Shown: positions 1 to 51,158 of the stretch, piece after piece
Layout: the number at the start of each line of letters is the position of its first letter
Numbering within the stretch: the first letter of the stretch is position 1
NCBI GenBank assembly: GCA_017303535.1
Contig: JAFLCO010000006.1
Coordinates: forward strand, 1-51,158
Direction of reading: 5' to 3'
Length of the DNA: 51,158 nt
DNA from: Planctomycetota bacterium
Lineage (GTDB): Bacteria; Planctomycetota; Planctomycetia; Pirellulales; PNKZ01
Made by a program: the position numbers and the translations under genes
Notes under the pieces: model-generated
What the model was told of the DNA's origin: nothing
The model's database searches: none
What the model saw: only the letters and a program-made list of their open reading frames with translations

Positions 1-356
1 TCTGAGCGGAGCAGTTCAAATTCGTTGGAGAATTCCAGGCTCGCCGAAGGGAACGCGATCCTCGAACCAAGCTGCGGCTTCAGAGCGAAATCGTCCCAAG
101 AGAACCGCAATTGCCGCAAGAGCCGGGCCAGCGGGCCTTTCTTGGTTCCCTTAGGCGTGAAATTCGTGACGGCGTGCAGCCCGACGTCGTAGTTGCGGCC
201 GTCGAGCCGGTAGAACGAATTGAGCCCGCCGATCGTCGTATGGCGCTCAAGAATGCAAACGCGCTTTTCGTAATGTGCGAGACGAATGCCGGCCGCGAGG
301 CCCGACATCCCGGCACCGATGATGATCGCGTCGTACGGCTGAGGTTCGGGGTTCAT
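1..356 (-). CDS. CrtI/phytoene-desaturase-like FAD oxidoreductase, N-terminal part
   Basis: The reading frame runs off the left edge of the window, so only about 118 N-terminal residues are visible. It starts at the ATG at 356. A classical FAD/NAD(P) Rossmann motif lies near residues 9-40 (IIIGAGMSGLAAG, ending in an acidic residue in CILERH), followed by IGGLNSFYRLDGRNYDVGLH. That pattern is typical of CrtI/phytoene desaturase and amine-oxidase-like flavoproteins. The family oxidises or isomerises lipophilic substrates such as polyenes. The gene follows the ACP gene by 72 bases on the same strand and is probably the next member of the same operon. Its start codon lies inside a long inverted repeat at 344-423. 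The substrate cannot be read from this fragment; a polyprenyl or fatty-acyl oxidoreductase role is inference. Confidence 0.8.
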   Translation of the reverse strand, partial: MNPEPQPYDAIIIGAGMSGLAAGIRLAHYEKRVCILERHTTIGGLNSFYRLDGRNYDVGLHAVTNFTPKGTKKGPLARLLRQLRFSWDDFALKPQLGSRIAFPSASLEFSNEFELLRS

Positions 357-423
357 GGTTCAGGGTTCAGGGTTGCCGGAGGTTGGTTCGTAAACCTCGA
401 ACCCTGAACTCTGAACCCCGAAC
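344..423 (-). repeat. Long inverted repeat enclosing the start codon of the FAD oxidoreductase gene
   Basis: Arms 344-368 and 399-423 are 25 bases each and complementary except at two positions, with a further 6-bp inner stem (379-384 with 393-398). The arms are built from GGTTCAGGGTTC-type units. In the minus-strand transcript the hairpin forms just after the ACP stop codon (429-431), and its distal arm contains the ATG at 354-356. It could act as an attenuator, a processing site or a partial terminator between the ACP and oxidoreductase genes. No long T-tract is present. Confidence 0.75.
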
Positions 424-428
424 TTGTC

Positions 429-689
429 TTAAACCTTTTGCAAGTCCCGCATCCGCGGTTCGAGATATTCGACAGTGCTCTGCATGCTGCGGAGGTGCAG
501 ATAGTCTTCTTCCGGGATTTGCACGCGATAACGCTTGCGAAGTTCCATGACGATGTCGAGAAAGTCCATGCTGTCGAGCTGCATCTGCTCCCGGAACGGC
601 ACGTCGTCGCGCAAGGCGCTGAGATCGTCGTCCGGAGCGATGTCTGAGAGGATGTCGAGAATCGTTTCCTTAATATCGTCTTTCGTCAT
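429..689 (-). CDS. Acyl carrier protein
   Basis: This 86-residue protein is the size of a free-standing ACP. The phosphopantetheine attachment serine lies in LDSMDFLD at about residue 39, and the protein is rich in acidic residues and predicted helices, as expected of the four-helix ACP fold. It would carry acyl intermediates as thioesters in the cytoplasm. It sits 111 bases downstream of a ketosynthase gene and upstream of the FAD oxidoreductase, all on the minus strand. It is therefore probably a dedicated carrier for this pathway rather than the housekeeping AcpP; the sequence around the serine is DSMD, whereas AcpP has DSLD. Confidence 0.88.
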   Translation of the reverse strand: MTKDDIKETILDILSDIAPDDDLSALRDDVPFREQMQLDSMDFLDIVMELRKRYRVQIPEEDYLHLRSMQSTVEYLEPRMRDLQKV

Positions 690-800
690 TCGTCGAAATT
701 CCTGAACACTTCGGCGAGCCTCGCACTCGCATCAACTAACGCGATACGGCCAACTCAATATGGTAAGCGGGCCAACTTAGCACGGCCGGCCGCGGGACGG

Positions 801-2045
801 CTACAGCCGTTTGATGATCACGGCCGAATTGATCCCCAACATGCCGAACGAATTATTGAGAATATAGTCAACTTGAACACCCTCTTTCGGCTCGTTTCGC
901 ACCAAGCCTTCCAGCAGGCACAGCGGGTCCGGATCGTCGCAATTGATCGTGGCGTGGCACGTTCGATCGACGAAACTCGGCAAATTCCCGGCTAATTCCA
1001 GCGCTCCGGCCGCTCCCATGGCGTGGCCGATGAAACTTTTGGTGTTGTTGAAGAGCGTGTTCGGGTTGTTCTGAAACACCGTGCGCAAAGCCGTCGCTTC
1101 TTGGACGTCGCCGCCGTCGGTACCTGTCGCGTGCGTGCTGACGATGTCGATCTGCTCCGGCCGGAGGCCTGCGACTTTCAGTGCCTTCTGCATACACTCG
1201 ACCTGGCGCTTGGCGTCGGGCATCACGAAATCGCCCGCGTCGCTATTGAGGGCATAGCCGACGAGTTCGCCGTAGATCTTGGCACCGCGTTTCTTGGCGT
1301 CGTCGTAACGCTCCAGCACGTAAACGCAGCCCCCTTCGGCGACGACGATGCCGTTGCGATTTTTGTCGAACGGGCGCGAGGCCTTTGTCGCATCGGCGTG
1401 CGATGCCAACGCCCCTTGGCTCTTAAAACTCGCGAAAATGCCGAAGGTATGCGTGCTTTCCGAGACACCGCCGCACAGGGCCTGATCGACCTCGCCGAGC
1501 CGCAGCATTTGCGCACCCTGGATCAAACCGGCATTTCCCGCGGCGCAGGCGGCGCCGATCGTGTAGTGCGGGCCGGTGATCCCCATGTTGATCGTCACCT
1601 CGCCCGCCGGGTTGTTGGCCACGGTCCGCGGGTTGTGATGGTGCGACCAAAATTTGACGTCGTTTTGAAACTGGCTCAGCTCGTAGACCTCGTTTTCGGT
1701 CTCGACGTTGCCATGTTCGGTGATGCCTAAGTACACGCCGACCATCGACTTATCGAGGGCGTCCCAGGCGAGCCCGGCGTCGCGAACCGCTTCGTTCGTG
1801 CAATAGATGCCGACACTGCCGGCCCGGGTGCCGCGGCGGCGGTCTTTCTTCGACTGGTACTTGGCTTCGTCGAAGCGGCAGATGCCGGCATGGGTCGCGC
1901 CGACATAGCGAATTTCGTAAGGGCTCACGCCGCTACGGCCCGCCAAAAGCGCGGCGCGAAATTCGGGCAGATTATTGCCGTTGGGCGACGTCAGGCCGAT
2001 CCCGGTGATCACAATCCGTTGATTGTCGGGCAGCCCGGCCGCCAT
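801..2045 (-). CDS. Beta-ketoacyl-ACP synthase, FabF/KAS II-like
   Basis: At 414 residues this is the normal length of FabF-type condensing enzymes. The catalytic triad is recognisable: Cys167 in GAACAAGNAG, a first histidine in STHATGTDGGD, and a second in KSFIGHAMGAAGALEL. The reaction is decarboxylative Claisen condensation of malonyl-ACP with an acyl thioester. The motif THATGTD differs from the usual NAHGTST, so this is a divergent, probably secondary-metabolism paralogue. A good ribosome site (AAGGA) precedes the ATG at 2045. It follows the OleD-like gene after 152 bases and is followed by an ACP, suggesting a KAS-ACP working pair. Confidence 0.9.
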   Translation of the reverse strand: MAAGLPDNQRIVITGIGLTSPNGNNLPEFRAALLAGRSGVSPYEIRYVGATHAGICRFDEAKYQSKKDRRRGTRAGSVGIYCTNEAVRDAGLAWDALDKSMVGVYLGITEHGNVETENEVYELSQFQNDVKFWSHHHNPRTVANNPAGEVTINMGITGPHYTIGAACAAGNAGLIQGAQMLRLGEVDQALCGGVSESTHTFGIFASFKSQGALASHADATKASRPFDKNRNGIVVAEGGCVYVLERYDDAKKRGAKIYGELVGYALNSDAGDFVMPDAKRQVECMQKALKVAGLRPEQIDIVSTHATGTDGGDVQEATALRTVFQNNPNTLFNNTKSFIGHAMGAAGALELAGNLPSFVDRTCHATINCDDPDPLCLLEGLVRNEPKEGVQVDYILNNSFGMLGINSAVIIKRL

Positions 2046-2197
2046 GACGGTGTCCTTGCGTAACTTGTTAAACGGGAAAGATTAACGACTCGTAAAGCCG
2101 TTGACAAGGAGGGCGAAATTCGCCCGCGGCGTGTGCGAGAAACGGCCACGCTCGCGAATGTGAAAATAGGCGGTTCACAGCAAAGCGGCAGGGGCGT

Positions 2198-3193
2198 TCA
2201 GCCGTCGATTTTCTTGATCCAGACCGCGAGGCGAGCCATCCCTTCGGCCGTAGAGACTTGCGGCCGGTATCCGAAATCGGCCCGAGCGGCCGACAGGTCG
2301 AAGTAATGGTCCATTGCCAACTGGGCCGCGAGGAACCTTGTCATGCGGGGTTCGTCTTTGCGACCGAGCACCTTCCAGACCTTCTCCAGAACCGCTCCGG
2401 CCGCCCGGGCCACGCCGTAAGAAACCTTCGACTTCACCGGCGGCAGGTCGGCCAGGGCGAGAACCTCGTTAATCCAGTCCCAGCAGTTCACCGGCTCGCC
2501 TTGCGAAAGGAAGTATCGGCGTCCGCCAAGGCGCGGCCCGTCTAACGCGTCCAGCAATTGCAGGTGGGCCTCGGCGGCGTTTTCGACGTACGTGATGTCG
2601 ATCAAGTTCGTGCCGTCGCCGACTTGCTTGAGTTGCCCCGCCTTCGCACGCTCGAGCAAACGCGGAATGAGGTGCCGGTCGTCAGGTCCCCAGATGAGAT
2701 GTGGCCGCAGCGACGCGGTATGCAGAACGTCGGGCAGGTTGGCCGCCGTCACCAGTTGCTCGGCCAGCGCTTTGGTGTGTGGGTAGTGGGCCAGCCAACG
2801 CGTCGGATACGGCTCGCTTTCGTTCACGTTGGATTGCGGCGTTCCGGCGAACGTCACGCTGGGGCTGCTCGTGTAGACCAGCCGACGGACGCCGTGCGCG
2901 CGGCAACCGTCGATCACGTATTGCGTGCCGAGCGTGTTCGTTTCGTAGAAAAGTTCCCACGGCCCCCAAATGCCCGCGACGGCGGCCGTATGGATGACCG
3001 CATCCACGTCGCGGCACGCTTCGACGACGGCCGAGCGATCGCGAATATCACCGAGCGCCACGCTAACGCCGGGCAACTCCAGGTTCGGTACGCTGCGGCG
3101 GCAGAAGGCTCGCACCTTGTCACCGCGCGCGGCCAGTTGCTCGACGATGTAATAGCCGAGAAAGCCCGCCGCGCCGGTGACGAGCACGTTCAT
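2198..3193 (-). CDS. oleD: OleD-like NAD(P)-dependent 2-alkyl-3-oxoalkanoate reductase (extended SDR)
   Basis: This 331-residue extended SDR of the 3-beta-hydroxysteroid dehydrogenase/epimerase group has the Rossmann motif VTGAAGFLG at residues 4-12, a serine in TSSPSVTF and the catalytic Tyr-Lys pair in YPHTKALAE. The start is the ATG at 3191-3193, which overlaps the TGA of the upstream OleC-like gene (ATGA), so translation is probably coupled. A longer frame reaching 3403 lies wholly inside that gene and is not used. In the Ole head-to-head hydrocarbon pathway, OleD reduces the beta-keto acid made by OleA to the beta-hydroxy acid used by OleC. The neighbour supports that assignment; a generic sterol/sugar epimerase is the alternative. 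Confidence 0.8.
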   Translation of the reverse strand: MNVLVTGAAGFLGYYIVEQLAARGDKVRAFCRRSVPNLELPGVSVALGDIRDRSAVVEACRDVDAVIHTAAVAGIWGPWELFYETNTLGTQYVIDGCRAHGVRRLVYTSSPSVTFAGTPQSNVNESEPYPTRWLAHYPHTKALAEQLVTAANLPDVLHTASLRPHLIWGPDDRHLIPRLLERAKAGQLKQVGDGTNLIDITYVENAAEAHLQLLDALDGPRLGGRRYFLSQGEPVNCWDWINEVLALADLPPVKSKVSYGVARAAGAVLEKVWKVLGRKDEPRMTRFLAAQLAMDHYFDLSAARADFGYRPQVSTAEGMARLAVWIKKIDG

Positions 3194-4908
3194 GCCTGCG
3201 GCACTCCGAGCTTCTTCGCGGCCCACACGGCCAGCTTCTCGCGAAAGATTTTGGAGTTGTGCCGAATGTCGACGGGGAAGTTGGCGTGAAACAGCACCGT
3301 GCGCACGGCCGCGGTGACGGGATTCTTCGCCCCCAATGCCAAGATTTCGTCCTGCAACTGCTGCAATCCGCCGGGCAAAGTCACCGGTCGCCGAAGTTCG
3401 CAAACGATGACGGGTCGCTGATTGCCAATCGGCCCCACGCCGACCAAGGCCGTGCGAAAGAGCGCCGGATGCTGATTAAAAACGCCTTCGACGGGATCCG
3501 TGTAAAGCGTTCCGTCGGCCGTTCGCACGCGATGGGCTACGCGACCGCAGAACCAAAATCGATCGGCGCCGTCGAGGTATCCGGCATCTCCCATGCGGTG
3601 CCAGAAGCCGTCTTCGTCAGGAATTTTCGCGAGCCCGTTGTTTTCGACGCGTGTGACGTAGCTCCGCGTGACGACCGGGCCGCGCACGATCAGTTCGCCG
3701 ATCTCGCCGACGCCCAATTCTTCCACTTGATCGATGTCGGAGATCGGACCGTCGACGATCGGGATCACGCGCCACTGAATGCCGCGGAAGCGACGGCCGA
3801 CGCATGTTCCTTCTCCGGCGGCCCAGGCGGCTCGGGTCTCTTCCAGAATTTCCGGCGACGAAATCGTGGCGACCGGTAACGCTTCCGTAGCGCCGTACGG
3901 CGTGTGCATCCGGCCGCCGCTGCTCATCCACGCGGCCATCCGTTCGATAACTGACGGCGGTACCGGCGCCCCGGCCGAATACGCCTCGCGCAACGTCGGC
4001 ATCCGCACCTGATGTTTTTCACAGTAGCTTCCCACGCGGCTCCACACCGCCGGCGAAGCAAACGATTGCGTCGCGTGCCAATCTTGAGCGGCCGCCAAGA
4101 TGTGGCGCGGGTTCACCTTGCCGGGGCGCGAAGCGTCCATGTCGGGGATGACCGTCGTCACTCCCATTGCCGCGTTGAACAGCGCGAAGAGCGGGAAGCA
4201 CGCCAAGTTCACTTCGCCCGGTTCGATGCCGAAGCCTTCGCGAATTTCGTCGACTTGCCGATCGAAATTGCCATGCGAATAGAGCACGCCTTTTGGCGGT
4301 CCCGTGCTGCCGGTGGTGAAGATAATCGCCGCCGAATCGTCTTCGCCGCAGATTGTGCAAGGGGGTACGGCGGCGACGCTAGGCGGCGGATCCGCGTCGC
4401 TGACTGCTACGGCAGGCGCTTTCGCCCGCAGTTCATCGAGCGTGATTCCGTCCCAAAACAGCCGCTTGCCGACGGTCACGTTCCACCGCGCTTTGGGAAA
4501 TCGCGACGCCAAGAACTTCCGCACGGCCTGCGCGGCGGGTACGGCAATGAAGCCTTCCGGCTCGACCTCGCTCAGGCATTTCACCAAGTTCTTGCGGCCC
4601 ATGCCGGGATCGATGAGCACCATCACGACGCCGGCCTTGAGCAGCGCGAACACCAGCGTGACGAACTCGACGCTCGGCGGCACGAGCAGCGCTAATCGAG
4701 TCCCTTCCGGTACGCCCCAAGCCCGCAAACCGGCGGCGATGCGCGACGTGTCCGCTTCCAACTCGGCGAATGTGATCGTTTTGTAAGTGAACCGACGTGA
4801 GATACGGCTCTTGTGCTGCACGACCACGGCCGTAACGTCGCCCATCGTGCGAGCGAAATGAGCCAACCGGCGAGCGACATTCACCGACTTGAACGAGCCG
4901 TTGCTCAT
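3190..4908 (-). CDS. oleC: OleC-like AMP-dependent beta-lactone synthetase
   Basis: This 572-residue ANL-superfamily adenylating enzyme has the P-loop TTGSTGPPKGVLYSH around residues 192-206, the YGATEALP motif and a late GELIVRGPVVTRSYV segment. The block LIDPGMGRKNLVKCLSEVEP is characteristic of OleC proteins. OleC uses ATP to close a 2-alkyl-3-hydroxy acid into a cis-beta-lactone. The ATG at 4908 overlaps the TGA of the ATP-grasp gene (4905-4908), and its own TGA overlaps the OleD start. Partners OleA and OleB are not in the window. An acyl-CoA ligase acting on another hydroxy-acyl substrate remains possible. Confidence 0.82.
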   Translation of the reverse strand: MSNGSFKSVNVARRLAHFARTMGDVTAVVVQHKSRISRRFTYKTITFAELEADTSRIAAGLRAWGVPEGTRLALLVPPSVEFVTLVFALLKAGVVMVLIDPGMGRKNLVKCLSEVEPEGFIAVPAAQAVRKFLASRFPKARWNVTVGKRLFWDGITLDELRAKAPAVAVSDADPPPSVAAVPPCTICGEDDSAAIIFTTGSTGPPKGVLYSHGNFDRQVDEIREGFGIEPGEVNLACFPLFALFNAAMGVTTVIPDMDASRPGKVNPRHILAAAQDWHATQSFASPAVWSRVGSYCEKHQVRMPTLREAYSAGAPVPPSVIERMAAWMSSGGRMHTPYGATEALPVATISSPEILEETRAAWAAGEGTCVGRRFRGIQWRVIPIVDGPISDIDQVEELGVGEIGELIVRGPVVTRSYVTRVENNGLAKIPDEDGFWHRMGDAGYLDGADRFWFCGRVAHRVRTADGTLYTDPVEGVFNQHPALFRTALVGVGPIGNQRPVIVCELRRPVTLPGGLQQLQDEILALGAKNPVTAAVRTVLFHANFPVDIRHNSKIFREKLAVWAAKKLGVPQA

Positions 4909-5804
4909 GAGGACGTCCTCGTCGATTTATGAGCGGCGCACTCGACGACATGGTCAACCACCAGCCGGGCAACGTCCGTTTGCAACGCCGCGGCCAAAGA
5001 CTTCCAGCCTGGCACGGCGTTGACTTCCACGGCGTAGAGTTCACCGTCGCGTCCGGGAAGAAGGTCGACGCCTGCCACCGTTGCCCCGACGGCCGCTGCC
5101 GCGCGATGGGCAAGCTCACTAAGTTCCGCAGTCACTTCGAGCGGCTCCGCCACGGCGCCGCGTGAACAGTTCGTCCGCCAATCGTGCGGGTTGCGGCGCC
5201 GCATCCCGAGCACCTTGCGGCCGACGACGAAGAGCCGCAGATCGTAGCCTTCGTGAGCCACGAATTCTTGCACGTACAGCACCCCGCCGAGTTGCTCGAC
5301 CATGCGAAAGGCCCGTTGCGCGAGAGCTTCATCTTGCAAGCGCGCGATGCCGCGACCTTCAGACCCAAAGATCGGCTTGAGCACTACGTCGCCGCCGAGT
5401 GTTGCGAACGCCGCCAGGGCTTCGTCGCTCGTCTGGCAAACAAACGTCCGCGGCACGCGCAAGCCCGCCGATTCGAGGAGCGCCGAGGTCAAATACTTGT
5501 CGACGGCCGCTTCGACGGCCTTCGGCGAATTGACGACCGTCACGCCGGCCGCGTCCAGGCGAGCCAGCGCATTCATGCGAAAGACGACCTGCTCCAGCGA
5601 GCCTGGCGGCATGGTCCGCACGACGACGGCGTCGAACGTTCGCAAGTCGACACCGCCGCAAGGAAACGACTTCTCGGCAGTTCCCATGCCTGCGCTGAGT
5701 TGCGTGAACGGCACGTCGATGACTTCATGTCCGGCCAATTCGCCGGCGCGGCGCAAGTCGCGAAAGTACCAACTCTCGGGCGAGCAGAGCACCGCAATCC
5801 GCAT
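4905..5804 (-). CDS. RimK-like ATP-grasp ligase
   Basis: This 299-residue protein has an ATP-grasp fold: VDKYLTSALLESAGLRVPRT as the entry to the central domain, VVLKPIFGSEGRGI as the nucleotide-binding glycine loop, YVQEF as the hinge, and VEVNAVPGW supplying metal-binding Glu and Asn. The start is the ATG at 5804, 26 bases after the mch stop; the longer open frame to 6113 lies inside mch. RimK-type ligases join an acid to an amino group through an acyl phosphate. Such ligases occur beside mch in tetrahydromethanopterin gene clusters of methylotrophs, where a cofactor-glutamylation-like role has been proposed. An alternative, given the megasynthase upstream, is amino-acid ligation to the lipid product. 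Confidence 0.82.
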   Translation of the reverse strand: MRIAVLCSPESWYFRDLRRAGELAGHEVIDVPFTQLSAGMGTAEKSFPCGGVDLRTFDAVVVRTMPPGSLEQVVFRMNALARLDAAGVTVVNSPKAVEAAVDKYLTSALLESAGLRVPRTFVCQTSDEALAAFATLGGDVVLKPIFGSEGRGIARLQDEALAQRAFRMVEQLGGVLYVQEFVAHEGYDLRLFVVGRKVLGMRRRNPHDWRTNCSRGAVAEPLEVTAELSELAHRAAAAVGATVAGVDLLPGRDGELYAVEVNAVPGWKSLAAALQTDVARLVVDHVVECAAHKSTRTSS

Positions 5805-5830
5805 CGCGTTGAACTCCGTGCTCCGGTCGA

Positions 5831-6799
5831 TCAGGCCGAAAAACTGCGTTCGAGCACTTCGCGATTGAGTGCGCCGTAGCGGAACGTCCGACCGGTATCG
5901 AGATTGTGAAACACGACGACGGCCGGGCTGAAGAGCAGCGGATCGATCTTGTAGAAGTCGCGCCCGTAGTTCTGAAACACTTGCGCGAAAGGCAGCCCGT
6001 AGTCGACGGAGCCGTTGCTTGGTACTCTTGGGCCGACCGCTTCCAAGCTGGCGTCGTCGCCACGCACCCAAAGCGTGACTTGGCCGCCGTAGAGAATCGC
6101 GTCGTTCGTCCAACCGACGGCCGCGAGATCGTCGGCGGCGATCGGCGGCAGCGGGGCCGTGCCGAACGCCGAAACCACGCGCGTGACGTCGAATTCCAAC
6201 TCATGCAACTTGTGAAGGGCCGTCTCCACGCTGCGGGCCACGACCTGCACGGTGCCGGCTTGCGACGACGTGGGGGCGACGAGAATCGTCACGTTCTCGG
6301 GCGGCACCCAACAGCTTTCGGCGATCTCCGTAATGATATCGCCCGGCGGCAGAGCCCGCGTTTCCAACACGCCGACGACCGACTTGGCCGTTTCGCGAAA
6401 GCTGAGCTTCTCGATGATGGGTTCTTTGCCGGCGGCCGCGCGCATCGGGCCGGAACCCATCGCGAAGAATTTGCCCTTCGCAAGTTGCCAGCCGGCGTAT
6501 TGCGAGCCGAGGCAGGCCCAACTCGGGTGATCGGTGCGAACGATGACGGTCGGCCAAGGTCCGACGGCTTCGACGGGCGGACCGAATTGCACGTGCCCCA
6601 GGCCCGCCAGACAAATCTCCGCGAGACGACGTCCGGCTTCTAAGCCCCCTTCGACGGAGACGCCGAAGTCGATGATCGTGGAACCTGCCGCGCCAACGTT
6701 CACGCCTAGGCGCAGGTCGTCGGCCTCGTAAACGACGCGATCCGCTAAAGCCGACGCTCGCCAATTGAGCGTCGACTTTCCATCTTCGACCGCATCCAT
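5831..6799 (-). CDS. mch: Methenyltetrahydromethanopterin cyclohydrolase
   Basis: The 322-residue protein matches Mch along its length, including GVNVGAAGSTIIDFGVSVEG, EAGRRLAEICLAGLG, WACLGSQYAGW, GSGPMRA, NDAILYGGQV and DFYKIDPLLFSPA. Mch interconverts N5,N10-methenyl- and N5-formyl-tetrahydromethanopterin, an archaeal-type C1 step also known from methylotrophs and planctomycetes. I chose the ATG at 6797-6799, one base beyond the megasynthase TAG (6801-6803); an in-frame upstream ATG at 6817 would overlap the megasynthase by 17 bases. The tight junction implies co-transcription with the megasynthase, which is unexpected for a central C1 gene. Confidence 0.93.
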   Translation of the reverse strand: MDAVEDGKSTLNWRASALADRVVYEADDLRLGVNVGAAGSTIIDFGVSVEGGLEAGRRLAEICLAGLGHVQFGPPVEAVGPWPTVIVRTDHPSWACLGSQYAGWQLAKGKFFAMGSGPMRAAAGKEPIIEKLSFRETAKSVVGVLETRALPPGDIITEIAESCWVPPENVTILVAPTSSQAGTVQVVARSVETALHKLHELEFDVTRVVSAFGTAPLPPIAADDLAAVGWTNDAILYGGQVTLWVRGDDASLEAVGPRVPSNGSVDYGLPFAQVFQNYGRDFYKIDPLLFSPAVVVFHNLDTGRTFRYGALNREVLERSFSA

Positions 6800-6800
6800 C

Positions 6801-9800
6801 CTAAGACGACTTTCCAAATTTTTCCCGGAAGCGTGCGATTGCGGCCTCGTCGATCAGGCGTCCGTCGCAATGCAACATTCCGGCATCGTACCGGATTTCC
6901 GTGAGCTTGTGGAAGTGCCGCAGGTTTTCTTCCAAGGTCGCAATGCCGATCGTGGCCGCAAGATCGGAATACTTTAACGTCAGGGCGCTGGACAGGATGC
7001 AGCCCGTTATGTGCTGCGGATGCCCCTGGGCCATCATCTTCACGGGGTCGGTATCCAGCAACTGCTTGACGAACGGCGAGACGAAGGCGGTTTGCGGAAT
7101 CGGTGCGGGCGCCATCAGCACGCCTCCTTCCGTAAACAGGATATCTCCCTGCTTGTCCAACCGTGCGAAGGCGTCTTCCGTGCGGAAGCAGTGCGGTGCG
7201 GAATCATCGATGATGATCGTGCCGGGCTGCAATTTGGCGATATCGAGCAAGTCGGTGACGTTCGTCGCTCCGACGATCACGCGCGATTGGTAGATTTCGG
7301 CGGGAGCCTCCTTGCGCGATTCGAGAATCGCCGCCGGCCCGCGGTAGTGCAAGCCGCTGCGAATTTCGGCGAGCAGAGTTTCGAGTTGGCTTCGCTTCGA
7401 GTAGATGTCGCAGAAGCTAAGCTGTTGCGGATGCGGCAAGGCGGAGAGCATCAATCGCAAGGTCGACGTGCCGATCGACCCGAGCCCGAGGAACGAAACT
7501 TGTTCTTCGGCCAAGTTGCGGCCTGCCAGGGCCAACGCGCGGCGAATCGTCATCACGACCGTCGCCGTGGTCGTCGCGTGACCGGTCGTGATCAGCGGCA
7601 AGTCCAATCCGCGGGCCGCATCGACAAGCGCTCGGCCATAGTCGAGGGCCGACGGCAGGAGCCCGGTGAGCGAAACGCACTTCGCTCTCATGTGCTTAGC
7701 GATACGGAGGGCGTCAATCGCTTCGGTGAGGACCTGCTCGCGATCTTCGTAGAGTTGGAAATCGAACCGCGGTAGCAGAATGGCGGCGATGCGACCTTCG
7801 GTCGTGTTGAGCGTCGAAGCGACCGCCGGAACCCCCTGCGTGCCGAGTTCGATGGCCATTTCCGGCGGCAGCCCGGTGTGGCGGAGCAAACTCGACGGCA
7901 GGTACGCGAGCGCCACGGCGTCGACCTGTTCGATCTTCCCGGAAGCGAACAACGTGAGCGGCGGACGCGTATCAATTTGAATATGCGAAAAATCGAGTTC
8001 GCCGGTCACTTCGTCGACTTCGATATGGTCGCTGTCGACGAGGAACTCGAAGTAGGTTTCCAATAATCGGTCGTCGACCGGCGCACATTGGATACCCTTC
8101 GACGCAAGCAGCGTTTCCGCATTGCGGGCGTCGAAGCGCGGCTGCGATACGGCGAACCGGAAATCTTCAGCACTCGGATCGCCGCCGTCGGCCGCGGCAA
8201 ACATGGCTCGCAGCGTTTCGAGTTCGGGCGTCGACACGAGTTTGGCGGCTTCGCTAAGGCGGCGATACCAGGCGTCGAACGGCAGGATGTTGAGCTTGGC
8301 GCCGCGGGCATTGATGAATTCGATCAAACGATCGAGCTTCGCCGGTTGCGGGTTCACGAGATGGAAGGTCTTGCCGACGGCCCGCGGGTCGATAGCCAGC
8401 GCCGCGATGGCTTGGCTGACGTAGTCGATCGGCGTCATGTCGACGGGATCGTCGAACTGCGGCACCGCGCCGAGCTTCATGCAGCCGGCGATCATCACGT
8501 GGAGGAAATCGCCGAGGTTGGCAGTTCCTTTCTCGCTATGACCGGTAATGCGGCCCGGGCGATAGACGGCGACGGGGAGCCCGCGCCGCCCGGCTTCTTG
8601 AATCAGGCGTTCGCAGACCCACTTCGAGCGATGGTAGCCGCCGAGCAAGTCTTCCGCCTTCGGCAGCGGCTCGGTCTCGAAGACTTCCGTCGAATGCATA
8701 TGGTCGCGCGAGTGCAGCACGGAGAACGTCGACACGAAATGGAGCGGCTTAGGCTTCGCGGTGCACGCAAAGCGAATGGCCTCTTTCGTGCCGCCGACGT
8801 TCACCTCGCGGAGCATTTCGTAGGGAAACACGAGATTGACGGACGCGCCGTTGTGAATAACGACGTCGACGCGGTCGGCCAAGTCGCGAAAACTCGCTTC
8901 GCTCAAGCCGAAGCGCGGTTTCTCCAAATCGCCGAGCACCGGGACGACGCGGCGGTCGAAATCCGGATGAGCGTGGCCGTAACGCGAGAAATTATCTTGG
9001 AGCTTTTTCAGGCCTTCGACGTCGCCTGCCGCGCGGACCAAGCAGTAGATCGTCGTTCCTTCCCGGCGAAGCAATTCCTGCAGCACGCTGGTGCCGAGGA
9101 AGCCGGTCCCGCCGGTGAGGAAGACACGGTCATGACGGGTGAGGTCGGCCGTCATTCCCGGCGGCGGGGTGATGTCGGCGTCGAGCACGGCTTCGGCTTC
9201 GAAATCAATGCCCTTGACGGCGGCGCCCGACGTTCGCAACGACGGATCGATTAGCACGCCGATCCCGGCGATCGTCGGCGATTCGAACAGGTTGCGCAGC
9301 GGCACTTCGACGCCGTATTTATTGCGCAGGTTCCAAGCCATCTGTGCGGCCAGGAGCGAGTGGCCGCCAAGTTCGAAGAAATTGTCTTCGACGCCGACCT
9401 GTTCGACGTTCAACACCTTTTTCCAAACTTCGACGAGTTCGGCTTCCAGCGTATTGCGCGGAGCGACATAGGCCGTCGACCGATCGCCGGCGTCGGGCTT
9501 CGGCAAGGCTTTGCGATCGATCTTGCCGTTGGGCGTGCGCGGAAGTTCGGCGAGGAACACGAACTGGGCCGGCACCATATATTCCGGCAGCTTGGTGCGG
9601 AGCGAGGCCTGAAGATCGGCGACCATCGGTTGCTCGCCGACGGGCACGACGTAGGCGACCAACTGCACGTCGCCGCCGCGATCGTACGTGTGGACCACGC
9701 ACACTTTCACGGCCGAGTGCTTGGCAAGCTGGGCTTCAATTTCGCCAAGTTCGATGCGGAAGCCGCGGACTTTCACCTGATGATCGACGCGGCCGAGGCA

Positions 9801-12800
9801 CTCGAGTCGGCCGTCGCGCAGATGCCGGGCGACGTCGCCGGTGCGGTACATGCGTGCGCCGATGACGTTGCGAAATTCGTCGCGTACGAAGCGTTCGGCC
9901 GTCAAATCTTCGCGGCCGCGATAGCCGCGGGCCACGCCGTCGCCGCCAATCCAGAGTTCGCCCGGCGTGCCCGGCGGGACCGGTTCGGAAAGATCGTCGA
10001 GAATGTAAATCTGCGTGTTATCGATCGGCCGACCGATGGAGATCGGGCCGTCGAGCGAGGTGATTTGCTCGGCGGTCGACCAGACCGTGGTTTCGGTCGG
10101 TCCGTAGACGTTCCACAGTTCGCGACAGTTGCCGAGCAACGCTTGCGCGAGATCGCGCGGCAATGCTTCGCCGCCGCAGAGAATCTTCACGCGCGAGTCG
10201 CCTTGCCAACCCGAGGCGCGAAGCAAGCGGAAGGTGGCGGGCGTGGCTTGAACGACTGAGACGCCGCGCTTCGAGATATTCTCGGCGAGCCAAGCGCCGT
10301 CGCCCGCTTGCGAGCGCGAGGCTAGGAGAATTTTGGCGCCGACGGTGAGCGGCAGGTACAGCTCCAGCACGCTGATGTCGAACGAGAGCGTCGTAATGGC
10401 GAGCATCACGTCGCAGGGTTTGATGCCCGGCGCCTTGGCCATCGACGACACAAAATTGACGACTGCCTGCTGCGGGATCTCCACGCCCTTGGGCATGCCG
10501 GTCGAACCGGATGTGTAGAGCACGTAGGCTAGGTTTTCGGCATGAGACGAGCGCGGCGGCGCGGATTCGGCATGCTGCGAGATCGCGGCCCAATCGTCGT
10601 CGAGCAGCACAGTGGTTCCGTGGAACTCCGGCAGAACTCCGCGAACGCTTTGCTGCGTGACTAGCACCTTGGCCTGCGAGCTCTCGAGCATGTAGGCCAA
10701 GCGATCGGCCGGGAAGTTCGGATCGAGCGGGACATACGCGCCGCCGGCCTTCCAAACGCCGAGCAACGTCGCCAACATTCGGGGAGTCCGCTCGGTGCTC
10801 ACCGCGACGAGCGACTCCGGCCCGACGCCCAAAGCTTGCAGATGGTGGGCGATGCGATTGGCCGCGCGGTCGAGTTCGCCGTAGGTCAGCGACTCCGCGT
10901 CCCCTTCGACGGCGACGGCATCCGGAGTACGAGAGGCTTGCTGCTCGAACAGATCGACGACGGTCGCCTCGCGCGGGTAATCGACGGCCGTGTTATTCCA
11001 CTCGACCGTGACACGGTGCAACTCTTCCGGCGACAGCACCGACAAGCGAGCTACGGCCTTTTCCGGATCGGCGACGATCGAATCGAGCAATGTCGCAAAC
11101 CGCTCGGCCATCAGCCGCACGGTTTCGCGATCGAAAAGATCCGTGTTGTACTGGAATTGGCAATTGATCGTGTCGCCGGCTTCCACGGCCGTGAGCAAAA
11201 CGTCGAACTGCGCGTCGTGCTGGTCGATCTCCAGGGCCTCGGCTTGAATGCCGCTGAAGGTCATCGCGCCGTCGCCTTGACCGGTCATAAACGACTGCAG
11301 GCCGCGATCCCCCTTCGATTGGGCGCGCTGCAGAATGAACATCGTCTGATAAATGGGCGTCCGGCTCGCATCCCGGGCCGGCGCGAGCTTCTCGACCAAC
11401 AGCGGCAGCGGGTAGTCCTGATGGTCGAACGCCCCGAGCGTCTTCTTGCGAATTTGCTCGAGGAACGCGTTGAACGATGGATTGCCCGAGAGGTCGCCGC
11501 GGATGACGACGGGGTTCACGAAATCGCCGACCAGCGTTTGGAATTCGCGTCGGCTACGGCCGGCCGTCGCGGTGCCGACGAGCATGTCGGTCTGCCGCGA
11601 ATGACGGTAGAGCCACACCTGATAAGCGGCCATGAGCGTCATGAACATCGTGGTCCGCCGGCCCTTGCTCAACTCGCGCAAGGCGTTCGTCGTGGCTGCC
11701 GAAATCGTGACGTACTCGAGATCGCCGCGGTAGGTTTGCACCGGCGGGCGGGGACGATCCGTCGGCAGGTCGAGCGCCGGAAGCGAGCCGGCGAGTTCAT
11801 TTTTCCAGTAGCCCCAAAGGCGGTCGCCCGATTTGCCGGAAACCGTTTCCGCTTGCCACTTCACAAAGTCGGCGTAGTCGGTCTTCAGTTCCGGCAGCGG
11901 CGACGGGGTGCCTTCGACTTCGCTCTTGTAGAGCGCCGTAAATTCGCCGACGCACACGAGCATCGACCACATATCGGAGACGATATGGTGCATCGCGAAC
12001 GTGAGGATGTGCTCGTCCGCCGACTTCTTGAACAGCAGCACGCGGAAGATCGGGCCGTTCTCCAAATCGAACGTGCGATGCACTTCTTGATAGAGAAGAT
12101 CGCGCCACTCTTGCTCGGCCATCGTGGAAATGTCGAGCACTTCGAAGGCGACCTCACCCCCTTCGTGCACCCGCTGCACGGCCCGTCCTTCCGACATGTG
12201 GAAGGTGACGCGGAGTTGCGGATGGCGATCGTACAACCGCTGCAGTGCTCGGCGGAGGGCGTCGTGATTGAGCGGGCCGCGGAAGCGGACGCTGTCGGCG
12301 ATGTTGTAGGCCGTGCTTTGCGGATCGAGCTGATAGACGAACCACATGGCCTGCTGGCCGTGCGACAGCGGGAACTCGCGCACCACGCGCGTCGTACGAC
12401 CGACGGATGCCGCAGCAACGACGGCAGGCGCGGCGCTTGGCAACAAGTCCGTCGGTGCGGCAGACGGTTCGCCGGCCGAAGCCGCAGCCGTCGGGCCGGG
12501 CTCGGTGACCGTGGCGAGCGGCGAAGTGACCGTCGGTTCGCTGGTCGGCGAATCGGAAACGCTGCCGGTCTCGGTCAGATCCCCCATCGCTTCCAGCGCG
12601 TAGCCGGCGAGTTGCGAGAGGCTCGGGCCTTCCAAGAACCGCGACATCGGAATCGTCACTTCCAAGCTCGATTCGATGACGTTCTTCAGCTCGATCACCA
12701 TCAGCGAGTCGAGACCGAGCGAGTTGAGCGGCTGCTGCGTGTCGATCTTTTCCGCGTCGAGTTCCATAACGCGAGCCAACTGCGCGCGGAAGTAAAGTTC

Positions 12801-15800
12801 CAACACGTCGTGGCGTTTGTCGGCGGGAGCGGCGAGGACATCGCTACGAAGTTTGTTCTCGCTCTTGGTTTCGCTCTTTTGCTTGCTGACAAGTTCACCG
12901 AGGAACGACGGCACCGGGCCGACAAACGTCGCGCCGAGTTTTGACCAATCGACGTCCATCACGCCGATGTTAACGGCCGACGATTCCATGAGCCGCTCGA
13001 GCGTCTGCATCGCCGGACCGGGCGGAAGCAGGCCCATGCCCATGGCCGTGAGCCGCGATTCGTCGGCGTTGCGCGCCGCCATGCCGCTCTCGGCCCACGG
13101 TCCCCAGTTAACGGAGAGCACGGGCAACTTGCGGCTTGCGCGATACTGGGCGACGCCGTCAAGAAACGCGTTGCCGGCGGCGTAGTTCCCTTGGCCGGGC
13201 GAACCCAGCAGCGCGGCGATCGATGAGAACAAGACGAAATGTTCGAGCGGCTGATTCAACGTGGCGCGGTGCAAGTTCCAAGTGCCCGCGACCTTCGGCG
13301 CAAGCACGCGGCGCATCTTGGCGCGGTCCATTTGCAGCAGCGCCGCGTCTTCGAGCAAGCCGGCCGCATGGAAGACGCCGCGCAGCGGCGGCGCGGAAGC
13401 GAGTGCATCGTTGAGGGCCCGCGTAACCTGGCCTTCGTCGGCGGCGTCGGCCTTGAGCAGTTGCACGCTCACGCCTTGGCCGCGAAGTTTCGCCAGCACG
13501 TCGATCGCCGGCCCCTTCGGTTCGCTGCGCCCCATGAGCATGAGGTGCCGCGCGCCGCGGCGAGCCAGCCACTGGGCCAACTCCAAACCCAGCGCGCCGA
13601 GGCCGCCGGTCACGAGGTACGAGCCGTCGCCGCGGATGAGTTCTTTCGCAGTCGTCGCCGTCGTATCGGCCGCCGACGTCTCCACGCCGCCGACCTTCAC
13701 GATCACCTTGCCCGTATTGCGGCGACCCTGCATGTAGCGATAAGCGCCGACGACTTCGTCGATCGGGAACACGGTCTTCGGCAGCGGTTGATAACGCTTG
13801 GCGGCGAACTCTTCGACCAGCGCCAGAAACATCTTCTGCACGACCACGGGCTTCTGCCGCAGCATCCGATCGAGATCGATCGCGAAATACGACAGGTTGT
13901 TGTGGAACGGATAGAGCCCGACCATGCGGTTCGAGTAGATGTCGGTCTTGCCGATTTCCAGGAACCGACCGTAAGCCCGTAGGCAGTTGAGGCTCGTCGG
14001 AATGGCTTCGCCCGGAAGCGAGTTGAGAACGACGTCGATTCCTTCGCCGCCGGTGACGTCCATGATCTGTTGGCCGAACGCCAAACTGCGCGAATCGAAG
14101 ACGTGCTTTACGCCGAGCGAGCGGAGGAATTCGCGCTTCGAGTCGCTGCCGGCCGTCGCGAAGACCTCGGCGCCGTATCGTTGGCAAATCTGCACGGCAG
14201 CCAGCCCGACGCCGCCGGCGCCGGCGTGAACCAGCACGCGTTCGCCGGGTTGGATCCGCGCAAGCTCGACGAGGCCGTAGTAGGCCGTGAGGAACGCGAT
14301 CGGAACCGTCGCCCCTTCTTCGTCGGTCAGATGAGCGGGCTTCGGCACGACGGCCCGCACGTTCGTCATCGCGTGCGATGCGAAGCAGAACGGCGCGATG
14401 CCGAGCACTTCGTCGCCGGGCTTGAATTGCGTGACGTTGGAGCCGACCGCCGCCACGCGACCGGCGCATTCGATGCCCATCGGCACGACGCCGCCGCTCA
14501 GGCCGGGGTACAAGCCCATGACCTTGAGTACGTCGGAGAAATTAAGTCCGGTGGCTCCGACTTCGATTTCGACTTCGTCCGGGCCGGGGGCCGTGCGTTG
14601 GAAAGTACGGAGTTGCAGCCGGTCGAGATTGCCGGTGGACGTGAACTCGACGCGGAACGGCTCGCCGCGCGGCACGGAGAGTTTGCTGCCCTTTTTCGTT
14701 TCGGCGGCAACCGGCGTCGCCTCTGTTTTCATATGCCGCAAACGCGGCAAGTAGCGACGACAGGCACGGAAGGCGACTTGCTGTTCCGCCTGCTTCGCAC
14801 CGACTTCAGCCAGCAACAAACCGACGTTCGCATCGACGGCAGCGGCATCCGAAACCGACGGATCGAGATCGACGAGCGTCGCCGTAAATTCCGGCGTTTC
14901 CATCGACACGACACGACCCAAGCCCCAGGTCGCCGCTTGAGCGACGCTTACCGAATCCGTGCCAGGTCGTGATCCATCGACCGTCACGCTCTGCCCACCA
15001 CGCGTTACGAGAAACATTCGTGGCTGTTCGGCCCAGCGAATCTTGCCGGCCGCCTGCACGAGGTCGAGCACGCGTTCCGCGGCCAACGTCTGAGCGCGGG
15101 ACATTGCAGGGCCGTCGAGGTTGTCGCTCACCGCGGCATCGAGCGGCCAGAGATACAGAATGCCCCGGCATTGCGGACGGTCGCCCGGGAACCGCTCGGC
15201 AATGACCTTACGCAGGGCTTCGGCGTCGTCGCCGGCGACCATGTCGGGAGTGATGACGACCGGCTTTTGACTGAGCAGCGTGAGCCGCTCGGCGAGGCGC
15301 GAGCCGACGCCCTGCGAATCGGCGAAAACGAGCCAATCACCGCCGCGAACCTGAATATTCTTAACGGCCTCGGTTGCCGGCATCGGCAGCTCGGCCGCAA
15401 GCCAGCCGGTTTCGTAGAGCCAATCGGCGGAGCGGTCCGCTTCCTCGGCGCGGCGACCGACCTTGCGCAGCTTGAGCCCTCGCACTTCGAGGATCGGCTC
15501 CTCGTCGGCCGTCATCAGGACGACGTCCCCTTCGAGGTTCTCGTGGCGCGGATCGTCGACGCCTGCGGTCAGCCGCGCGTAGCCGTAAAGCTTCGTCGTC
15601 GGCTTGCGGAACACGCGGATACTTTCGGCGCCCATCGGCAAGTAGCTCTCGCCGCTGTTGGCAGGAGCCCAAGCGTCGGGCACCGCCGCGCCGACGACAT
15701 GGAAGCAGCCATCGAGAATCGCCGGATGAACCTGATAGGCCTCGAGACCGGCGCGAATTTGCTCCGGCACTTCCAACTCGGCGACCGATTCGCCTTGAAC

Positions 15801-18800
15801 GCGCCAAACCTGCCGGAGCGTCTGGAAGCTCGGGCCGTAGTCGAGCGAGCGAGCCTTGTAGCGACGGTAGCATTCCGCTTGGTCGAGAATCTCGCCGACC
15901 TTGGCCAACTCCGGCGCAATCTGCATCACCGGCTTCGGGGCGGCAAAGGAAGGGCCGTCTTTCGGCGAAGCGCGGCGAATTGTACCGCCGGCGTGCAACA
16001 TCCACCCGGCGTTGGGATCTGCGCCCGGCGGAAGCTGAAACACCTGGTACGAAGCGTGCCCCGCGACTTCCGGCGAAACGACGACCTGCAGCGCGTGGGC
16101 CTTCGTTTCATTAAGGAACAGCGCCTGTTGAAAGCCGACCTTTTCGACGACATGGGCCCCGTCGCCGAAGAGCGTGTTGGCCGCTTCGAGGCCGAGTTCC
16201 AAGTAGGCGGCGCCGGGAACGACGAGCGAACCCTGCACGACGTGGTCGCGCAAGTACGGCAATCGCTTGACGCTCAACTCGCTAAGGAATTGCGTCATCG
16301 CCACGGCCGACGGAACGCGATTCCCCAAGATCGGCTGCTTGCTGTCGACCCCCTTGGGCGCGAACACAGCGACCGAGCCGGCCTCCGCTTTTTCAACAGG
16401 CTCACCGTCCTTGTCGCCATCCATCCAGAAGCGGCTGCGTTCGAACGGGTACGTCGGCAAGAACACGCGCGAACGGCGGTAGTCGCGATCGAAGCCGCGC
16501 CAGTCGATATTCACGCCGCGAACATGCAGTGAAGCGAGCGCGCCGAGGATCGTTTTCCAATCGTCCTGACCGCGGCGTAGCGACGACAGCCAAAGGCCCT
16601 TGTTGTCGGGCAGGCACTTGCGCCCCATGCCGGTGAGGATCGGCGCGGGCCCAACTTCGATAAAGATTTCGCAGCCGGTTTCGGCCATCGCGCGGACGCC
16701 GCTCGCGAACCGCACACAACCGCGCACATGGTTGCGCCAGTAGCGGGCGTTGGGCTTGTCACCCTCGGCAAAGGCCTTACCCGTGACGTTCGAGATCATC
16801 GCGACTTGCGGCACGTGGTAAACGATACCCTGCGCGAAGCGTTCGAAACCGTCGAGCATCGGATCGAGATGCGCCGAGTGGAACGCGTGCGAGACGGTGA
16901 GTTGCTGGCACATCACGCCGTCGGATTGGAAACGCGTCATCACTTCGTGGACCGCGTCTTCGTCGCCCGAGATGACGATCTGTTCGGGGGCGTTGACGGC
17001 CGCGACAGAGAGCCGATCGCCGTAGGGCTCGATGGCTTCGAGCACGCGATCTTCCGTCGTGATTACGGCAGCCATCGTGCCGCGCGAGGGCAACGATTGA
17101 ATGCGACGGCCGCGTTCGGCGATGAGTTTGAGGCCGTCTTCCAGCGACATCACGCCCGCAATCACGGCCGCCGGGAATTCGCCGACGCTATGCCCCATGA
17201 CGACGTCGGGCCGCAAGCCCCACGATTCCCAGAGTCGGGCCGTTGCGTATTCGATCGAGAACAGAGCCGGCTGCGTGTACGCCGTTTGGTCGATCGTCGA
17301 AGGCTCGACCGCCACGTCGTACAGAACCGAGGTCAACGGGCGCTGCAAGAGCGGACGCAGGATTTGGTCGCAGTCGTCGAGCGCGCGGCGGAAGACAGGC
17401 TGTGTTTCGTAGAGCCCTCGGCCCATGCCGACGTATTGCGAACCTTGGCCGGTGAAAAGGTAGCCGACCTTCGGACGAACGCCGCGGCGAGCCGTACCGA
17501 TCGCCGCCCCGGCGAGCTTGCCCGTATCGGCGAATTGCCGCAGTTGCTCGGCGAGCTTCGCCGACGACTCGGCAACGACGGCCAGCCGTTCGCTCAGATG
17601 CGAGCGACCGACGGCCAAGGTGTGGCTGACGTCGGTAATCGGCAGTTCCGGATGTCGCGCGAGATGCTCGGCGTGCGTGCCGGCGAGCGACTTCAAAGCG
17701 TCGGCGCTATGCGCCGATAGAACCGCAAGTTGCGTCGGTCGCTCGAATTGCGGCTTCGCATCGGCAGGTCGCGCCGGCCAGGCTTCAACGATCGCGTGCG
17801 CGTTGGTCCCGCCGAAGCCGAAACCGCTGATGCCGGCGATGCGCGGACGGTCGCCGGTTTCCCACGGCGTGAGTTCCGTGGGAATCCGCAGGTTTAGGCC
17901 GATCGAGGCGATGTTCGGATTCAGTTCGCGGAAGTTGCGCTGCGGCGGAATCTGCGCGTGCTGCATCATGAGCAGCACTTTGATCAGGCTGGCCGCGCCG
18001 GAGGCGGTTTCCAGGTGGCCGATGTTGCCTTTGACCGAGGCCATATAGCAGGGCGGAGCATCCGCGCCGCGCGTACCGAGCACGCCGTTGAGCGCCGAAA
18101 CTTCAATCGGGTCGCCGAGCGGCGTGCCGGTGCCATGCGCTTCGACGTACGACACTTGCTCCGGCTTCACGCGGGCCTGCGCCAGCGCTTTGCGAACGCA
18201 TTCCATCTGCGACGGGCCGTTGGGCGCCGTCATGCCCGAGGTCTTACCGTCTTGGTTACAGGCCGTGGCGCGGATGACGCCGAGGATCGTATCGCCGTCG
18301 GCGATGGCGTCGCTCAAGCGCTTCAACAGCACCACGCCGCAACCTTCGCCGCGCACATAGCCGTTGGCACTCGCATCAAACGGCTTGCAGCGGCCGTCAG
18401 GCGAGAGCATCCGAGCCTTCGAGAAGGCGACCGTCGTCTCGGGCGAGAGAATGACGTTGACGCCCCCCATGAGCGACATGTCGCAATCGCGATTGCGCAG
18501 GCTTTGCACGGCGTAGTGCAGCGCCACGAGCGCCGACGAACAGGCGGTGTCGACCGAAAGGCTCGGGCCGTGGAAATCGAAGATGTACGAGATGCGGTTA
18601 GCCGCGATGCTCAGCGCGTTTCCGGTGCCGCAATAGGCGTCGATGTGCTGCAGGTAGTTATCGAGGCTCCGGTACATTTGCATGTAGTCGGTGCCGCCGA
18701 TGCCGACGAAGACGCCAGTCTTGGTGCCTGCCGCACGTTCCGGCGAGAGACCGGCGTGCTCCAGCGCTTCCCAGGTACATTCCAAGAGGAGCCGCTGCTG

Positions 18801-21800
18801 CGGATCCATGCGAGCCGCTTCACGGGGCGTGATGCCGAAGGCCCGGGGATCGAATTGGTCGATGTCGTCGAGAAAACCGCCGCGGCGCGTGACGATCTTG
18901 CCCGGCGCGTCGACGTTGGCGTCGTAGAACTCGTCGACGTTCCAACGGTCCGCCGGAATCTCGCGGACTCCTTCGCGGCCTTCGGAAATGAGCTTCCAAT
19001 ATTCGTCGAGATTCTTCGCGCCGGGGAAACGGCAGCCCATGCCGATGACGGCGATCGGCTCGGCTTCGAGCGTGCGCTCGAATTCGACCTCTTCCACGGC
19101 GCCGTCGGAATCCGTGGCCAGATACTTCGCGAGAGCTTCCGTCGTCGGGTAGTCCCACGCCAAGGTCGGCTGCAACGAACGGCCCAGATAGTCTTCGAGG
19201 TCGCCGATCAGGCTGACCATCTGCACGGAATCAAGACCGTAGCTCGTGAACGGCTGACGAACGTCGAAATCGGAGGGCAAAATCTTAAGCTTCGCCGAAA
19301 GCTCTTCGGCTAACCAACGTTCAATCTCTTCCGACGAACGCCGGATAAGCTTCGAACCTTTGCGAAGCATCGAATCGCGATTGGTGACGACTTCCGACTC
19401 TTCATCTTCGAAGTCGTCGTCCTGCACGATCGCCGCGGCATCCGGATTGAGCACCTTTTGCAACGACAGCTGCAAGAGATCCACGTAGCCGTTCTGCACG
19501 CTGCGGAGTGTGGCATCGAAATAGCGTTGATACTTTTCGAAGACCTCGTGGCCGTACTTCCGCGTGATCAGGTCTTTGTTATTGCGGAGGTTCGTGAGCC
19601 AGGCTTCGAGCGTCTTCTGATAGTCGGCACCGGTCGAGCGCCACTCGGCGACTTCGTACAACCCCTTCGAAGCCTCGAGAATTTCATCCTGAAACGGCAG
19701 CGACGAGCCGGGGAACATCTTGGCGATAAACGCCATGTCGGCTTGCGTTTGAATCGTGTCGGCCCGCTTGACGGCGACGACCGTTTGGATGCCGAGGAAC
19801 GCGGTGTCGGAACTGATCTCGTAGCACTTCTGAATAAAGCGGCGATAGACTTCCTTGTGCTTTCCTTGCGCGCGGAGCGCCAGCGGTACGATGTGTTCCA
19901 ACGCGTCGATGCAGACGACGGCGTCGACCTTTTTCTCCGGCTGGAATTCGCGCCAGGAGGCAAGCCGCACCTGGGCCTTATTCGAAGCGCGGCGGCCCGC
20001 GAAGTCGTACTGCGTGCGGCTTGTCGTGAGGCCGGTGACGCGACCGATGTTCAGTTTCTCCGCGGCGAAGCGGAGCATGCCGCCCCAGCCGCAACCGACA
20101 TCGACGACATGGTCGCCTCGCTCGATGCGGGCCAACTGCGACATGCGGCGGAGCTTGTTTTCCTGGGCTTGCTGCAGGTTTTCGGCCCGATCCCACATGC
20201 CTGCGCTGTCGGCCAGATACTCGCCGTCGAAGATCAAACGGAAGAAACCTTCGTCGAGTTCCGTTTCTTGGGCGACGCTCGCCGAGCGCTGACCGCCGAC
20301 GAAGCGCGCCGGTTGCGCGAGTTCGGGCTTCGCGGCGGCTTCCGGCTTGGCAGGCATGGCCGTACCGTTGGTGCCGTGATCGCCGTTGACGTGAACATGT
20401 TCGCCGTTCTTGGTCGACGCAGGCGCGGCCGTTGCGGCGGCAGGAGGCGGGGTAAACTCGTCGGCTTCGTCTTCTTTCGTGTTGATGGCCGCGCCGTATT
20501 TGTACGCCGCCATCACGCCGGTGAGTTTACCTTCGAGGTACAGGGCTTTCGTCGCGCGGCGCTGGATCTTGCCGCTGGACGTCTTCGGAATCTGCCCCGG
20601 CTTCAAGAGCACGATCGAATCGAGCATCAGCTCGTGATCGGCCGACACCGCATCGCGCATCTTTTTGAAAACGCCTTCCGCGTCTTCCAGATGCCGCACG
20701 TTCATTTCGTGAACGATGACCAGCTTTTCCGTGTCGTCTTGTTCGATGGAAAACGCCGCGCCGCTGCCGAGCGCGAGAGTGGCTTCCGCTTTCTGAACCG
20801 AGTGTTCGATATCCTGCGGGTAGTGGTTGCTGCCGCGGATGATGATCAGGTCTTTGATTCGGCCGGTGACGAACAATTCACCGTCGAAGAAGAACCCCAG
20901 GTCGCCGGTTCGCAAGAACGGGCCGTCGCCGTCGGGCAGGTAAGCGCCAAAGGTATCGCGAGTTGCGTCGGCCATCTTCCAGTAGCCCGCCGCGACGCTG
21001 GGGCCTTGGACCCACACCTCGCCGATCGCATCCGGTGCCGAGAGTTGCTGCGATTCGGGATCAACGATGACCACCCGCTGTCCGCCGGCCACGGCGCCGT
21101 TGCCGACGAGCGGTCGCGCATCGGGCGCATCGTTCGGGACCGGGACGACGCGGTGCTGTTCGAGCGCCGTCGCTTCGAAGCTCACATGAACCGGCGGGCG
21201 ATCAGGCCGGCCGCCGGTGACCATGAGCGTCGATTCGGCAAGGCCGTAGCATGGATAGAACGCCTCGCGTTTGAAGCCACAAGGACCAAACGCCGCAGTG
21301 AAGCGTTCGAGCGTTTCATGCCGCACCGGCTCGGCGCCGCAGAACGCCACTTCCCAACAGCTCAAATCGAGCGTAGCCCGTTGCTCGGGCGAAATGCGGT
21401 CGACGCACAAGTCGTACGCAAAGTTCGGCCCGCCGCTGACGGTCGCCCGGTACTTTGAGATGGCGTTGAGCCAGCGCATGGGCCGCTGAATGAAGGCGAC
21501 CGGCGTCATCACCACGGCCGTACTGTCGGCATAGATCGGCTGAATAATGCCGCCGATCAGGCCCATGTCGTGGTACGGCGGCAGCCAAATCACGCCGCTG
21601 GAGTGCGGGCCGTTGCCGAAGAATTGCTTGATCGCTTCGGAGTTGTGCAGCAGGTTGCGGTGCGTGACCATCACGCCTTTTGGCGCCTGGGTCGAGCCCG
21701 AGGTGTACTGCAAGAACGAGAGCGACTCGGAGTTGATTTCCGGCTTTACCCAGGCTTGTTCGATGCCGGGCTCCAGATTGTCGGTCGCCATCCATTGCAG

Positions 21801-22235
21801 CGAGAGCAATTCGGGCACGCCGGCCAAACGCTTGGTGACGTCGGACAAAATCCGCCGTGTCGTCAGCACGAGCGAAGGCTTGGCGTCGGCGACGATCGAG
21901 AGCAGACGCGAAGTCAGCCGATTCATCCGCGGCAAGTAAGCCGGCACGGCGATGACGCCCGCGTACAAACAACCGAAAAACGCCGTGATGTACTCCAGGC
22001 CCGGCGGATAGATGAGAATCGCGCGATCGCCGGCGTTTTGCGAACGCTGCAGCCACGCGGCGATGGCGCGGGCTTGGCGGTCGAGTTCCGCGTATGTCAG
22101 GTTGATTTCATCGGTTTCGCCGTCGGCCAAAAAACGAAACGGCGCATGGTCGGCCCGTTCCGCAGTGCGGCGTTGCAGCAGATCGACGAACGTCTCAATA
22201 TCCACAGGTGCCGATTCCAATGGCGGCTGTGCCAT
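6801..22235 (-). CDS. Hybrid FAAL-PKS-NRPS megasynthase with thioester reductase and acyl-ACP-reductase-like terminus
   Basis: This is a single 5144-residue polypeptide. Order by residue: FAAL (10-575), linker rich in Ala/Pro, cyclopropane-synthase-like methyltransferase (655-930), ACP (Ser1003), KS (Cys1232), AT (Ser1683), DH (His1998, Asp2175), structural KR half (2290-2510), ER (2530-2850), KR (Tyr3018), ACP (Ser3177), C (His3416-3417, Asp3421), A (3755-4245), PCP (Ser4293), thioester reductase (Tyr4534), and an acyl-ACP-reductase-like domain (4745-5144). All key residues I looked for are present up to the reductase. Inferred logic: a free fatty acid is activated and loaded, possibly methylated or cyclopropanated, extended once by malonate with full reduction, amidated with a glycine-like amino acid and released reductively. 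The start at 22235 is preceded by an AGAAGG ribosome site. It is the first gene of a minus-strand operon and diverges from a PQQ-propeller gene 626 bases away. Confidence 0.95.
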   Translation of the reverse strand: MAQPPLESAPVDIETFVDLLQRRTAERADHAPFRFLADGETDEINLTYAELDRQARAIAAWLQRSQNAGDRAILIYPPGLEYITAFFGCLYAGVIAVPAYLPRMNRLTSRLLSIVADAKPSLVLTTRRILSDVTKRLAGVPELLSLQWMATDNLEPGIEQAWVKPEINSESLSFLQYTSGSTQAPKGVMVTHRNLLHNSEAIKQFFGNGPHSSGVIWLPPYHDMGLIGGIIQPIYADSTAVVMTPVAFIQRPMRWLNAISKYRATVSGGPNFAYDLCVDRISPEQRATLDLSCWEVAFCGAEPVRHETLERFTAAFGPCGFKREAFYPCYGLAESTLMVTGGRPDRPPVHVSFEATALEQHRVVPVPNDAPDARPLVGNGAVAGGQRVVIVDPESQQLSAPDAIGEVWVQGPSVAAGYWKMADATRDTFGAYLPDGDGPFLRTGDLGFFFDGELFVTGRIKDLIIIRGSNHYPQDIEHSVQKAEATLALGSGAAFSIEQDDTEKLVIVHEMNVRHLEDAEGVFKKMRDAVSADHELMLDSIVLLKPGQIPKTSSGKIQRRATKALYLEGKLTGVMAAYKYGAAINTKEDEADEFTPPPAAATAAPASTKNGEHVHVNGDHGTNGTAMPAKPEAAAKPELAQPARFVGGQRSASVAQETELDEGFFRLIFDGEYLADSAGMWDRAENLQQAQENKLRRMSQLARIERGDHVVDVGCGWGGMLRFAAEKLNIGRVTGLTTSRTQYDFAGRRASNKAQVRLASWREFQPEKKVDAVVCIDALEHIVPLALRAQGKHKEVYRRFIQKCYEISSDTAFLGIQTVVAVKRADTIQTQADMAFIAKMFPGSSLPFQDEILEASKGLYEVAEWRSTGADYQKTLEAWLTNLRNNKDLITRKYGHEVFEKYQRYFDATLRSVQNGYVDLLQLSLQKVLNPDAAAIVQDDDFEDEESEVVTNRDSMLRKGSKLIRRSSEEIERWLAEELSAKLKILPSDFDVRQPFTSYGLDSVQMVSLIGDLEDYLGRSLQPTLAWDYPTTEALAKYLATDSDGAVEEVEFERTLEAEPIAVIGMGCRFPGAKNLDEYWKLISEGREGVREIPADRWNVDEFYDANVDAPGKIVTRRGGFLDDIDQFDPRAFGITPREAARMDPQQRLLLECTWEALEHAGLSPERAAGTKTGVFVGIGGTDYMQMYRSLDNYLQHIDAYCGTGNALSIAANRISYIFDFHGPSLSVDTACSSALVALHYAVQSLRNRDCDMSLMGGVNVILSPETTVAFSKARMLSPDGRCKPFDASANGYVRGEGCGVVLLKRLSDAIADGDTILGVIRATACNQDGKTSGMTAPNGPSQMECVRKALAQARVKPEQVSYVEAHGTGTPLGDPIEVSALNGVLGTRGADAPPCYMASVKGNIGHLETASGAASLIKVLLMMQHAQIPPQRNFRELNPNIASIGLNLRIPTELTPWETGDRPRIAGISGFGFGGTNAHAIVEAWPARPADAKPQFERPTQLAVLSAHSADALKSLAGTHAEHLARHPELPITDVSHTLAVGRSHLSERLAVVAESSAKLAEQLRQFADTGKLAGAAIGTARRGVRPKVGYLFTGQGSQYVGMGRGLYETQPVFRRALDDCDQILRPLLQRPLTSVLYDVAVEPSTIDQTAYTQPALFSIEYATARLWESWGLRPDVVMGHSVGEFPAAVIAGVMSLEDGLKLIAERGRRIQSLPSRGTMAAVITTEDRVLEAIEPYGDRLSVAAVNAPEQIVISGDEDAVHEVMTRFQSDGVMCQQLTVSHAFHSAHLDPMLDGFERFAQGIVYHVPQVAMISNVTGKAFAEGDKPNARYWRNHVRGCVRFASGVRAMAETGCEIFIEVGPAPILTGMGRKCLPDNKGLWLSSLRRGQDDWKTILGALASLHVRGVNIDWRGFDRDYRRSRVFLPTYPFERSRFWMDGDKDGEPVEKAEAGSVAVFAPKGVDSKQPILGNRVPSAVAMTQFLSELSVKRLPYLRDHVVQGSLVVPGAAYLELGLEAANTLFGDGAHVVEKVGFQQALFLNETKAHALQVVVSPEVAGHASYQVFQLPPGADPNAGWMLHAGGTIRRASPKDGPSFAAPKPVMQIAPELAKVGEILDQAECYRRYKARSLDYGPSFQTLRQVWRVQGESVAELEVPEQIRAGLEAYQVHPAILDGCFHVVGAAVPDAWAPANSGESYLPMGAESIRVFRKPTTKLYGYARLTAGVDDPRHENLEGDVVLMTADEEPILEVRGLKLRKVGRRAEEADRSADWLYETGWLAAELPMPATEAVKNIQVRGGDWLVFADSQGVGSRLAERLTLLSQKPVVITPDMVAGDDAEALRKVIAERFPGDRPQCRGILYLWPLDAAVSDNLDGPAMSRAQTLAAERVLDLVQAAGKIRWAEQPRMFLVTRGGQSVTVDGSRPGTDSVSVAQAATWGLGRVVSMETPEFTATLVDLDPSVSDAAAVDANVGLLLAEVGAKQAEQQVAFRACRRYLPRLRHMKTEATPVAAETKKGSKLSVPRGEPFRVEFTSTGNLDRLQLRTFQRTAPGPDEVEIEVGATGLNFSDVLKVMGLYPGLSGGVVPMGIECAGRVAAVGSNVTQFKPGDEVLGIAPFCFASHAMTNVRAVVPKPAHLTDEEGATVPIAFLTAYYGLVELARIQPGERVLVHAGAGGVGLAAVQICQRYGAEVFATAGSDSKREFLRSLGVKHVFDSRSLAFGQQIMDVTGGEGIDVVLNSLPGEAIPTSLNCLRAYGRFLEIGKTDIYSNRMVGLYPFHNNLSYFAIDLDRMLRQKPVVVQKMFLALVEEFAAKRYQPLPKTVFPIDEVVGAYRYMQGRRNTGKVIVKVGGVETSAADTTATTAKELIRGDGSYLVTGGLGALGLELAQWLARRGARHLMLMGRSEPKGPAIDVLAKLRGQGVSVQLLKADAADEGQVTRALNDALASAPPLRGVFHAAGLLEDAALLQMDRAKMRRVLAPKVAGTWNLHRATLNQPLEHFVLFSSIAALLGSPGQGNYAAGNAFLDGVAQYRASRKLPVLSVNWGPWAESGMAARNADESRLTAMGMGLLPPGPAMQTLERLMESSAVNIGVMDVDWSKLGATFVGPVPSFLGELVSKQKSETKSENKLRSDVLAAPADKRHDVLELYFRAQLARVMELDAEKIDTQQPLNSLGLDSLMVIELKNVIESSLEVTIPMSRFLEGPSLSQLAGYALEAMGDLTETGSVSDSPTSEPTVTSPLATVTEPGPTAAASAGEPSAAPTDLLPSAAPAVVAAASVGRTTRVVREFPLSHGQQAMWFVYQLDPQSTAYNIADSVRFRGPLNHDALRRALQRLYDRHPQLRVTFHMSEGRAVQRVHEGGEVAFEVLDISTMAEQEWRDLLYQEVHRTFDLENGPIFRVLLFKKSADEHILTFAMHHIVSDMWSMLVCVGEFTALYKSEVEGTPSPLPELKTDYADFVKWQAETVSGKSGDRLWGYWKNELAGSLPALDLPTDRPRPPVQTYRGDLEYVTISAATTNALRELSKGRRTTMFMTLMAAYQVWLYRHSRQTDMLVGTATAGRSRREFQTLVGDFVNPVVIRGDLSGNPSFNAFLEQIRKKTLGAFDHQDYPLPLLVEKLAPARDASRTPIYQTMFILQRAQSKGDRGLQSFMTGQGDGAMTFSGIQAEALEIDQHDAQFDVLLTAVEAGDTINCQFQYNTDLFDRETVRLMAERFATLLDSIVADPEKAVARLSVLSPEELHRVTVEWNNTAVDYPREATVVDLFEQQASRTPDAVAVEGDAESLTYGELDRAANRIAHHLQALGVGPESLVAVSTERTPRMLATLLGVWKAGGAYVPLDPNFPADRLAYMLESSQAKVLVTQQSVRGVLPEFHGTTVLLDDDWAAISQHAESAPPRSSHAENLAYVLYTSGSTGMPKGVEIPQQAVVNFVSSMAKAPGIKPCDVMLAITTLSFDISVLELYLPLTVGAKILLASRSQAGDGAWLAENISKRGVSVVQATPATFRLLRASGWQGDSRVKILCGGEALPRDLAQALLGNCRELWNVYGPTETTVWSTAEQITSLDGPISIGRPIDNTQIYILDDLSEPVPPGTPGELWIGGDGVARGYRGREDLTAERFVRDEFRNVIGARMYRTGDVARHLRDGRLECLGRVDHQVKVRGFRIELGEIEAQLAKHSAVKVCVVHTYDRGGDVQLVAYVVPVGEQPMVADLQASLRTKLPEYMVPAQFVFLAELPRTPNGKIDRKALPKPDAGDRSTAYVAPRNTLEAELVEVWKKVLNVEQVGVEDNFFELGGHSLLAAQMAWNLRNKYGVEVPLRNLFESPTIAGIGVLIDPSLRTSGAAVKGIDFEAEAVLDADITPPPGMTADLTRHDRVFLTGGTGFLGTSVLQELLRREGTTIYCLVRAAGDVEGLKKLQDNFSRYGHAHPDFDRRVVPVLGDLEKPRFGLSEASFRDLADRVDVVIHNGASVNLVFPYEMLREVNVGGTKEAIRFACTAKPKPLHFVSTFSVLHSRDHMHSTEVFETEPLPKAEDLLGGYHRSKWVCERLIQEAGRRGLPVAVYRPGRITGHSEKGTANLGDFLHVMIAGCMKLGAVPQFDDPVDMTPIDYVSQAIAALAIDPRAVGKTFHLVNPQPAKLDRLIEFINARGAKLNILPFDAWYRRLSEAAKLVSTPELETLRAMFAAADGGDPSAEDFRFAVSQPRFDARNAETLLASKGIQCAPVDDRLLETYFEFLVDSDHIEVDEVTGELDFSHIQIDTRPPLTLFASGKIEQVDAVALAYLPSSLLRHTGLPPEMAIELGTQGVPAVASTLNTTEGRIAAILLPRFDFQLYEDREQVLTEAIDALRIAKHMRAKCVSLTGLLPSALDYGRALVDAARGLDLPLITTGHATTTATVVMTIRRALALAGRNLAEEQVSFLGLGSIGTSTLRLMLSALPHPQQLSFCDIYSKRSQLETLLAEIRSGLHYRGPAAILESRKEAPAEIYQSRVIVGATNVTDLLDIAKLQPGTIIIDDSAPHCFRTEDAFARLDKQGDILFTEGGVLMAPAPIPQTAFVSPFVKQLLDTDPVKMMAQGHPQHITGCILSSALTLKYSDLAATIGIATLEENLRHFHKLTEIRYDAGMLHCDGRLIDEAAIARFREKFGKSS
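6804..8003 (-). other. Megasynthase C-terminal domain: long-chain acyl-ACP-reductase-like
   Basis: Residues about 4745-5144. The pattern follows cyanobacterial acyl-ACP reductase: a helical segment with SLTGLLPSALDYG, then ITTGHATTTATVV, a Rossmann loop FLGLGSIGTSTLRLML, SRVIVGATNV, TIIIDDSAPH and FTEGGVLMAP. The cysteine that forms the acyl-enzyme intermediate in cyanobacterial enzymes (after the GGV block) is not seen at the equivalent place. I infer a nucleotide-binding reductase or dehydrogenase-like role of unknown substrate. Confidence 0.65.
8031..9143 (-). other. Megasynthase domain: thioester reductase
   Basis: Residues about 4365-4735. An extended SDR with VFLTGGTGFLGTSVLQELL, serine/threonine in HFVSTFSV and Tyr4534-Lys in GGYHRSKW. 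Such R domains release the carrier-bound acyl chain as an aldehyde (two-electron) or alcohol (four-electron) using NAD(P)H. Confidence 0.92.
9246..9473 (-). other. Megasynthase domain: peptidyl carrier protein
   Basis: Residues about 4255-4330, with the phosphopantetheine site Ser4293 in FFELGGHSLLAAQM. Confidence 0.95.
9501..10973 (-). other. Megasynthase domain: NRPS adenylation, glycine-like code
   Basis: Residues about 3755-4245. Core motifs YTSGSTGMPKG, NVYGPTETTVW, YRTGD and NGKIDRKAL are present. Reading the ten specificity positions by motif alignment (SFDISVLELY, VVQATPATF, ILCGGEAL, NVYGPTETTVW, final Lys) gives D-I-L-Q-L-G-V-V-W-K, close to the known glycine code DILQLGLIWK. The substrate prediction is from memory of published codes. 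Confidence 0.85.
11061..12383 (-). other. Megasynthase domain: NRPS condensation
   Basis: Residues about 3285-3725. It opens with FPLSHGQQAMWFVYQL; the catalytic HHxxxD motif is MHHIVSDMW (His3416-His3417, Asp3421); VGDFVNPVVIRGD is the later latch motif. It would join the polyketide acyl chain to the amino acid on the PCP. Confidence 0.93.
12591..12818 (-). other. Megasynthase domain: ACP 2
   Basis: Residues about 3140-3215, with Ser3177 in LGLDSLMVIELKN. A Pro/Ala/Ser/Thr-rich linker (about 3215-3280) separates it from the condensation domain. Confidence 0.92.
13041..13643 (-). other. Megasynthase domain: ketoreductase
   Basis: Residues about 2865-3065. NADPH motif YLVTGGLGALGLELA, catalytic Ser in LFSSIAALLGSPG, Tyr3018 and Asn in GQGNYAAGNAFLDG. 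The LED tripeptide after HAAGL retains the Asp of the LDD motif seen in B-type ketoreductases. Confidence 0.9.
13686..14648 (-). other. Megasynthase domain: enoyl reductase
   Basis: Residues about 2530-2850, preceded by a catalytically empty KR structural half (about 2290-2510). The MDR-type NADPH site reads VLVHAGAGGVGLAAVQI near residue 2670, and the domain ends with RRNTGKVIVKV. Confidence 0.92.
15456..16343 (-). other. Megasynthase domain: dehydratase
   Basis: Residues about 1965-2260. The double hot-dog motifs are intact: His1998 in DHVVQGSLVVPG (HxxxGxxxxP) and Asp2175 in HPAILDGCFH (DxxxH), with LDYGPSFQ between them. Confidence 0.88.
16566..17468 (-). other. Megasynthase domain: acyltransferase, malonyl-type
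   Basis: Residues about 1590-1890. It starts with FTGQGSQYVGMG; the active Ser1683 is in GHSVGEF. The specificity motif is HAFH (in SHAFHSAHLDPM), which by family rule indicates malonyl-CoA rather than methylmalonyl-CoA. Confidence 0.92.
17781..19064 (-). other. Megasynthase domain: ketosynthase
   Basis: Residues about 1058-1485. Cys1232 in VDTACSSALVAL, histidines in VEAHGTGTPLGD and KGNIGHLETASG. A complete type I PKS ketosynthase. Confidence 0.95.
19116..19350 (-). other. Megasynthase domain: ACP 1
   Basis: Residues about 962-1040, with the phosphopantetheine site Ser1003 in YGLDSVQM. It receives the FAAL-activated acyl chain. Confidence 0.92.
19446..20273 (-). other. Megasynthase domain: cyclopropane-fatty-acid-synthase-like methyltransferase
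   Basis: Residues about 655-930. The SAM-binding motif VVDVGCGWGGMLRFAAEK begins at residue 710 and is followed by VTGLTTSRTQYDFA and CIDALEHI. This is the CFA synthase/mycolic methyltransferase class, which adds a methyl or methylene group to an acyl double bond. It sits between the FAAL and the first ACP, so the loaded fatty acyl chain is the likely substrate (inference). Confidence 0.85.
20511..22208 (-). other. Megasynthase domain: fatty acyl-AMP ligase
   Basis: Residues about 10-575. The adenylation P-loop reads QYTSGSTQAPKGVMVTH (near residue 177), followed by WLPPYHDMGLIGG and YGLAEST, then KTSSGKIQRRATK near the end. The HDMGLIGG block and overall pattern are those of fatty acyl-AMP ligases that load a free fatty acid onto a downstream ACP without CoA. 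Confidence 0.9.
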
Positions 22236-22861
22236 CTGGTAGCCTTCTCGAACGAATTCAAATCGAAACTTTTGCAGCGTCCGCGTCGCCGCAGACCGTA
22301 GGCATTGCCGCCGGGGTCGGCAGCCGAATACCGTTGTCTAACTGGGCGTCGCAAGCGAACTTCGAACCCTTATGTTACTCGCGGCCGGACGTTACGACTA
22401 AACGCGCCGACCGCGATTCCCTAATCGGCAGTCTTTGCGTGGTCCTTTGAAACTCGCGCGCGGGCCGACACAATCGTGCCGGCAATCCTTAGAGACGACC
22501 CGCGATTCGCTGCGGCAGCGACACTGTGCTGCATGGAACTCTATGCCCCGCAATAACTTGCGATTACTACCATCCAACCGACGTCGCAGGATCGTTTTAG
22601 CCGGATCAACTGCCGCAATCGCCCTAAGTTCGCAACCGAAGTAGGGTAACAGAGCGCCCTGGGAACGCAAGGCGATGCCATCCCAAGCTTCCGAAACGAC
22701 CCACACCAACACTCGTTCGGCAACTGGACAAAGATCGGACAATGTCGATGCGTTAGCGACTTCGTATTGTTGACGGCCGAAGCAAGATCAAGCAAATTAT
22801 TGACTTACGGTCGCTTCCCACCGTTTCCCGCCTGCTTTTCCCCCACCTCGCGAGTTCTCGA
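22236..22861. other. Divergent spacer between megasynthase and PQQ-propeller genes
   Basis: This 626-base gene-free spacer should contain promoters for both directions. The AGAAGG ribosome site of the megasynthase lies at about 22243-22248. I saw no convincing minus-strand promoter. Open frames here (for example 22398-22742, minus) show no recognisable protein features. Confidence 0.6.
22770..22800 (+). promoter_or_regulatory. Possible sigma-70-type promoter of the PQQ-propeller gene
   Basis: TTGACG (22770-22775) and AATTAT (22795-22800) are separated by 19 bases, longer than ideal, with the expected start about 55 bases before the ATG at 22862. This is sequence resemblance only. Confidence 0.25.
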
Positions 22862-24145
22862 ATGGCGCGTACCTTCCGCACCCGACTTTTCGGCTTTTCT
22901 TTGGGGCTTCTGATCGCCGCCGGTGCTGTTGAACGGCTTCAGGCCGAGAATTGGCCACAATGGCGCGGGCCGCGAAACGACGGTGTCAGCAGCGAAACCG
23001 GCCTGCCGACCACGTGGAGCGCCACGGAAAACGTTCTCTGGAAACTACCGCTTCCCGGGCCCGCCGGCGCGACGCCGGTCGTTTGGGAAGACCGCATCTT
23101 TCTCACCTCGGCCAAAGGGCAAGACCTGGTCCTGATCTGTGCCGACACCTCAGGCAAGCTGCTCTGGGAGCGCAAGCTCGGCACAGGCGATGAGACGGTC
23201 CGCGGCGACGAAGGGAACTCGGCCAGCCCCAGTCCTTCGACCGACGGCAAGCACGTGTGGGCCATGCTCAGCACAGGCGAACTGGCCTGCTACGACTTCG
23301 ACGGCAACGAAGTCTGGAAGTTCAACATGCAGGAGCGGTACGGCAAGTTCAGCATTCAATTCGGCATGACCTCGACGCCGGTGCTCGACGGCGATCGACT
23401 CTATATCCAACTGCTGCACACGAATTACTACCTGCTCGCGGCCGTCGATAAGGCGACCGGCAAAGACATCTGGAAGCATGAACGACGGAGCGACGCCAAG
23501 GCGGAGTGCGAACATTCGTACGCCTCGCCGATCGTCTATCGTGACGCGCAGCATGAGTTTCTCTTGTCGCACGGTTGCGATTACGTGACCGCGCACAACT
23601 TAAACGACGGCTCGGAAATCTTTCGCGCCGGCGGTTTGAATCCCGAAGGGAAGTACAACATGACGCTGCGATTGGTCGCCTCGCCGGTCGTCGCCGAGGG
23701 GCTGATCGTCGTTCCCTCCGCGAAAAACGGCCCCGTGTTGGGCTTGAGCCTCGATGCCAAAGGGGACATCACCAAAAGCAGTGAAGGTCACGTTTGGCGG
23801 CGTGAAGAAAACACGCCCGACGTGCCGAGCCCGCTGGTTCACGATGGCTTGGTGTATCTCTGTCGGGAGAACGGCATCCTTATCTGCCTCGATGCCAAGA
23901 CCGGCGAAGAGCAGTACATGGAACGGACCCACTCGCAGCGGCATCGGGCCTCGCCCGTTTATGCCGACGGCAAGATCTATCTGACGGCCCGCGACGGCAT
24001 GGTGACGGTTGTGAAAGCCGGACGAAAGTTCGAAGTCCTGGCCTCGAACGATACGGGCGAAGCGATTTCGGCGTCGCCCGTTATTTCCAACGGGCGCATT
24101 TATCTGCGGACGTACGATTCGCTGATTGCGATTGGGAAGAAGTGA
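22862..24145 (+). CDS. Secreted PQQ-like beta-propeller repeat protein
   Basis: The 427-residue protein begins with an Arg-containing N-region and a hydrophobic stretch (residues about 11-24) typical of a signal peptide with cleavage near VERLQA-EN. The mature protein starts NWPQWRGPRNDGVSSETGLP, the usual opening of planctomycete PQQ-binding-like propellers. Repeating blade motifs follow (for example LLWERKLG, DIWKHERR, ATGKDIW, DAKTGEEQYMERT). These propellers act outside the cytoplasm, often in sugar or alcohol oxidation or as protein scaffolds; no catalytic dehydrogenase residues are assigned here. The next gene, also secreted, starts 55 bases later and may be co-transcribed. Confidence 0.88.
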   Translation: MARTFRTRLFGFSLGLLIAAGAVERLQAENWPQWRGPRNDGVSSETGLPTTWSATENVLWKLPLPGPAGATPVVWEDRIFLTSAKGQDLVLICADTSGKLLWERKLGTGDETVRGDEGNSASPSPSTDGKHVWAMLSTGELACYDFDGNEVWKFNMQERYGKFSIQFGMTSTPVLDGDRLYIQLLHTNYYLLAAVDKATGKDIWKHERRSDAKAECEHSYASPIVYRDAQHEFLLSHGCDYVTAHNLNDGSEIFRAGGLNPEGKYNMTLRLVASPVVAEGLIVVPSAKNGPVLGLSLDAKGDITKSSEGHVWRREENTPDVPSPLVHDGLVYLCRENGILICLDAKTGEEQYMERTHSQRHRASPVYADGKIYLTARDGMVTVVKAGRKFEVLASNDTGEAISASPVISNGRIYLRTYDSLIAIGKK

Positions 24146-24150
24146 TTCTT

Positions 24151-24180
24151 GGTCCGTGGTCAGTTGTCCGTGGTCCGTTG
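24151..24180 (+). repeat. Short direct repeat of GTCCGTGGTC units
   Basis: Two copies of GTCCGTGGTC (24152-24161 and 24166-24175), flanked by partial copies, occupy the short spacer between two secreted-protein genes. It looks like one instance of a dispersed intergenic repeat; no function can be read. Confidence 0.6.
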
Positions 24181-24200
24181 CAACATTTGAGCACTATCCT

Positions 24201-25445
24201 ATGAAAACCGCCATGTCGCTCGCTTGCGTTTTCGCGACTGTCTTAGCCTTTAAAGCTACCTCGTCGCTCGCCGCCGACGTTCCTTGGGAAACGCAGGAAA
24301 TCGCCACGGATCTCGGCGTCGGGTACGCGGTAAGCCTCGTTGACGTTAACGGCGACAATAAGCTCGACATCGTCGTCGTCGATCAGACGCGCGTCGTGTG
24401 GTATGAGAATCCGTCGTGGGCCGTGCACACGATCGTGCAAGACCAGACGAAGAAGGACAATGTTTGTCTCGACGCGCATGACATCGACGGCGACGGCCGG
24501 GTCGACTTCGCGCTCGGCGCCGATTGGCGACCGTTTGATTCCAGCACCGGCGGCACCATTCAATGGCTCTCGCGTCCGCAGGTTGCCGCTGATTCGGCGG
24601 CCGCGACTGAGGCCAAGTGGGACGTGCGCCATATCGCCGAGGAGCCGACGACGCATCGCCTCCGCTGGGCCGACATCGACGGCGACGGCCGCGCCGAACT
24701 CATCGTCGTTCCGCTGATGGGCCGCGGGACCACGAAGCCGAACTTTCAGGAAGCCGGCGTCCGTGTGCTCGCCTTCAGCGTGCCGAAAGATCCGACGCGC
24801 GATCGCTGGCCGATGCGGGTGCTCAACGACGAAATGCACGTCACGCACAATTTCCAGTTCGTCGATTTCGACGGCGACCGCGACCTCGATATGCTCTGCA
24901 CGAGCTTCGAGGGGGTAAACCTGCTGACGAACGACGGCCGCGGCAACTTCACCCGCAAGGTGATCGGCGCAGGCAATCAAGAAACTAGCCCGAACAAAGG
25001 GGCGAGCGAAATCAAGCTCGGCAAGCTCGCCGACGGCGGTCGTTACATCGCCACGATCGAGCCCTGGCACGGGCACCAAGTGGTCGTCTACACCGAACCG
25101 GCCGACGCGACCACCGGATTGTGGACGCGTCGCGTCATCGACGAGGAACTGAAATGGGGCCACGCCGTGACCTGTGCCAATATCGACGGCGACGCCGACG
25201 AGGAACTGTTGATCGGCGTTCGCGACGACCTCGACGAAAAAGATCCGACCAAGCGTCGCGGCCTGCGAGTTTACGACCCGGCGGACACCGCAGCCGGCAA
25301 ATGGAACCGGCAACTCGTCGATGCCGGGGCCGTGGCCATCGAAGACCTGGCGGCCGGTGATCTCGACGGCGACGGCAAGGCCGACGTCGTCACGGTGGGC
25401 CGGCAAACCCACAACGCTCGGATATACTGGAACCGCTCGAAGTAA
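24201..25445 (+). CDS. Secreted FG-GAP/VCBS repeat protein
   Basis: Starting at the ATG at 24201 this gives 414 residues with a clear signal peptide ([19 protein letters not shown], cleavage near SSLAA-DV). The frame is open further upstream to 24126, but that part is not protein-like. Calcium-binding-type blade motifs recur: [64 protein letters not shown] and [13 protein letters not shown]. This pattern defines VCBS/FG-GAP propellers, common in large numbers in planctomycetes as exported or surface proteins. No enzymatic domain is visible. It lies 55 bases after the PQQ-propeller gene. Confidence 0.88.
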
Positions 25446-25509
25446 CGCCGCGCACGTTTTGCGTCGGCGTGCCGATGTTTTTTCGAGACGATTCTTCAAA
25501 GCGGCGGCG

Positions 25510-25959
25510 ATGCAACAGTTGGCATGTCGGGGAATTCGCGGGGCGACCACGGTCGAAAACGACACGCGGGAAGAGATTCTGCAAGCCACGCGGCAGTTGC
25601 TGGCCCTGATGATCCGGCTCAACGGCATCGAATCGGCCGACGTCGCGAGCGCCATCTTCAGCACGACGACGGACCTCAACGCCGAGTTCCCGGCCTTAGC
25701 GGCCCGCCAACTGGGTTGGCTCGACACGGCCCTGCTCTGCACGCACGAACTCGACGTGCCGGGCTCTCTCCGCAAGTGCATCCGCGTACTGGTCCATTGG
25801 AACACGACGAAGACGGCCGCCGAAATCCAGCACGTGTACGTTCGCGACGCCGTGCGTCTCCGGCCCGATCTTTCGAAACTCCCGCCAGTCGATCTGGACG
25901 ACCTAGAAAAGTGGATCGAAGAAGCGTTGGCGGCTCACTCCGTAGGTCGTCGGAGTTAA
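25510..25959 (+). CDS. aroH: Monofunctional chorismate mutase, AroH class
   Basis: This 149-residue protein starts at the ATG at 25510. It has the AroH hallmarks [12 protein letters not shown] near the N-terminus (active-site Arg), [12 protein letters not shown] (with Cys and Glu at the positions used by Bacillus AroH), [13 protein letters not shown] (the key Arg) and [14 protein letters not shown]. AroH converts chorismate to prephenate for phenylalanine and tyrosine synthesis as a trimer in the cytoplasm. A longer frame from 25321 overlaps the VCBS gene and is not used. The C-terminus extends some 20 residues beyond Bacillus AroH. Confidence 0.93.
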
Positions 25960-26061
25960 CAAAACCGTGCCGTCCTTTGAACCTTGGGCGTTATCCGCAG
26001 CGCGCCAGGGTGTAGATTACTTGCCAGGTCCGCAAAGAATCTCCATTGAGGATACGGCCGG

Positions 26062-27881
26062 ATGACCGCCTGGACACGTCGAATCCCCTTTAAAGTCGAC
26101 GTCGCGGGCGTCATCCACATTATGGGCACGGCTCTCTATAGCCGGCCTGAAGCCGCCGTTCGCGAGTTGATTCAAAACGCTCACGACGCCGTCATGCGTC
26201 GGCGGCGGCGCGATTTGAGCTTTCGTGGGCGAATCGAGGTTCGGCAAGATGCCGAAGCCGGCATCCTCGAATTTGCCGACGACGGCTTCGGCATTACCGT
26301 CGATGAAGCGGAACGATTTCTCGGCACGCTCGGCATCGGCATCACCGGGATTCTCAAGGGGCGATACACGTCGACCGATTACGCTCGCGGCGACGATGAC
26401 GGGCTGATCGGCATGTTCGGGATCGGTCTGTTTAGTTCGTTCATGCTTGCCGATCAGGTCGTGGTCGAGAGCCGCTCGTACGCGGGCGGCGAACCCGTAC
26501 GCTGGTCTGCCGGAGCCGGCTCCGATATCGAACTATCCTCCGGCACTCGAGAATCGGTCGGCACTACGGTGCGGCTGACGCTGAAGTCCGAATACCGCCG
26601 TTTGGCAGTCGATTCCGACTTGCTGGAGAAGATCATCAAGTCGTATGCGGAATTCTTGACGATCCCGATTTTTCTGAACGACGCGGCGGCGCGGACCAAC
26701 GTGATTCGCGCGACTTGGTTCGACCCCACGCCCGAACAAGAAGCCTTGGAGTTGGATCTTGCGGGCTATTTCGGCGAGACGCCGCTCGACGTGATCCCCG
26801 TGCAGATTTCACCGCCCGGAGATATTCAGGGGGCGTTGTACGTTTCGCCGCAACGCGTGCCGGGATTTTCCGGCGACGCCGTGGTCACGGCCACGGTGTT
26901 ACGAATGGTCGTCTCGCGCGATATCCGCGGACTGCTGCCCGACTGGGCGGCTGTTCCCCCACGGCGAGCCGCGAAGACCTGCAACGCGACGGCGCTTTTC
27001 AGGCCGCGCGCGAAGCGCTCGAAGACTACCTGCTCCATCATTTCGAGAAGCTCGCCCAAACGGAACCGCAGCGGTTTGAAGCTGTTCTGGCTTGGCATCG
27101 CTACGCTTGGTGCGGGGCCGCGCTGACGCACGCTCGCCTGCGCAACATCTTGCGAAGCTCTTACAAATTTCCGACGTCGCAAGGCCTGTTGACCTTCGAG
27201 GAAATTCTGCGGCGAAGTTCCGCCGACCCGATCTACGAAACGGAATTCGAACAAGTCGTTTGGTACAACACCGAGCGCGCGCAGGAAGCCTGGATCAATT
27301 CGTTGTTCCACGGACATGAAGCCCCGTGCGTTCACGCTCTGCGGAGCTTCGAAGAGTCGCTGCTGGCGGCACTCGTCGGCGACGTCGGCGGGGGCGTCGC
27401 CGATCTACGTTTTGCCGCACCCGCGTCGCCTCATTTCGCCGAGCAAATTCTCGGAGTTCGCGAGCTTGAAGACGCGCCGCCCGAGTGGCAGGACCATTTG
27501 AGCGACGCCGGCGCCGTGATTCGTTGCGCCTCGTTTCGCGCGGATCAGCCCGTGATGACTTTCCTCAACGAGCAACACGAATTGGCAAACACGTTCGCCG
27601 ACCTCAAGAAGCAGGGTGCCGTCCCCACCGGGTTCCAGCGTTTGATCGACGCCCACTTCTCCGGCGAAAGCGGACGCCGCAATGAAGTGCTGCTCAATCG
27701 CGAGCACCGCTTGGTCGCCCGAGCTTTGGAGCAAAGCACCGCGGCGCCGCTGGCAGGCGTGCTGCGCATGCTGGTTCTTAACGCGCTAACCACGGTAGGC
27801 GCCAAAATTTCCGGCGAAGCGCATCGCCGTCGCGCCGATGACCTGGATTGGATCGCCGAATGCCTGTGGGGAAAATCCTAA
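26062..27881 (+). pseudogene. htpG: HtpG/Hsp90-like chaperone gene, interrupted by a frameshift near 26955
   Basis: The first frame (from ATG 26062) has the Hsp90 GHKL ATPase signature: ELIQNAHDA, FADDGFGITVDEAERFLGTLGIG and GMFGIGLFSSFMLADQVVVESRS. It continues through the middle domain to RGLLPDWA at about 26950. Homology then jumps to another frame (open from 26715 to 27881), beginning at SPTASREDLQRDGAFQAARE and running to the C-terminus. The typical Hsp90 stretch between these points is about ten residues longer, and the frame change requires loss of a number of bases equal to 1 modulo 3 (28 or 31 would fit). So this is a small deletion, genuine or an assembly fault, rather than a simple homopolymer slip. 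If intact, the protein would be about 615 residues, normal for HtpG. A TPR gene follows by 41 bases. Confidence 0.72.
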
Positions 27882-27922
27882 CTTAAGCCGAGCGGCCTCT
27901 CACACCCGAGGAAACTGCACAC

Positions 27923-30538
27923 ATGAGCGAAGCCGAACTCGACGTTGATGCCCGACTTGCCGAACTCGACAAGAAGGAAACCGAGTGCACTCATAGTTGC
28001 CGCTATCGCTCGGCCAATCGGATAGCTACGGAAATTCGCCGGACGGCGAAGGCCGAGCGCCGTCTGACGCCGTACATCCGCGCCACGTTCACGCTAATGA
28101 ACAACGCCACGGCGCTGCTGGAGCCGGAAGTCGGGCGGGACGCCTCGATCGAACTCATCGGACTACTGGAAAGCGAAGACCGAGCCCGCGCGATTCAGCC
28201 CGACTTTAACGAGGGCGAGTATCGCTCCAACGTCGATTGGTTCAGTTCCTGCGCTTACGACAACCTTGCGACGGCGACGGCGGCTCTCGCCGGACACAAT
28301 TCCGAAGGTACTCATGCCTGCATCGCCGACGGCATTCAAGTCTGCCGGCGCACCGGGAAGATGCAGTGTGTGACTTGCTTTCGCGAATACGCAACCGAGG
28401 TCTATCGAGCGGCCGACGACTTGGAAATGGCGCTGCATTTCGCGAGAGCGGGCGTCGCCAACGACCGACCGGGCCCGCACGACCGCCGCTGGGCCGGCGC
28501 GAAAGACATGATGCAAGTCTTCCTTCTGCAGGGGCGTCTGACGGAAGCGATGCAGGCCGCCGAGAAAGCTTGGGAATTGTCGAGCGTCTGGCACAATGTC
28601 GTCGCCGCGCGTCTGCAAATGGCGCAGTTTATGCGCGAGTTGGCTTGCTTGTCGGGCGAGCCGAACCGCTGGAACGAACTCCTCGCGTCCGCAGGCGATC
28701 TAAAATCGCCCGACACCGGCGAATGGCCCTGGTACGAATTACGCGGCGTTCAGGTCGAGGCGGTCGTCGCCTGCTGCGAAGGAAGATTTAAGGAAGCCAT
28801 CGAACCACTAACCGCGTGGGATCAACGGCTCCTACAAAGCAAATACGTAAGGGAATGGTTTGATCATCGCTTGCGGTTGCTTGCCGTTCATCGCTTGCTC
28901 GGGAACGACGCCCTGTTCTCGCGATTGGCAAGTCAACTGGAAGCCAAAGCTCGCCCGGCCCGCGATTGGCTGACGCTCCGCTGCTTGGCGCGCCTGCAAG
29001 ACTCGGCCATTCGCCCAACGCCGGTCCCCACGACGGCCGATCTCAGCTTTGGCCCATTTGCGGCGAGCGTCGCATTGCCTCAAGGTGCGGCCCCGCAATC
29101 GGCGACGCCGGCCGCCGACGATGCCCCGCCCGCAGAACAAGTAAGCTCTGAAAGTCCCGCGGACGACGGTGGTCCGCCGCCGGCGGTCCGAGCCTATTGG
29201 CAACGGCGATACGAAGTCTTTGAGCAGGCAGGCGACAACGCGGAGGCCATCGAAGCGGGCCTACTCGAGATTCTCGAGGAAATGCAAAACGCCGATCCGT
29301 CAGTGACCGGCACGGCCGAGGACGCGACTTGGGTGCTGCACACGGCCCGCTTCATGCTCACCGATGGAGCAAACGGTTCCGGCGTTTGGAAATGGGCCGA
29401 ATCGATCGCGGCCCGGCATCCCGATAATGCAGCCGTCATGAATCTGCTGGCGACGCTCGGAGCGGGACTTGAATTCGACGGCGAAGGTGAACCGCGCAAC
29501 GTCGTAGCGCACGAGCGGCTTGAGGAATTGTATCGCGCGTCGCTCGATCTCGACCCGAATCACGCCCGCAACTTTGGTCGAGCCGGCGACTTTCATCAGC
29601 TACTCCAGAATGTCGGAGAAGCCGAACGCTGCTTTGCAAGGGCCCTGCGCTTAGACCGCGCCGACGGCGAGTCCGCGAAGAAACTGGCGATGATCTACCG
29701 CGGCACCGATCGTGAACGCGACGCTTTGGCCGTGCTCGACATGTGCCTGCGCGAAGGCTGTACGAGCGCCGAGTTGCAATGGCAGGCCGGGCTCGACGCT
29801 TTCAATCAGGGGCAGTTTGAAGCTTGCCTCACCTATCTGGACGCCTTCGATGCCCAAACCGATGACGAACCCTGGGTGCACTATTATCGCGCCGGGGCCC
29901 TGCTGCAACTCAAGCGATTTGACGAGGCGGCGATCGCCGTGGCGGAAGAGATTAAACGCAATCCCGACTGCCCCTATCCGTCGGCCGTGCAACGGGCCGC
30001 CGTTGCGGCGGGCCTGGGCGACCTTGAAGACTTTCGGACGCAACTCAGCGCGGTCTTGGCCATGCCGCTGCGCGAGGTCGACTACTTCACGCGCCGCGGC
30101 CTTGCCGCGACGGCCCGCTTACTTTGGAACGCGGCCGCAGGCATCCTGCCGACCGACGACGCCCAACTTCGTTCGTTGGCCGATCGGAACATCGCCGCCG
30201 GCATCGCTCCGGATGAGGTCTTCGCCGGCCGACGCGAACACGGTGAAGTCTGCGAAGGAGTAAACTTTTATGAAGTGCTTCTGCGGCAACCCCTCGACGA
30301 GCGCTGGATCGAATGGCACGGCCGTTTGTCGGGCGAAGAAGAGTTGCCGGCTTACGTCGTTACTTGGGGAGTGCTCGCGCGGAACGAAGAAGAGGCGCAG
30401 CAGTTGGCCCTGGAAGCGCAACAATGCGCGTTTCCGCTCGCCGCCGAGCCGCTCGAAGTGAATTCAGGCGAACAGGGCTTTCGAGATCGCATTGGCGTCG
30501 TCTGGCAGGGGTGGCGGGAAGGCGTCGGCCCGAACTAA
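27923..30538 (+). CDS. Large TPR-repeat protein, possible Hsp90 partner
   Basis: The 871-residue protein has no signal peptide or membrane segment. The ATG at 27923 is preceded by GAGGAAACT. Helical repeats with TPR-like spacing occur in two blocks. The N-terminal half includes NLATATAALAGHN and DDLEMALHFARAGVA. A low-complexity Pro/Ala linker lies at about 385-425. The C-terminal half has clear TPR units such as NVGEAERCFARALRLDRADGE and FEACLTYLDAFDAQTDDEPW. The last 120 residues look like a separate domain. TPR proteins are scaffolds; the position directly behind the Hsp90-like gene suggests a co-chaperone or client adaptor. Function is otherwise unknown. Confidence 0.82.
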   Translation: MSEAELDVDARLAELDKKETECTHSCRYRSANRIATEIRRTAKAERRLTPYIRATFTLMNNATALLEPEVGRDASIELIGLLESEDRARAIQPDFNEGEYRSNVDWFSSCAYDNLATATAALAGHNSEGTHACIADGIQVCRRTGKMQCVTCFREYATEVYRAADDLEMALHFARAGVANDRPGPHDRRWAGAKDMMQVFLLQGRLTEAMQAAEKAWELSSVWHNVVAARLQMAQFMRELACLSGEPNRWNELLASAGDLKSPDTGEWPWYELRGVQVEAVVACCEGRFKEAIEPLTAWDQRLLQSKYVREWFDHRLRLLAVHRLLGNDALFSRLASQLEAKARPARDWLTLRCLARLQDSAIRPTPVPTTADLSFGPFAASVALPQGAAPQSATPAADDAPPAEQVSSESPADDGGPPPAVRAYWQRRYEVFEQAGDNAEAIEAGLLEILEEMQNADPSVTGTAEDATWVLHTARFMLTDGANGSGVWKWAESIAARHPDNAAVMNLLATLGAGLEFDGEGEPRNVVAHERLEELYRASLDLDPNHARNFGRAGDFHQLLQNVGEAERCFARALRLDRADGESAKKLAMIYRGTDRERDALAVLDMCLREGCTSAELQWQAGLDAFNQGQFEACLTYLDAFDAQTDDEPWVHYYRAGALLQLKRFDEAAIAVAEEIKRNPDCPYPSAVQRAAVAAGLGDLEDFRTQLSAVLAMPLREVDYFTRRGLAATARLLWNAAAGILPTDDAQLRSLADRNIAAGIAPDEVFAGRREHGEVCEGVNFYEVLLRQPLDERWIEWHGRLSGEEELPAYVVTWGVLARNEEEAQQLALEAQQCAFPLAAEPLEVNSGEQGFRDRIGVVWQGWREGVGPN

Positions 30539-30700
30539 TGCGACTTTGCAGGTTTTTGGGAATAATTTCCGGGGCATTCCACGTTTTGAAAGCGGTCACC
30601 GCGCGGGAAGACAGAAACCTTTGTATTTCCTAACGGTTATATTTGTTAAGCGCGTACGGTTGAGGGGCACTCGTACCGACAGCAAATTGGAGGCACCTGT

Positions 30701-31729
30701 ATGCGATCTGCTTTGCGAGCGGTAGCGGCGGCGACCGTCTTATTGCAACTCGTGCTTGGAAGCCATTCGCCTTTGGCCGCGGCGCCGAGGCAATGGACCG
30801 ACTCGACCGGCACGTTCAGCGTGAAAGCCGAACTCGTCGAGGTCAGCAAAGGGAACGTCGTCCTGAAGAAGGAAGACGGCGAAACAATTACGGTTCCCGT
30901 AGATCGCCTGAGTGCCAACGATCGCAATTATCTGACGCTTCGCGGCTCGCAACGTTCGGCCGGCGGCACGACTTCCTCGGGAACTACGGAAACAGCTGCT
31001 CCGGCGGCCGACGACAATCGCGAGCCAAGCTTTATCAAACTCGCCGATCCGGGCGCCGACGGTAAAGTCTCGCGGGCTGAGTGGACCAAGCTCTCGCAGC
31101 GTTTCCGCGAGTTCGACGCCGACAAAGACAACGCCGTGAGCGAAGCCGAACTCGAATCGACCGGCGCGGCGAAAGAAATGCTGAACGTTCTCGATGCCGA
31201 CGGCGACGGCAAGATCGGCCGCACCGAATGGACGCAACTGACGCAACGTTTCAACCCGGCGGACAAAAACAAAGACGGTTCGCTCGACGCCGCCGAACTG
31301 ACGACCCTGGCCGAGACGAAATCGTCGGGCACTTCGATGCCTGCGAGCGCCAACCGCCTCGCAAGCGCCGGCCCGACCACTTGGCGCGGCCGGATTGAAA
31401 ATGCTCCTGGCGGCAACGGCGACATCGAACTCGTCGTCACCGGCAATACGATCGTCGGCCGCAACATTCGTCCCGGCGGAGGCGGTGGTGGCGGCGGCGG
31501 GCCAGGCTTGGGAACCGGCACGTTCACCATGACCGGCGACGGCCGCACGGGCAACATGGACGCCACCTACACCGACGGCCCCCAAAGCGGCCAACTCTGC
31601 ATGGGCATCTACGAAACCGACGGCAACACGCTCCGCTGGTGCGTGAACAACCGCGGCCAACGCCCGTTCCAGTTCGCCACCAACGGCGGCAGTTGGCTCA
31701 TGGTGCTGCAGAAAGTTCCGACGCCGTAG
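30701..31729 (+). CDS. Exported SHD1-domain and EF-hand protein
   Basis: The 342-residue protein starts at the ATG at 30701 with TTGGAGG about ten bases upstream. Residues 1-27 form a signal peptide (cleavage near PLAAA-PR). Residues about 30-85 match the SHD1 (SLA1 homology 1) fold seen in planctomycete exported proteins: WTDSTGTFSVKAELVEVSKG, VVLKKEDGETITVPVDRLS. EF-hand loops follow: DADKDNAVSEAEL, DADGDGKIGRTEW and DKNKDGSLDAAEL, so calcium binding is likely. A glycine run (GGGGGGGGGP) and a C-terminal beta-rich segment of unknown type complete it. It probably acts in the periplasm or at the cell surface. Confidence 0.82.
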   Translation: MRSALRAVAAATVLLQLVLGSHSPLAAAPRQWTDSTGTFSVKAELVEVSKGNVVLKKEDGETITVPVDRLSANDRNYLTLRGSQRSAGGTTSSGTTETAAPAADDNREPSFIKLADPGADGKVSRAEWTKLSQRFREFDADKDNAVSEAELESTGAAKEMLNVLDADGDGKIGRTEWTQLTQRFNPADKNKDGSLDAAELTTLAETKSSGTSMPASANRLASAGPTTWRGRIENAPGGNGDIELVVTGNTIVGRNIRPGGGGGGGGGPGLGTGTFTMTGDGRTGNMDATYTDGPQSGQLCMGIYETDGNTLRWCVNNRGQRPFQFATNGGSWLMVLQKVPTP

Positions 31730-31768
31730 CCACCGCTGCCAGCAAGCCCCCTGTTGTGACATTGCGGC

Positions 31769-31788
31769 GTAGCGACTTTTTACGCTAC
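31769..31788 (+). terminator. Possible weak terminator hairpin
   Basis: GTAGCG (31769-31774) pairs with CGCTAC (31783-31788) around an A/T-rich loop, 40 bases after the SHD1/EF-hand stop codon. The stem is only six base pairs and has no T-tract after it, so this is a weak call. Confidence 0.3.
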
Positions 31789-31847
31789 TTCTATGCCCGG
31801 TTGTTCTGCCGGCACTCCTCCCGCATGTCACTGCGCCGACGGCGGCG

Positions 31848-33098
31848 TTGGCTTTCGTGTTCCCGTTCACCTCTCACATCACCATAGCGAGATTCGGCCA
31901 AGTCCTTACGACTTGCGTCTGGGTCGCGGTCTGTTCGGCGATGGTGTTGTTCGGCGGTCACCAAAGGTCGGCCCGCGCTCAATCAGCCGGCGGTTCCGCA
32001 GCGGCGGGCATCGCCGTGATCGCGCCGCCGCGATCGTTGGGCTCGTCGACAAGCGGTTCGCCGCTTTTAGCTCAAGGCTCGGGCACCGGTTCGCTAGGCA
32101 CGCCGCTGCGCGAACCGCCGCGGCAAATCTTTTCGATGCCTGCACCCGCGACCGCACCAGGAACGTTTGATCCCTACGCACTCTCAAGTCCCGGACCGGT
32201 GCTCGTGCCGCCGTCGAGCGGTAGTTCCAGCGCAGGCCTCTTCTCCGGCATGTCGGGCGGGCTCTTCGGCGGGGGCAACAGTTACGATGAAGCGATCTGG
32301 GACGACGTCACCGGGATCTACGAGCCCGGCGCTCGCCACGACTGGACCGCCCAATTCCTACCCGACGGCATTCTCTACCGCGCTTATCTCGCCGGCGTGA
32401 AAGAGTCGCGGCTTTCGACCGTCTTCAATCACGACAGCAACTACGGCTGGATGTGGGACATTCGCCTCGGCGGCCGCGTCGGGCTGTTTCGCTACGGCAC
32501 GACGAATGAAGTACGGCCCGAGGGCTTTCAGATCGACATCGAAGGTTCCGGCCAGCCGCGGCTCAACCTCGACGAAAACATGGATCTCGACGCCGCCGAC
32601 TTTCGCGCCGGCCTGCCGATCACCTACGGCATCGGCAAGTGGCAGTCCAAGTTCGCCTACTATCACCTAAGCTCGCACGTGGGCGACGAATACCTCGTTC
32701 GCAACCCCGGTTTTCAGCGCATCAACTACGCACGAGACGTGCTCGTGTTCGGCCAAGGCTATTACCTCTCGCCCGACGTTCGCGTGTACGGAGAAGTCGG
32801 CTGGGCGTTCTATAGCGACGTCTCGGAGCCGTGGGAATTTCAGTTCGGCGCGGAGTACAGCCCGTTGACGAAACCGGGCATCGGCGGAGCGCCGTTCGCC
32901 GCGATTAACGGCCAATCGCGACAAGAACTCGACTTCGGCGGCAACGTCGTCGTGCAAGCCGGCTGGCAATGGCGCGGCCGCAACCGCGGACACCTCATGC
33001 GCCTCGGCGTGCAATACTACAACGGCAAGAGCGATCAGTTCGAGTTCTACAACCAGAGCGAGAACAAGCTAGGCATCGGGCTCTGGTATGACTATTGA
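31848..33098 (+). CDS. DUF1207-type exported protein, probable outer-membrane barrel
   Basis: The 416-residue frame begins with a TTG at 31848; an in-frame GTG at 31857 is equally plausible, and there is no in-frame ATG upstream of the hydrophobic signal segment (residues about 18-36, cleavage near SARAQ-SA). After a low-complexity Ser/Gly/Pro region, the second half has the pattern of the planctomycete DUF1207 family: FLPDGILYRAYLAGVKESRL, MWDIRLGGRVGLFRYG, FAYYHLSSHVGDEYL, YGEVGWAFYSD, FQFGAEYSP and a final aromatic GIGLWYDY. Alternating amphipathic strands and the terminal aromatic residue suggest a beta-barrel. Substrate unknown. Confidence 0.8.
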   Translation: MAFVFPFTSHITIARFGQVLTTCVWVAVCSAMVLFGGHQRSARAQSAGGSAAAGIAVIAPPRSLGSSTSGSPLLAQGSGTGSLGTPLREPPRQIFSMPAPATAPGTFDPYALSSPGPVLVPPSSGSSSAGLFSGMSGGLFGGGNSYDEAIWDDVTGIYEPGARHDWTAQFLPDGILYRAYLAGVKESRLSTVFNHDSNYGWMWDIRLGGRVGLFRYGTTNEVRPEGFQIDIEGSGQPRLNLDENMDLDAADFRAGLPITYGIGKWQSKFAYYHLSSHVGDEYLVRNPGFQRINYARDVLVFGQGYYLSPDVRVYGEVGWAFYSDVSEPWEFQFGAEYSPLTKPGIGGAPFAAINGQSRQELDFGGNVVVQAGWQWRGRNRGHLMRLGVQYYNGKSDQFEFYNQSENKLGIGLWYDY

Positions 33099-33103
33099 AA
33101 GCC

Positions 33104-33240
33104 GCGCTGTAGGGAACGCCTTCTGTGGCGTTCCGCCTGCCGGCAATCGATCGGCATACCCCTCATCCGCCGCTGCGCGGCACCTTCTCCCGCAAGGGGA
33201 GAAGGAAACGGAACGCCACGGAGGGCGTTCCCTACAGCGC
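33104..33240. repeat. Compound palindromic intergenic element
   Basis: Two 31-base arms (33104-33134 and 33210-33240) are near-perfect reverse complements, and each arm is itself partly self-complementary (GGAACGCC/GGCGTTCC). Between them lies a second hairpin at about 33183-33205 with complementary 8-9-base arms. The element fills the space between two convergent genes and could serve as a bidirectional terminator. It resembles dispersed REP/BIME-like repeats. Confidence 0.8.
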
Positions 33241-33250
33241 TTGATGCGAA

Positions 33251-34627
33251 TTAGCGCCGGCTCGCCACTTCCAGCCCGAGCTTCTTCATCTTCTTGTAGA
33301 GCGTCGTGCGATTGATGCCGAGCGCGTCGGCCGTGGCGTTGCGATTCCAGTTGTTCTCTTCCAGCGTCTTCATGATGATCTGACGCTCGGGCGAGGCCAT
33401 GGCCGCTTTCAAGTTGTGAGCCGCGGCGGCCGCCGCGAAGTCGACATGGCCCGGCGCGAGAATGGCCGGCGGCAAGTCTTCGCTGCGGACCTGCTCGTGC
33501 TTGCCGAGCAGCACGGCCCGCTCGATGACGTTTTGCAACTCGCGCACATTGCCCGGCCAGCGGTAGCCGCGCAGAGCGGTAATCGCGTCGTCCGTGAAGC
33601 CGTGCACCTTGCGGCCGGAGTCCTTGCAAACCCGCTCGAGAAAGTGAGTCGCCAACGTCGGAATATCGGCCAACCGTTCGCGGAGCGGCGGCAGTTCGAT
33701 GTTGATGACGTTGACGCGGTAGTACAGGTCTTGGCGGAACTTCCCTTGCGCGACGAGGTCTTCCAGCTTTTCGTTTGTCGCGAGAATCACGCGTGAGTCG
33801 ACGCGGAAGGTCTTGGAACCGCCGACTTGTTCAAATTCAAACTCTTGCAGAACCCGCAGCAATTTCACTTGCAGGCTCGGCGTGGCGGTGCCGATTTCGT
33901 CGAGGAAAATCGTGCCCGAGTCGGCCTGCTTGAACTTGCCGATCTTGTCTTGCGTGGCGCCGGTGAACGCTCCGGCGACGTGCCCGAAGAGTTCGCTTTC
34001 GAGCAACGTTTCCGGCAGCGCACCGCAGGCGACTTCCACAAACGGTTTATCGCGCCGAGCGCTGCGGCGATGCACGGCCCGGGCCAAGAGCGACTTGCCG
34101 GTGCCGCTTTCGCCGGTGATCAGAATCGAAGCCTTCGTATCGGCCACGCTTTCGACGACGTCGAAAATCTTCCGCATCTGCGGATCGCGGCCGACGATGT
34201 TCTCGAGCCCGAAGCGCAGATCGAGCTGCTGCTTCAGGTTGTTGTTTTCTTCAATGACGTGGCGCTGGTTGAGCGCCCGCTCCAGCGAGAGCGTCAACTC
34301 TTCGTCGATCAGCGGCTTGGTGAGCAAGTCGAACGCGCCGGCGCGAATCGCTTCGACGGCCGTTTCGACGGTGCCGTAACCGGTGAGCAGCGTAATCGAC
34401 GTCTCGGGCCGATTCTTGCGTGCCCAGCCGAGAATCTCGAAGCCGTCGCCGTCGTCGAGCTGAATGTCGCATAACGCGATGTCGTACGCCTTCTTCTCCA
34501 ATGCGGCGATCGCCGAGGCGCGGGAATTGGCCGTGTCGACGACATAGCCTTGCTCGCGAAGCCAGCCGGCCATCGATTCGAGAATGTGTTTGTCGTCGTC
34601 GACGAGCAGCAGCGAAGCGCGTTTCAT
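33251..34627 (-). CDS. NtrC-family sigma-54-dependent response regulator
   Basis: The 458-residue protein has three domains. The receiver (1-120) has the acidic pocket at Asp10-Asp12 and phospho-acceptor Asp54 in LCDIQLDD. The AAA+ domain (about 142-370) has Walker A GESGTGKS, the sigma-54 contact loop GAFTGA, Walker B TIFLDEIG and the WPGNVREL block. A Fis-type helix-turn-helix (about 410-455) ends with [22 protein letters not shown]. It would activate RpoN promoters when phosphorylated. No histidine kinase gene is adjacent, so its partner is elsewhere. It is divergent from the LuxR-type regulator. Confidence 0.95.
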
Positions 34628-35121
34628 GGAAGGCCTGCGAGATATTGTGACGTTCGTGAGAACGTTGCGGCTTCCATGCGCGTGTCGTGTTTCGGCGACG
34701 TGTCCTGTCTCGCAATATCTACGTCACTGCTGAATAACGTCAAAAGATTGAGCGCTTTTGCCGAATACGCCGGTTTATATCTAATTTTCCGGGTAGTCCT
34801 TATGCGGTGGGCGCTGCATTCCTTCGGAAAAGCGACGACTAAAAACCCCTAATCCGATTGCGTTCTAGTTGCCGGAAGGGCGTACCGGTACTACCTTTAC
34901 CATTAGGAAGAGTGGATTTACGCAAGAACGTCCCACGGCAAATCCCCGAGAACGAGGCAAGGGACAACCGATCACGCCCCCGCGCGGGTGATCGCGACGC
35001 ACGACCTGCGAGGCGTGCGGTTCGAGGCAGTTCGGCACGTGCCGCCGAAGTGCCGGCAACGAATTTTTGCGACCGCGACCGGCGGGCAACCGGCCGCCAA
35101 TCCCATCGGGAAGGACCTGGA
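34628..35121. other. Divergent spacer between two response-regulator genes
   Basis: The segment 34700-34860 is notably richer in A and T than its surroundings and probably holds promoters. An open frame continues upstream from the LuxR-type gene to 34858, but its translation is Arg-rich and not protein-like, so I leave it unannotated. Confidence 0.5.
34714..34743 (-). promoter_or_regulatory. Possible promoter of the NtrC-type gene
   Basis: On the minus strand TTGACG (34743-34738) and GATATT (34719-34714) are 18 bases apart, placing a start about 80 bases upstream of the ATG at 34627. Match to consensus is moderate. Confidence 0.35.
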
Positions 35122-35754
35122 ATGAGTATTCGTTTGTTAGTCGCCGACGATCACGAGGTGGTCCGTTCCGGCATGGTGAGCATGTTGGAAGGCACCGATA
35201 TTGAGATCGTCGGCCAAGCGGCCAGCGGCGTGGAAACCGTCGCCAAGGCCAATGAGTTGAAGCCCGACGTCGTCACGCTCGACATCCGCATGGAAAACGG
35301 CGACGGCCTGTCGGCTCTCGAACAAATTCGCGAACAATCGCCCGAAACCAAGGTGCTGATTCTTTCGACGTTCGACAACCCGACGTACGTCGCTCGCGCC
35401 CATGCTTTGGGCGCGAAGGAATATGTGCTGAAGGGTTCGTCGCGCGAGCAGCTCGTCGAAGCGATCAAGGCCGTGGCCGAAGGTCGCGACACGCCGCGAC
35501 AAGGTCACATGTCGCGGATCGCCGGTCAGATGGCGACGCGGCAAAAGCAGCCCGACAGCGAAATCCCGCTCACGCAACGCGAGACGCAAGTGCTTCGTCA
35601 CTTGGCGCTCGGCTTGAGCAACAAAGAAATCGCTCAATCGCTGGAAATCAGCATCGAGACGGTCAAGGAACACGTACAGCACTTGCTACGGAAGATGGGC
35701 GTGAACGATCGCACCCAAGCCGCGGTCTGGGCCGTGCGCAAGGGCCTCGTCTAA
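35122..35754 (+). CDS. LuxR/NarL-type response regulator
   Basis: This 210-residue protein starts at the ATG at 35122 with AAGGA upstream. It is a receiver domain (1-120; acidic pair Asp9-Asp10, phospho-acceptor Asp54 in VVTLDIRM, Lys in EYVLKGSS) followed by a LuxR-type helix-turn-helix (about 145-208): LTQRETQVLRHLALGLSNKE, then IAQSLEISIETVKEHVQHLL. It binds DNA when phosphorylated. No cognate kinase is adjacent. It is transcribed away from the NtrC-type gene and ends at a strong terminator. Confidence 0.95.
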   Translation: MSIRLLVADDHEVVRSGMVSMLEGTDIEIVGQAASGVETVAKANELKPDVVTLDIRMENGDGLSALEQIREQSPETKVLILSTFDNPTYVARAHALGAKEYVLKGSSREQLVEAIKAVAEGRDTPRQGHMSRIAGQMATRQKQPDSEIPLTQRETQVLRHLALGLSNKEIAQSLEISIETVKEHVQHLLRKMGVNDRTQAAVWAVRKGLV

Positions 35755-35793
35755 GACGAGCCGCCGCAAGATTCCGATCGCTCGAATCCGTTC

Positions 35794-35823
35794 AATAGCC
35801 GCAGGTGCATACCTGCGGCTATT
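35794..35823 (+). terminator. Rho-independent terminator of the LuxR-type gene
   Basis: A perfect 13-bp stem (35794-35806 with 35811-35823) closes on the tetraloop GCAT and is followed by a T-rich stretch (TTCATTT). It lies 40 bases after the stop codon. Confidence 0.85.
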
Positions 35824-35844
35824 TTCATTTCGGCTGGTTTAGCT

Positions 35845-35919
35845 GGGTGGCTGGGGCATAGCGCAGCGGTGCCCCAGTTGCACTGGGCCTTCGCGAATAC
35901 GCTCCAGACCCAGCCACCC
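35845..35919. repeat. Nested palindromic intergenic repeat
   Basis: An 11-base outer stem (35845-35855 with 35909-35919) encloses an overlapping inner hairpin (35851-35858 with 35870-35877). It sits just before the 3' end of the recombinase gene and looks like another dispersed repeat family. Confidence 0.65.
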
Positions 35920-35931
35920 CGCGCCGGTTTC

Positions 35932-36885
35932 TCACCGTGCCCGAGGGTGCGCTTTCTCGTACACCGCCTTCAAGTTGGCGGTGCTCACATGCGTGTAAAT
36001 CTGCGTCGTGATCAAGCTCTTGTGCCCCAACAGTTCTTGCACGCTGCGGATATCGGCGCCGGCATCGAGCAAGTGCGTGGCGAAGCTATGCCGCAGGGTA
36101 TGCGGTGAGGTCCGACTATCCAGCCCAGTCTGCTGCAGATACTTCTCCAGCATCCGCGCCGTACTACGAACGGTGATCGCCTCGATGCGCTTCACGCCTT
36201 TGCCGATGAAGGTCGCGTTCTCGCGATGCGGCTTGCGCGGTCGCGCTCGGTCGCGTTCGCGGATGTAGACCTTCAGCGCCTTCATCGCAAACGAACCGAG
36301 CGGGGCCAGCCGTTCGCGTTTGCCTTTACCACGGACGATCACTAGCCCGTTGTCGAAATCGAGGTCGCCGTCCTGAATGCCGACGAGTTCGCTCACGCGC
36401 AACCCGGCCGAGTACATCGTTTCGAGCATCGCCCGATCGCGGAGCGATTGCCAACCGCCGGTCTTCGGTGCGGCGAGCAATTGCCCGATTTCGGCCGTCG
36501 ATAAGAAGTGCGGCAGCGTGCGACTCTTCCGCGGGTTACGCAGCGGCTTCGCGGGATTTGTGTCGGCCCAACCTTCACGGCGACCGAAGCGAAAGAAACT
36601 CCGTAGCGAAGCCAGCCGCCGCGCGATCGTAGCCTTCGACAACGCCTGCTCGTGCAGACTCGAGACGTATCCGCGCAGATGCAGCGTCGTGATATCGCCG
36701 GGTTCAAGGCCTTCGCCGTAAGTCGCGGCCAATGAAACTTCGAGCGCGCGCAAGTCTTCGCGATAGCTCTTAATCGTCAGCTTCGACGCATTGCGCTCGA
36801 TACGCAGATAATCGAGAAACCGCTCGCGCGCCGCGCCGAGCGGCGTTGCAGCAGGCTCGGCTTCGTGCAAATCCGCGACGGCCAT
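35932..36885 (-). CDS. Tyrosine recombinase, XerC/XerD type
   Basis: At 317 residues this is the usual Xer length. The N-terminal SAM-like core-binding domain (about 15-105) includes FLDYLRIERNASKLTIKSYR. The catalytic domain carries the Arg of SAGLRVSELVGI, His-x-x-Arg in SPHTLRHSFATHLLDAGADI, the later His in LLGHKSLITTQIYTHV and the nucleophilic Tyr in IYTHV. Xer enzymes resolve chromosome dimers at dif sites with FtsK. No dif-like site, integron cassettes or phage genes are seen next to it, so a housekeeping role is likelier than an integrase. The XerC versus XerD assignment is not possible by eye. Confidence 0.92.
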   Translation of the reverse strand: MAVADLHEAEPAATPLGAARERFLDYLRIERNASKLTIKSYREDLRALEVSLAATYGEGLEPGDITTLHLRGYVSSLHEQALSKATIARRLASLRSFFRFGRREGWADTNPAKPLRNPRKSRTLPHFLSTAEIGQLLAAPKTGGWQSLRDRAMLETMYSAGLRVSELVGIQDGDLDFDNGLVIVRGKGKRERLAPLGSFAMKALKVYIRERDRARPRKPHRENATFIGKGVKRIEAITVRSTARMLEKYLQQTGLDSRTSPHTLRHSFATHLLDAGADIRSVQELLGHKSLITTQIYTHVSTANLKAVYEKAHPRAR

Positions 36886-36900
36886 GGCTTGCTACCGTGA

Positions 36901-36962
36901 GTGCCACGGGTAGCTCGTCCACCCGTGCGAACCGGCACTGGTGGGCAAGCCACCAGTGGCAC
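36901..36962. repeat. Tandem palindromic hairpins upstream of the Xer recombinase gene
   Basis: Two adjacent hairpins: CACGGGT with ACCCGTG (36905-36911/36920-36926), and CACTGGTGG with CCACCAGTG around GCAAG (36936-36958). The pair lies in the 123-base spacer upstream of the recombinase. It resembles dispersed intergenic repeat pairs. Confidence 0.7.
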
Positions 36963-37008
36963 ACATTGTATCGGGTCGTCGCGGAATCGCCGACGCCGAA
37001 CCCGAACC

Positions 37009-37317
37009 TTATAGCGTCTCTTCGCCGGAGTCGGTGATGAGCGGCACGTCTTTGAAGCGGTGCGTTCCGCTGCCCGAGTGCTTCGTCTTGGCCGGCTCTT
37101 GGCGAACTTTTTGGCTCAGCACGGCGGCGTCGTACCAAGTGAAGCTCAGTTCCGGATTGGAGGCGAAGCGACCGAGTACCCGCAGCACTTCGGCTTTGTG
37201 CGCATCGTCAAACAGGAACACATAGCGTTCCTCGCCCTTGACCAGCGCCAGTACGTTGATGTCCTGCTGCGACACGCGGTGTTCCTCCGTGATCCAAACT
37301 TGGCGCCCTGCCGGCAT
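37009..37317 (-). CDS. Small hypothetical protein
   Basis: I do not recognise the family. From the ATG at 37317 it is 102 residues; a GTG at 37359 would add 14 residues that look random. The central part (ALVKGEERYVFLFDDAHKAE, then VLRVLGRFASNPELSFTWYD) is typical of a compact alpha/beta cytosolic protein. No signal peptide or membrane segment is seen. It follows the lipoprotein gene on the same strand (52 bases with the ATG start, 10 with the GTG), so the two are probably co-transcribed. Confidence 0.65.
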   Translation of the reverse strand: MPAGRQVWITEEHRVSQQDINVLALVKGEERYVFLFDDAHKAEVLRVLGRFASNPELSFTWYDAAVLSQKVRQEPAKTKHSGSGTHRFKDVPLITDSGEETL

Positions 37318-37369
37318 TTGAAGCAGTGCCCTCGACGTTTGCGTCGAGTTGCGGGCCACGCCTCAAGGG

Positions 37370-38440
37370 TTATCGGCCGGTCGGCCAGCGCCACACTACT
37401 CGCGTTTGTCCAGCGCCCCCGCGGGCCGTCAGCATTTCGGCGATGTGTAGGTGACAACAGAAACGAACGAAATCATCGCTACGTTGCAAATAAGACTGCC
37501 AACCGCCAAATCTTGCCTCGTCGCGAAAGTAGACATAGCTCTGCAGTGCCGCCGTTACTTGCGCATCAGTGCCGTGATAGAGCTTCACGTGCTTGAGCAC
37601 CGGTTGGTCAGAAGGTCGCAGCGGCGGGCGATCGGCGCACGGCCGCTGCGGAGTGAAACCGCGCGGGTCGGGCCAGTCGGGCGGTAGCACCGTTGCCCCG
37701 TCGCCGGCGCTCGGCGCTGCGGAATTCCCTGGGCTGAGCGGTTCCGGCCCCGTCGCCACTTCGGCCTGAAGTTCCACTAGTCGCACACCGCTGGGGCTAC
37801 GCTTTGCTTCTTCTTCGAGTTCGCGCGGTGCCGGCGCTTCAGCAGGCGGCGGTGGCGGAGCAAGCTCCGGTTCGGGCATGTACGGGGTTTGCGTTTTGAG
37901 CTGCTCGCGAGCGAGCGCACGTTCCGCTTCGAAGATCAGTTCTTCGGGTATCTCTTCTTCCGCTTGCGTGCCCCACGGCAATCCGTAGCCGGCGGGAATC
38001 GGATGAAAGCCTGGATTGGCGGCGTACCACTCGACGTCGATCCCGACGCGCGGCGGATAGTAAGGTGTGTAATCGGTGATGGCGCCGACCACGACGGCGT
38101 CGACCTGCAGCAGCTGCGCCAGCTTGCGCGCCTCGGCCGGCCCGTTCTTGCCGTTGAAGACGATGCGGTATTCCTGCATCTTGGCTTCGGTCACGCCGAC
38201 CGGCACGATTTCAAAGCCCGGCACCATCTGCAACTCGGCCGCGTAGGCCAAGGCAAACTGACGCCCGTCGGCGCTCGGCTCCGCGCTCAAGTTGAAGAAC
38301 GGCACGACGGCGATCTTCGTGAGCTGCGGGAACGGATTGAAGAACGTCGGCTGCCGCGAAACCTCGGGCAAATACGCGCACCCGCCCAGGATCACTAGGC
38401 AGACGGCGATCAACAGGTTGCGCGGATTCAGGGGGAACAT
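37370..38440 (-). CDS. Putative lipoprotein with LpoB/CsgG-like N-terminal domain
   Basis: The 356-residue protein has a hydrophobic N-terminus ending in a lipobox (LVILGGCAYLP, Cys about 21), so lipid anchoring is expected. Residues about 40-140 (KIAVVPFFNLSAEPSADGRQ, PGFEIVPVGV, ARKLAQLLQVDAVVVGAITD) resemble the fold of CsgG/LpoB-type envelope lipoproteins. The rest is a Pro/Ala/Glu-rich linker and a Cys/His-containing C-terminal segment with FVRFCCHLHIAEML. A periplasmic or outer-membrane role is inferred. It is followed immediately by the small hypothetical gene. Confidence 0.72.
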   Translation of the reverse strand: MFPLNPRNLLIAVCLVILGGCAYLPEVSRQPTFFNPFPQLTKIAVVPFFNLSAEPSADGRQFALAYAAELQMVPGFEIVPVGVTEAKMQEYRIVFNGKNGPAEARKLAQLLQVDAVVVGAITDYTPYYPPRVGIDVEWYAANPGFHPIPAGYGLPWGTQAEEEIPEELIFEAERALAREQLKTQTPYMPEPELAPPPPPAEAPAPRELEEEAKRSPSGVRLVELQAEVATGPEPLSPGNSAAPSAGDGATVLPPDWPDPRGFTPQRPCADRPPLRPSDQPVLKHVKLYHGTDAQVTAALQSYVYFRDEARFGGWQSYLQRSDDFVRFCCHLHIAEMLTARGGAGQTRVVWRWPTGR

Positions 38441-38575
38441 GCGCGAGGCGGCCGGTCGTTAAAATCGACACAGCCTGCTTTATCGTCCCGCGCGGAAAGG
38501 TTTCTCCAGCTATTCCGGTCGAGCGCTTCGCCGGCAATGAATGCGACGCGCGAACTCGCAGTGTTCCATCACTCG

Positions 38576-38629
38576 TTTAGCCGCCTCGCTTGCGAGGCGC
38601 GTACGCGTCGAGCAAGCTCGACGGCTAAA
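38576..38629. repeat. Cloverleaf-like palindromic repeat
   Basis: An outer stem TTTAGCCG/CGGCTAAA (38576-38583 with 38622-38629) encloses two hairpins, GCCTCGC/GCGAGGC with a TT loop and CGTCGAGC/GCTCGACG with an AA loop. It lies just past the 3' end of the deacetylase gene, which is transcribed toward it. Confidence 0.8.
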
Positions 38630-38632
38630 CAT

Positions 38633-39325
38633 CTAAATCACGTCGCGGAAGCTCTTCACTCCCACAGTCTCGCGGCACATAAACGGCTCGCCGTACCGCA
38701 CGCCGATCGACCATCCCCAATAAGCGGCCTGATCACGCAGCCGGTCGATCATCGTCGGCGGCTCCTGCGAGCGGCCCGTGATAAACTGACTCTCGAAGCA
38801 GCGAATGGCCGCTTCCTTCTGCTCCCAGTACGCCGAGATATCGACGACGAACGCCGGCTTCTCGACGACGCGGAGATGCACGCAGTTGTAATTCCAGATC
38901 CGCTCGGGAAAGAACGGCTCCCCCGGCATGTCGGTCTTCGTGAGCTTCGCCCAAAACTTCGCGGCCTCGATCAACCCGACCGCAGCCACATGATCGGGAT
39001 GCGCGTCGACCCAATACGGCGCGAAGAGCCACCGCGGCCGGAGTTCGCGAATCTTGCCTGCCAGCAGTGCCCGCGCTTCGAGCGTATGTTCGAGTTTGCG
39101 GTTGGTCAGGCCCAAGTTCCCCCGCCAATCCACGCCAAGGATCGCCGTCGCCGCCGCCGTCTCGCGAGCCCGAATTTCCGGCGTGCCGTGCGGCGTTGGT
39201 TCGCCGTTGGTCAGGTCCAAAATACCGACGCTCATGCCGTCGGCTTTCATCTTCAGTATGGTGCCGGCCATCCCGAGTTCGGCGTCGTCGGGATGCGGGG
39301 CGATGATCAGGGCGTCGAGCGACAT
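38633..39325 (-). CDS. bshB1: BshB1/LmbE-family N-acetylglucosaminyl deacetylase
   Basis: The 230-residue protein begins LDALIIAPHPDDAELGMAGT, where the His-Pro-Asp-Asp motif supplies zinc ligands; a second zinc histidine is in VDAHPDHVAAVGLI. Further BshB1-like blocks are VGILDLTNGEPTPHGTPEIR and ILGVDWRGNLGLTNR. In bacillithiol synthesis BshB1 deacetylates N-acetylglucosaminyl-malate. No other bacillithiol genes (bshA, bshC) are in the window, so the exact substrate is assigned by family only; another LmbE-type deacetylase role is possible. It is transcribed toward a cloverleaf repeat 3 bases downstream. Confidence 0.85.
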   Translation of the reverse strand: MSLDALIIAPHPDDAELGMAGTILKMKADGMSVGILDLTNGEPTPHGTPEIRARETAAATAILGVDWRGNLGLTNRKLEHTLEARALLAGKIRELRPRWLFAPYWVDAHPDHVAAVGLIEAAKFWAKLTKTDMPGEPFFPERIWNYNCVHLRVVEKPAFVVDISAYWEQKEAAIRCFESQFITGRSQEPPTMIDRLRDQAAYWGWSIGVRYGEPFMCRETVGVKSFRDVI

Positions 39326-39471
39326 TAGCGGTTCCTCTTAACGTTGTCTTCACATCATTGCCGGCGATGGTTTTTGGGGCAACTGGCCTAGACGCATCCG
39401 GCGACATTTGCGACAGTCCGCCCCGCAACCTTTCTCCGTCACTTCTTGGGCCGCGAAACTCCGAGTCTGCC

Positions 39472-39702
39472 GTGCACGTCGCTCTTCGCCGATCACTGCT
39501 GCTGCCGCTGGTTGCGACGCCCGCCGTCGCGCTGGGGGCCGCCATGTTCGTCGGGTGCAACAACGTGAACGTCCGCGGCGACGGCCTGCCGGAAACCTTC
39601 ACCGATTCGGCCAAAATCAAACGGCCCGACGAGAAGGAATCGAAGCCCTTCGGCTTCTCGCAAAAAGCCCGCGACATCGAAGCCGACCTCGGCGTGAAGT
39701 AG
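39472..39702 (+). CDS. Small probable lipoprotein
   Basis: The family is not recognised. From the GTG at 39472 it encodes about 76 residues: an Arg-containing N-region, a hydrophobic stretch (SLLLPLVATPAVALGAAMF) and a lipobox-like VGC, then a short polar tail rich in charged residues (GDGLPETFTDSAKIKRPDEK). The frame is open to 39358, but the upstream part is less protein-like. It is divergent from the deacetylase gene. The start and lipid modification are uncertain. Confidence 0.5.
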   Translation: MHVALRRSLLLPLVATPAVALGAAMFVGCNNVNVRGDGLPETFTDSAKIKRPDEKESKPFGFSQKARDIEADLGVK

Positions 39703-40028
39703 CCGAGCGCCGCCGCTTCCCCTTCTTTCTCGTTCGATACCGCCCCAGGCTTGCGGATGCGCTGGAATTAGCCGGGCCCCCGGCATTTCAATTCCGGCCG
39801 ACGTTATTCGCGGCCCTGTCTCCAGCCGCGTTACCGATCCGCACAACCGTCAGCGTCGGAATTCTTCCGGCGTCGGCGGCGGAAAACGGCGTAAATCCGG
39901 CCGGCAGTGTCTTTTAAGGGGCTTTTCCGGGGGTTACAAATAATCAAACTGGGCAGCCGTTGCCGACGCGGCAAACTTGGCAAGCATCCCCTCTTAGCGC
40001 CCTTTTAACGCCCCTCAACGAGCTTCGC
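39703..40028. other. Spacer before the M32 fusion gene
   Basis: About 326 bases without a supported gene. The last 120 bases are slightly richer in A and T (including TTACAAATAATC near 39935) and may contain the promoter of the fusion gene, but no clear -35/-10 pair was found. Confidence 0.4.
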
Positions 40029-42845
40029 ATGCCCGATTTCGATTTCCTCTCCGATCTCGATTCGAATAAGCCCGACGATTCCAAGAAGCCGGATGACGCC
40101 GCACCTGCGGCGGAGAAGAACGAAAAATTTGACGTCGATCTGAGTTTTCTCGACGAGCCGAAGACGGAGTCCGAGAAGGTCGCAGAAGCCATGTCTGCCG
40201 AGGCCGACTTGTTCGGCGAAGCCGTCGGGCCCGTCGCCGGAGATTCCGCTGGAATTTCCGCAGGGCTTGAAAGCTCGCTGGCCGACGACCCTCTGGCCGA
40301 TGCGCTGAGCGAACTCGATATCGAAGCTTCGCCGGCCGCGACACACGAGCCGACGCCCGAGATGTCGGCCGACACGACCGGCGCGCTAAGCGAAGATGCC
40401 TTCGCAGATTTTCTCGTCGGCGACGACAAGCCGGCAACACCCGATGCGTCGATGCCCGAAGTATCTGCCGCCGGCGGCGATGCCGAGATTCTCGATTTCG
40501 GCACCCCGTCGGAAACCGCCGCCGCGTCGGAACCCATCGACGAAATTGCGCCGCTGCAATCCGACTCCACGTTTCGCTGGGAAGATCGGGACGCCGACGA
40601 ACCACTCGAGCACGGATTCGGCCCGGCCGCGGATTTTGGCGTGAGTACGCAAGAGACGGCCGTTGGAATTCCTGCGGCCGAACAACCGACCCATGACGAA
40701 GTGAAATCCGATCCTGCGGAGATTGCCGCGATTGTCGGCGGTGCGCTCGGCGTGGCAATGGTCGCTCCCGAGGTGATGGCGCCCCCTGCCCCGGCTTGGG
40801 AACCGCCGACGATCGTCGAAGAGCCGCTGCCGCCCGCCCCCGACGTGGAAGACCCGGCCTATCCGGCCTACGAACAACTCACCCAGCACTTCCGCCAAAC
40901 GTCGCTGCTCGGCGGCATTGAAGCGGTGCTCGGCTGGGACGAACGCTGCATGATGCCCGCCGCCGGCACCGACACGCGGGCCGAACAAATCACGCTCATG
41001 TCCGGTCTCATTCACGAGCGGCTCACCGACACTCGCATCGGCGGTTGGCTCGACAATCTCAAAGACTCTCCGTTGGCCGCCGATCCGCACGGCGAGGCCG
41101 GCACCACGATTCGCCAGATCCGCCGCCAGTACGAGAAGCGGAGCAAGCTCCCGAAGTCGCTCGTCGAAGAGCTGGCCCACACGGCGGTCGTCGGCCAAGC
41201 CAAATGGCAAGAAGCTCGGCAGAACAACGACTTCGCGGCCTTCGCCCCTGTGCTCGAAAAGATGGTTCGCCTAAAGCGCGACCAAGCCGACGCCTTGGGC
41301 TACGCCGAAACGCCGTACGACGCGCTGCTCGACGAGTTCGAACAAGGCGAGCAAACCTCACGGGTCACGCAAGTACTCGGCGCGTTGCGCGATGAACTCG
41401 TGCCGCTCGTCGCTCAGATTCGCGACAGCGGCCGGTCGCCGCGCGTTGAAATCCTCGAACGCCGGTACCCCGTCGAACTCCAGCGCGCCTTCGGTCGCAA
41501 GGCGGCCGATCAGATCGGCTTCGATTTCCAACGCGGCCGGCTCGACGTCACCGCCCACCCGTTCTGCACCGGGCTCGGTCCGAACGATTGCCGCATCACC
41601 ACGCGGTACGACGAAAACTTCTTCAACTCCGGCTTCTTCGGCATTCTCCACGAAGCCGGCCACGGCATTTACGACCAAGGGCTCCGCGCCGATCAATATG
41701 GCTTGCCGCTCGGCGAAGCCGTGTCGATGGCCATCCACGAGTCGCAATCGCGAATGTGGGAAATCATGGTCGGCCGCAGCTTGCCGTACTGGCGCGGCCA
41801 ATACGCTTCGGCCCGTCGTACGTTCCACGAAGCGCTCGCCGGCGTAACGCTCGGCAATTTCTATTTCGCCGTGAACGACGTTCGCCCGTCGCTCATTCGC
41901 GTGGAAGCCGACGAGTTTACGTACAACCTGCACATCTTGATTCGCTTCGAACTCGAACAGGCCCTGATCAACGGCGAGTTGGCCGTCGCCGATTTGCCGG
42001 CGGCTTGGAACGAAAAGTACAAGAGCTACCTCGGCATCGACGTGCCGAACGACGCCGACGGCGTGCTCCAAGATATTCACTGGAGCGCCGGCCTCTTCGG
42101 CTACTTCCCCACTTATTCGCTCGGCAATCTCTACGCCGCACAATTCTTCGAACAGGCCGACAAAGACCTCGGCGGCCTTGCGCAGCAATTCGAGCGCGGC
42201 GAGTTCCAGTACCTCAAGCGCTGGCTCAACGTCAACATCCACCGCCACGGCCAACGCTATACGGCCGCGGAACTCGCCGAGCGCATCACCGGCGCTCCGC
42301 TCTCGCACGAACCGCTCATGCGGCACCTGCGGGCCAAGTACGACTTGCTCTACAGCCCTCAAGCCGAAACGTTCGTCGAACTTGACGTGCCGGATGCCGA
42401 CGCGATGGGCACGTCGGTTATTGATGAACCGCAAGGGGGCGTGGCGATGCACGACGTCGGCGACGTCGGCGGCTACGGCCTCGCCACGGAACCGGGCTTC
42501 GACGGCATGGCGGTCGGCGGCGGTATGGCGGCGTCGGCATCGACGACTTACAAACCGACGCGCATCAAGCAGAAGCCAAAGGCCTCGGCCGCGGGCATGA
42601 TCATCGTCTTCGGCGGCATCATAATCGGCGGCATCCTGGGCATCGCGCTCGGTCTCTACATCCTGATGTGGATCAAAGGCCCCGAGCAGGGAGATATTCT
42701 GAAGGTCCGCGACAAACTACCCGCCTGGATGATCCCGGCCGGCCCCGCTTCTGAAACCCCGGCCTCGACCAGCGGCGCTGACGCTTCGACAAACGGCGGC
42801 CCGCAATCGCCGGACAACAGCGGCGCGCCGGCGGTGAACCCGTAG
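40029..42845 (+). CDS. Membrane-anchored fusion protein with internal M32 carboxypeptidase domain
   Basis: From the ATG at 40029 this is 938 residues; the frame is open to 39960, but the N-terminus MPDFDFLSDLDS looks like the natural start. Residues about 1-275 are acidic, Ala/Pro/Glu-rich and probably disordered. Residues about 279-780 form a complete M32 (Taq-type) metallocarboxypeptidase: YEQLTQHFRQTSLLGG, VLGWDERCMMP, HPFCTGLGPNDCRITTRY, zinc motif HEAGH at 541-545, and HESQSRMWE. One transmembrane helix lies at about 855-883, followed by a 55-residue tail. M32 enzymes are normally soluble proteins of about 500 residues that remove C-terminal amino acids. With a single C-proximal helix and no signal peptide, the enzyme domain would face the cytoplasm. 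The anchored, extended layout is unusual. Confidence 0.88.
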   Translation: MPDFDFLSDLDSNKPDDSKKPDDAAPAAEKNEKFDVDLSFLDEPKTESEKVAEAMSAEADLFGEAVGPVAGDSAGISAGLESSLADDPLADALSELDIEASPAATHEPTPEMSADTTGALSEDAFADFLVGDDKPATPDASMPEVSAAGGDAEILDFGTPSETAAASEPIDEIAPLQSDSTFRWEDRDADEPLEHGFGPAADFGVSTQETAVGIPAAEQPTHDEVKSDPAEIAAIVGGALGVAMVAPEVMAPPAPAWEPPTIVEEPLPPAPDVEDPAYPAYEQLTQHFRQTSLLGGIEAVLGWDERCMMPAAGTDTRAEQITLMSGLIHERLTDTRIGGWLDNLKDSPLAADPHGEAGTTIRQIRRQYEKRSKLPKSLVEELAHTAVVGQAKWQEARQNNDFAAFAPVLEKMVRLKRDQADALGYAETPYDALLDEFEQGEQTSRVTQVLGALRDELVPLVAQIRDSGRSPRVEILERRYPVELQRAFGRKAADQIGFDFQRGRLDVTAHPFCTGLGPNDCRITTRYDENFFNSGFFGILHEAGHGIYDQGLRADQYGLPLGEAVSMAIHESQSRMWEIMVGRSLPYWRGQYASARRTFHEALAGVTLGNFYFAVNDVRPSLIRVEADEFTYNLHILIRFELEQALINGELAVADLPAAWNEKYKSYLGIDVPNDADGVLQDIHWSAGLFGYFPTYSLGNLYAAQFFEQADKDLGGLAQQFERGEFQYLKRWLNVNIHRHGQRYTAAELAERITGAPLSHEPLMRHLRAKYDLLYSPQAETFVELDVPDADAMGTSVIDEPQGGVAMHDVGDVGGYGLATEPGFDGMAVGGGMAASASTTYKPTRIKQKPKASAAGMIIVFGGIIIGGILGIALGLYILMWIKGPEQGDILKVRDKLPAWMIPAGPASETPASTSGADASTNGGPQSPDNSGAPAVNP

Positions 42846-42954
42846 GAGATCGCGTTTCGAAGAGCTTTGCGAAGGTGGCCAAAAACGCCCTGGAATCGAC
42901 TCCGTAAAAGTGGAAAATACGGGGTTGGTTCTTTGGCAATTTGGTGTGATTTAG

Positions 42955-42985
42955 GCGAGCGGCGGGGTTCATCCCCGCCGCTCGC
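42955..42985 (+). terminator. Strong hairpin downstream of the M32 fusion gene
   Basis: A perfect 13-bp GC-rich stem (42955-42967 with 42973-42985) with loop TTCAT, 109 bases after the stop codon. It lacks a T-tract, so it could be a terminator or an mRNA-stabilising hairpin. Confidence 0.6.
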
Positions 42986-43001
42986 TTGGTCTAAGAATAG
43001 A

Positions 43002-43208
43002 CGTAAGTCGCGCAAGCGAATTGGGACTTACGTCGATGCGCACTGCGTACATTTGGACCGGAGTGCGTACTTCGCGCGCGAAAAAGTGCGCACCGCATAC
43101 TTAGGAATTAAGGGTGCGCACTCTTTTCGAAAAGAGTACGCACTCGTAATTGCAACAGAATTGCGCTTTCGTCGTAAGTCGCGCAAGCGAATCGGGACTT
43201 ACGTCGAT
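43002..43208. repeat. Pair of 36-base palindromic repeats bracketing GTGCGCAC units
   Basis: Copies at 43002-43037 and 43173-43208 differ at one base, and each carries the inverted pair CGTAAGTC/GACTTACG. The 135 bases between them contain recurring GTGCGCAC, GTGCGTAC or GTACGCAC motifs, the palindrome TTCGCGCGCGAA (about 43072-43083) and a long hairpin at 43114-43143 with 15-base arms and one mismatch. Only two unit copies exist, so it is not a CRISPR array. Confidence 0.8.
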
Positions 43209-43215
43209 TTCAGCC

Positions 43216-44379
43216 TTAGCGGGCCGCGGCGAGTTCCGGCGATTCCGCTTCCGCGAAGGCCGGCTGCGGTTTACTCGCCGGAGGGCTTTGCTTCGGGCCG
43301 CAGTCGCCGAAGCTGATACCCAGCGCCCGGGCCGTTTTGACCGCCGAGCAGTTCGGATCGACCGTTCGCAGCTTGCTGACGGCCTCGGTGATCCAGACGC
43401 TTTCGATCGCCGGAGGGTTGAAGCAGACCATCCGGCCGAATTCGCCGCGATGGATCGTTTCGACCGCGTACGCTCCGAATTGCGTGGCCAGCACGCGGTC
43501 GAACGTCGTCGGCGGGCCGCCGCGCTGCAAGTGGCCGAGCACCACGCAACGAGTTTCGCGTCCGAGCCGCGTTTGAATTTCCGCAGCCACGACGTTGCCG
43601 ATGCCGCCGAGCGCGACTTGGCGATTTTCGCTGCGGCGTTCGCGTGTGACCATTGCCCCGTCGGGCAAGTGAGCTCCTTCGGCGACGACGACCAGCGTGA
43701 AGTGTTTGCCTTGTTGTTCGCGCTCGATGATCTTGCGGCAGACGCCGTCGAAGTTCCAGGAGATCTCGGGCAGCAAGATTACGTCGCCGCCGCCGGCAAT
43801 TCCGGCATGGAGCGCGATCCAACCGGCGTGCCGCCCCATGACCTCAAGCACCATCACGCGGTCGTGAGCCGCGGCCGTGGTGTGCAGGCGATCGAGAGCG
43901 TCGGTCGCACATGCGACGGCGCTGTCGAAGCCGAACGTGTAGGCAGTGGCCGAGAGATCGTTGTCGATCGTCTTCGGCACGCCGACAACCGGAATGCCGA
44001 ACTCGTGGAACTGCTGAGCGATCGCGAGCGAGCCGTCGCCGCCGATGCAGACCAGCCCCGCGATGTCGAGTTGTTCGCAGGTCGCTTTGACGCCGGCCAA
44101 AAGTTCGATGTCGATCTCTTCGCGGTTGTCGACGCCGCTGCGGGCGACGAAGCGGCCCTTGTTCGTGCTGCCGAGAATCGTGCCCCCTTGGTTCAAGATG
44201 CCTGACGTGTTCTTCGAGTTGAGCTGCTTGTAGGTGACCGGATCGACGAGCCCTTCGTAGCCGCGCAGAAAGCCGATGCATTCGTAGCCGAGTTGCTGCG
44301 AGCATTTCACGGCGCCGCGAATCACGGCATTGAGGCCCGGACAATCGCCGCCGCTGGTGAGTACGCCGATCCGTTTCAT
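43216..44379 (-). CDS. pfkA: 6-phosphofructokinase
   Basis: From the ATG at 44379 the protein is 387 residues, starting MKRIGVLTSGGDCPGLNAVI; an upstream in-frame start at 44415 lacks family support. The PFK blocks are present: STNKGRF, CIGGDGSLA, VPKTIDNDL, GFDSAVACATDALDRL, EVMGRHAGWIAL and LGHLQRGG. It phosphorylates fructose 6-phosphate to the 1,6-bisphosphate. The residue after GGD is Gly, as in ATP enzymes, but the later motif is PKTIDND with Lys, as in pyrophosphate enzymes and some ATP enzymes. The phosphoryl donor is therefore uncertain. The C-terminal 35 residues are a Pro/Ala/Glu-rich extension. Confidence 0.93.
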   Translation of the reverse strand: MKRIGVLTSGGDCPGLNAVIRGAVKCSQQLGYECIGFLRGYEGLVDPVTYKQLNSKNTSGILNQGGTILGSTNKGRFVARSGVDNREEIDIELLAGVKATCEQLDIAGLVCIGGDGSLAIAQQFHEFGIPVVGVPKTIDNDLSATAYTFGFDSAVACATDALDRLHTTAAAHDRVMVLEVMGRHAGWIALHAGIAGGGDVILLPEISWNFDGVCRKIIEREQQGKHFTLVVVAEGAHLPDGAMVTRERRSENRQVALGGIGNVVAAEIQTRLGRETRCVVLGHLQRGGPPTTFDRVLATQFGAYAVETIHRGEFGRMVCFNPPAIESVWITEAVSKLRTVDPNCSAVKTARALGISFGDCGPKQSPPASKPQPAFAEAESPELAAAR

Positions 44380-44637
44380 TTGAGTTGCTTTCGAGCTTGC
44401 AAATTGTTCAGGCATTTGGCCGCGGAGCTTGCCTCCGCGTGCGGAACGTTTGTCGCCGCGCGAACAACCCTAGGTCGAACTTCAATCAGCGGCGGCTTGT
44501 GCGACAGAATCGCTCACGGCATCGTGCAAACCGCCGCGCGGGCGATTACACTGCGGCTCTTCCCGCCGGTCGCTTTGTGCGACTCATGCCGCTTGTAACA
44601 GTCCTTCCGTGTTCTCAACCCTTGGAGACGATTGCTT

Positions 44638-45411
44638 ATGAAACTGCTTCGCTTCGCCCCGCTCTTGCTCGCCGCGATGGTCGTCGCCCTGCCGCAACTG
44701 GCCCTCGCTCAACAGGCCGCCGCTCCGAAAGCTCCGGCCGCCGCCAAGCCGGCGCCGGTTCCCGCCGGCCCGAAGGAATCGGTGACGCCGGTGCCGCGTC
44801 CCGGGAACTGGATGCAACGCCACGAACTCATCAACAGCCGAGCCGTGCCGGGCCAAGTCGACGTGATCTTCCTCGGCGACTCGATCACGCAAGGTTGGGA
44901 AGGATCCGGCAAGGACGCGTGGGCCAAGCACTTCGGCTCACTGAAGCCGATGAACGCCGGCATTGGCGGCGACCGGACCGAGCACGTGCTGTGGCGGCTC
45001 GACAACGGCAACATCAAAGGCATTCAGCCGAAGGTCGCCGTGATCATGATCGGCACGAACAATTCGCGCACGAACACGTCGGAACAAATCGCCGACGGCA
45101 TCAAGGCGATCGTGGCTAAGCTGCGTGAGAAGCTGCCCGAGACGAAGATCCTGCTGTTGGCCATCTTCCCGCGCGGTGCCGACAACAACGACGCGCTCCG
45201 TAAGACGAACACCGGCGCCAACGAGATCGTCAAGTCGCTCGACGACGGCAAGAACGTTTTCTTCCTCGACATCGGCCCGAAGTTCCTCACGGCCGACGGC
45301 GTGCTCGAGAAGAAGATCATGCCTGACCTGCTCCACTTGAGCCCGGAAGGTTATGAAATCTGGGCGACGAGCATCCTGCCGAAGCTCAACGAACTGCTGG
45401 CGACGAAGTAG
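44638..45411 (+). CDS. Secreted SGNH/GDSL hydrolase
   Basis: The 257-residue protein starts at the ATG at 44638 with TTGGAGA upstream; a TTG two codons earlier is less likely. A signal peptide covers residues 1-23 (cleavage near LALAQ-QA), followed by an Ala/Pro-rich linker. The SGNH blocks are complete: block I DVIFLGDSITQGWEG (catalytic Ser), block II Gly in NAGIGGDRTEHVLWRL, block III IMIGTNN, and block V DLLHLSPEGYEIWA (Asp and His). This resembles the platelet-activating-factor acetylhydrolase-like group, exported esterases or carbohydrate deacetylases in planctomycetes. The natural ester is unknown. Confidence 0.92.
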   Translation: MKLLRFAPLLLAAMVVALPQLALAQQAAAPKAPAAAKPAPVPAGPKESVTPVPRPGNWMQRHELINSRAVPGQVDVIFLGDSITQGWEGSGKDAWAKHFGSLKPMNAGIGGDRTEHVLWRLDNGNIKGIQPKVAVIMIGTNNSRTNTSEQIADGIKAIVAKLREKLPETKILLLAIFPRGADNNDALRKTNTGANEIVKSLDDGKNVFFLDIGPKFLTADGVLEKKIMPDLLHLSPEGYEIWATSILPKLNELLATK

Positions 45412-45444
45412 ATTTCGTCGGTAGATCGGTAATTCGACGACCGC

Positions 45445-45479
45445 GGGAGCGTTCGGGGAAAGTCGCCTCGAACGCTCCC
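45445..45479 (+). terminator. Terminator hairpin of the SGNH hydrolase gene
   Basis: An 11-bp stem, GGGAGCGTTCG (45445-45455) with its exact reverse complement (45469-45479), 33 bases after the stop codon, followed by GGCATTTTGG. Only a short T-run follows. Confidence 0.65.
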
Positions 45480-45549
45480 GGCATTTTGGTCGGCCCGCGA
45501 TTGCGTAGCCCGTCTCGCAACGGTTGCTTATGATGGAGGCGTAGGCGAA

Positions 45550-47400
45550 GTGTTCGACGGAGCGACCGAGACGCAGACCATGCCGAGCCTCAAGACGACG
45601 AGCATCGACGCAGTTCGGCTGACGCTAATCGCCTGGACGATCGCGTCGGTGATCGTCGCGGCGGAACCGGTAGCCAAGATTCCGCCGCCGACTACAGAGC
45701 GAGTTGCGATCGAGCGGCTTGCCGAAGCTCTTTCCGACGACGACTTCGCCGCTCGCGAAGCGGCTCGCTTTCGCCTATCGTCGCTGGCGGCGCGAACGGA
45801 AAACATGCCGCTGGTGCGGGAGGTTTTACAGGCCCGACTGAAGCAACTGGCCGACGATCTGGAAGGTCGCGAACTGATTCGGTCGGTACTCAGCACGCTG
45901 CCCGAGATATCGCCGCCGCCGGGCTCGGCGGAACCGCCGCTTTCCACAGCCGACATTGATACGCTGCTCGACGATTTGGATGCTCCGCAATTTGCCCGAC
46001 GGGAAGCGGCCTTCGAGCGTTTGAAAAAAGCCGCCTCCACGACGGGCTCCGACGCCGCGATCATGTTGCGGGCGAAGGCTCGACTGGAAAAGCCGTCGCA
46101 AGTGCCGGTGTTGCGACGGCGCGTCGAGTCGCTGTGGGACGCGGCTTGGGGACATTGGCTCCAGCGCGCCCCGATCGCCGGAGAACTTCCACCGATTTCC
46201 GACGAGGATATCGAAGGGGCATTGGATCGCTTATTAAGCAAACCGACCGGCGCGAGTGCGGCCGATTCGGAGAACGTGTACGCATCAGCGCGACGCGACT
46301 TGCTGTACTTTTTGAGCCGCGATGATTCCGTGGCCCGCACGACGGCCGCCGTCGAGCGACGACTCGGGGCCGATCTCGACGCCGAGATGCCCGACGTCGA
46401 TGCCTCGGAGCGATTGCTCGAGATTTACGATTGGTCGCGGCCCGCGATGGTCGCTGAGTTTTGGGAGGCGGGCGAACACAAGGCCGTGCAGCACCTGATC
46501 ATCGGCATCCCCAATCAGCCGGCCAATGCGCCGAAGCCGAGCCTGTTCGATCGGTGCGACGAGCGCACGGCCCACTGCGTCAGCGGCAACTCGCTGTCGC
46601 CGGGCGACTGGCCGGTCGGCGTCTTCTTCCCGCATCCTTCAAGCATGCAGGAAGGAGCCCAGTTTCATTTGAAAAACTTGCCGACGCCGCGGCGCCGCTT
46701 GGCTTATCAATTCGAGGTACCCATCGATCTCACGCGTGAACGTCAGCAACAACTCGACGGCGCGCGACGGGCGGACATTACGCGCAACACCTGCCGCCGC
46801 TGGTTGGAAGAGAAGCGACTCTTGACCATGCGCGAACTCGACATGCTCGTGGTACTCGATCCCGAGGAGGTCTCGCGTTTCGCGGCCGACTACCTGGCGA
46901 CGGTGCCCGACGAGCGCGTGCCGCACGACTCGCCGACGTCGTTCGGCAACGGCAGCAGCCACGGGTTGTTCTGCTACCAGCTTTCGCGCATCGGCACGGC
47001 GACGGCGGGCCCGGCCTTACAGAAAGCGATCGACGACGCCAAGGTGCTGCTGCCCGTGGAAGAGACGCCATACCGTATGGACTGGGTCGCACTCTTGGTA
47101 CTGGTTCGGGCCCACGACTGGCCGGGGCGCGATGCGTGGCTCGCGAAACATTTTGATTCCCGTGACGCGATCAATATTCGTGTGCCGGAAGCGGCCGAAG
47201 TCGGCGCGAGTGCTGCGGCGGCGGTTGTGCTGGCGGCCGGCGGTTCGCCTTCGGAGTTCTATTTGCAGAACCAAGCCTTCGACGAATTGACGGACTTGGA
47301 AAACCCCGGATTTCGCTTTAGCGCCCCGGAAGGGCGGGAGGCCGTCGTTCGGTGGTTTGCCGAACGTGCCGGCAAAGAAGGCGAGAAATCAGGCCTTTGA
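45550..47400 (+). CDS. Large exported or membrane-anchored protein with helical repeats, function unknown
   Basis: The GTG at 45550 has GGAGG about ten bases upstream; the ATG at 45580 is the alternative and gives 606 instead of 616 residues. A hydrophobic segment (LTLIAWTIASVIVA, about residues 24-37) works as signal peptide or anchor. Two HEAT-like helical units follow, with the pattern LSDDDFAAREAARFRLSSLA and LDDLDAPQFARREAAFERLK. The remainder is alpha-rich with no motif I recognise. It is not obviously related to its neighbours, and no catalytic residues can be named. Confidence 0.75.
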   Translation: MFDGATETQTMPSLKTTSIDAVRLTLIAWTIASVIVAAEPVAKIPPPTTERVAIERLAEALSDDDFAAREAARFRLSSLAARTENMPLVREVLQARLKQLADDLEGRELIRSVLSTLPEISPPPGSAEPPLSTADIDTLLDDLDAPQFARREAAFERLKKAASTTGSDAAIMLRAKARLEKPSQVPVLRRRVESLWDAAWGHWLQRAPIAGELPPISDEDIEGALDRLLSKPTGASAADSENVYASARRDLLYFLSRDDSVARTTAAVERRLGADLDAEMPDVDASERLLEIYDWSRPAMVAEFWEAGEHKAVQHLIIGIPNQPANAPKPSLFDRCDERTAHCVSGNSLSPGDWPVGVFFPHPSSMQEGAQFHLKNLPTPRRRLAYQFEVPIDLTRERQQQLDGARRADITRNTCRRWLEEKRLLTMRELDMLVVLDPEEVSRFAADYLATVPDERVPHDSPTSFGNGSSHGLFCYQLSRIGTATAGPALQKAIDDAKVLLPVEETPYRMDWVALLVLVRAHDWPGRDAWLAKHFDSRDAINIRVPEAAEVGASAAAAVVLAAGGSPSEFYLQNQAFDELTDLENPGFRFSAPEGREAVVRWFAERAGKEGEKSGL

Positions 47401-47477
47401 CTGCGGATGGGCGGGGATCGACCGACCGGAAATCATGGCACTTCACCAATTTGTTGCATGGCCGGCGGCAAATAGAT

Positions 47478-47506
47478 TTGACGCTTTCCGGCGGTTGCGG
47501 TGTAAT
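47478..47506 (+). promoter_or_regulatory. Sigma-70-type promoter match
   Basis: TTGACG (47478-47483) and TGTAAT (47501-47506) are separated by exactly 17 bases, the best promoter match I found in the window. Transcription would begin near 47513, about 365 bases before the next supported start codon. Confidence 0.5.
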
Positions 47507-47604
47507 GGTCTCGTTCCGCAAGCGTGGGTAGACGCCTGCGGAATGACGGCAGATTTTGCATGTCGCAGCGTTGAACAAGGTTGTCGCCGGGTAGCACGAC
47601 TCCG

Positions 47605-47627
47605 ACAGCATCTAAGCAAGATGCTGT
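47605..47627 (+). other. Hairpin in the long leader
   Basis: ACAGCATCT (47605-47613) pairs perfectly with AGATGCTGT (47619-47627) around a five-base loop; flanking CCGAC and GTCGG can extend the stem past a bulge. It lies about 95 bases after the predicted transcription start and could end a small RNA or regulate the downstream gene. No T-tract follows. Confidence 0.55.
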
Positions 47628-47876
47628 AAAGTCGGATTCGTGGGCGTCGACGAGGTTCGGTTCGAGCGGCAGCAAGTGCTACGGCGTGGCCTGGGTAGGG
47701 CAACGTCGAACGTGCGCGACGTAGACAGTCGCAAACGTGAACTGGCGCAATCCGCCGTCGGAAGTTGTGGAATCGTTTCGGGAACTGCTTCGCCGGGCAG
47801 TCGTGCAGGCCTTGGAAATCCGACCGATCGCGGTCGCGATCCGCGCGTGCGCACGTGCCGGGCTAGGGATGCGCAC

Positions 47877-48488
47877 ATGGTACGGATGCGTTCGTACGAA
47901 GGTTTCGCGGGATCGCGACCACGGAAGTCGTCGGTCACCGTGCATTTCATCGGCCCGTTGGGGCACGGCGTCGGCTTGGCGGCCGACATTTTGGAACACA
48001 TCGCGCAGGCGGCCACTCATGCCGTGGTGCGCGACCGCCGCGTGGCCGTCGGCTCCGCAGGCGAGACGCCGCGACAAGACGGGCTCCTGCACGTGGTGCG
48101 GATGGAAGCGGCAGCCGCCGGGCATCGGGCCGCGGCCATTGCGGAATCGGCGGAAATCATCGTCGCCTGGAGCGCCGAGGCGGCGCTAGCCTTCGCACAC
48201 TTGCTGAAGTCGCCCAGCGACTTTTACGTCGTCCACGAAGGGCATGTGCCGACTTGGCGTCGTGACCTTAACTGCGCCGTCCGCGACGGCGCGGCGAGTT
48301 TGGCAGTCGACGATCGGCGCAGCGACGATCGACAGACCGGAGGCGTGATCTCGGCGGTTCGCGCGCTGGGAATGATTAGCCGACGATTGCCGTTCGACGA
48401 CGGACTGTGGGAGACGATCGTCGCCCAACATGTGCCGGCGGCTTTGCGCGAGGCGGCCATGCACAATTTTGCCGCCGCCGCTTGGTAG
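47877..48488 (+). CDS. Putative 2-oxoacid:acceptor oxidoreductase gamma-subunit-like protein
   Basis: From the ATG at 47877 the protein is 203 residues; another ATG lies three codons later. HFIGPLGHGVGLAADILEHI resembles the nucleotide-binding start of the gamma domain of ferredoxin-linked 2-oxoacid oxidoreductases, and the end GGVISAVRALGMISRRLPF, followed by a helix ending MHNFAAAAW, matches its C-terminal pattern. The alignment by eye is weak. No alpha, beta or ferredoxin subunit is adjacent, so it would be an orphan. The larger frame from 47640 adds improbable sequence. It converges on the epimerase gene 33 bases away. Confidence 0.5.
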   Translation: MVRMRSYEGFAGSRPRKSSVTVHFIGPLGHGVGLAADILEHIAQAATHAVVRDRRVAVGSAGETPRQDGLLHVVRMEAAAAGHRAAAIAESAEIIVAWSAEAALAFAHLLKSPSDFYVVHEGHVPTWRRDLNCAVRDGAASLAVDDRRSDDRQTGGVISAVRALGMISRRLPFDDGLWETIVAQHVPAALREAAMHNFAAAAW

Positions 48489-48521
48489 ACTTGGTCACGG
48501 CATCCGTGGCAAACAAGTCTT

Positions 48522-49529
48522 TTACGCCGTCTTGCGAAGCGGCGTTGTTGCCGGCGGGAAGCTGATAACGCCGGCCGCTTCGCTTTCGAGCAGCCAATCG
48601 CAATAGGCTTGCACGCCGGCGGCGAAGCTCATTTTGGGTTCGTATCCCAGCAAACGCCGGGCCTTCGTGAGGTCGGCGTGCGTCACCGGCATCTCGCCCG
48701 AGCGATCGGGGAGCCGCTGAATCTTCGCCTTTCGCCCGAGCGTCGCCTCCAAGAGTTCGATCACCTCGCGCACGGCCACCGGTTCATCGTGGCCGAGATT
48801 GATTGCTTCGCCGACGACGCCGTCGGCCGCGAGCGCCGCTTCGAGGCCGTCGCAGAAGTCGTCGACGTACGTGAAATCGCGGCGAATTGAACCGTCGCCG
48901 AAGAGCGGCAGCGGCCGGTCGTCGAGAATGCACCGGGCAAAAATCGTCAGCGCCAAATCGGGGCGAAGCCGCGGCCCGTAAATGCTAAACGGTCGGATGC
49001 AAACGACCGGCACTTGGAACAAATCGCAGTAGGTCAGGCCCATCAATTCGGCGGCCCGTTTGCTCGCTCCATACGGACTGAGCGGCACGCCGAGGGGCGA
49101 GTCTTCGCGAAATGGCGCGTCGGCGCCGCGGCCGTAAACGGTGGAAGACGACGCGAGCAAGAATCGTTTCACGGGCACGTGCCGGGCGGCCTCGAGCAGC
49201 GATAGCGTGCCGCCGACGTTGTGCTCTTCGTACGGCTTGGGATTCTCGACGCTGTAGCGCACGCCCGCAAAACCGCCGAGATGGACGACGTAGTCGAACT
49301 GCGACTCTTCGAACAGCCGCCGCATCGCCGCGTGGTCGGTGAAGTCGGCCTCGACGAGCGTTACCCGCGCATGGTCGGCGTAAGGACGGACGTTTTCGCG
49401 TTTGAGTTGCTGCGCGTAGTAGTCGTTGTAGTTGTCGAGGCAAGTGACTTCGGCATCGGCCGTTCGCAAGAGCCGGCCGACGAGATGGCTGCCGATGAAT
49501 CCGGCTCCGCCGGTGACGAGAGTTTTCAT
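48522..49529 (-). CDS. NAD-dependent nucleotide-sugar epimerase (UDP-glucuronate epimerase-like)
   Basis: The 335-residue extended SDR starts at the ATG at 49529: MKTLVTGGAGFIGSHLVGRL with NAD-binding GxxGxxG, DNYNDYYAQQLKREN, the Ser/Thr of LLASSSTVYG and the catalytic YGASKRAAELMGL. The block FSIYGPRLRPDLALTIF is typical of UDP-glucuronate 4-epimerases. It would isomerise a UDP-sugar for surface polysaccharide or glycoprotein synthesis. A longer frame to 49688 overlaps the upstream glycosyltransferase gene and is not used. The glycosyltransferase gene lies just upstream on the same strand (25 bases), so both probably act in glycan assembly. Confidence 0.88.
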   Translation of the reverse strand: MKTLVTGGAGFIGSHLVGRLLRTADAEVTCLDNYNDYYAQQLKRENVRPYADHARVTLVEADFTDHAAMRRLFEESQFDYVVHLGGFAGVRYSVENPKPYEEHNVGGTLSLLEAARHVPVKRFLLASSSTVYGRGADAPFREDSPLGVPLSPYGASKRAAELMGLTYCDLFQVPVVCIRPFSIYGPRLRPDLALTIFARCILDDRPLPLFGDGSIRRDFTYVDDFCDGLEAALAADGVVGEAINLGHDEPVAVREVIELLEATLGRKAKIQRLPDRSGEMPVTHADLTKARRLLGYEPKMSFAAGVQAYCDWLLESEAAGVISFPPATTPLRKTA

Positions 49530-49554
49530 GGTGCGATTCCTGCCGTCCTTGGCG

Positions 49555-50292
49555 TTACAAGCCTGTCCAATTCGTGACCGCCAAGCGGGCGATAATCTTG
49601 ATCGCTCGTCGGGCTTCACGCAGGTTGATCTTACTGTTCCCTTTGACGCGGTCGGCGAACACGATCGGCACTTCGGCGAACTTCGCACCGGCCTGCTTCA
49701 TGCGCCAGAGGGTTTCTTGCTGGAAAGAGTAGCCGCGAGAGTGGTACGCTTCAAAGTCCAGTTTCCTCAACACGCTCGTACGATAGCAACGATAGCCGCC
49801 GCTGCAATCGTGCGGTTTCAGCCACAGGAGCCAACGCGCGTAGGCATTCACCGATTTGCTCATGAGCAAGCGTTTGAGCGGCCAATTTTCGACGCCGCCG
49901 CCCGGAACGTAGCGCGACCCGATTACCAAGTCGACCGGCTTGCCGCCGACCGGCTCCATCGCCGCGATCAACTGCGGCAAGTACTTCGGATGGTGGCTAT
50001 AGTCGGCGTCCATGTTGAGGAAGTAGCGATAGTCGTTGTCAATCGCGTACTTCATGCCGGCCATAATCGCCGTACCGAGGCCGAGCTTTCCGCTACGGTG
50101 CAAGCAGTGCACGCGCTGGTCTTGTTTGGCTTGCTCGTCCACCCATTGGCCGGTGCCGTCGGGCGAGTTGTCGTCGACGATCAGCAGATGAGCATTCGGC
50201 GCATAACGAAAAATCTCCTCCACCAGGCCGGGAAGGTTTTCGATTTCGTTGTACGTCGCGATGTTGATCAGCGTGCGGTCGGCAAACGACAT
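49555..50292 (-). CDS. GT2 glycosyltransferase, polyprenol-phosphate mannose synthase-like
   Basis: The 245-residue protein starts at the ATG at 50292 (the open frame to 50511 is unsupported). It has the GT-A fold signatures of dolichol/polyprenol-phosphate-mannose synthases: LINIATYNEIENLPGLVEEI, LLIVDDNSPDGTG, the metal-binding NMDADYSHHP, GSRYVPGGG and DCSGGYRCYR. The enzyme transfers mannose or a related sugar from GDP-sugar to a polyprenyl phosphate on the cytoplasmic face of the membrane. No C-terminal membrane helices are seen, so it is the short soluble form. It is paired with an epimerase gene downstream. Confidence 0.92.
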   Translation of the reverse strand: MSFADRTLINIATYNEIENLPGLVEEIFRYAPNAHLLIVDDNSPDGTGQWVDEQAKQDQRVHCLHRSGKLGLGTAIMAGMKYAIDNDYRYFLNMDADYSHHPKYLPQLIAAMEPVGGKPVDLVIGSRYVPGGGVENWPLKRLLMSKSVNAYARWLLWLKPHDCSGGYRCYRTSVLRKLDFEAYHSRGYSFQQETLWRMKQAGAKFAEVPIVFADRVKGNSKINLREARRAIKIIARLAVTNWTGL

Positions 50293-50509
50293 CGGGGCTG
50301 CGATACTCAAAGAAGCCGGGCGAACAGTAAGCGGGAACTCTAGTTCAACGTACCTTGCTCGTAAAGTCGAGTCGACCTTGGCGAACCGGGCGGATCGCGG
50401 CAATTCGGCGGAAATTCGCGGGTTGCGGCCATCCCGCGGCGGCGGACCGCGGCTATACTGCCCGTTTCCCGCCGCTCCATTCGCCGCTCCTTCTGCCCCA
50501 GTTCCCGCC

Positions 50510-51158
50510 ATGTCCGAAGCGCTCGGCGTCGAAGATATCGCCGCCGCGCGGCCTCCCGAAGACGCCGGCTTCGGGCGGCCGTTCTGGTTTAGCTACGCCG
50601 CCAACCTCTCGATGATGGTGTCGGTGAGCTTGCTCTATGTTTACGCCGACTTCATTAAGTCGATCGGCGGCACGGAATGGCACGTCGGCTGGGTCGTCGG
50701 CGTCGGCATGGTCGGCGCCATCGTCATGCGGTTTGCCCAGGGCGTGGGTATCGACCGCTTCGGTGCCCGCCGGGTGTGGATCGTCTCCAACATCGGCTAT
50801 GTCGCCTGCTCGCTACTGCACTTGGCCGTAACGACAGTCGACAGCCCGTGGATTTACCTGCTGCGAATCGCTTACCAATCGAGCCTGGCGGGCATTTTCG
50901 GCGCTTCCATTACGTATGTCTCCGGCCGTGCGCCGATTGCGCGGATGGCGGAAGTCATCGGCACGCTGGGGACGTCGGGCTTTGTCGGCATGATGGTCGG
51001 AACGGCGCTTGGCCGCGCGATCGTCGGAGCCGGGGAAGTGACGCGACCGCGCATCGATCTGCTCTTCCTCACGGCGGCGGGGCTCGGCACGCTTTCGTTT
51101 TTCTGCACGCTCGCCGCCACGCACGGCGTCGCCCCGCGCAAACTTACGCGCCGCGGGC
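50510..51158 (+). CDS. MFS transporter, N-terminal part
   Basis: The frame starts at the ATG at 50510 and runs off the right edge; about 216 residues are visible. Several membrane segments are evident (about 27-45, 60-75, 88-108, 114-135, 150-168 and 182-200). The loop between helices 2 and 3 carries the MFS signature-like GIDRFGARRVW. It would be a 12-helix secondary transporter. Substrate unknown. It is divergent from the glycosyltransferase gene (217-base spacer). Confidence 0.82.
   Translation, partial: MSEALGVEDIAAARPPEDAGFGRPFWFSYAANLSMMVSVSLLYVYADFIKSIGGTEWHVGWVVGVGMVGAIVMRFAQGVGIDRFGARRVWIVSNIGYVACSLLHLAVTTVDSPWIYLLRIAYQSSLAGIFGASITYVSGRAPIARMAEVIGTLGTSGFVGMMVGTALGRAIVGAGEVTRPRIDLLFLTAAGLGTLSFFCTLAATHGVAPRKLTRRG

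Follow-up and report, generated by a model that had tools for sequence, protein, structure and literature searches.

The window, by which we mean the whole 51,158-nucleotide stretch of DNA analysed, carries one very large gene on its minus strand. Read from position 22235 down to position 6801, it comprises 5,144 codons free of stops, and the plus strand across 6801-22235 contains abundant stops. The earlier note had placed a single gene within these limits, which proved to be correct. Profile searches (Pfam and NCBIfam) and comparison with relatives identify the 5,144-residue product as a megasynthase with the domain order FAAL - CMAS-like methyltransferase (MT) - ACP - KS-AT-DH-ER-KR-ACP - C-A-PCP - TR - TAD, in which the TAD was recognized by PDB sequence match. 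The Pfam series runs FAAL/AMP-binding, CMAS, PP-binding, KS, AT, DH, ADH/ER, KR, PP-binding, Condensation, AMP-binding, PP-binding and NAD_binding_4, and so recovers the order from the FAAL through the TR; the C-terminal TAD, the fourteenth domain, lies outside every Pfam model. The earlier note had counted fifteen domains with intact active sites and had let the order end in the reductase, thus omitting the TAD. The count is fourteen, and all the motifs that we checked are present, namely the AMP-binding core, the SAM motif, the Ser motifs of the three carriers, the C-H-H residues of the KS, GHSVG and HAFH of the AT, HxxxGxxxxP of the DH, the NAD(P) motifs of the ER and KR, HHxxxD of the C domain, and the Thr and YxxxK of the TR.

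The same protein is encoded in two other genomes of the genus, G002 and G003, in versions of 5,129 and 5,180 residues with a per-domain identity of 62-93%. A comparison of the window with G003 and G002 by the NG86 method gave dN/dS values of 0.03-0.30 in all domains, the highest being those of the TR (0.20 and 0.30), and 0.17-0.21 in the TAD. Every domain is under purifying selection. Because two same-genus genomes carry full versions and all domains show such low dN/dS ratios, the megasynthase is neither a chance reading frame nor a misassembly. The possibility that the PKS-NRPS is a fusion artefact, raised in the earlier note as a misassembly of two genes, was ruled out by the concordance of three genomes of the genus. 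In a further genome, G006, the gene is merely divided over two contigs. The domain order, the intact motifs, the conservation and the selection are all read directly from the sequences.

The N-terminal FAAL (residues 14-572, positions 20520-22196) was assigned by NCBIfam FAAL models, which score 300-466 bits, under their strict equivalog cut-offs, and by PDB matches. The best of these are the FAAL structures 7r7e (E = 2e-181), 3kxw, FadD23 and FadD32, and the top 15 matches, some of them under older depositor names, are all of the FAAL type (E = 1e-73 to 1e-181). In the same PDB search, CoA ligases match at only about 1e-22, which places the domain, as judged by sequence, nearer to fatty acyl-AMP ligases than to acyl-CoA ligases. 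The CMAS-like SAM-dependent MT follows (residues 653-923, 19467-20279; PF02353, E = 7e-45, 154 bits versus a cut-off of 27) and contains the SAM motif GCGWGG. Its nearest solved structures are UmaA, CmaA2 and CmaA1. At the bicarbonate site, with residue roles as in CmaA1 and CFA synthase, the Glu-His pair and the Tyr are retained, but a His of the site has become Gln and a Cys close by Ala. The product of this domain would be a methyl branch or a cyclopropane, as the earlier note had suggested, and because of these two replacements the sequence does not decide between them. The first carrier, ACP1 (residues 973-1039, 19119-19319; PF00550), has its Ser in the motif GLDSV.

The subsequent domains form a complete, fully reducing type I PKS module with all its catalytic motifs. 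It consists of a KS with a C-terminal extension (residues 1059-1544, 17604-19061), an AT (1592-1909, 16509-17462) whose HAFH motif we take to be of the malonyl type, a DH (1968-2265, 15441-16334), an ER (2530-2850, 13686-14648), a KR (2871-3049, 13089-13625) and ACP2 (3145-3216, 12588-12803), ACP2 being assigned by Pfam and the others by Pfam together with motifs.

The NRPS module is composed of a condensation domain (residues 3287-3738, 11022-12377), an adenylation domain (3763-4238, 9522-10949) and a PCP (4266-4325, 9261-9440), all three with Pfam matches. The ten-position code of the A domain, read by motif rather than by a trained predictor, is DILQLGVVWK, one or two positions off the glycine code DILQLGLIWK, and the domain is predicted to activate glycine. 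Its motifs are present in all five relatives, save one position in G002 missed by the pattern. The thioester reductase (TR; residues 4371-4736, 8028-9125) matches NAD_binding_4 and scores 340 bits with TIGR01746 (cut-off 213). Its closest PDB match is the TR of MxaA (E = 2e-87), and its Thr and YxxxK motifs are intact in four proteins. Loading by a FAAL, a single fully reducing malonyl module, a putative glycine NRPS module and a TR had all been proposed in the earlier note, and the profiles, motifs and PDB matches support each of them.

What that note missed is the domain of about 400 residues behind the TR (residues 4746-5144, 6804-8000), which has no Pfam match at all but aligns with chains 9e4s and 9e4x of the PDB (E about 1e-93). 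Entries of the 9e4s series are titled 'TAD from Carmabin Biosynthetic Pathway' and name NAD, NADH and a Cys2238-dephospho-CoA disulfide; we take TAD to stand for terminal amidation domain. The window TAD is far nearer to the carmabin TAD than to any other solved structure, and no AAR chain appears among the sequence matches listed. An alignment of ten TADs shows a GLGSxG-type NAD motif (GLGSIG in the window) and a single Cys in the motif DDSxPHCF (Cys5016 in DDSAPHCF), both common to all ten. By its position, Cys5016 is probably the counterpart of Cys2238. In a fold comparison, acyl-ACP reductase (the 6jzq group) shares the fold of the TAD; the name 'plain acyl-ACP reductase' was nevertheless rejected for this domain in view of its PDB matches by sequence and by fold. 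Modelling of the TAD with AlphaFold gave a poor structure (pLDDT 49.8, from three sequences), and hence the assignment rests on sequence: similarity, NAD motif and conserved Cys together mark the domain as carmabin-type. By analogy, we propose that it releases a primary amide. The domain that ends the hectoramide and vatiamide lines has been called a putative terminal amidation domain, with its mechanism and enzymology described as unstudied, and for these two lines and that of carmabin, offloading by terminal amidation has been proposed (PMC10949194). A paper describing the 9e4s-series structures was not found in the open-licence PMC literature.

In the architectures that we examined, the other TADs of the phylum sit directly behind a PCP or ACP as the sole release domain, as in G108 (KS-AT-KR-ACP-TAD) and in G361 and G407 (A-PCP-C-A-PCP-TAD), all of which are without a TR. 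In the window, the TR stands between the PCP and the TAD, so that the carrier is not directly followed by the TAD, and among the TAD architectures examined this TR-TAD tandem was met in the genus of the window alone. NRPS/PKS proteins of the phylum that carry a terminal TAD directly after a carrier lie at L034, L035, L036 and L037, of which L037 has a partial TAD after a C domain. Outside the phylum, a Streptomyces megasynthase likewise terminates in a TAD, and a stand-alone TAD-like protein, annotated as 'hypothetical', is encoded in a PKS/NRPS operon of the Pantoea stewartii plasmid pCN101 (L038, 14869-16158).

The megasynthase gene stands first in a conserved planctomycete operon, the remainder of which, also on the minus strand, is mch-mptN-like-oleC-oleD-KS-ACP-FAD. 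The mch gene (5831-6799; TIGR03120, 387.5 bits versus a cut-off of 228.8) encodes methenyl-H4MPT cyclohydrolase (Mch) and starts 1 nt past the megasynthase stop codon (TAGGATG); the same 1-nt gap is found in G003 and G002. It is followed by genes for an MptN-like RimK-type ATP-grasp protein (4905-5807; NF040720, 236 bits, under the cut-off of 350), an OleC-like AMP-forming ligase (3190-4908; above the cut-off of NF006754, with OleC models at 499-542 bits, under their cut-offs) and an OleD-like reductase of the 3-beta-HSD family (2198-3199; NF042422, 376 bits, under the cut-off of 580). Profile matches identify the last three as a FabF-like ketoacyl synthase (801-2045), an acyl carrier protein (429-689) and an FAD oxidoreductase of the phytoene-desaturase type that is truncated by the contig end (1-356). 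Since other families have the block from mch to the FAD gene but lack the megasynthase (L073, L074, L078), the megasynthase most likely joined the head of a pre-existing operon. In G001 (L022/L023, G001:C34:34659-49955) and G006 (L024, G006:C363:1-4683), the TR reads in frame into Mch. Each of these genomes, the latter 75% complete, has one copy of Mch, and the fused copy is the only mch found. The genome of the window also encodes Fae, as expected for H4MPT-linked formaldehyde oxidation. Upstream of the megasynthase, at 22862-25445 on the plus strand, lie divergent PQQ/BamB-like and FG-GAP genes, which are kept alongside it in G001, G002 and G003.

The full domain order is found in G003 and G002 of the same genus (g1), whereas G001, a fourth member of the genus, has the same order minus the TAD, as does G006 (genus g4) over its two contigs. 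A close CMAS domain occurs in 5 of the 297 genomes of the order, exclusively in these five, which belong to genera g1 and g4. No FAAL-CMAS fusion was detected outside the two genera among the 297 genomes, and none was found among the plasmid records listed. In G005, from the same family (G005:C44, L025 11105-19765, minus strand), a 2,886-residue FAAL-ACP-KS-AT-DH-ER-KR-ACP protein precedes a separate TR-like gene of 440 residues. Its KS and ER are 63% and 65% identical to those of the window, but it has no CMAS domain, NRPS module or TAD. It is plausible that the G005 line represents a simpler form to which the CMAS domain and the NRPS module were added later. The trees either set the window, G002 and G003 apart from G001 and G006 or leave the latter two unplaced. 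They are midpoint-drawn and do not root the gain or loss of the TAD. Between the window and G002, the TR is 62.5% identical versus 81.7% for the A domain, and between G001 and G006 the corresponding values are 66% and 78%. On these figures, the TR has diverged a little more rapidly in the clade with the TAD, a weak hint at a partly relieved TR.

Together, these features are best read as a single-polypeptide lipo-amino-acid assembly line in which the TAD provides the main release route and the aldehyde or alcohol is a parallel or ancestral product, a reading to which we assign a probability of roughly 0.55. The FAAL would adenylate a free fatty acid and transfer the acyl group from the acyl-AMP to ACP1, where the CMAS-fold domain would modify the bound chain, with a methyl branch or a cyclopropane as the presumed outcome. 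The KS-AT-DH-ER-KR module would then add one fully reduced malonyl unit, and C-A-PCP would couple glycine to the acyl chain, giving N-acylglycyl-S-PCP. Two offloading domains in tandem would await this intermediate. The TR, the release domain common to the sister lineages, would yield an N-acyl-glycinal or, after four electrons, an N-acylethanolamine. The TAD behind it would yield a primary amide, N-acylglycinamide. Because a carmabin-type TAD sits behind the TR in this lineage, the amide is the most likely main product, at about even odds. The chain length, the methylation chemistry, the single round of extension and the dominant release domain are all parts of this scheme that we infer.

The earlier note predicted reductive release. 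Its TR holds, but because a TAD is encoded as well, reduction is only one of two exits, and N-acylglycinamide is at least as likely a product. If release were nevertheless reductive only, the product would be the N-acyl-glycinal or N-acylethanolamine and the TAD would either act as a further NAD(P)H reductase or have no activity. The intact catalytic motifs of the TR agree with this, as does its occurrence without a TAD in G001 and G006, where the TR alone must suffice, and a domain with the fold of acyl-ACP reductase could reduce rather than amidate. However, the TAD is conserved under purifying selection in three genomes, retains the family-wide Cys and NAD motif and is far closer in sequence to the carmabin TAD (E = 1e-93) than to other solved structures. 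Exclusively reductive release is a serious but clearly less probable alternative to amidation by the TAD.

A coupling of the two domains, in which the TR supplies an aldehyde and the TAD then uses ammonia and NAD+ to convert the hemiaminal or imine to an amide (or amine), would account for a tandem unseen in the other TAD architectures examined and would make use of the NAD/NADH bound by the carmabin TAD. Yet TADs of the carmabin/vatiamide type are reported behind a PCP with no mention of a TR (PMC10949194), so that a TAD should not need an aldehyde, and we regard this coupling as improbable. Any release chemistry would be compatible with a functional tie of the megasynthase to H4MPT one-carbon metabolism, to which the in-frame TR-Mch fusions in two genera, the 1-nt spacing of mch from the megasynthase gene in the window and the single-copy status of Mch all point. 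On the other hand, the mch-to-FAD block exists in other families without the megasynthase, and the association may be a mere landing site; we would give such a tie little weight. Also improbable is a line whose two tandem offloading domains, a reductase and a terminal amidase, choose between N-acyl-glycinal/ethanolamide and N-acylglycinamide, while in sister lineages the sole Mch of the cell has been captured as the C-terminal domain, which would link C1 metabolism with lipid synthesis in a single chain.

The locus would offer a short, single-gene and testable route to N-acylglycinamides or N-acylethanolamines, kin of animal signalling lipids, in a bacterial group with a scarcely studied chemistry, the planctomycetes. 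With two offloading domains behind a single carrier, the way in which terminal amidation domains release their products can be tested directly. Also of note is the odd capture, in the sister genomes, of a single-copy C1 enzyme in frame by a megasynthase of 5,100 residues, which is relevant to planctomycete C1 metabolism.

The individual parts of the line are known, but searches of the collections and of the open-licence PMC literature yielded neither its full order nor the tandem of TR and TAD. The NRPS ends of the carmabin, vatiamide and hectoramide lines of Moorena are alike in having a TAD behind a PCP, about 40% identical in structure-based alignments and with the same Cys and NAD motif. 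Their products, however, are multi-residue lipopeptides, whereas the window joins a lipid starter to a single PKS module and a single Gly module and has a TR ahead of its TAD; in the open-licence PMC literature, those lines were not found to be reported with a TR at that point. In FAAL-loaded PKS/NRPS lines of the puwainaphycin, jamaicamide and desmamide types, the FAAL likewise puts a fatty acid on an ACP for extension, but the window differs from them in the CMAS-fold methyltransferase between the FAAL and ACP1. The words 'cyclopropan', 'reductase' and 'planctomycet' are absent from a 2025 review of FAALs (PMC11837247). A cluster on plasmid 2 of Polaromonas sp. JS666 (L070 9840-20522), with genes for a FAAL, desaturase, ACP, CMAS, desaturase and PKS, follows the same FAAL + CMAS + ACP + PKS logic, and its CMAS shares the His-to-Gln change with the window MT. 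Its genes are separate, however, and include desaturases, and no NRPS, TR or TAD is annotated within the stretch shown. Finally, MxcG of the myxochelin pathway and MxaA have a similar PCP-TR end with intact reductase motifs, but in the window the TR precedes a TAD and in the sister genomes it precedes Mch.

Follow-up and report, generated by a model that had tools for sequence, protein, structure and literature searches.

Carboxypeptidases of family M32 are usually regarded as compact soluble enzymes. The solved relatives of the protein described here, such as those from Thermus thermophilus (PDB 3hoa and 5wvu) and Bacillus subtilis (3hq2), are chains of 489-510 amino acids without extra domains. 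Membrane anchoring is found in ACE2, where one transmembrane (TM) helix serves as the anchor and the enzyme faces outwards. How M32 enzymes relate to ACE2 has been described (PMC7044196). In the literature searched, no relevant description of M32 in planctomycetes or of membrane fusions of M32 was found.

The window analyzed here, a stretch of 51,158 nucleotides from a member of the Planctomycetota, contains an open reading frame (40029-42845, forward strand, as are all features of the protein given below) with a stop-free translation of 938 amino acids, in which an M32 enzyme is preceded by an acidic N-terminus and followed by a TM anchor; its solved relatives lack both. An alternative TTG start at 39960 is possible; the start used here, MPDFDFL, is conserved in four of four congeners. 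The M32 (carboxypeptidase Taq) domain lies at residues 279-776 (40863-42356). Peptidase_M32 (PF02074) is the single Pfam domain, matching residues 283-771 over the entire profile (1-489 of 489, E 1.3e-180), and the motifs of the family, HEXXH, HES, HPF, RITTRY and GxxQDxHW among them, are all present: HPF at 510, RITTRY at 522, HEAGH at 541, HESQSR at 570, IRVEADE at 623 and VLQDIHW at 679. The zinc-binding HEXXH motif is HEAGH (residues 541-545, 41649-41663), with HESQSR after it at 570-575. The sequence matches PDB entry 5wvu (E 1.4e-148), and the AlphaFold2 model superimposes on 3hoa in a Foldseek comparison with a TMt of 0.94 and an rmsd of 2.0 over 508 columns at 46% identity. The window enzyme thus has the same full-length domain, motifs and fold as the Thermus and Bacillus proteins, and by family it should be a metal-dependent carboxypeptidase. 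ACE and ACE2, which belong to family M2, have the same broad fold and HEXXH chemistry but form a separate family, with 12-14% identity. A preliminary description of this DNA had recognized a complete M32 metallocarboxypeptidase of about 500 residues, and the full profile and motifs bear this out. The enzyme part is an ordinary M32; what is unusual is the architecture, seen so far in one genus.

On the N-terminal side of the enzyme, residues 1-250 (40029-40778) form an acidic extension, delimited by composition, congener alignment and a pLDDT of 29-49, and are predicted by AlphaFold2 to be disordered. Over residues 1-279, D and E total 66 vs 11 for K and R. Directly before the enzyme is a conserved arm (residues 251-278, 40779-40862), of which about 27 residues (251-277) are predicted to be ordered (pLDDT 80-97); residues 226-279 are 47-78% identical among the congeners. 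Of the acidic, disordered N-terminus of 275 residues described earlier, the acidity therefore stands, but the disorder extends nearer to 250 residues, since 251-277 are predicted to be ordered. The pLDDT of the M32 domain is mostly above 90. It is followed by a linker (residues 777-853, 42357-42587; pLDDT below 50 at 793-852), in which the congener alignment reveals a conserved GGVAMxDxGDVGGY motif and a K/R-rich stretch that immediately precedes the TM helix. The TM helix itself (residues 854-883, 42588-42677) is recognized by hydropathy, by homologues and their alignment, and by a 30-residue helix modeled with moderate confidence; the top 19-residue hydrophobic window, 858-876 (mean 2.59), is the sole strong hydrophobic segment of the protein. 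The short tail of 55 residues (884-938, 42678-42842), defined by alignments of homologues and congeners, contains an LPxWMxP motif and then an unconserved, low-complexity end. Domain and topology predictions thus agree with the earlier proposal of a C-proximal TM helix and with its view that the M32 enzyme is, unusually, part of a membrane-anchored protein.

The window is one contig of a draft genome of 573 contigs, and an artefact of assembly or gene calling that joined two adjacent genes might be suspected. However, each of the four genomes examined from the genus has the same architecture: the window genome and three others, whose uninterrupted open reading frames of 918, 905 and 976 residues are 67-73% identical to the window protein and keep the same upstream neighbors: a BshB1, an uncharacterized protein of 356 residues, a tyrosine recombinase and an NtrC-type regulator. 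The four congeners with the same frame rule out an assembly artefact, and the probability that two genes were joined by error in any form is negligible. Rough dN/dS values, obtained by simple counting at high dS, lie at 0.08-0.15 in M32, 0.23-0.44 in the first 279 residues, 0.20-0.51 in the linker and 0.15-0.39 in the TM region; the final 33 residues (past 906) look unconstrained. Judged from these sequence comparisons, the fused frame is under purifying selection across the genus. No second M32 gene was found in the genus.

Surveys for M32 with extra parts covered 77 relatives and, more widely, 296 genomes from the order and 199 from the phylum. Among the matches listed for the order (about 150) and the phylum, no M32 outside the genus has this tail or carries the extra parts of the fusion in one uninterrupted frame; in all three sets, the listed M32 matches outside the genus end close to residue 776-785 or continue across stop codons into another frame. 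A layout general to the M32 proteins of the phylum, which would have spoken against the preliminary description, is ruled out among these matches, and the fusion has been seen so far in this genus alone. Long open frames in six genomes (G020, G045, G053, G131, G134 and G169) proved to be unrelated upstream frame extensions. In a tree of 65 M32 domains the four fused proteins form one clade (support 100/100), and nearest to it are two stand-alone M32 enzymes of the same family (genomes G004 and G005).

The C-terminal part of the fusion is homologous to an uncurated family of planctomycete membrane proteins, here called the partner. A 65-residue query spanning the TM segment has matches in 36 of the 77 genomes, counting its own genome and the three fused congeners; the remaining matches fall in free-standing proteins, about 100 to 870 residues long, and reach E-values down to 2.5e-11. 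The fusion protein has the TM segment with the GG pattern and the LPxWMxP motif by which the partner family was recognized, and with a profile built from partners and fusions the fused congeners score 1e-20 to 1e-23. No Pfam family covers the TM segment or last domain of the partner, and zinc-ribbon models match it weakly. Free partners typically have an N-terminal CxxC...CxxC zinc ribbon (present in most), often an acidic linker, a K/R-rich stretch and one TM helix. Many also have a C-terminal domain, putatively OB-like, which is optional and absent from the partners of G005, G009 and G042. In the model of one such protein (G016), a zinc ribbon comes first, then a disordered region and a helix (271-301); the domain at the end resembles OB folds at a Z of about 7.5, which is only suggestive of such a fold. 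The TM segment and the LPxWMxP motif that follows it are homologous between the fusion and the partner family, whereas neither the zinc ribbon nor the OB-like domain is present in the fused proteins, which carry an M32 upstream; in the window protein only 55 residues come after the helix. The partner of G005, with a tail of 71 amino acids, resembles the fusion in having no OB-like domain.

The partner lies downstream of a stand-alone M32, on the same strand and within 3 kb, at 27 of 61 loci, 26 of them within 500 bp; the 61 loci were partly picked for partner hits, and 27/61 is thus not an unbiased rate. G005, of the same family as the fusion genus, has an M32 with a separate partner 311 bp downstream, and in relatives a BshB1 gene commonly diverges upstream of such pairs. 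As each genome has just one partner hit or two, the adjacency of M32 and partner in many families is not due to chance. No free partner gene was found in the fusion genus. Given that the partner is already directly downstream of M32 on the same strand in many relatives, a collinear fusion requires fewer steps than an insertion would, and the simplest reading of these sequences is that a head-to-tail fusion of neighbors fits better than insertion of an enzyme into a membrane protein.

The preliminary description had favored insertion, taking the N- and C-terminal parts together as one independent planctomycete membrane protein. In that case, an M32 gene would have entered the acidic linker of a partner, leaving two halves of the former protein at either end. 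This would be in keeping with the free partners, in which an acidic linker is followed by the same TM segment, and with some partners of family f8, which have no zinc ribbon and begin with an acidic stretch. However, in relatives M32 already sits immediately before the partner, often with BshB1 on its other side, and the N-terminal extension of the fusion has no zinc ribbon. Furthermore, when the extension profile was compared with partner linkers, the best real score was 3.4 bits vs 6.4 for shuffled controls. A search for the flanking parts without the peptidase thus recovers the C-terminal part as a separate gene, a member of the partner family, but for the N-terminal part no partner linker above shuffled controls. 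The view that the two flanks are halves of one protein is unproven because of this lack of homology, and we regard insertion as improbable. A hydrophobic stretch at 232-250 was also considered as a relic of a TM segment and rejected; it scores at most 3.4 bits, and block shuffles score higher.

The N-terminal extension has a distribution of its own. It is also present in a genome of a sister genus (G006), on a contig that breaks off within the enzyme at about residue 478. The four fused proteins and this fifth one form one clade (support 100/99), so that one origin of the extension suffices. By these sequence relationships, the extension is a gain additional to the C-terminal fusion.

Taken together, these results suggest the following history. 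The starting state, which is often seen in relatives, is an M32 gene with a second gene next to it on the same strand, encoding a protein with a zinc ribbon, an acidic linker and one TM helix. The acidic disordered N-terminus would have been gained once, before the split from the sister genus, which shares it as seen up to residue 478. In the ancestor of the genus, judging from gene order and homology, the stop codon of M32 and the zinc ribbon of the partner would have disappeared, so that the enzyme came to run on into the partner's TM helix and short tail. A catalytically ordinary M32, tethered to the membrane through fusion with its downstream neighbor, is the best explanation of the whole and one that we consider probable.

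The surroundings of the gene have features of their own. The divergent upstream neighbor is a BshB1-like deacetylase (38633-39325, reverse strand; NCBIfam TIGR04001 above cut-off, and synteny), which keeps its place beside M32 through much of the order. Between it and the fusion lies a small open reading frame (39358-39702, forward strand) of uncertain start, supported by synteny and conserved in G002, G003 and G006. Downstream, between the fusion gene and a phosphofructokinase gene, are two 36-nt direct repeats (43002-43037 and 43173-43208), 171 bp apart and with inverted arms at their ends. Their 31-mer core has 80 copies in the same genome (0 for a control pattern), often paired about 170 bp apart, three copies each in G002 and G003, and none in G001 or G005; the repeats are a lineage-expanded MITE- or REP-like element. 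Elsewhere, the window encodes a hybrid polyketide/non-ribosomal peptide synthase of 5144 residues (6801-22235, reverse strand), with a CMAS-type methyltransferase after the first AMP-binding domain and, late in the chain, a reductase domain of the NAD-binding, male-sterility type.

From the K/R-rich stretch that precedes the TM helix, the N-terminal side is predicted to lie inside. In 38 of 40 free partners the residues before the helix carry a more positive net charge than those after it, which likewise predicts a cytoplasmic enzyme. The fused M32 is thus likely to be tethered at the inner face of the cytoplasmic membrane, where it would remove C-terminal residues from peptides, perhaps close to sites of peptide uptake or protein turnover. 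Unlike ACE2, which faces outwards, the window enzyme is predicted to face the cytoplasm, and the anchoring common to the two would, by this comparison, be convergent.

The joining may instead have been neutral, tolerated without functional effect, with the enzyme merely carried to the membrane or proteolysed off its anchor. The linkers are predicted to be disordered, and much of the N-terminus, like the tail past residue 906, shows little conservation, as might be expected in such a case. However, the TM region and the GGVAMxDxGDVGGY motif are conserved in four species with a dN/dS well below 1, and a stop-free frame has been maintained through deep synonymous divergence; a neutral fusion therefore seems unlikely.

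One published account (PMC4921024) presents gene fusions as strong in-silico evidence that two proteins are functionally associated. Because fusions carry this signal, M32 and partner probably cooperate where they are separate, and the fusion is "Rosetta stone" evidence for such cooperation in related planctomycetes, in which the partner would act with a separate M32 as an anchor or scaffold. The partner is also found away from M32 in some genomes, where its gene neighbors have no obvious common theme by eye, and without a detected M32 in five genomes of genus g22 (L084, L088, L089, L095 and L096). Consequently, it is not a dedicated M32 anchor, and because the g22 genomes keep it without an M32 match, it has a role beyond M32. 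A more tentative idea, possible but well short of probable, is that throughout the order the partner serves as a general scaffold at the membrane for the breakdown of peptides in the cytoplasm, and that the fusion is a self-contained, possibly regulated membrane-bound M32, with the last 27 residues of its acidic disordered arm packing on the enzyme. A genus in which the sole detected M32 is fused to an anchor that elsewhere is often encoded next door offers a concrete, testable functional link for an uncharacterized membrane protein found repeatedly in the order. It is also a clear case of gene neighbors turning into one protein.
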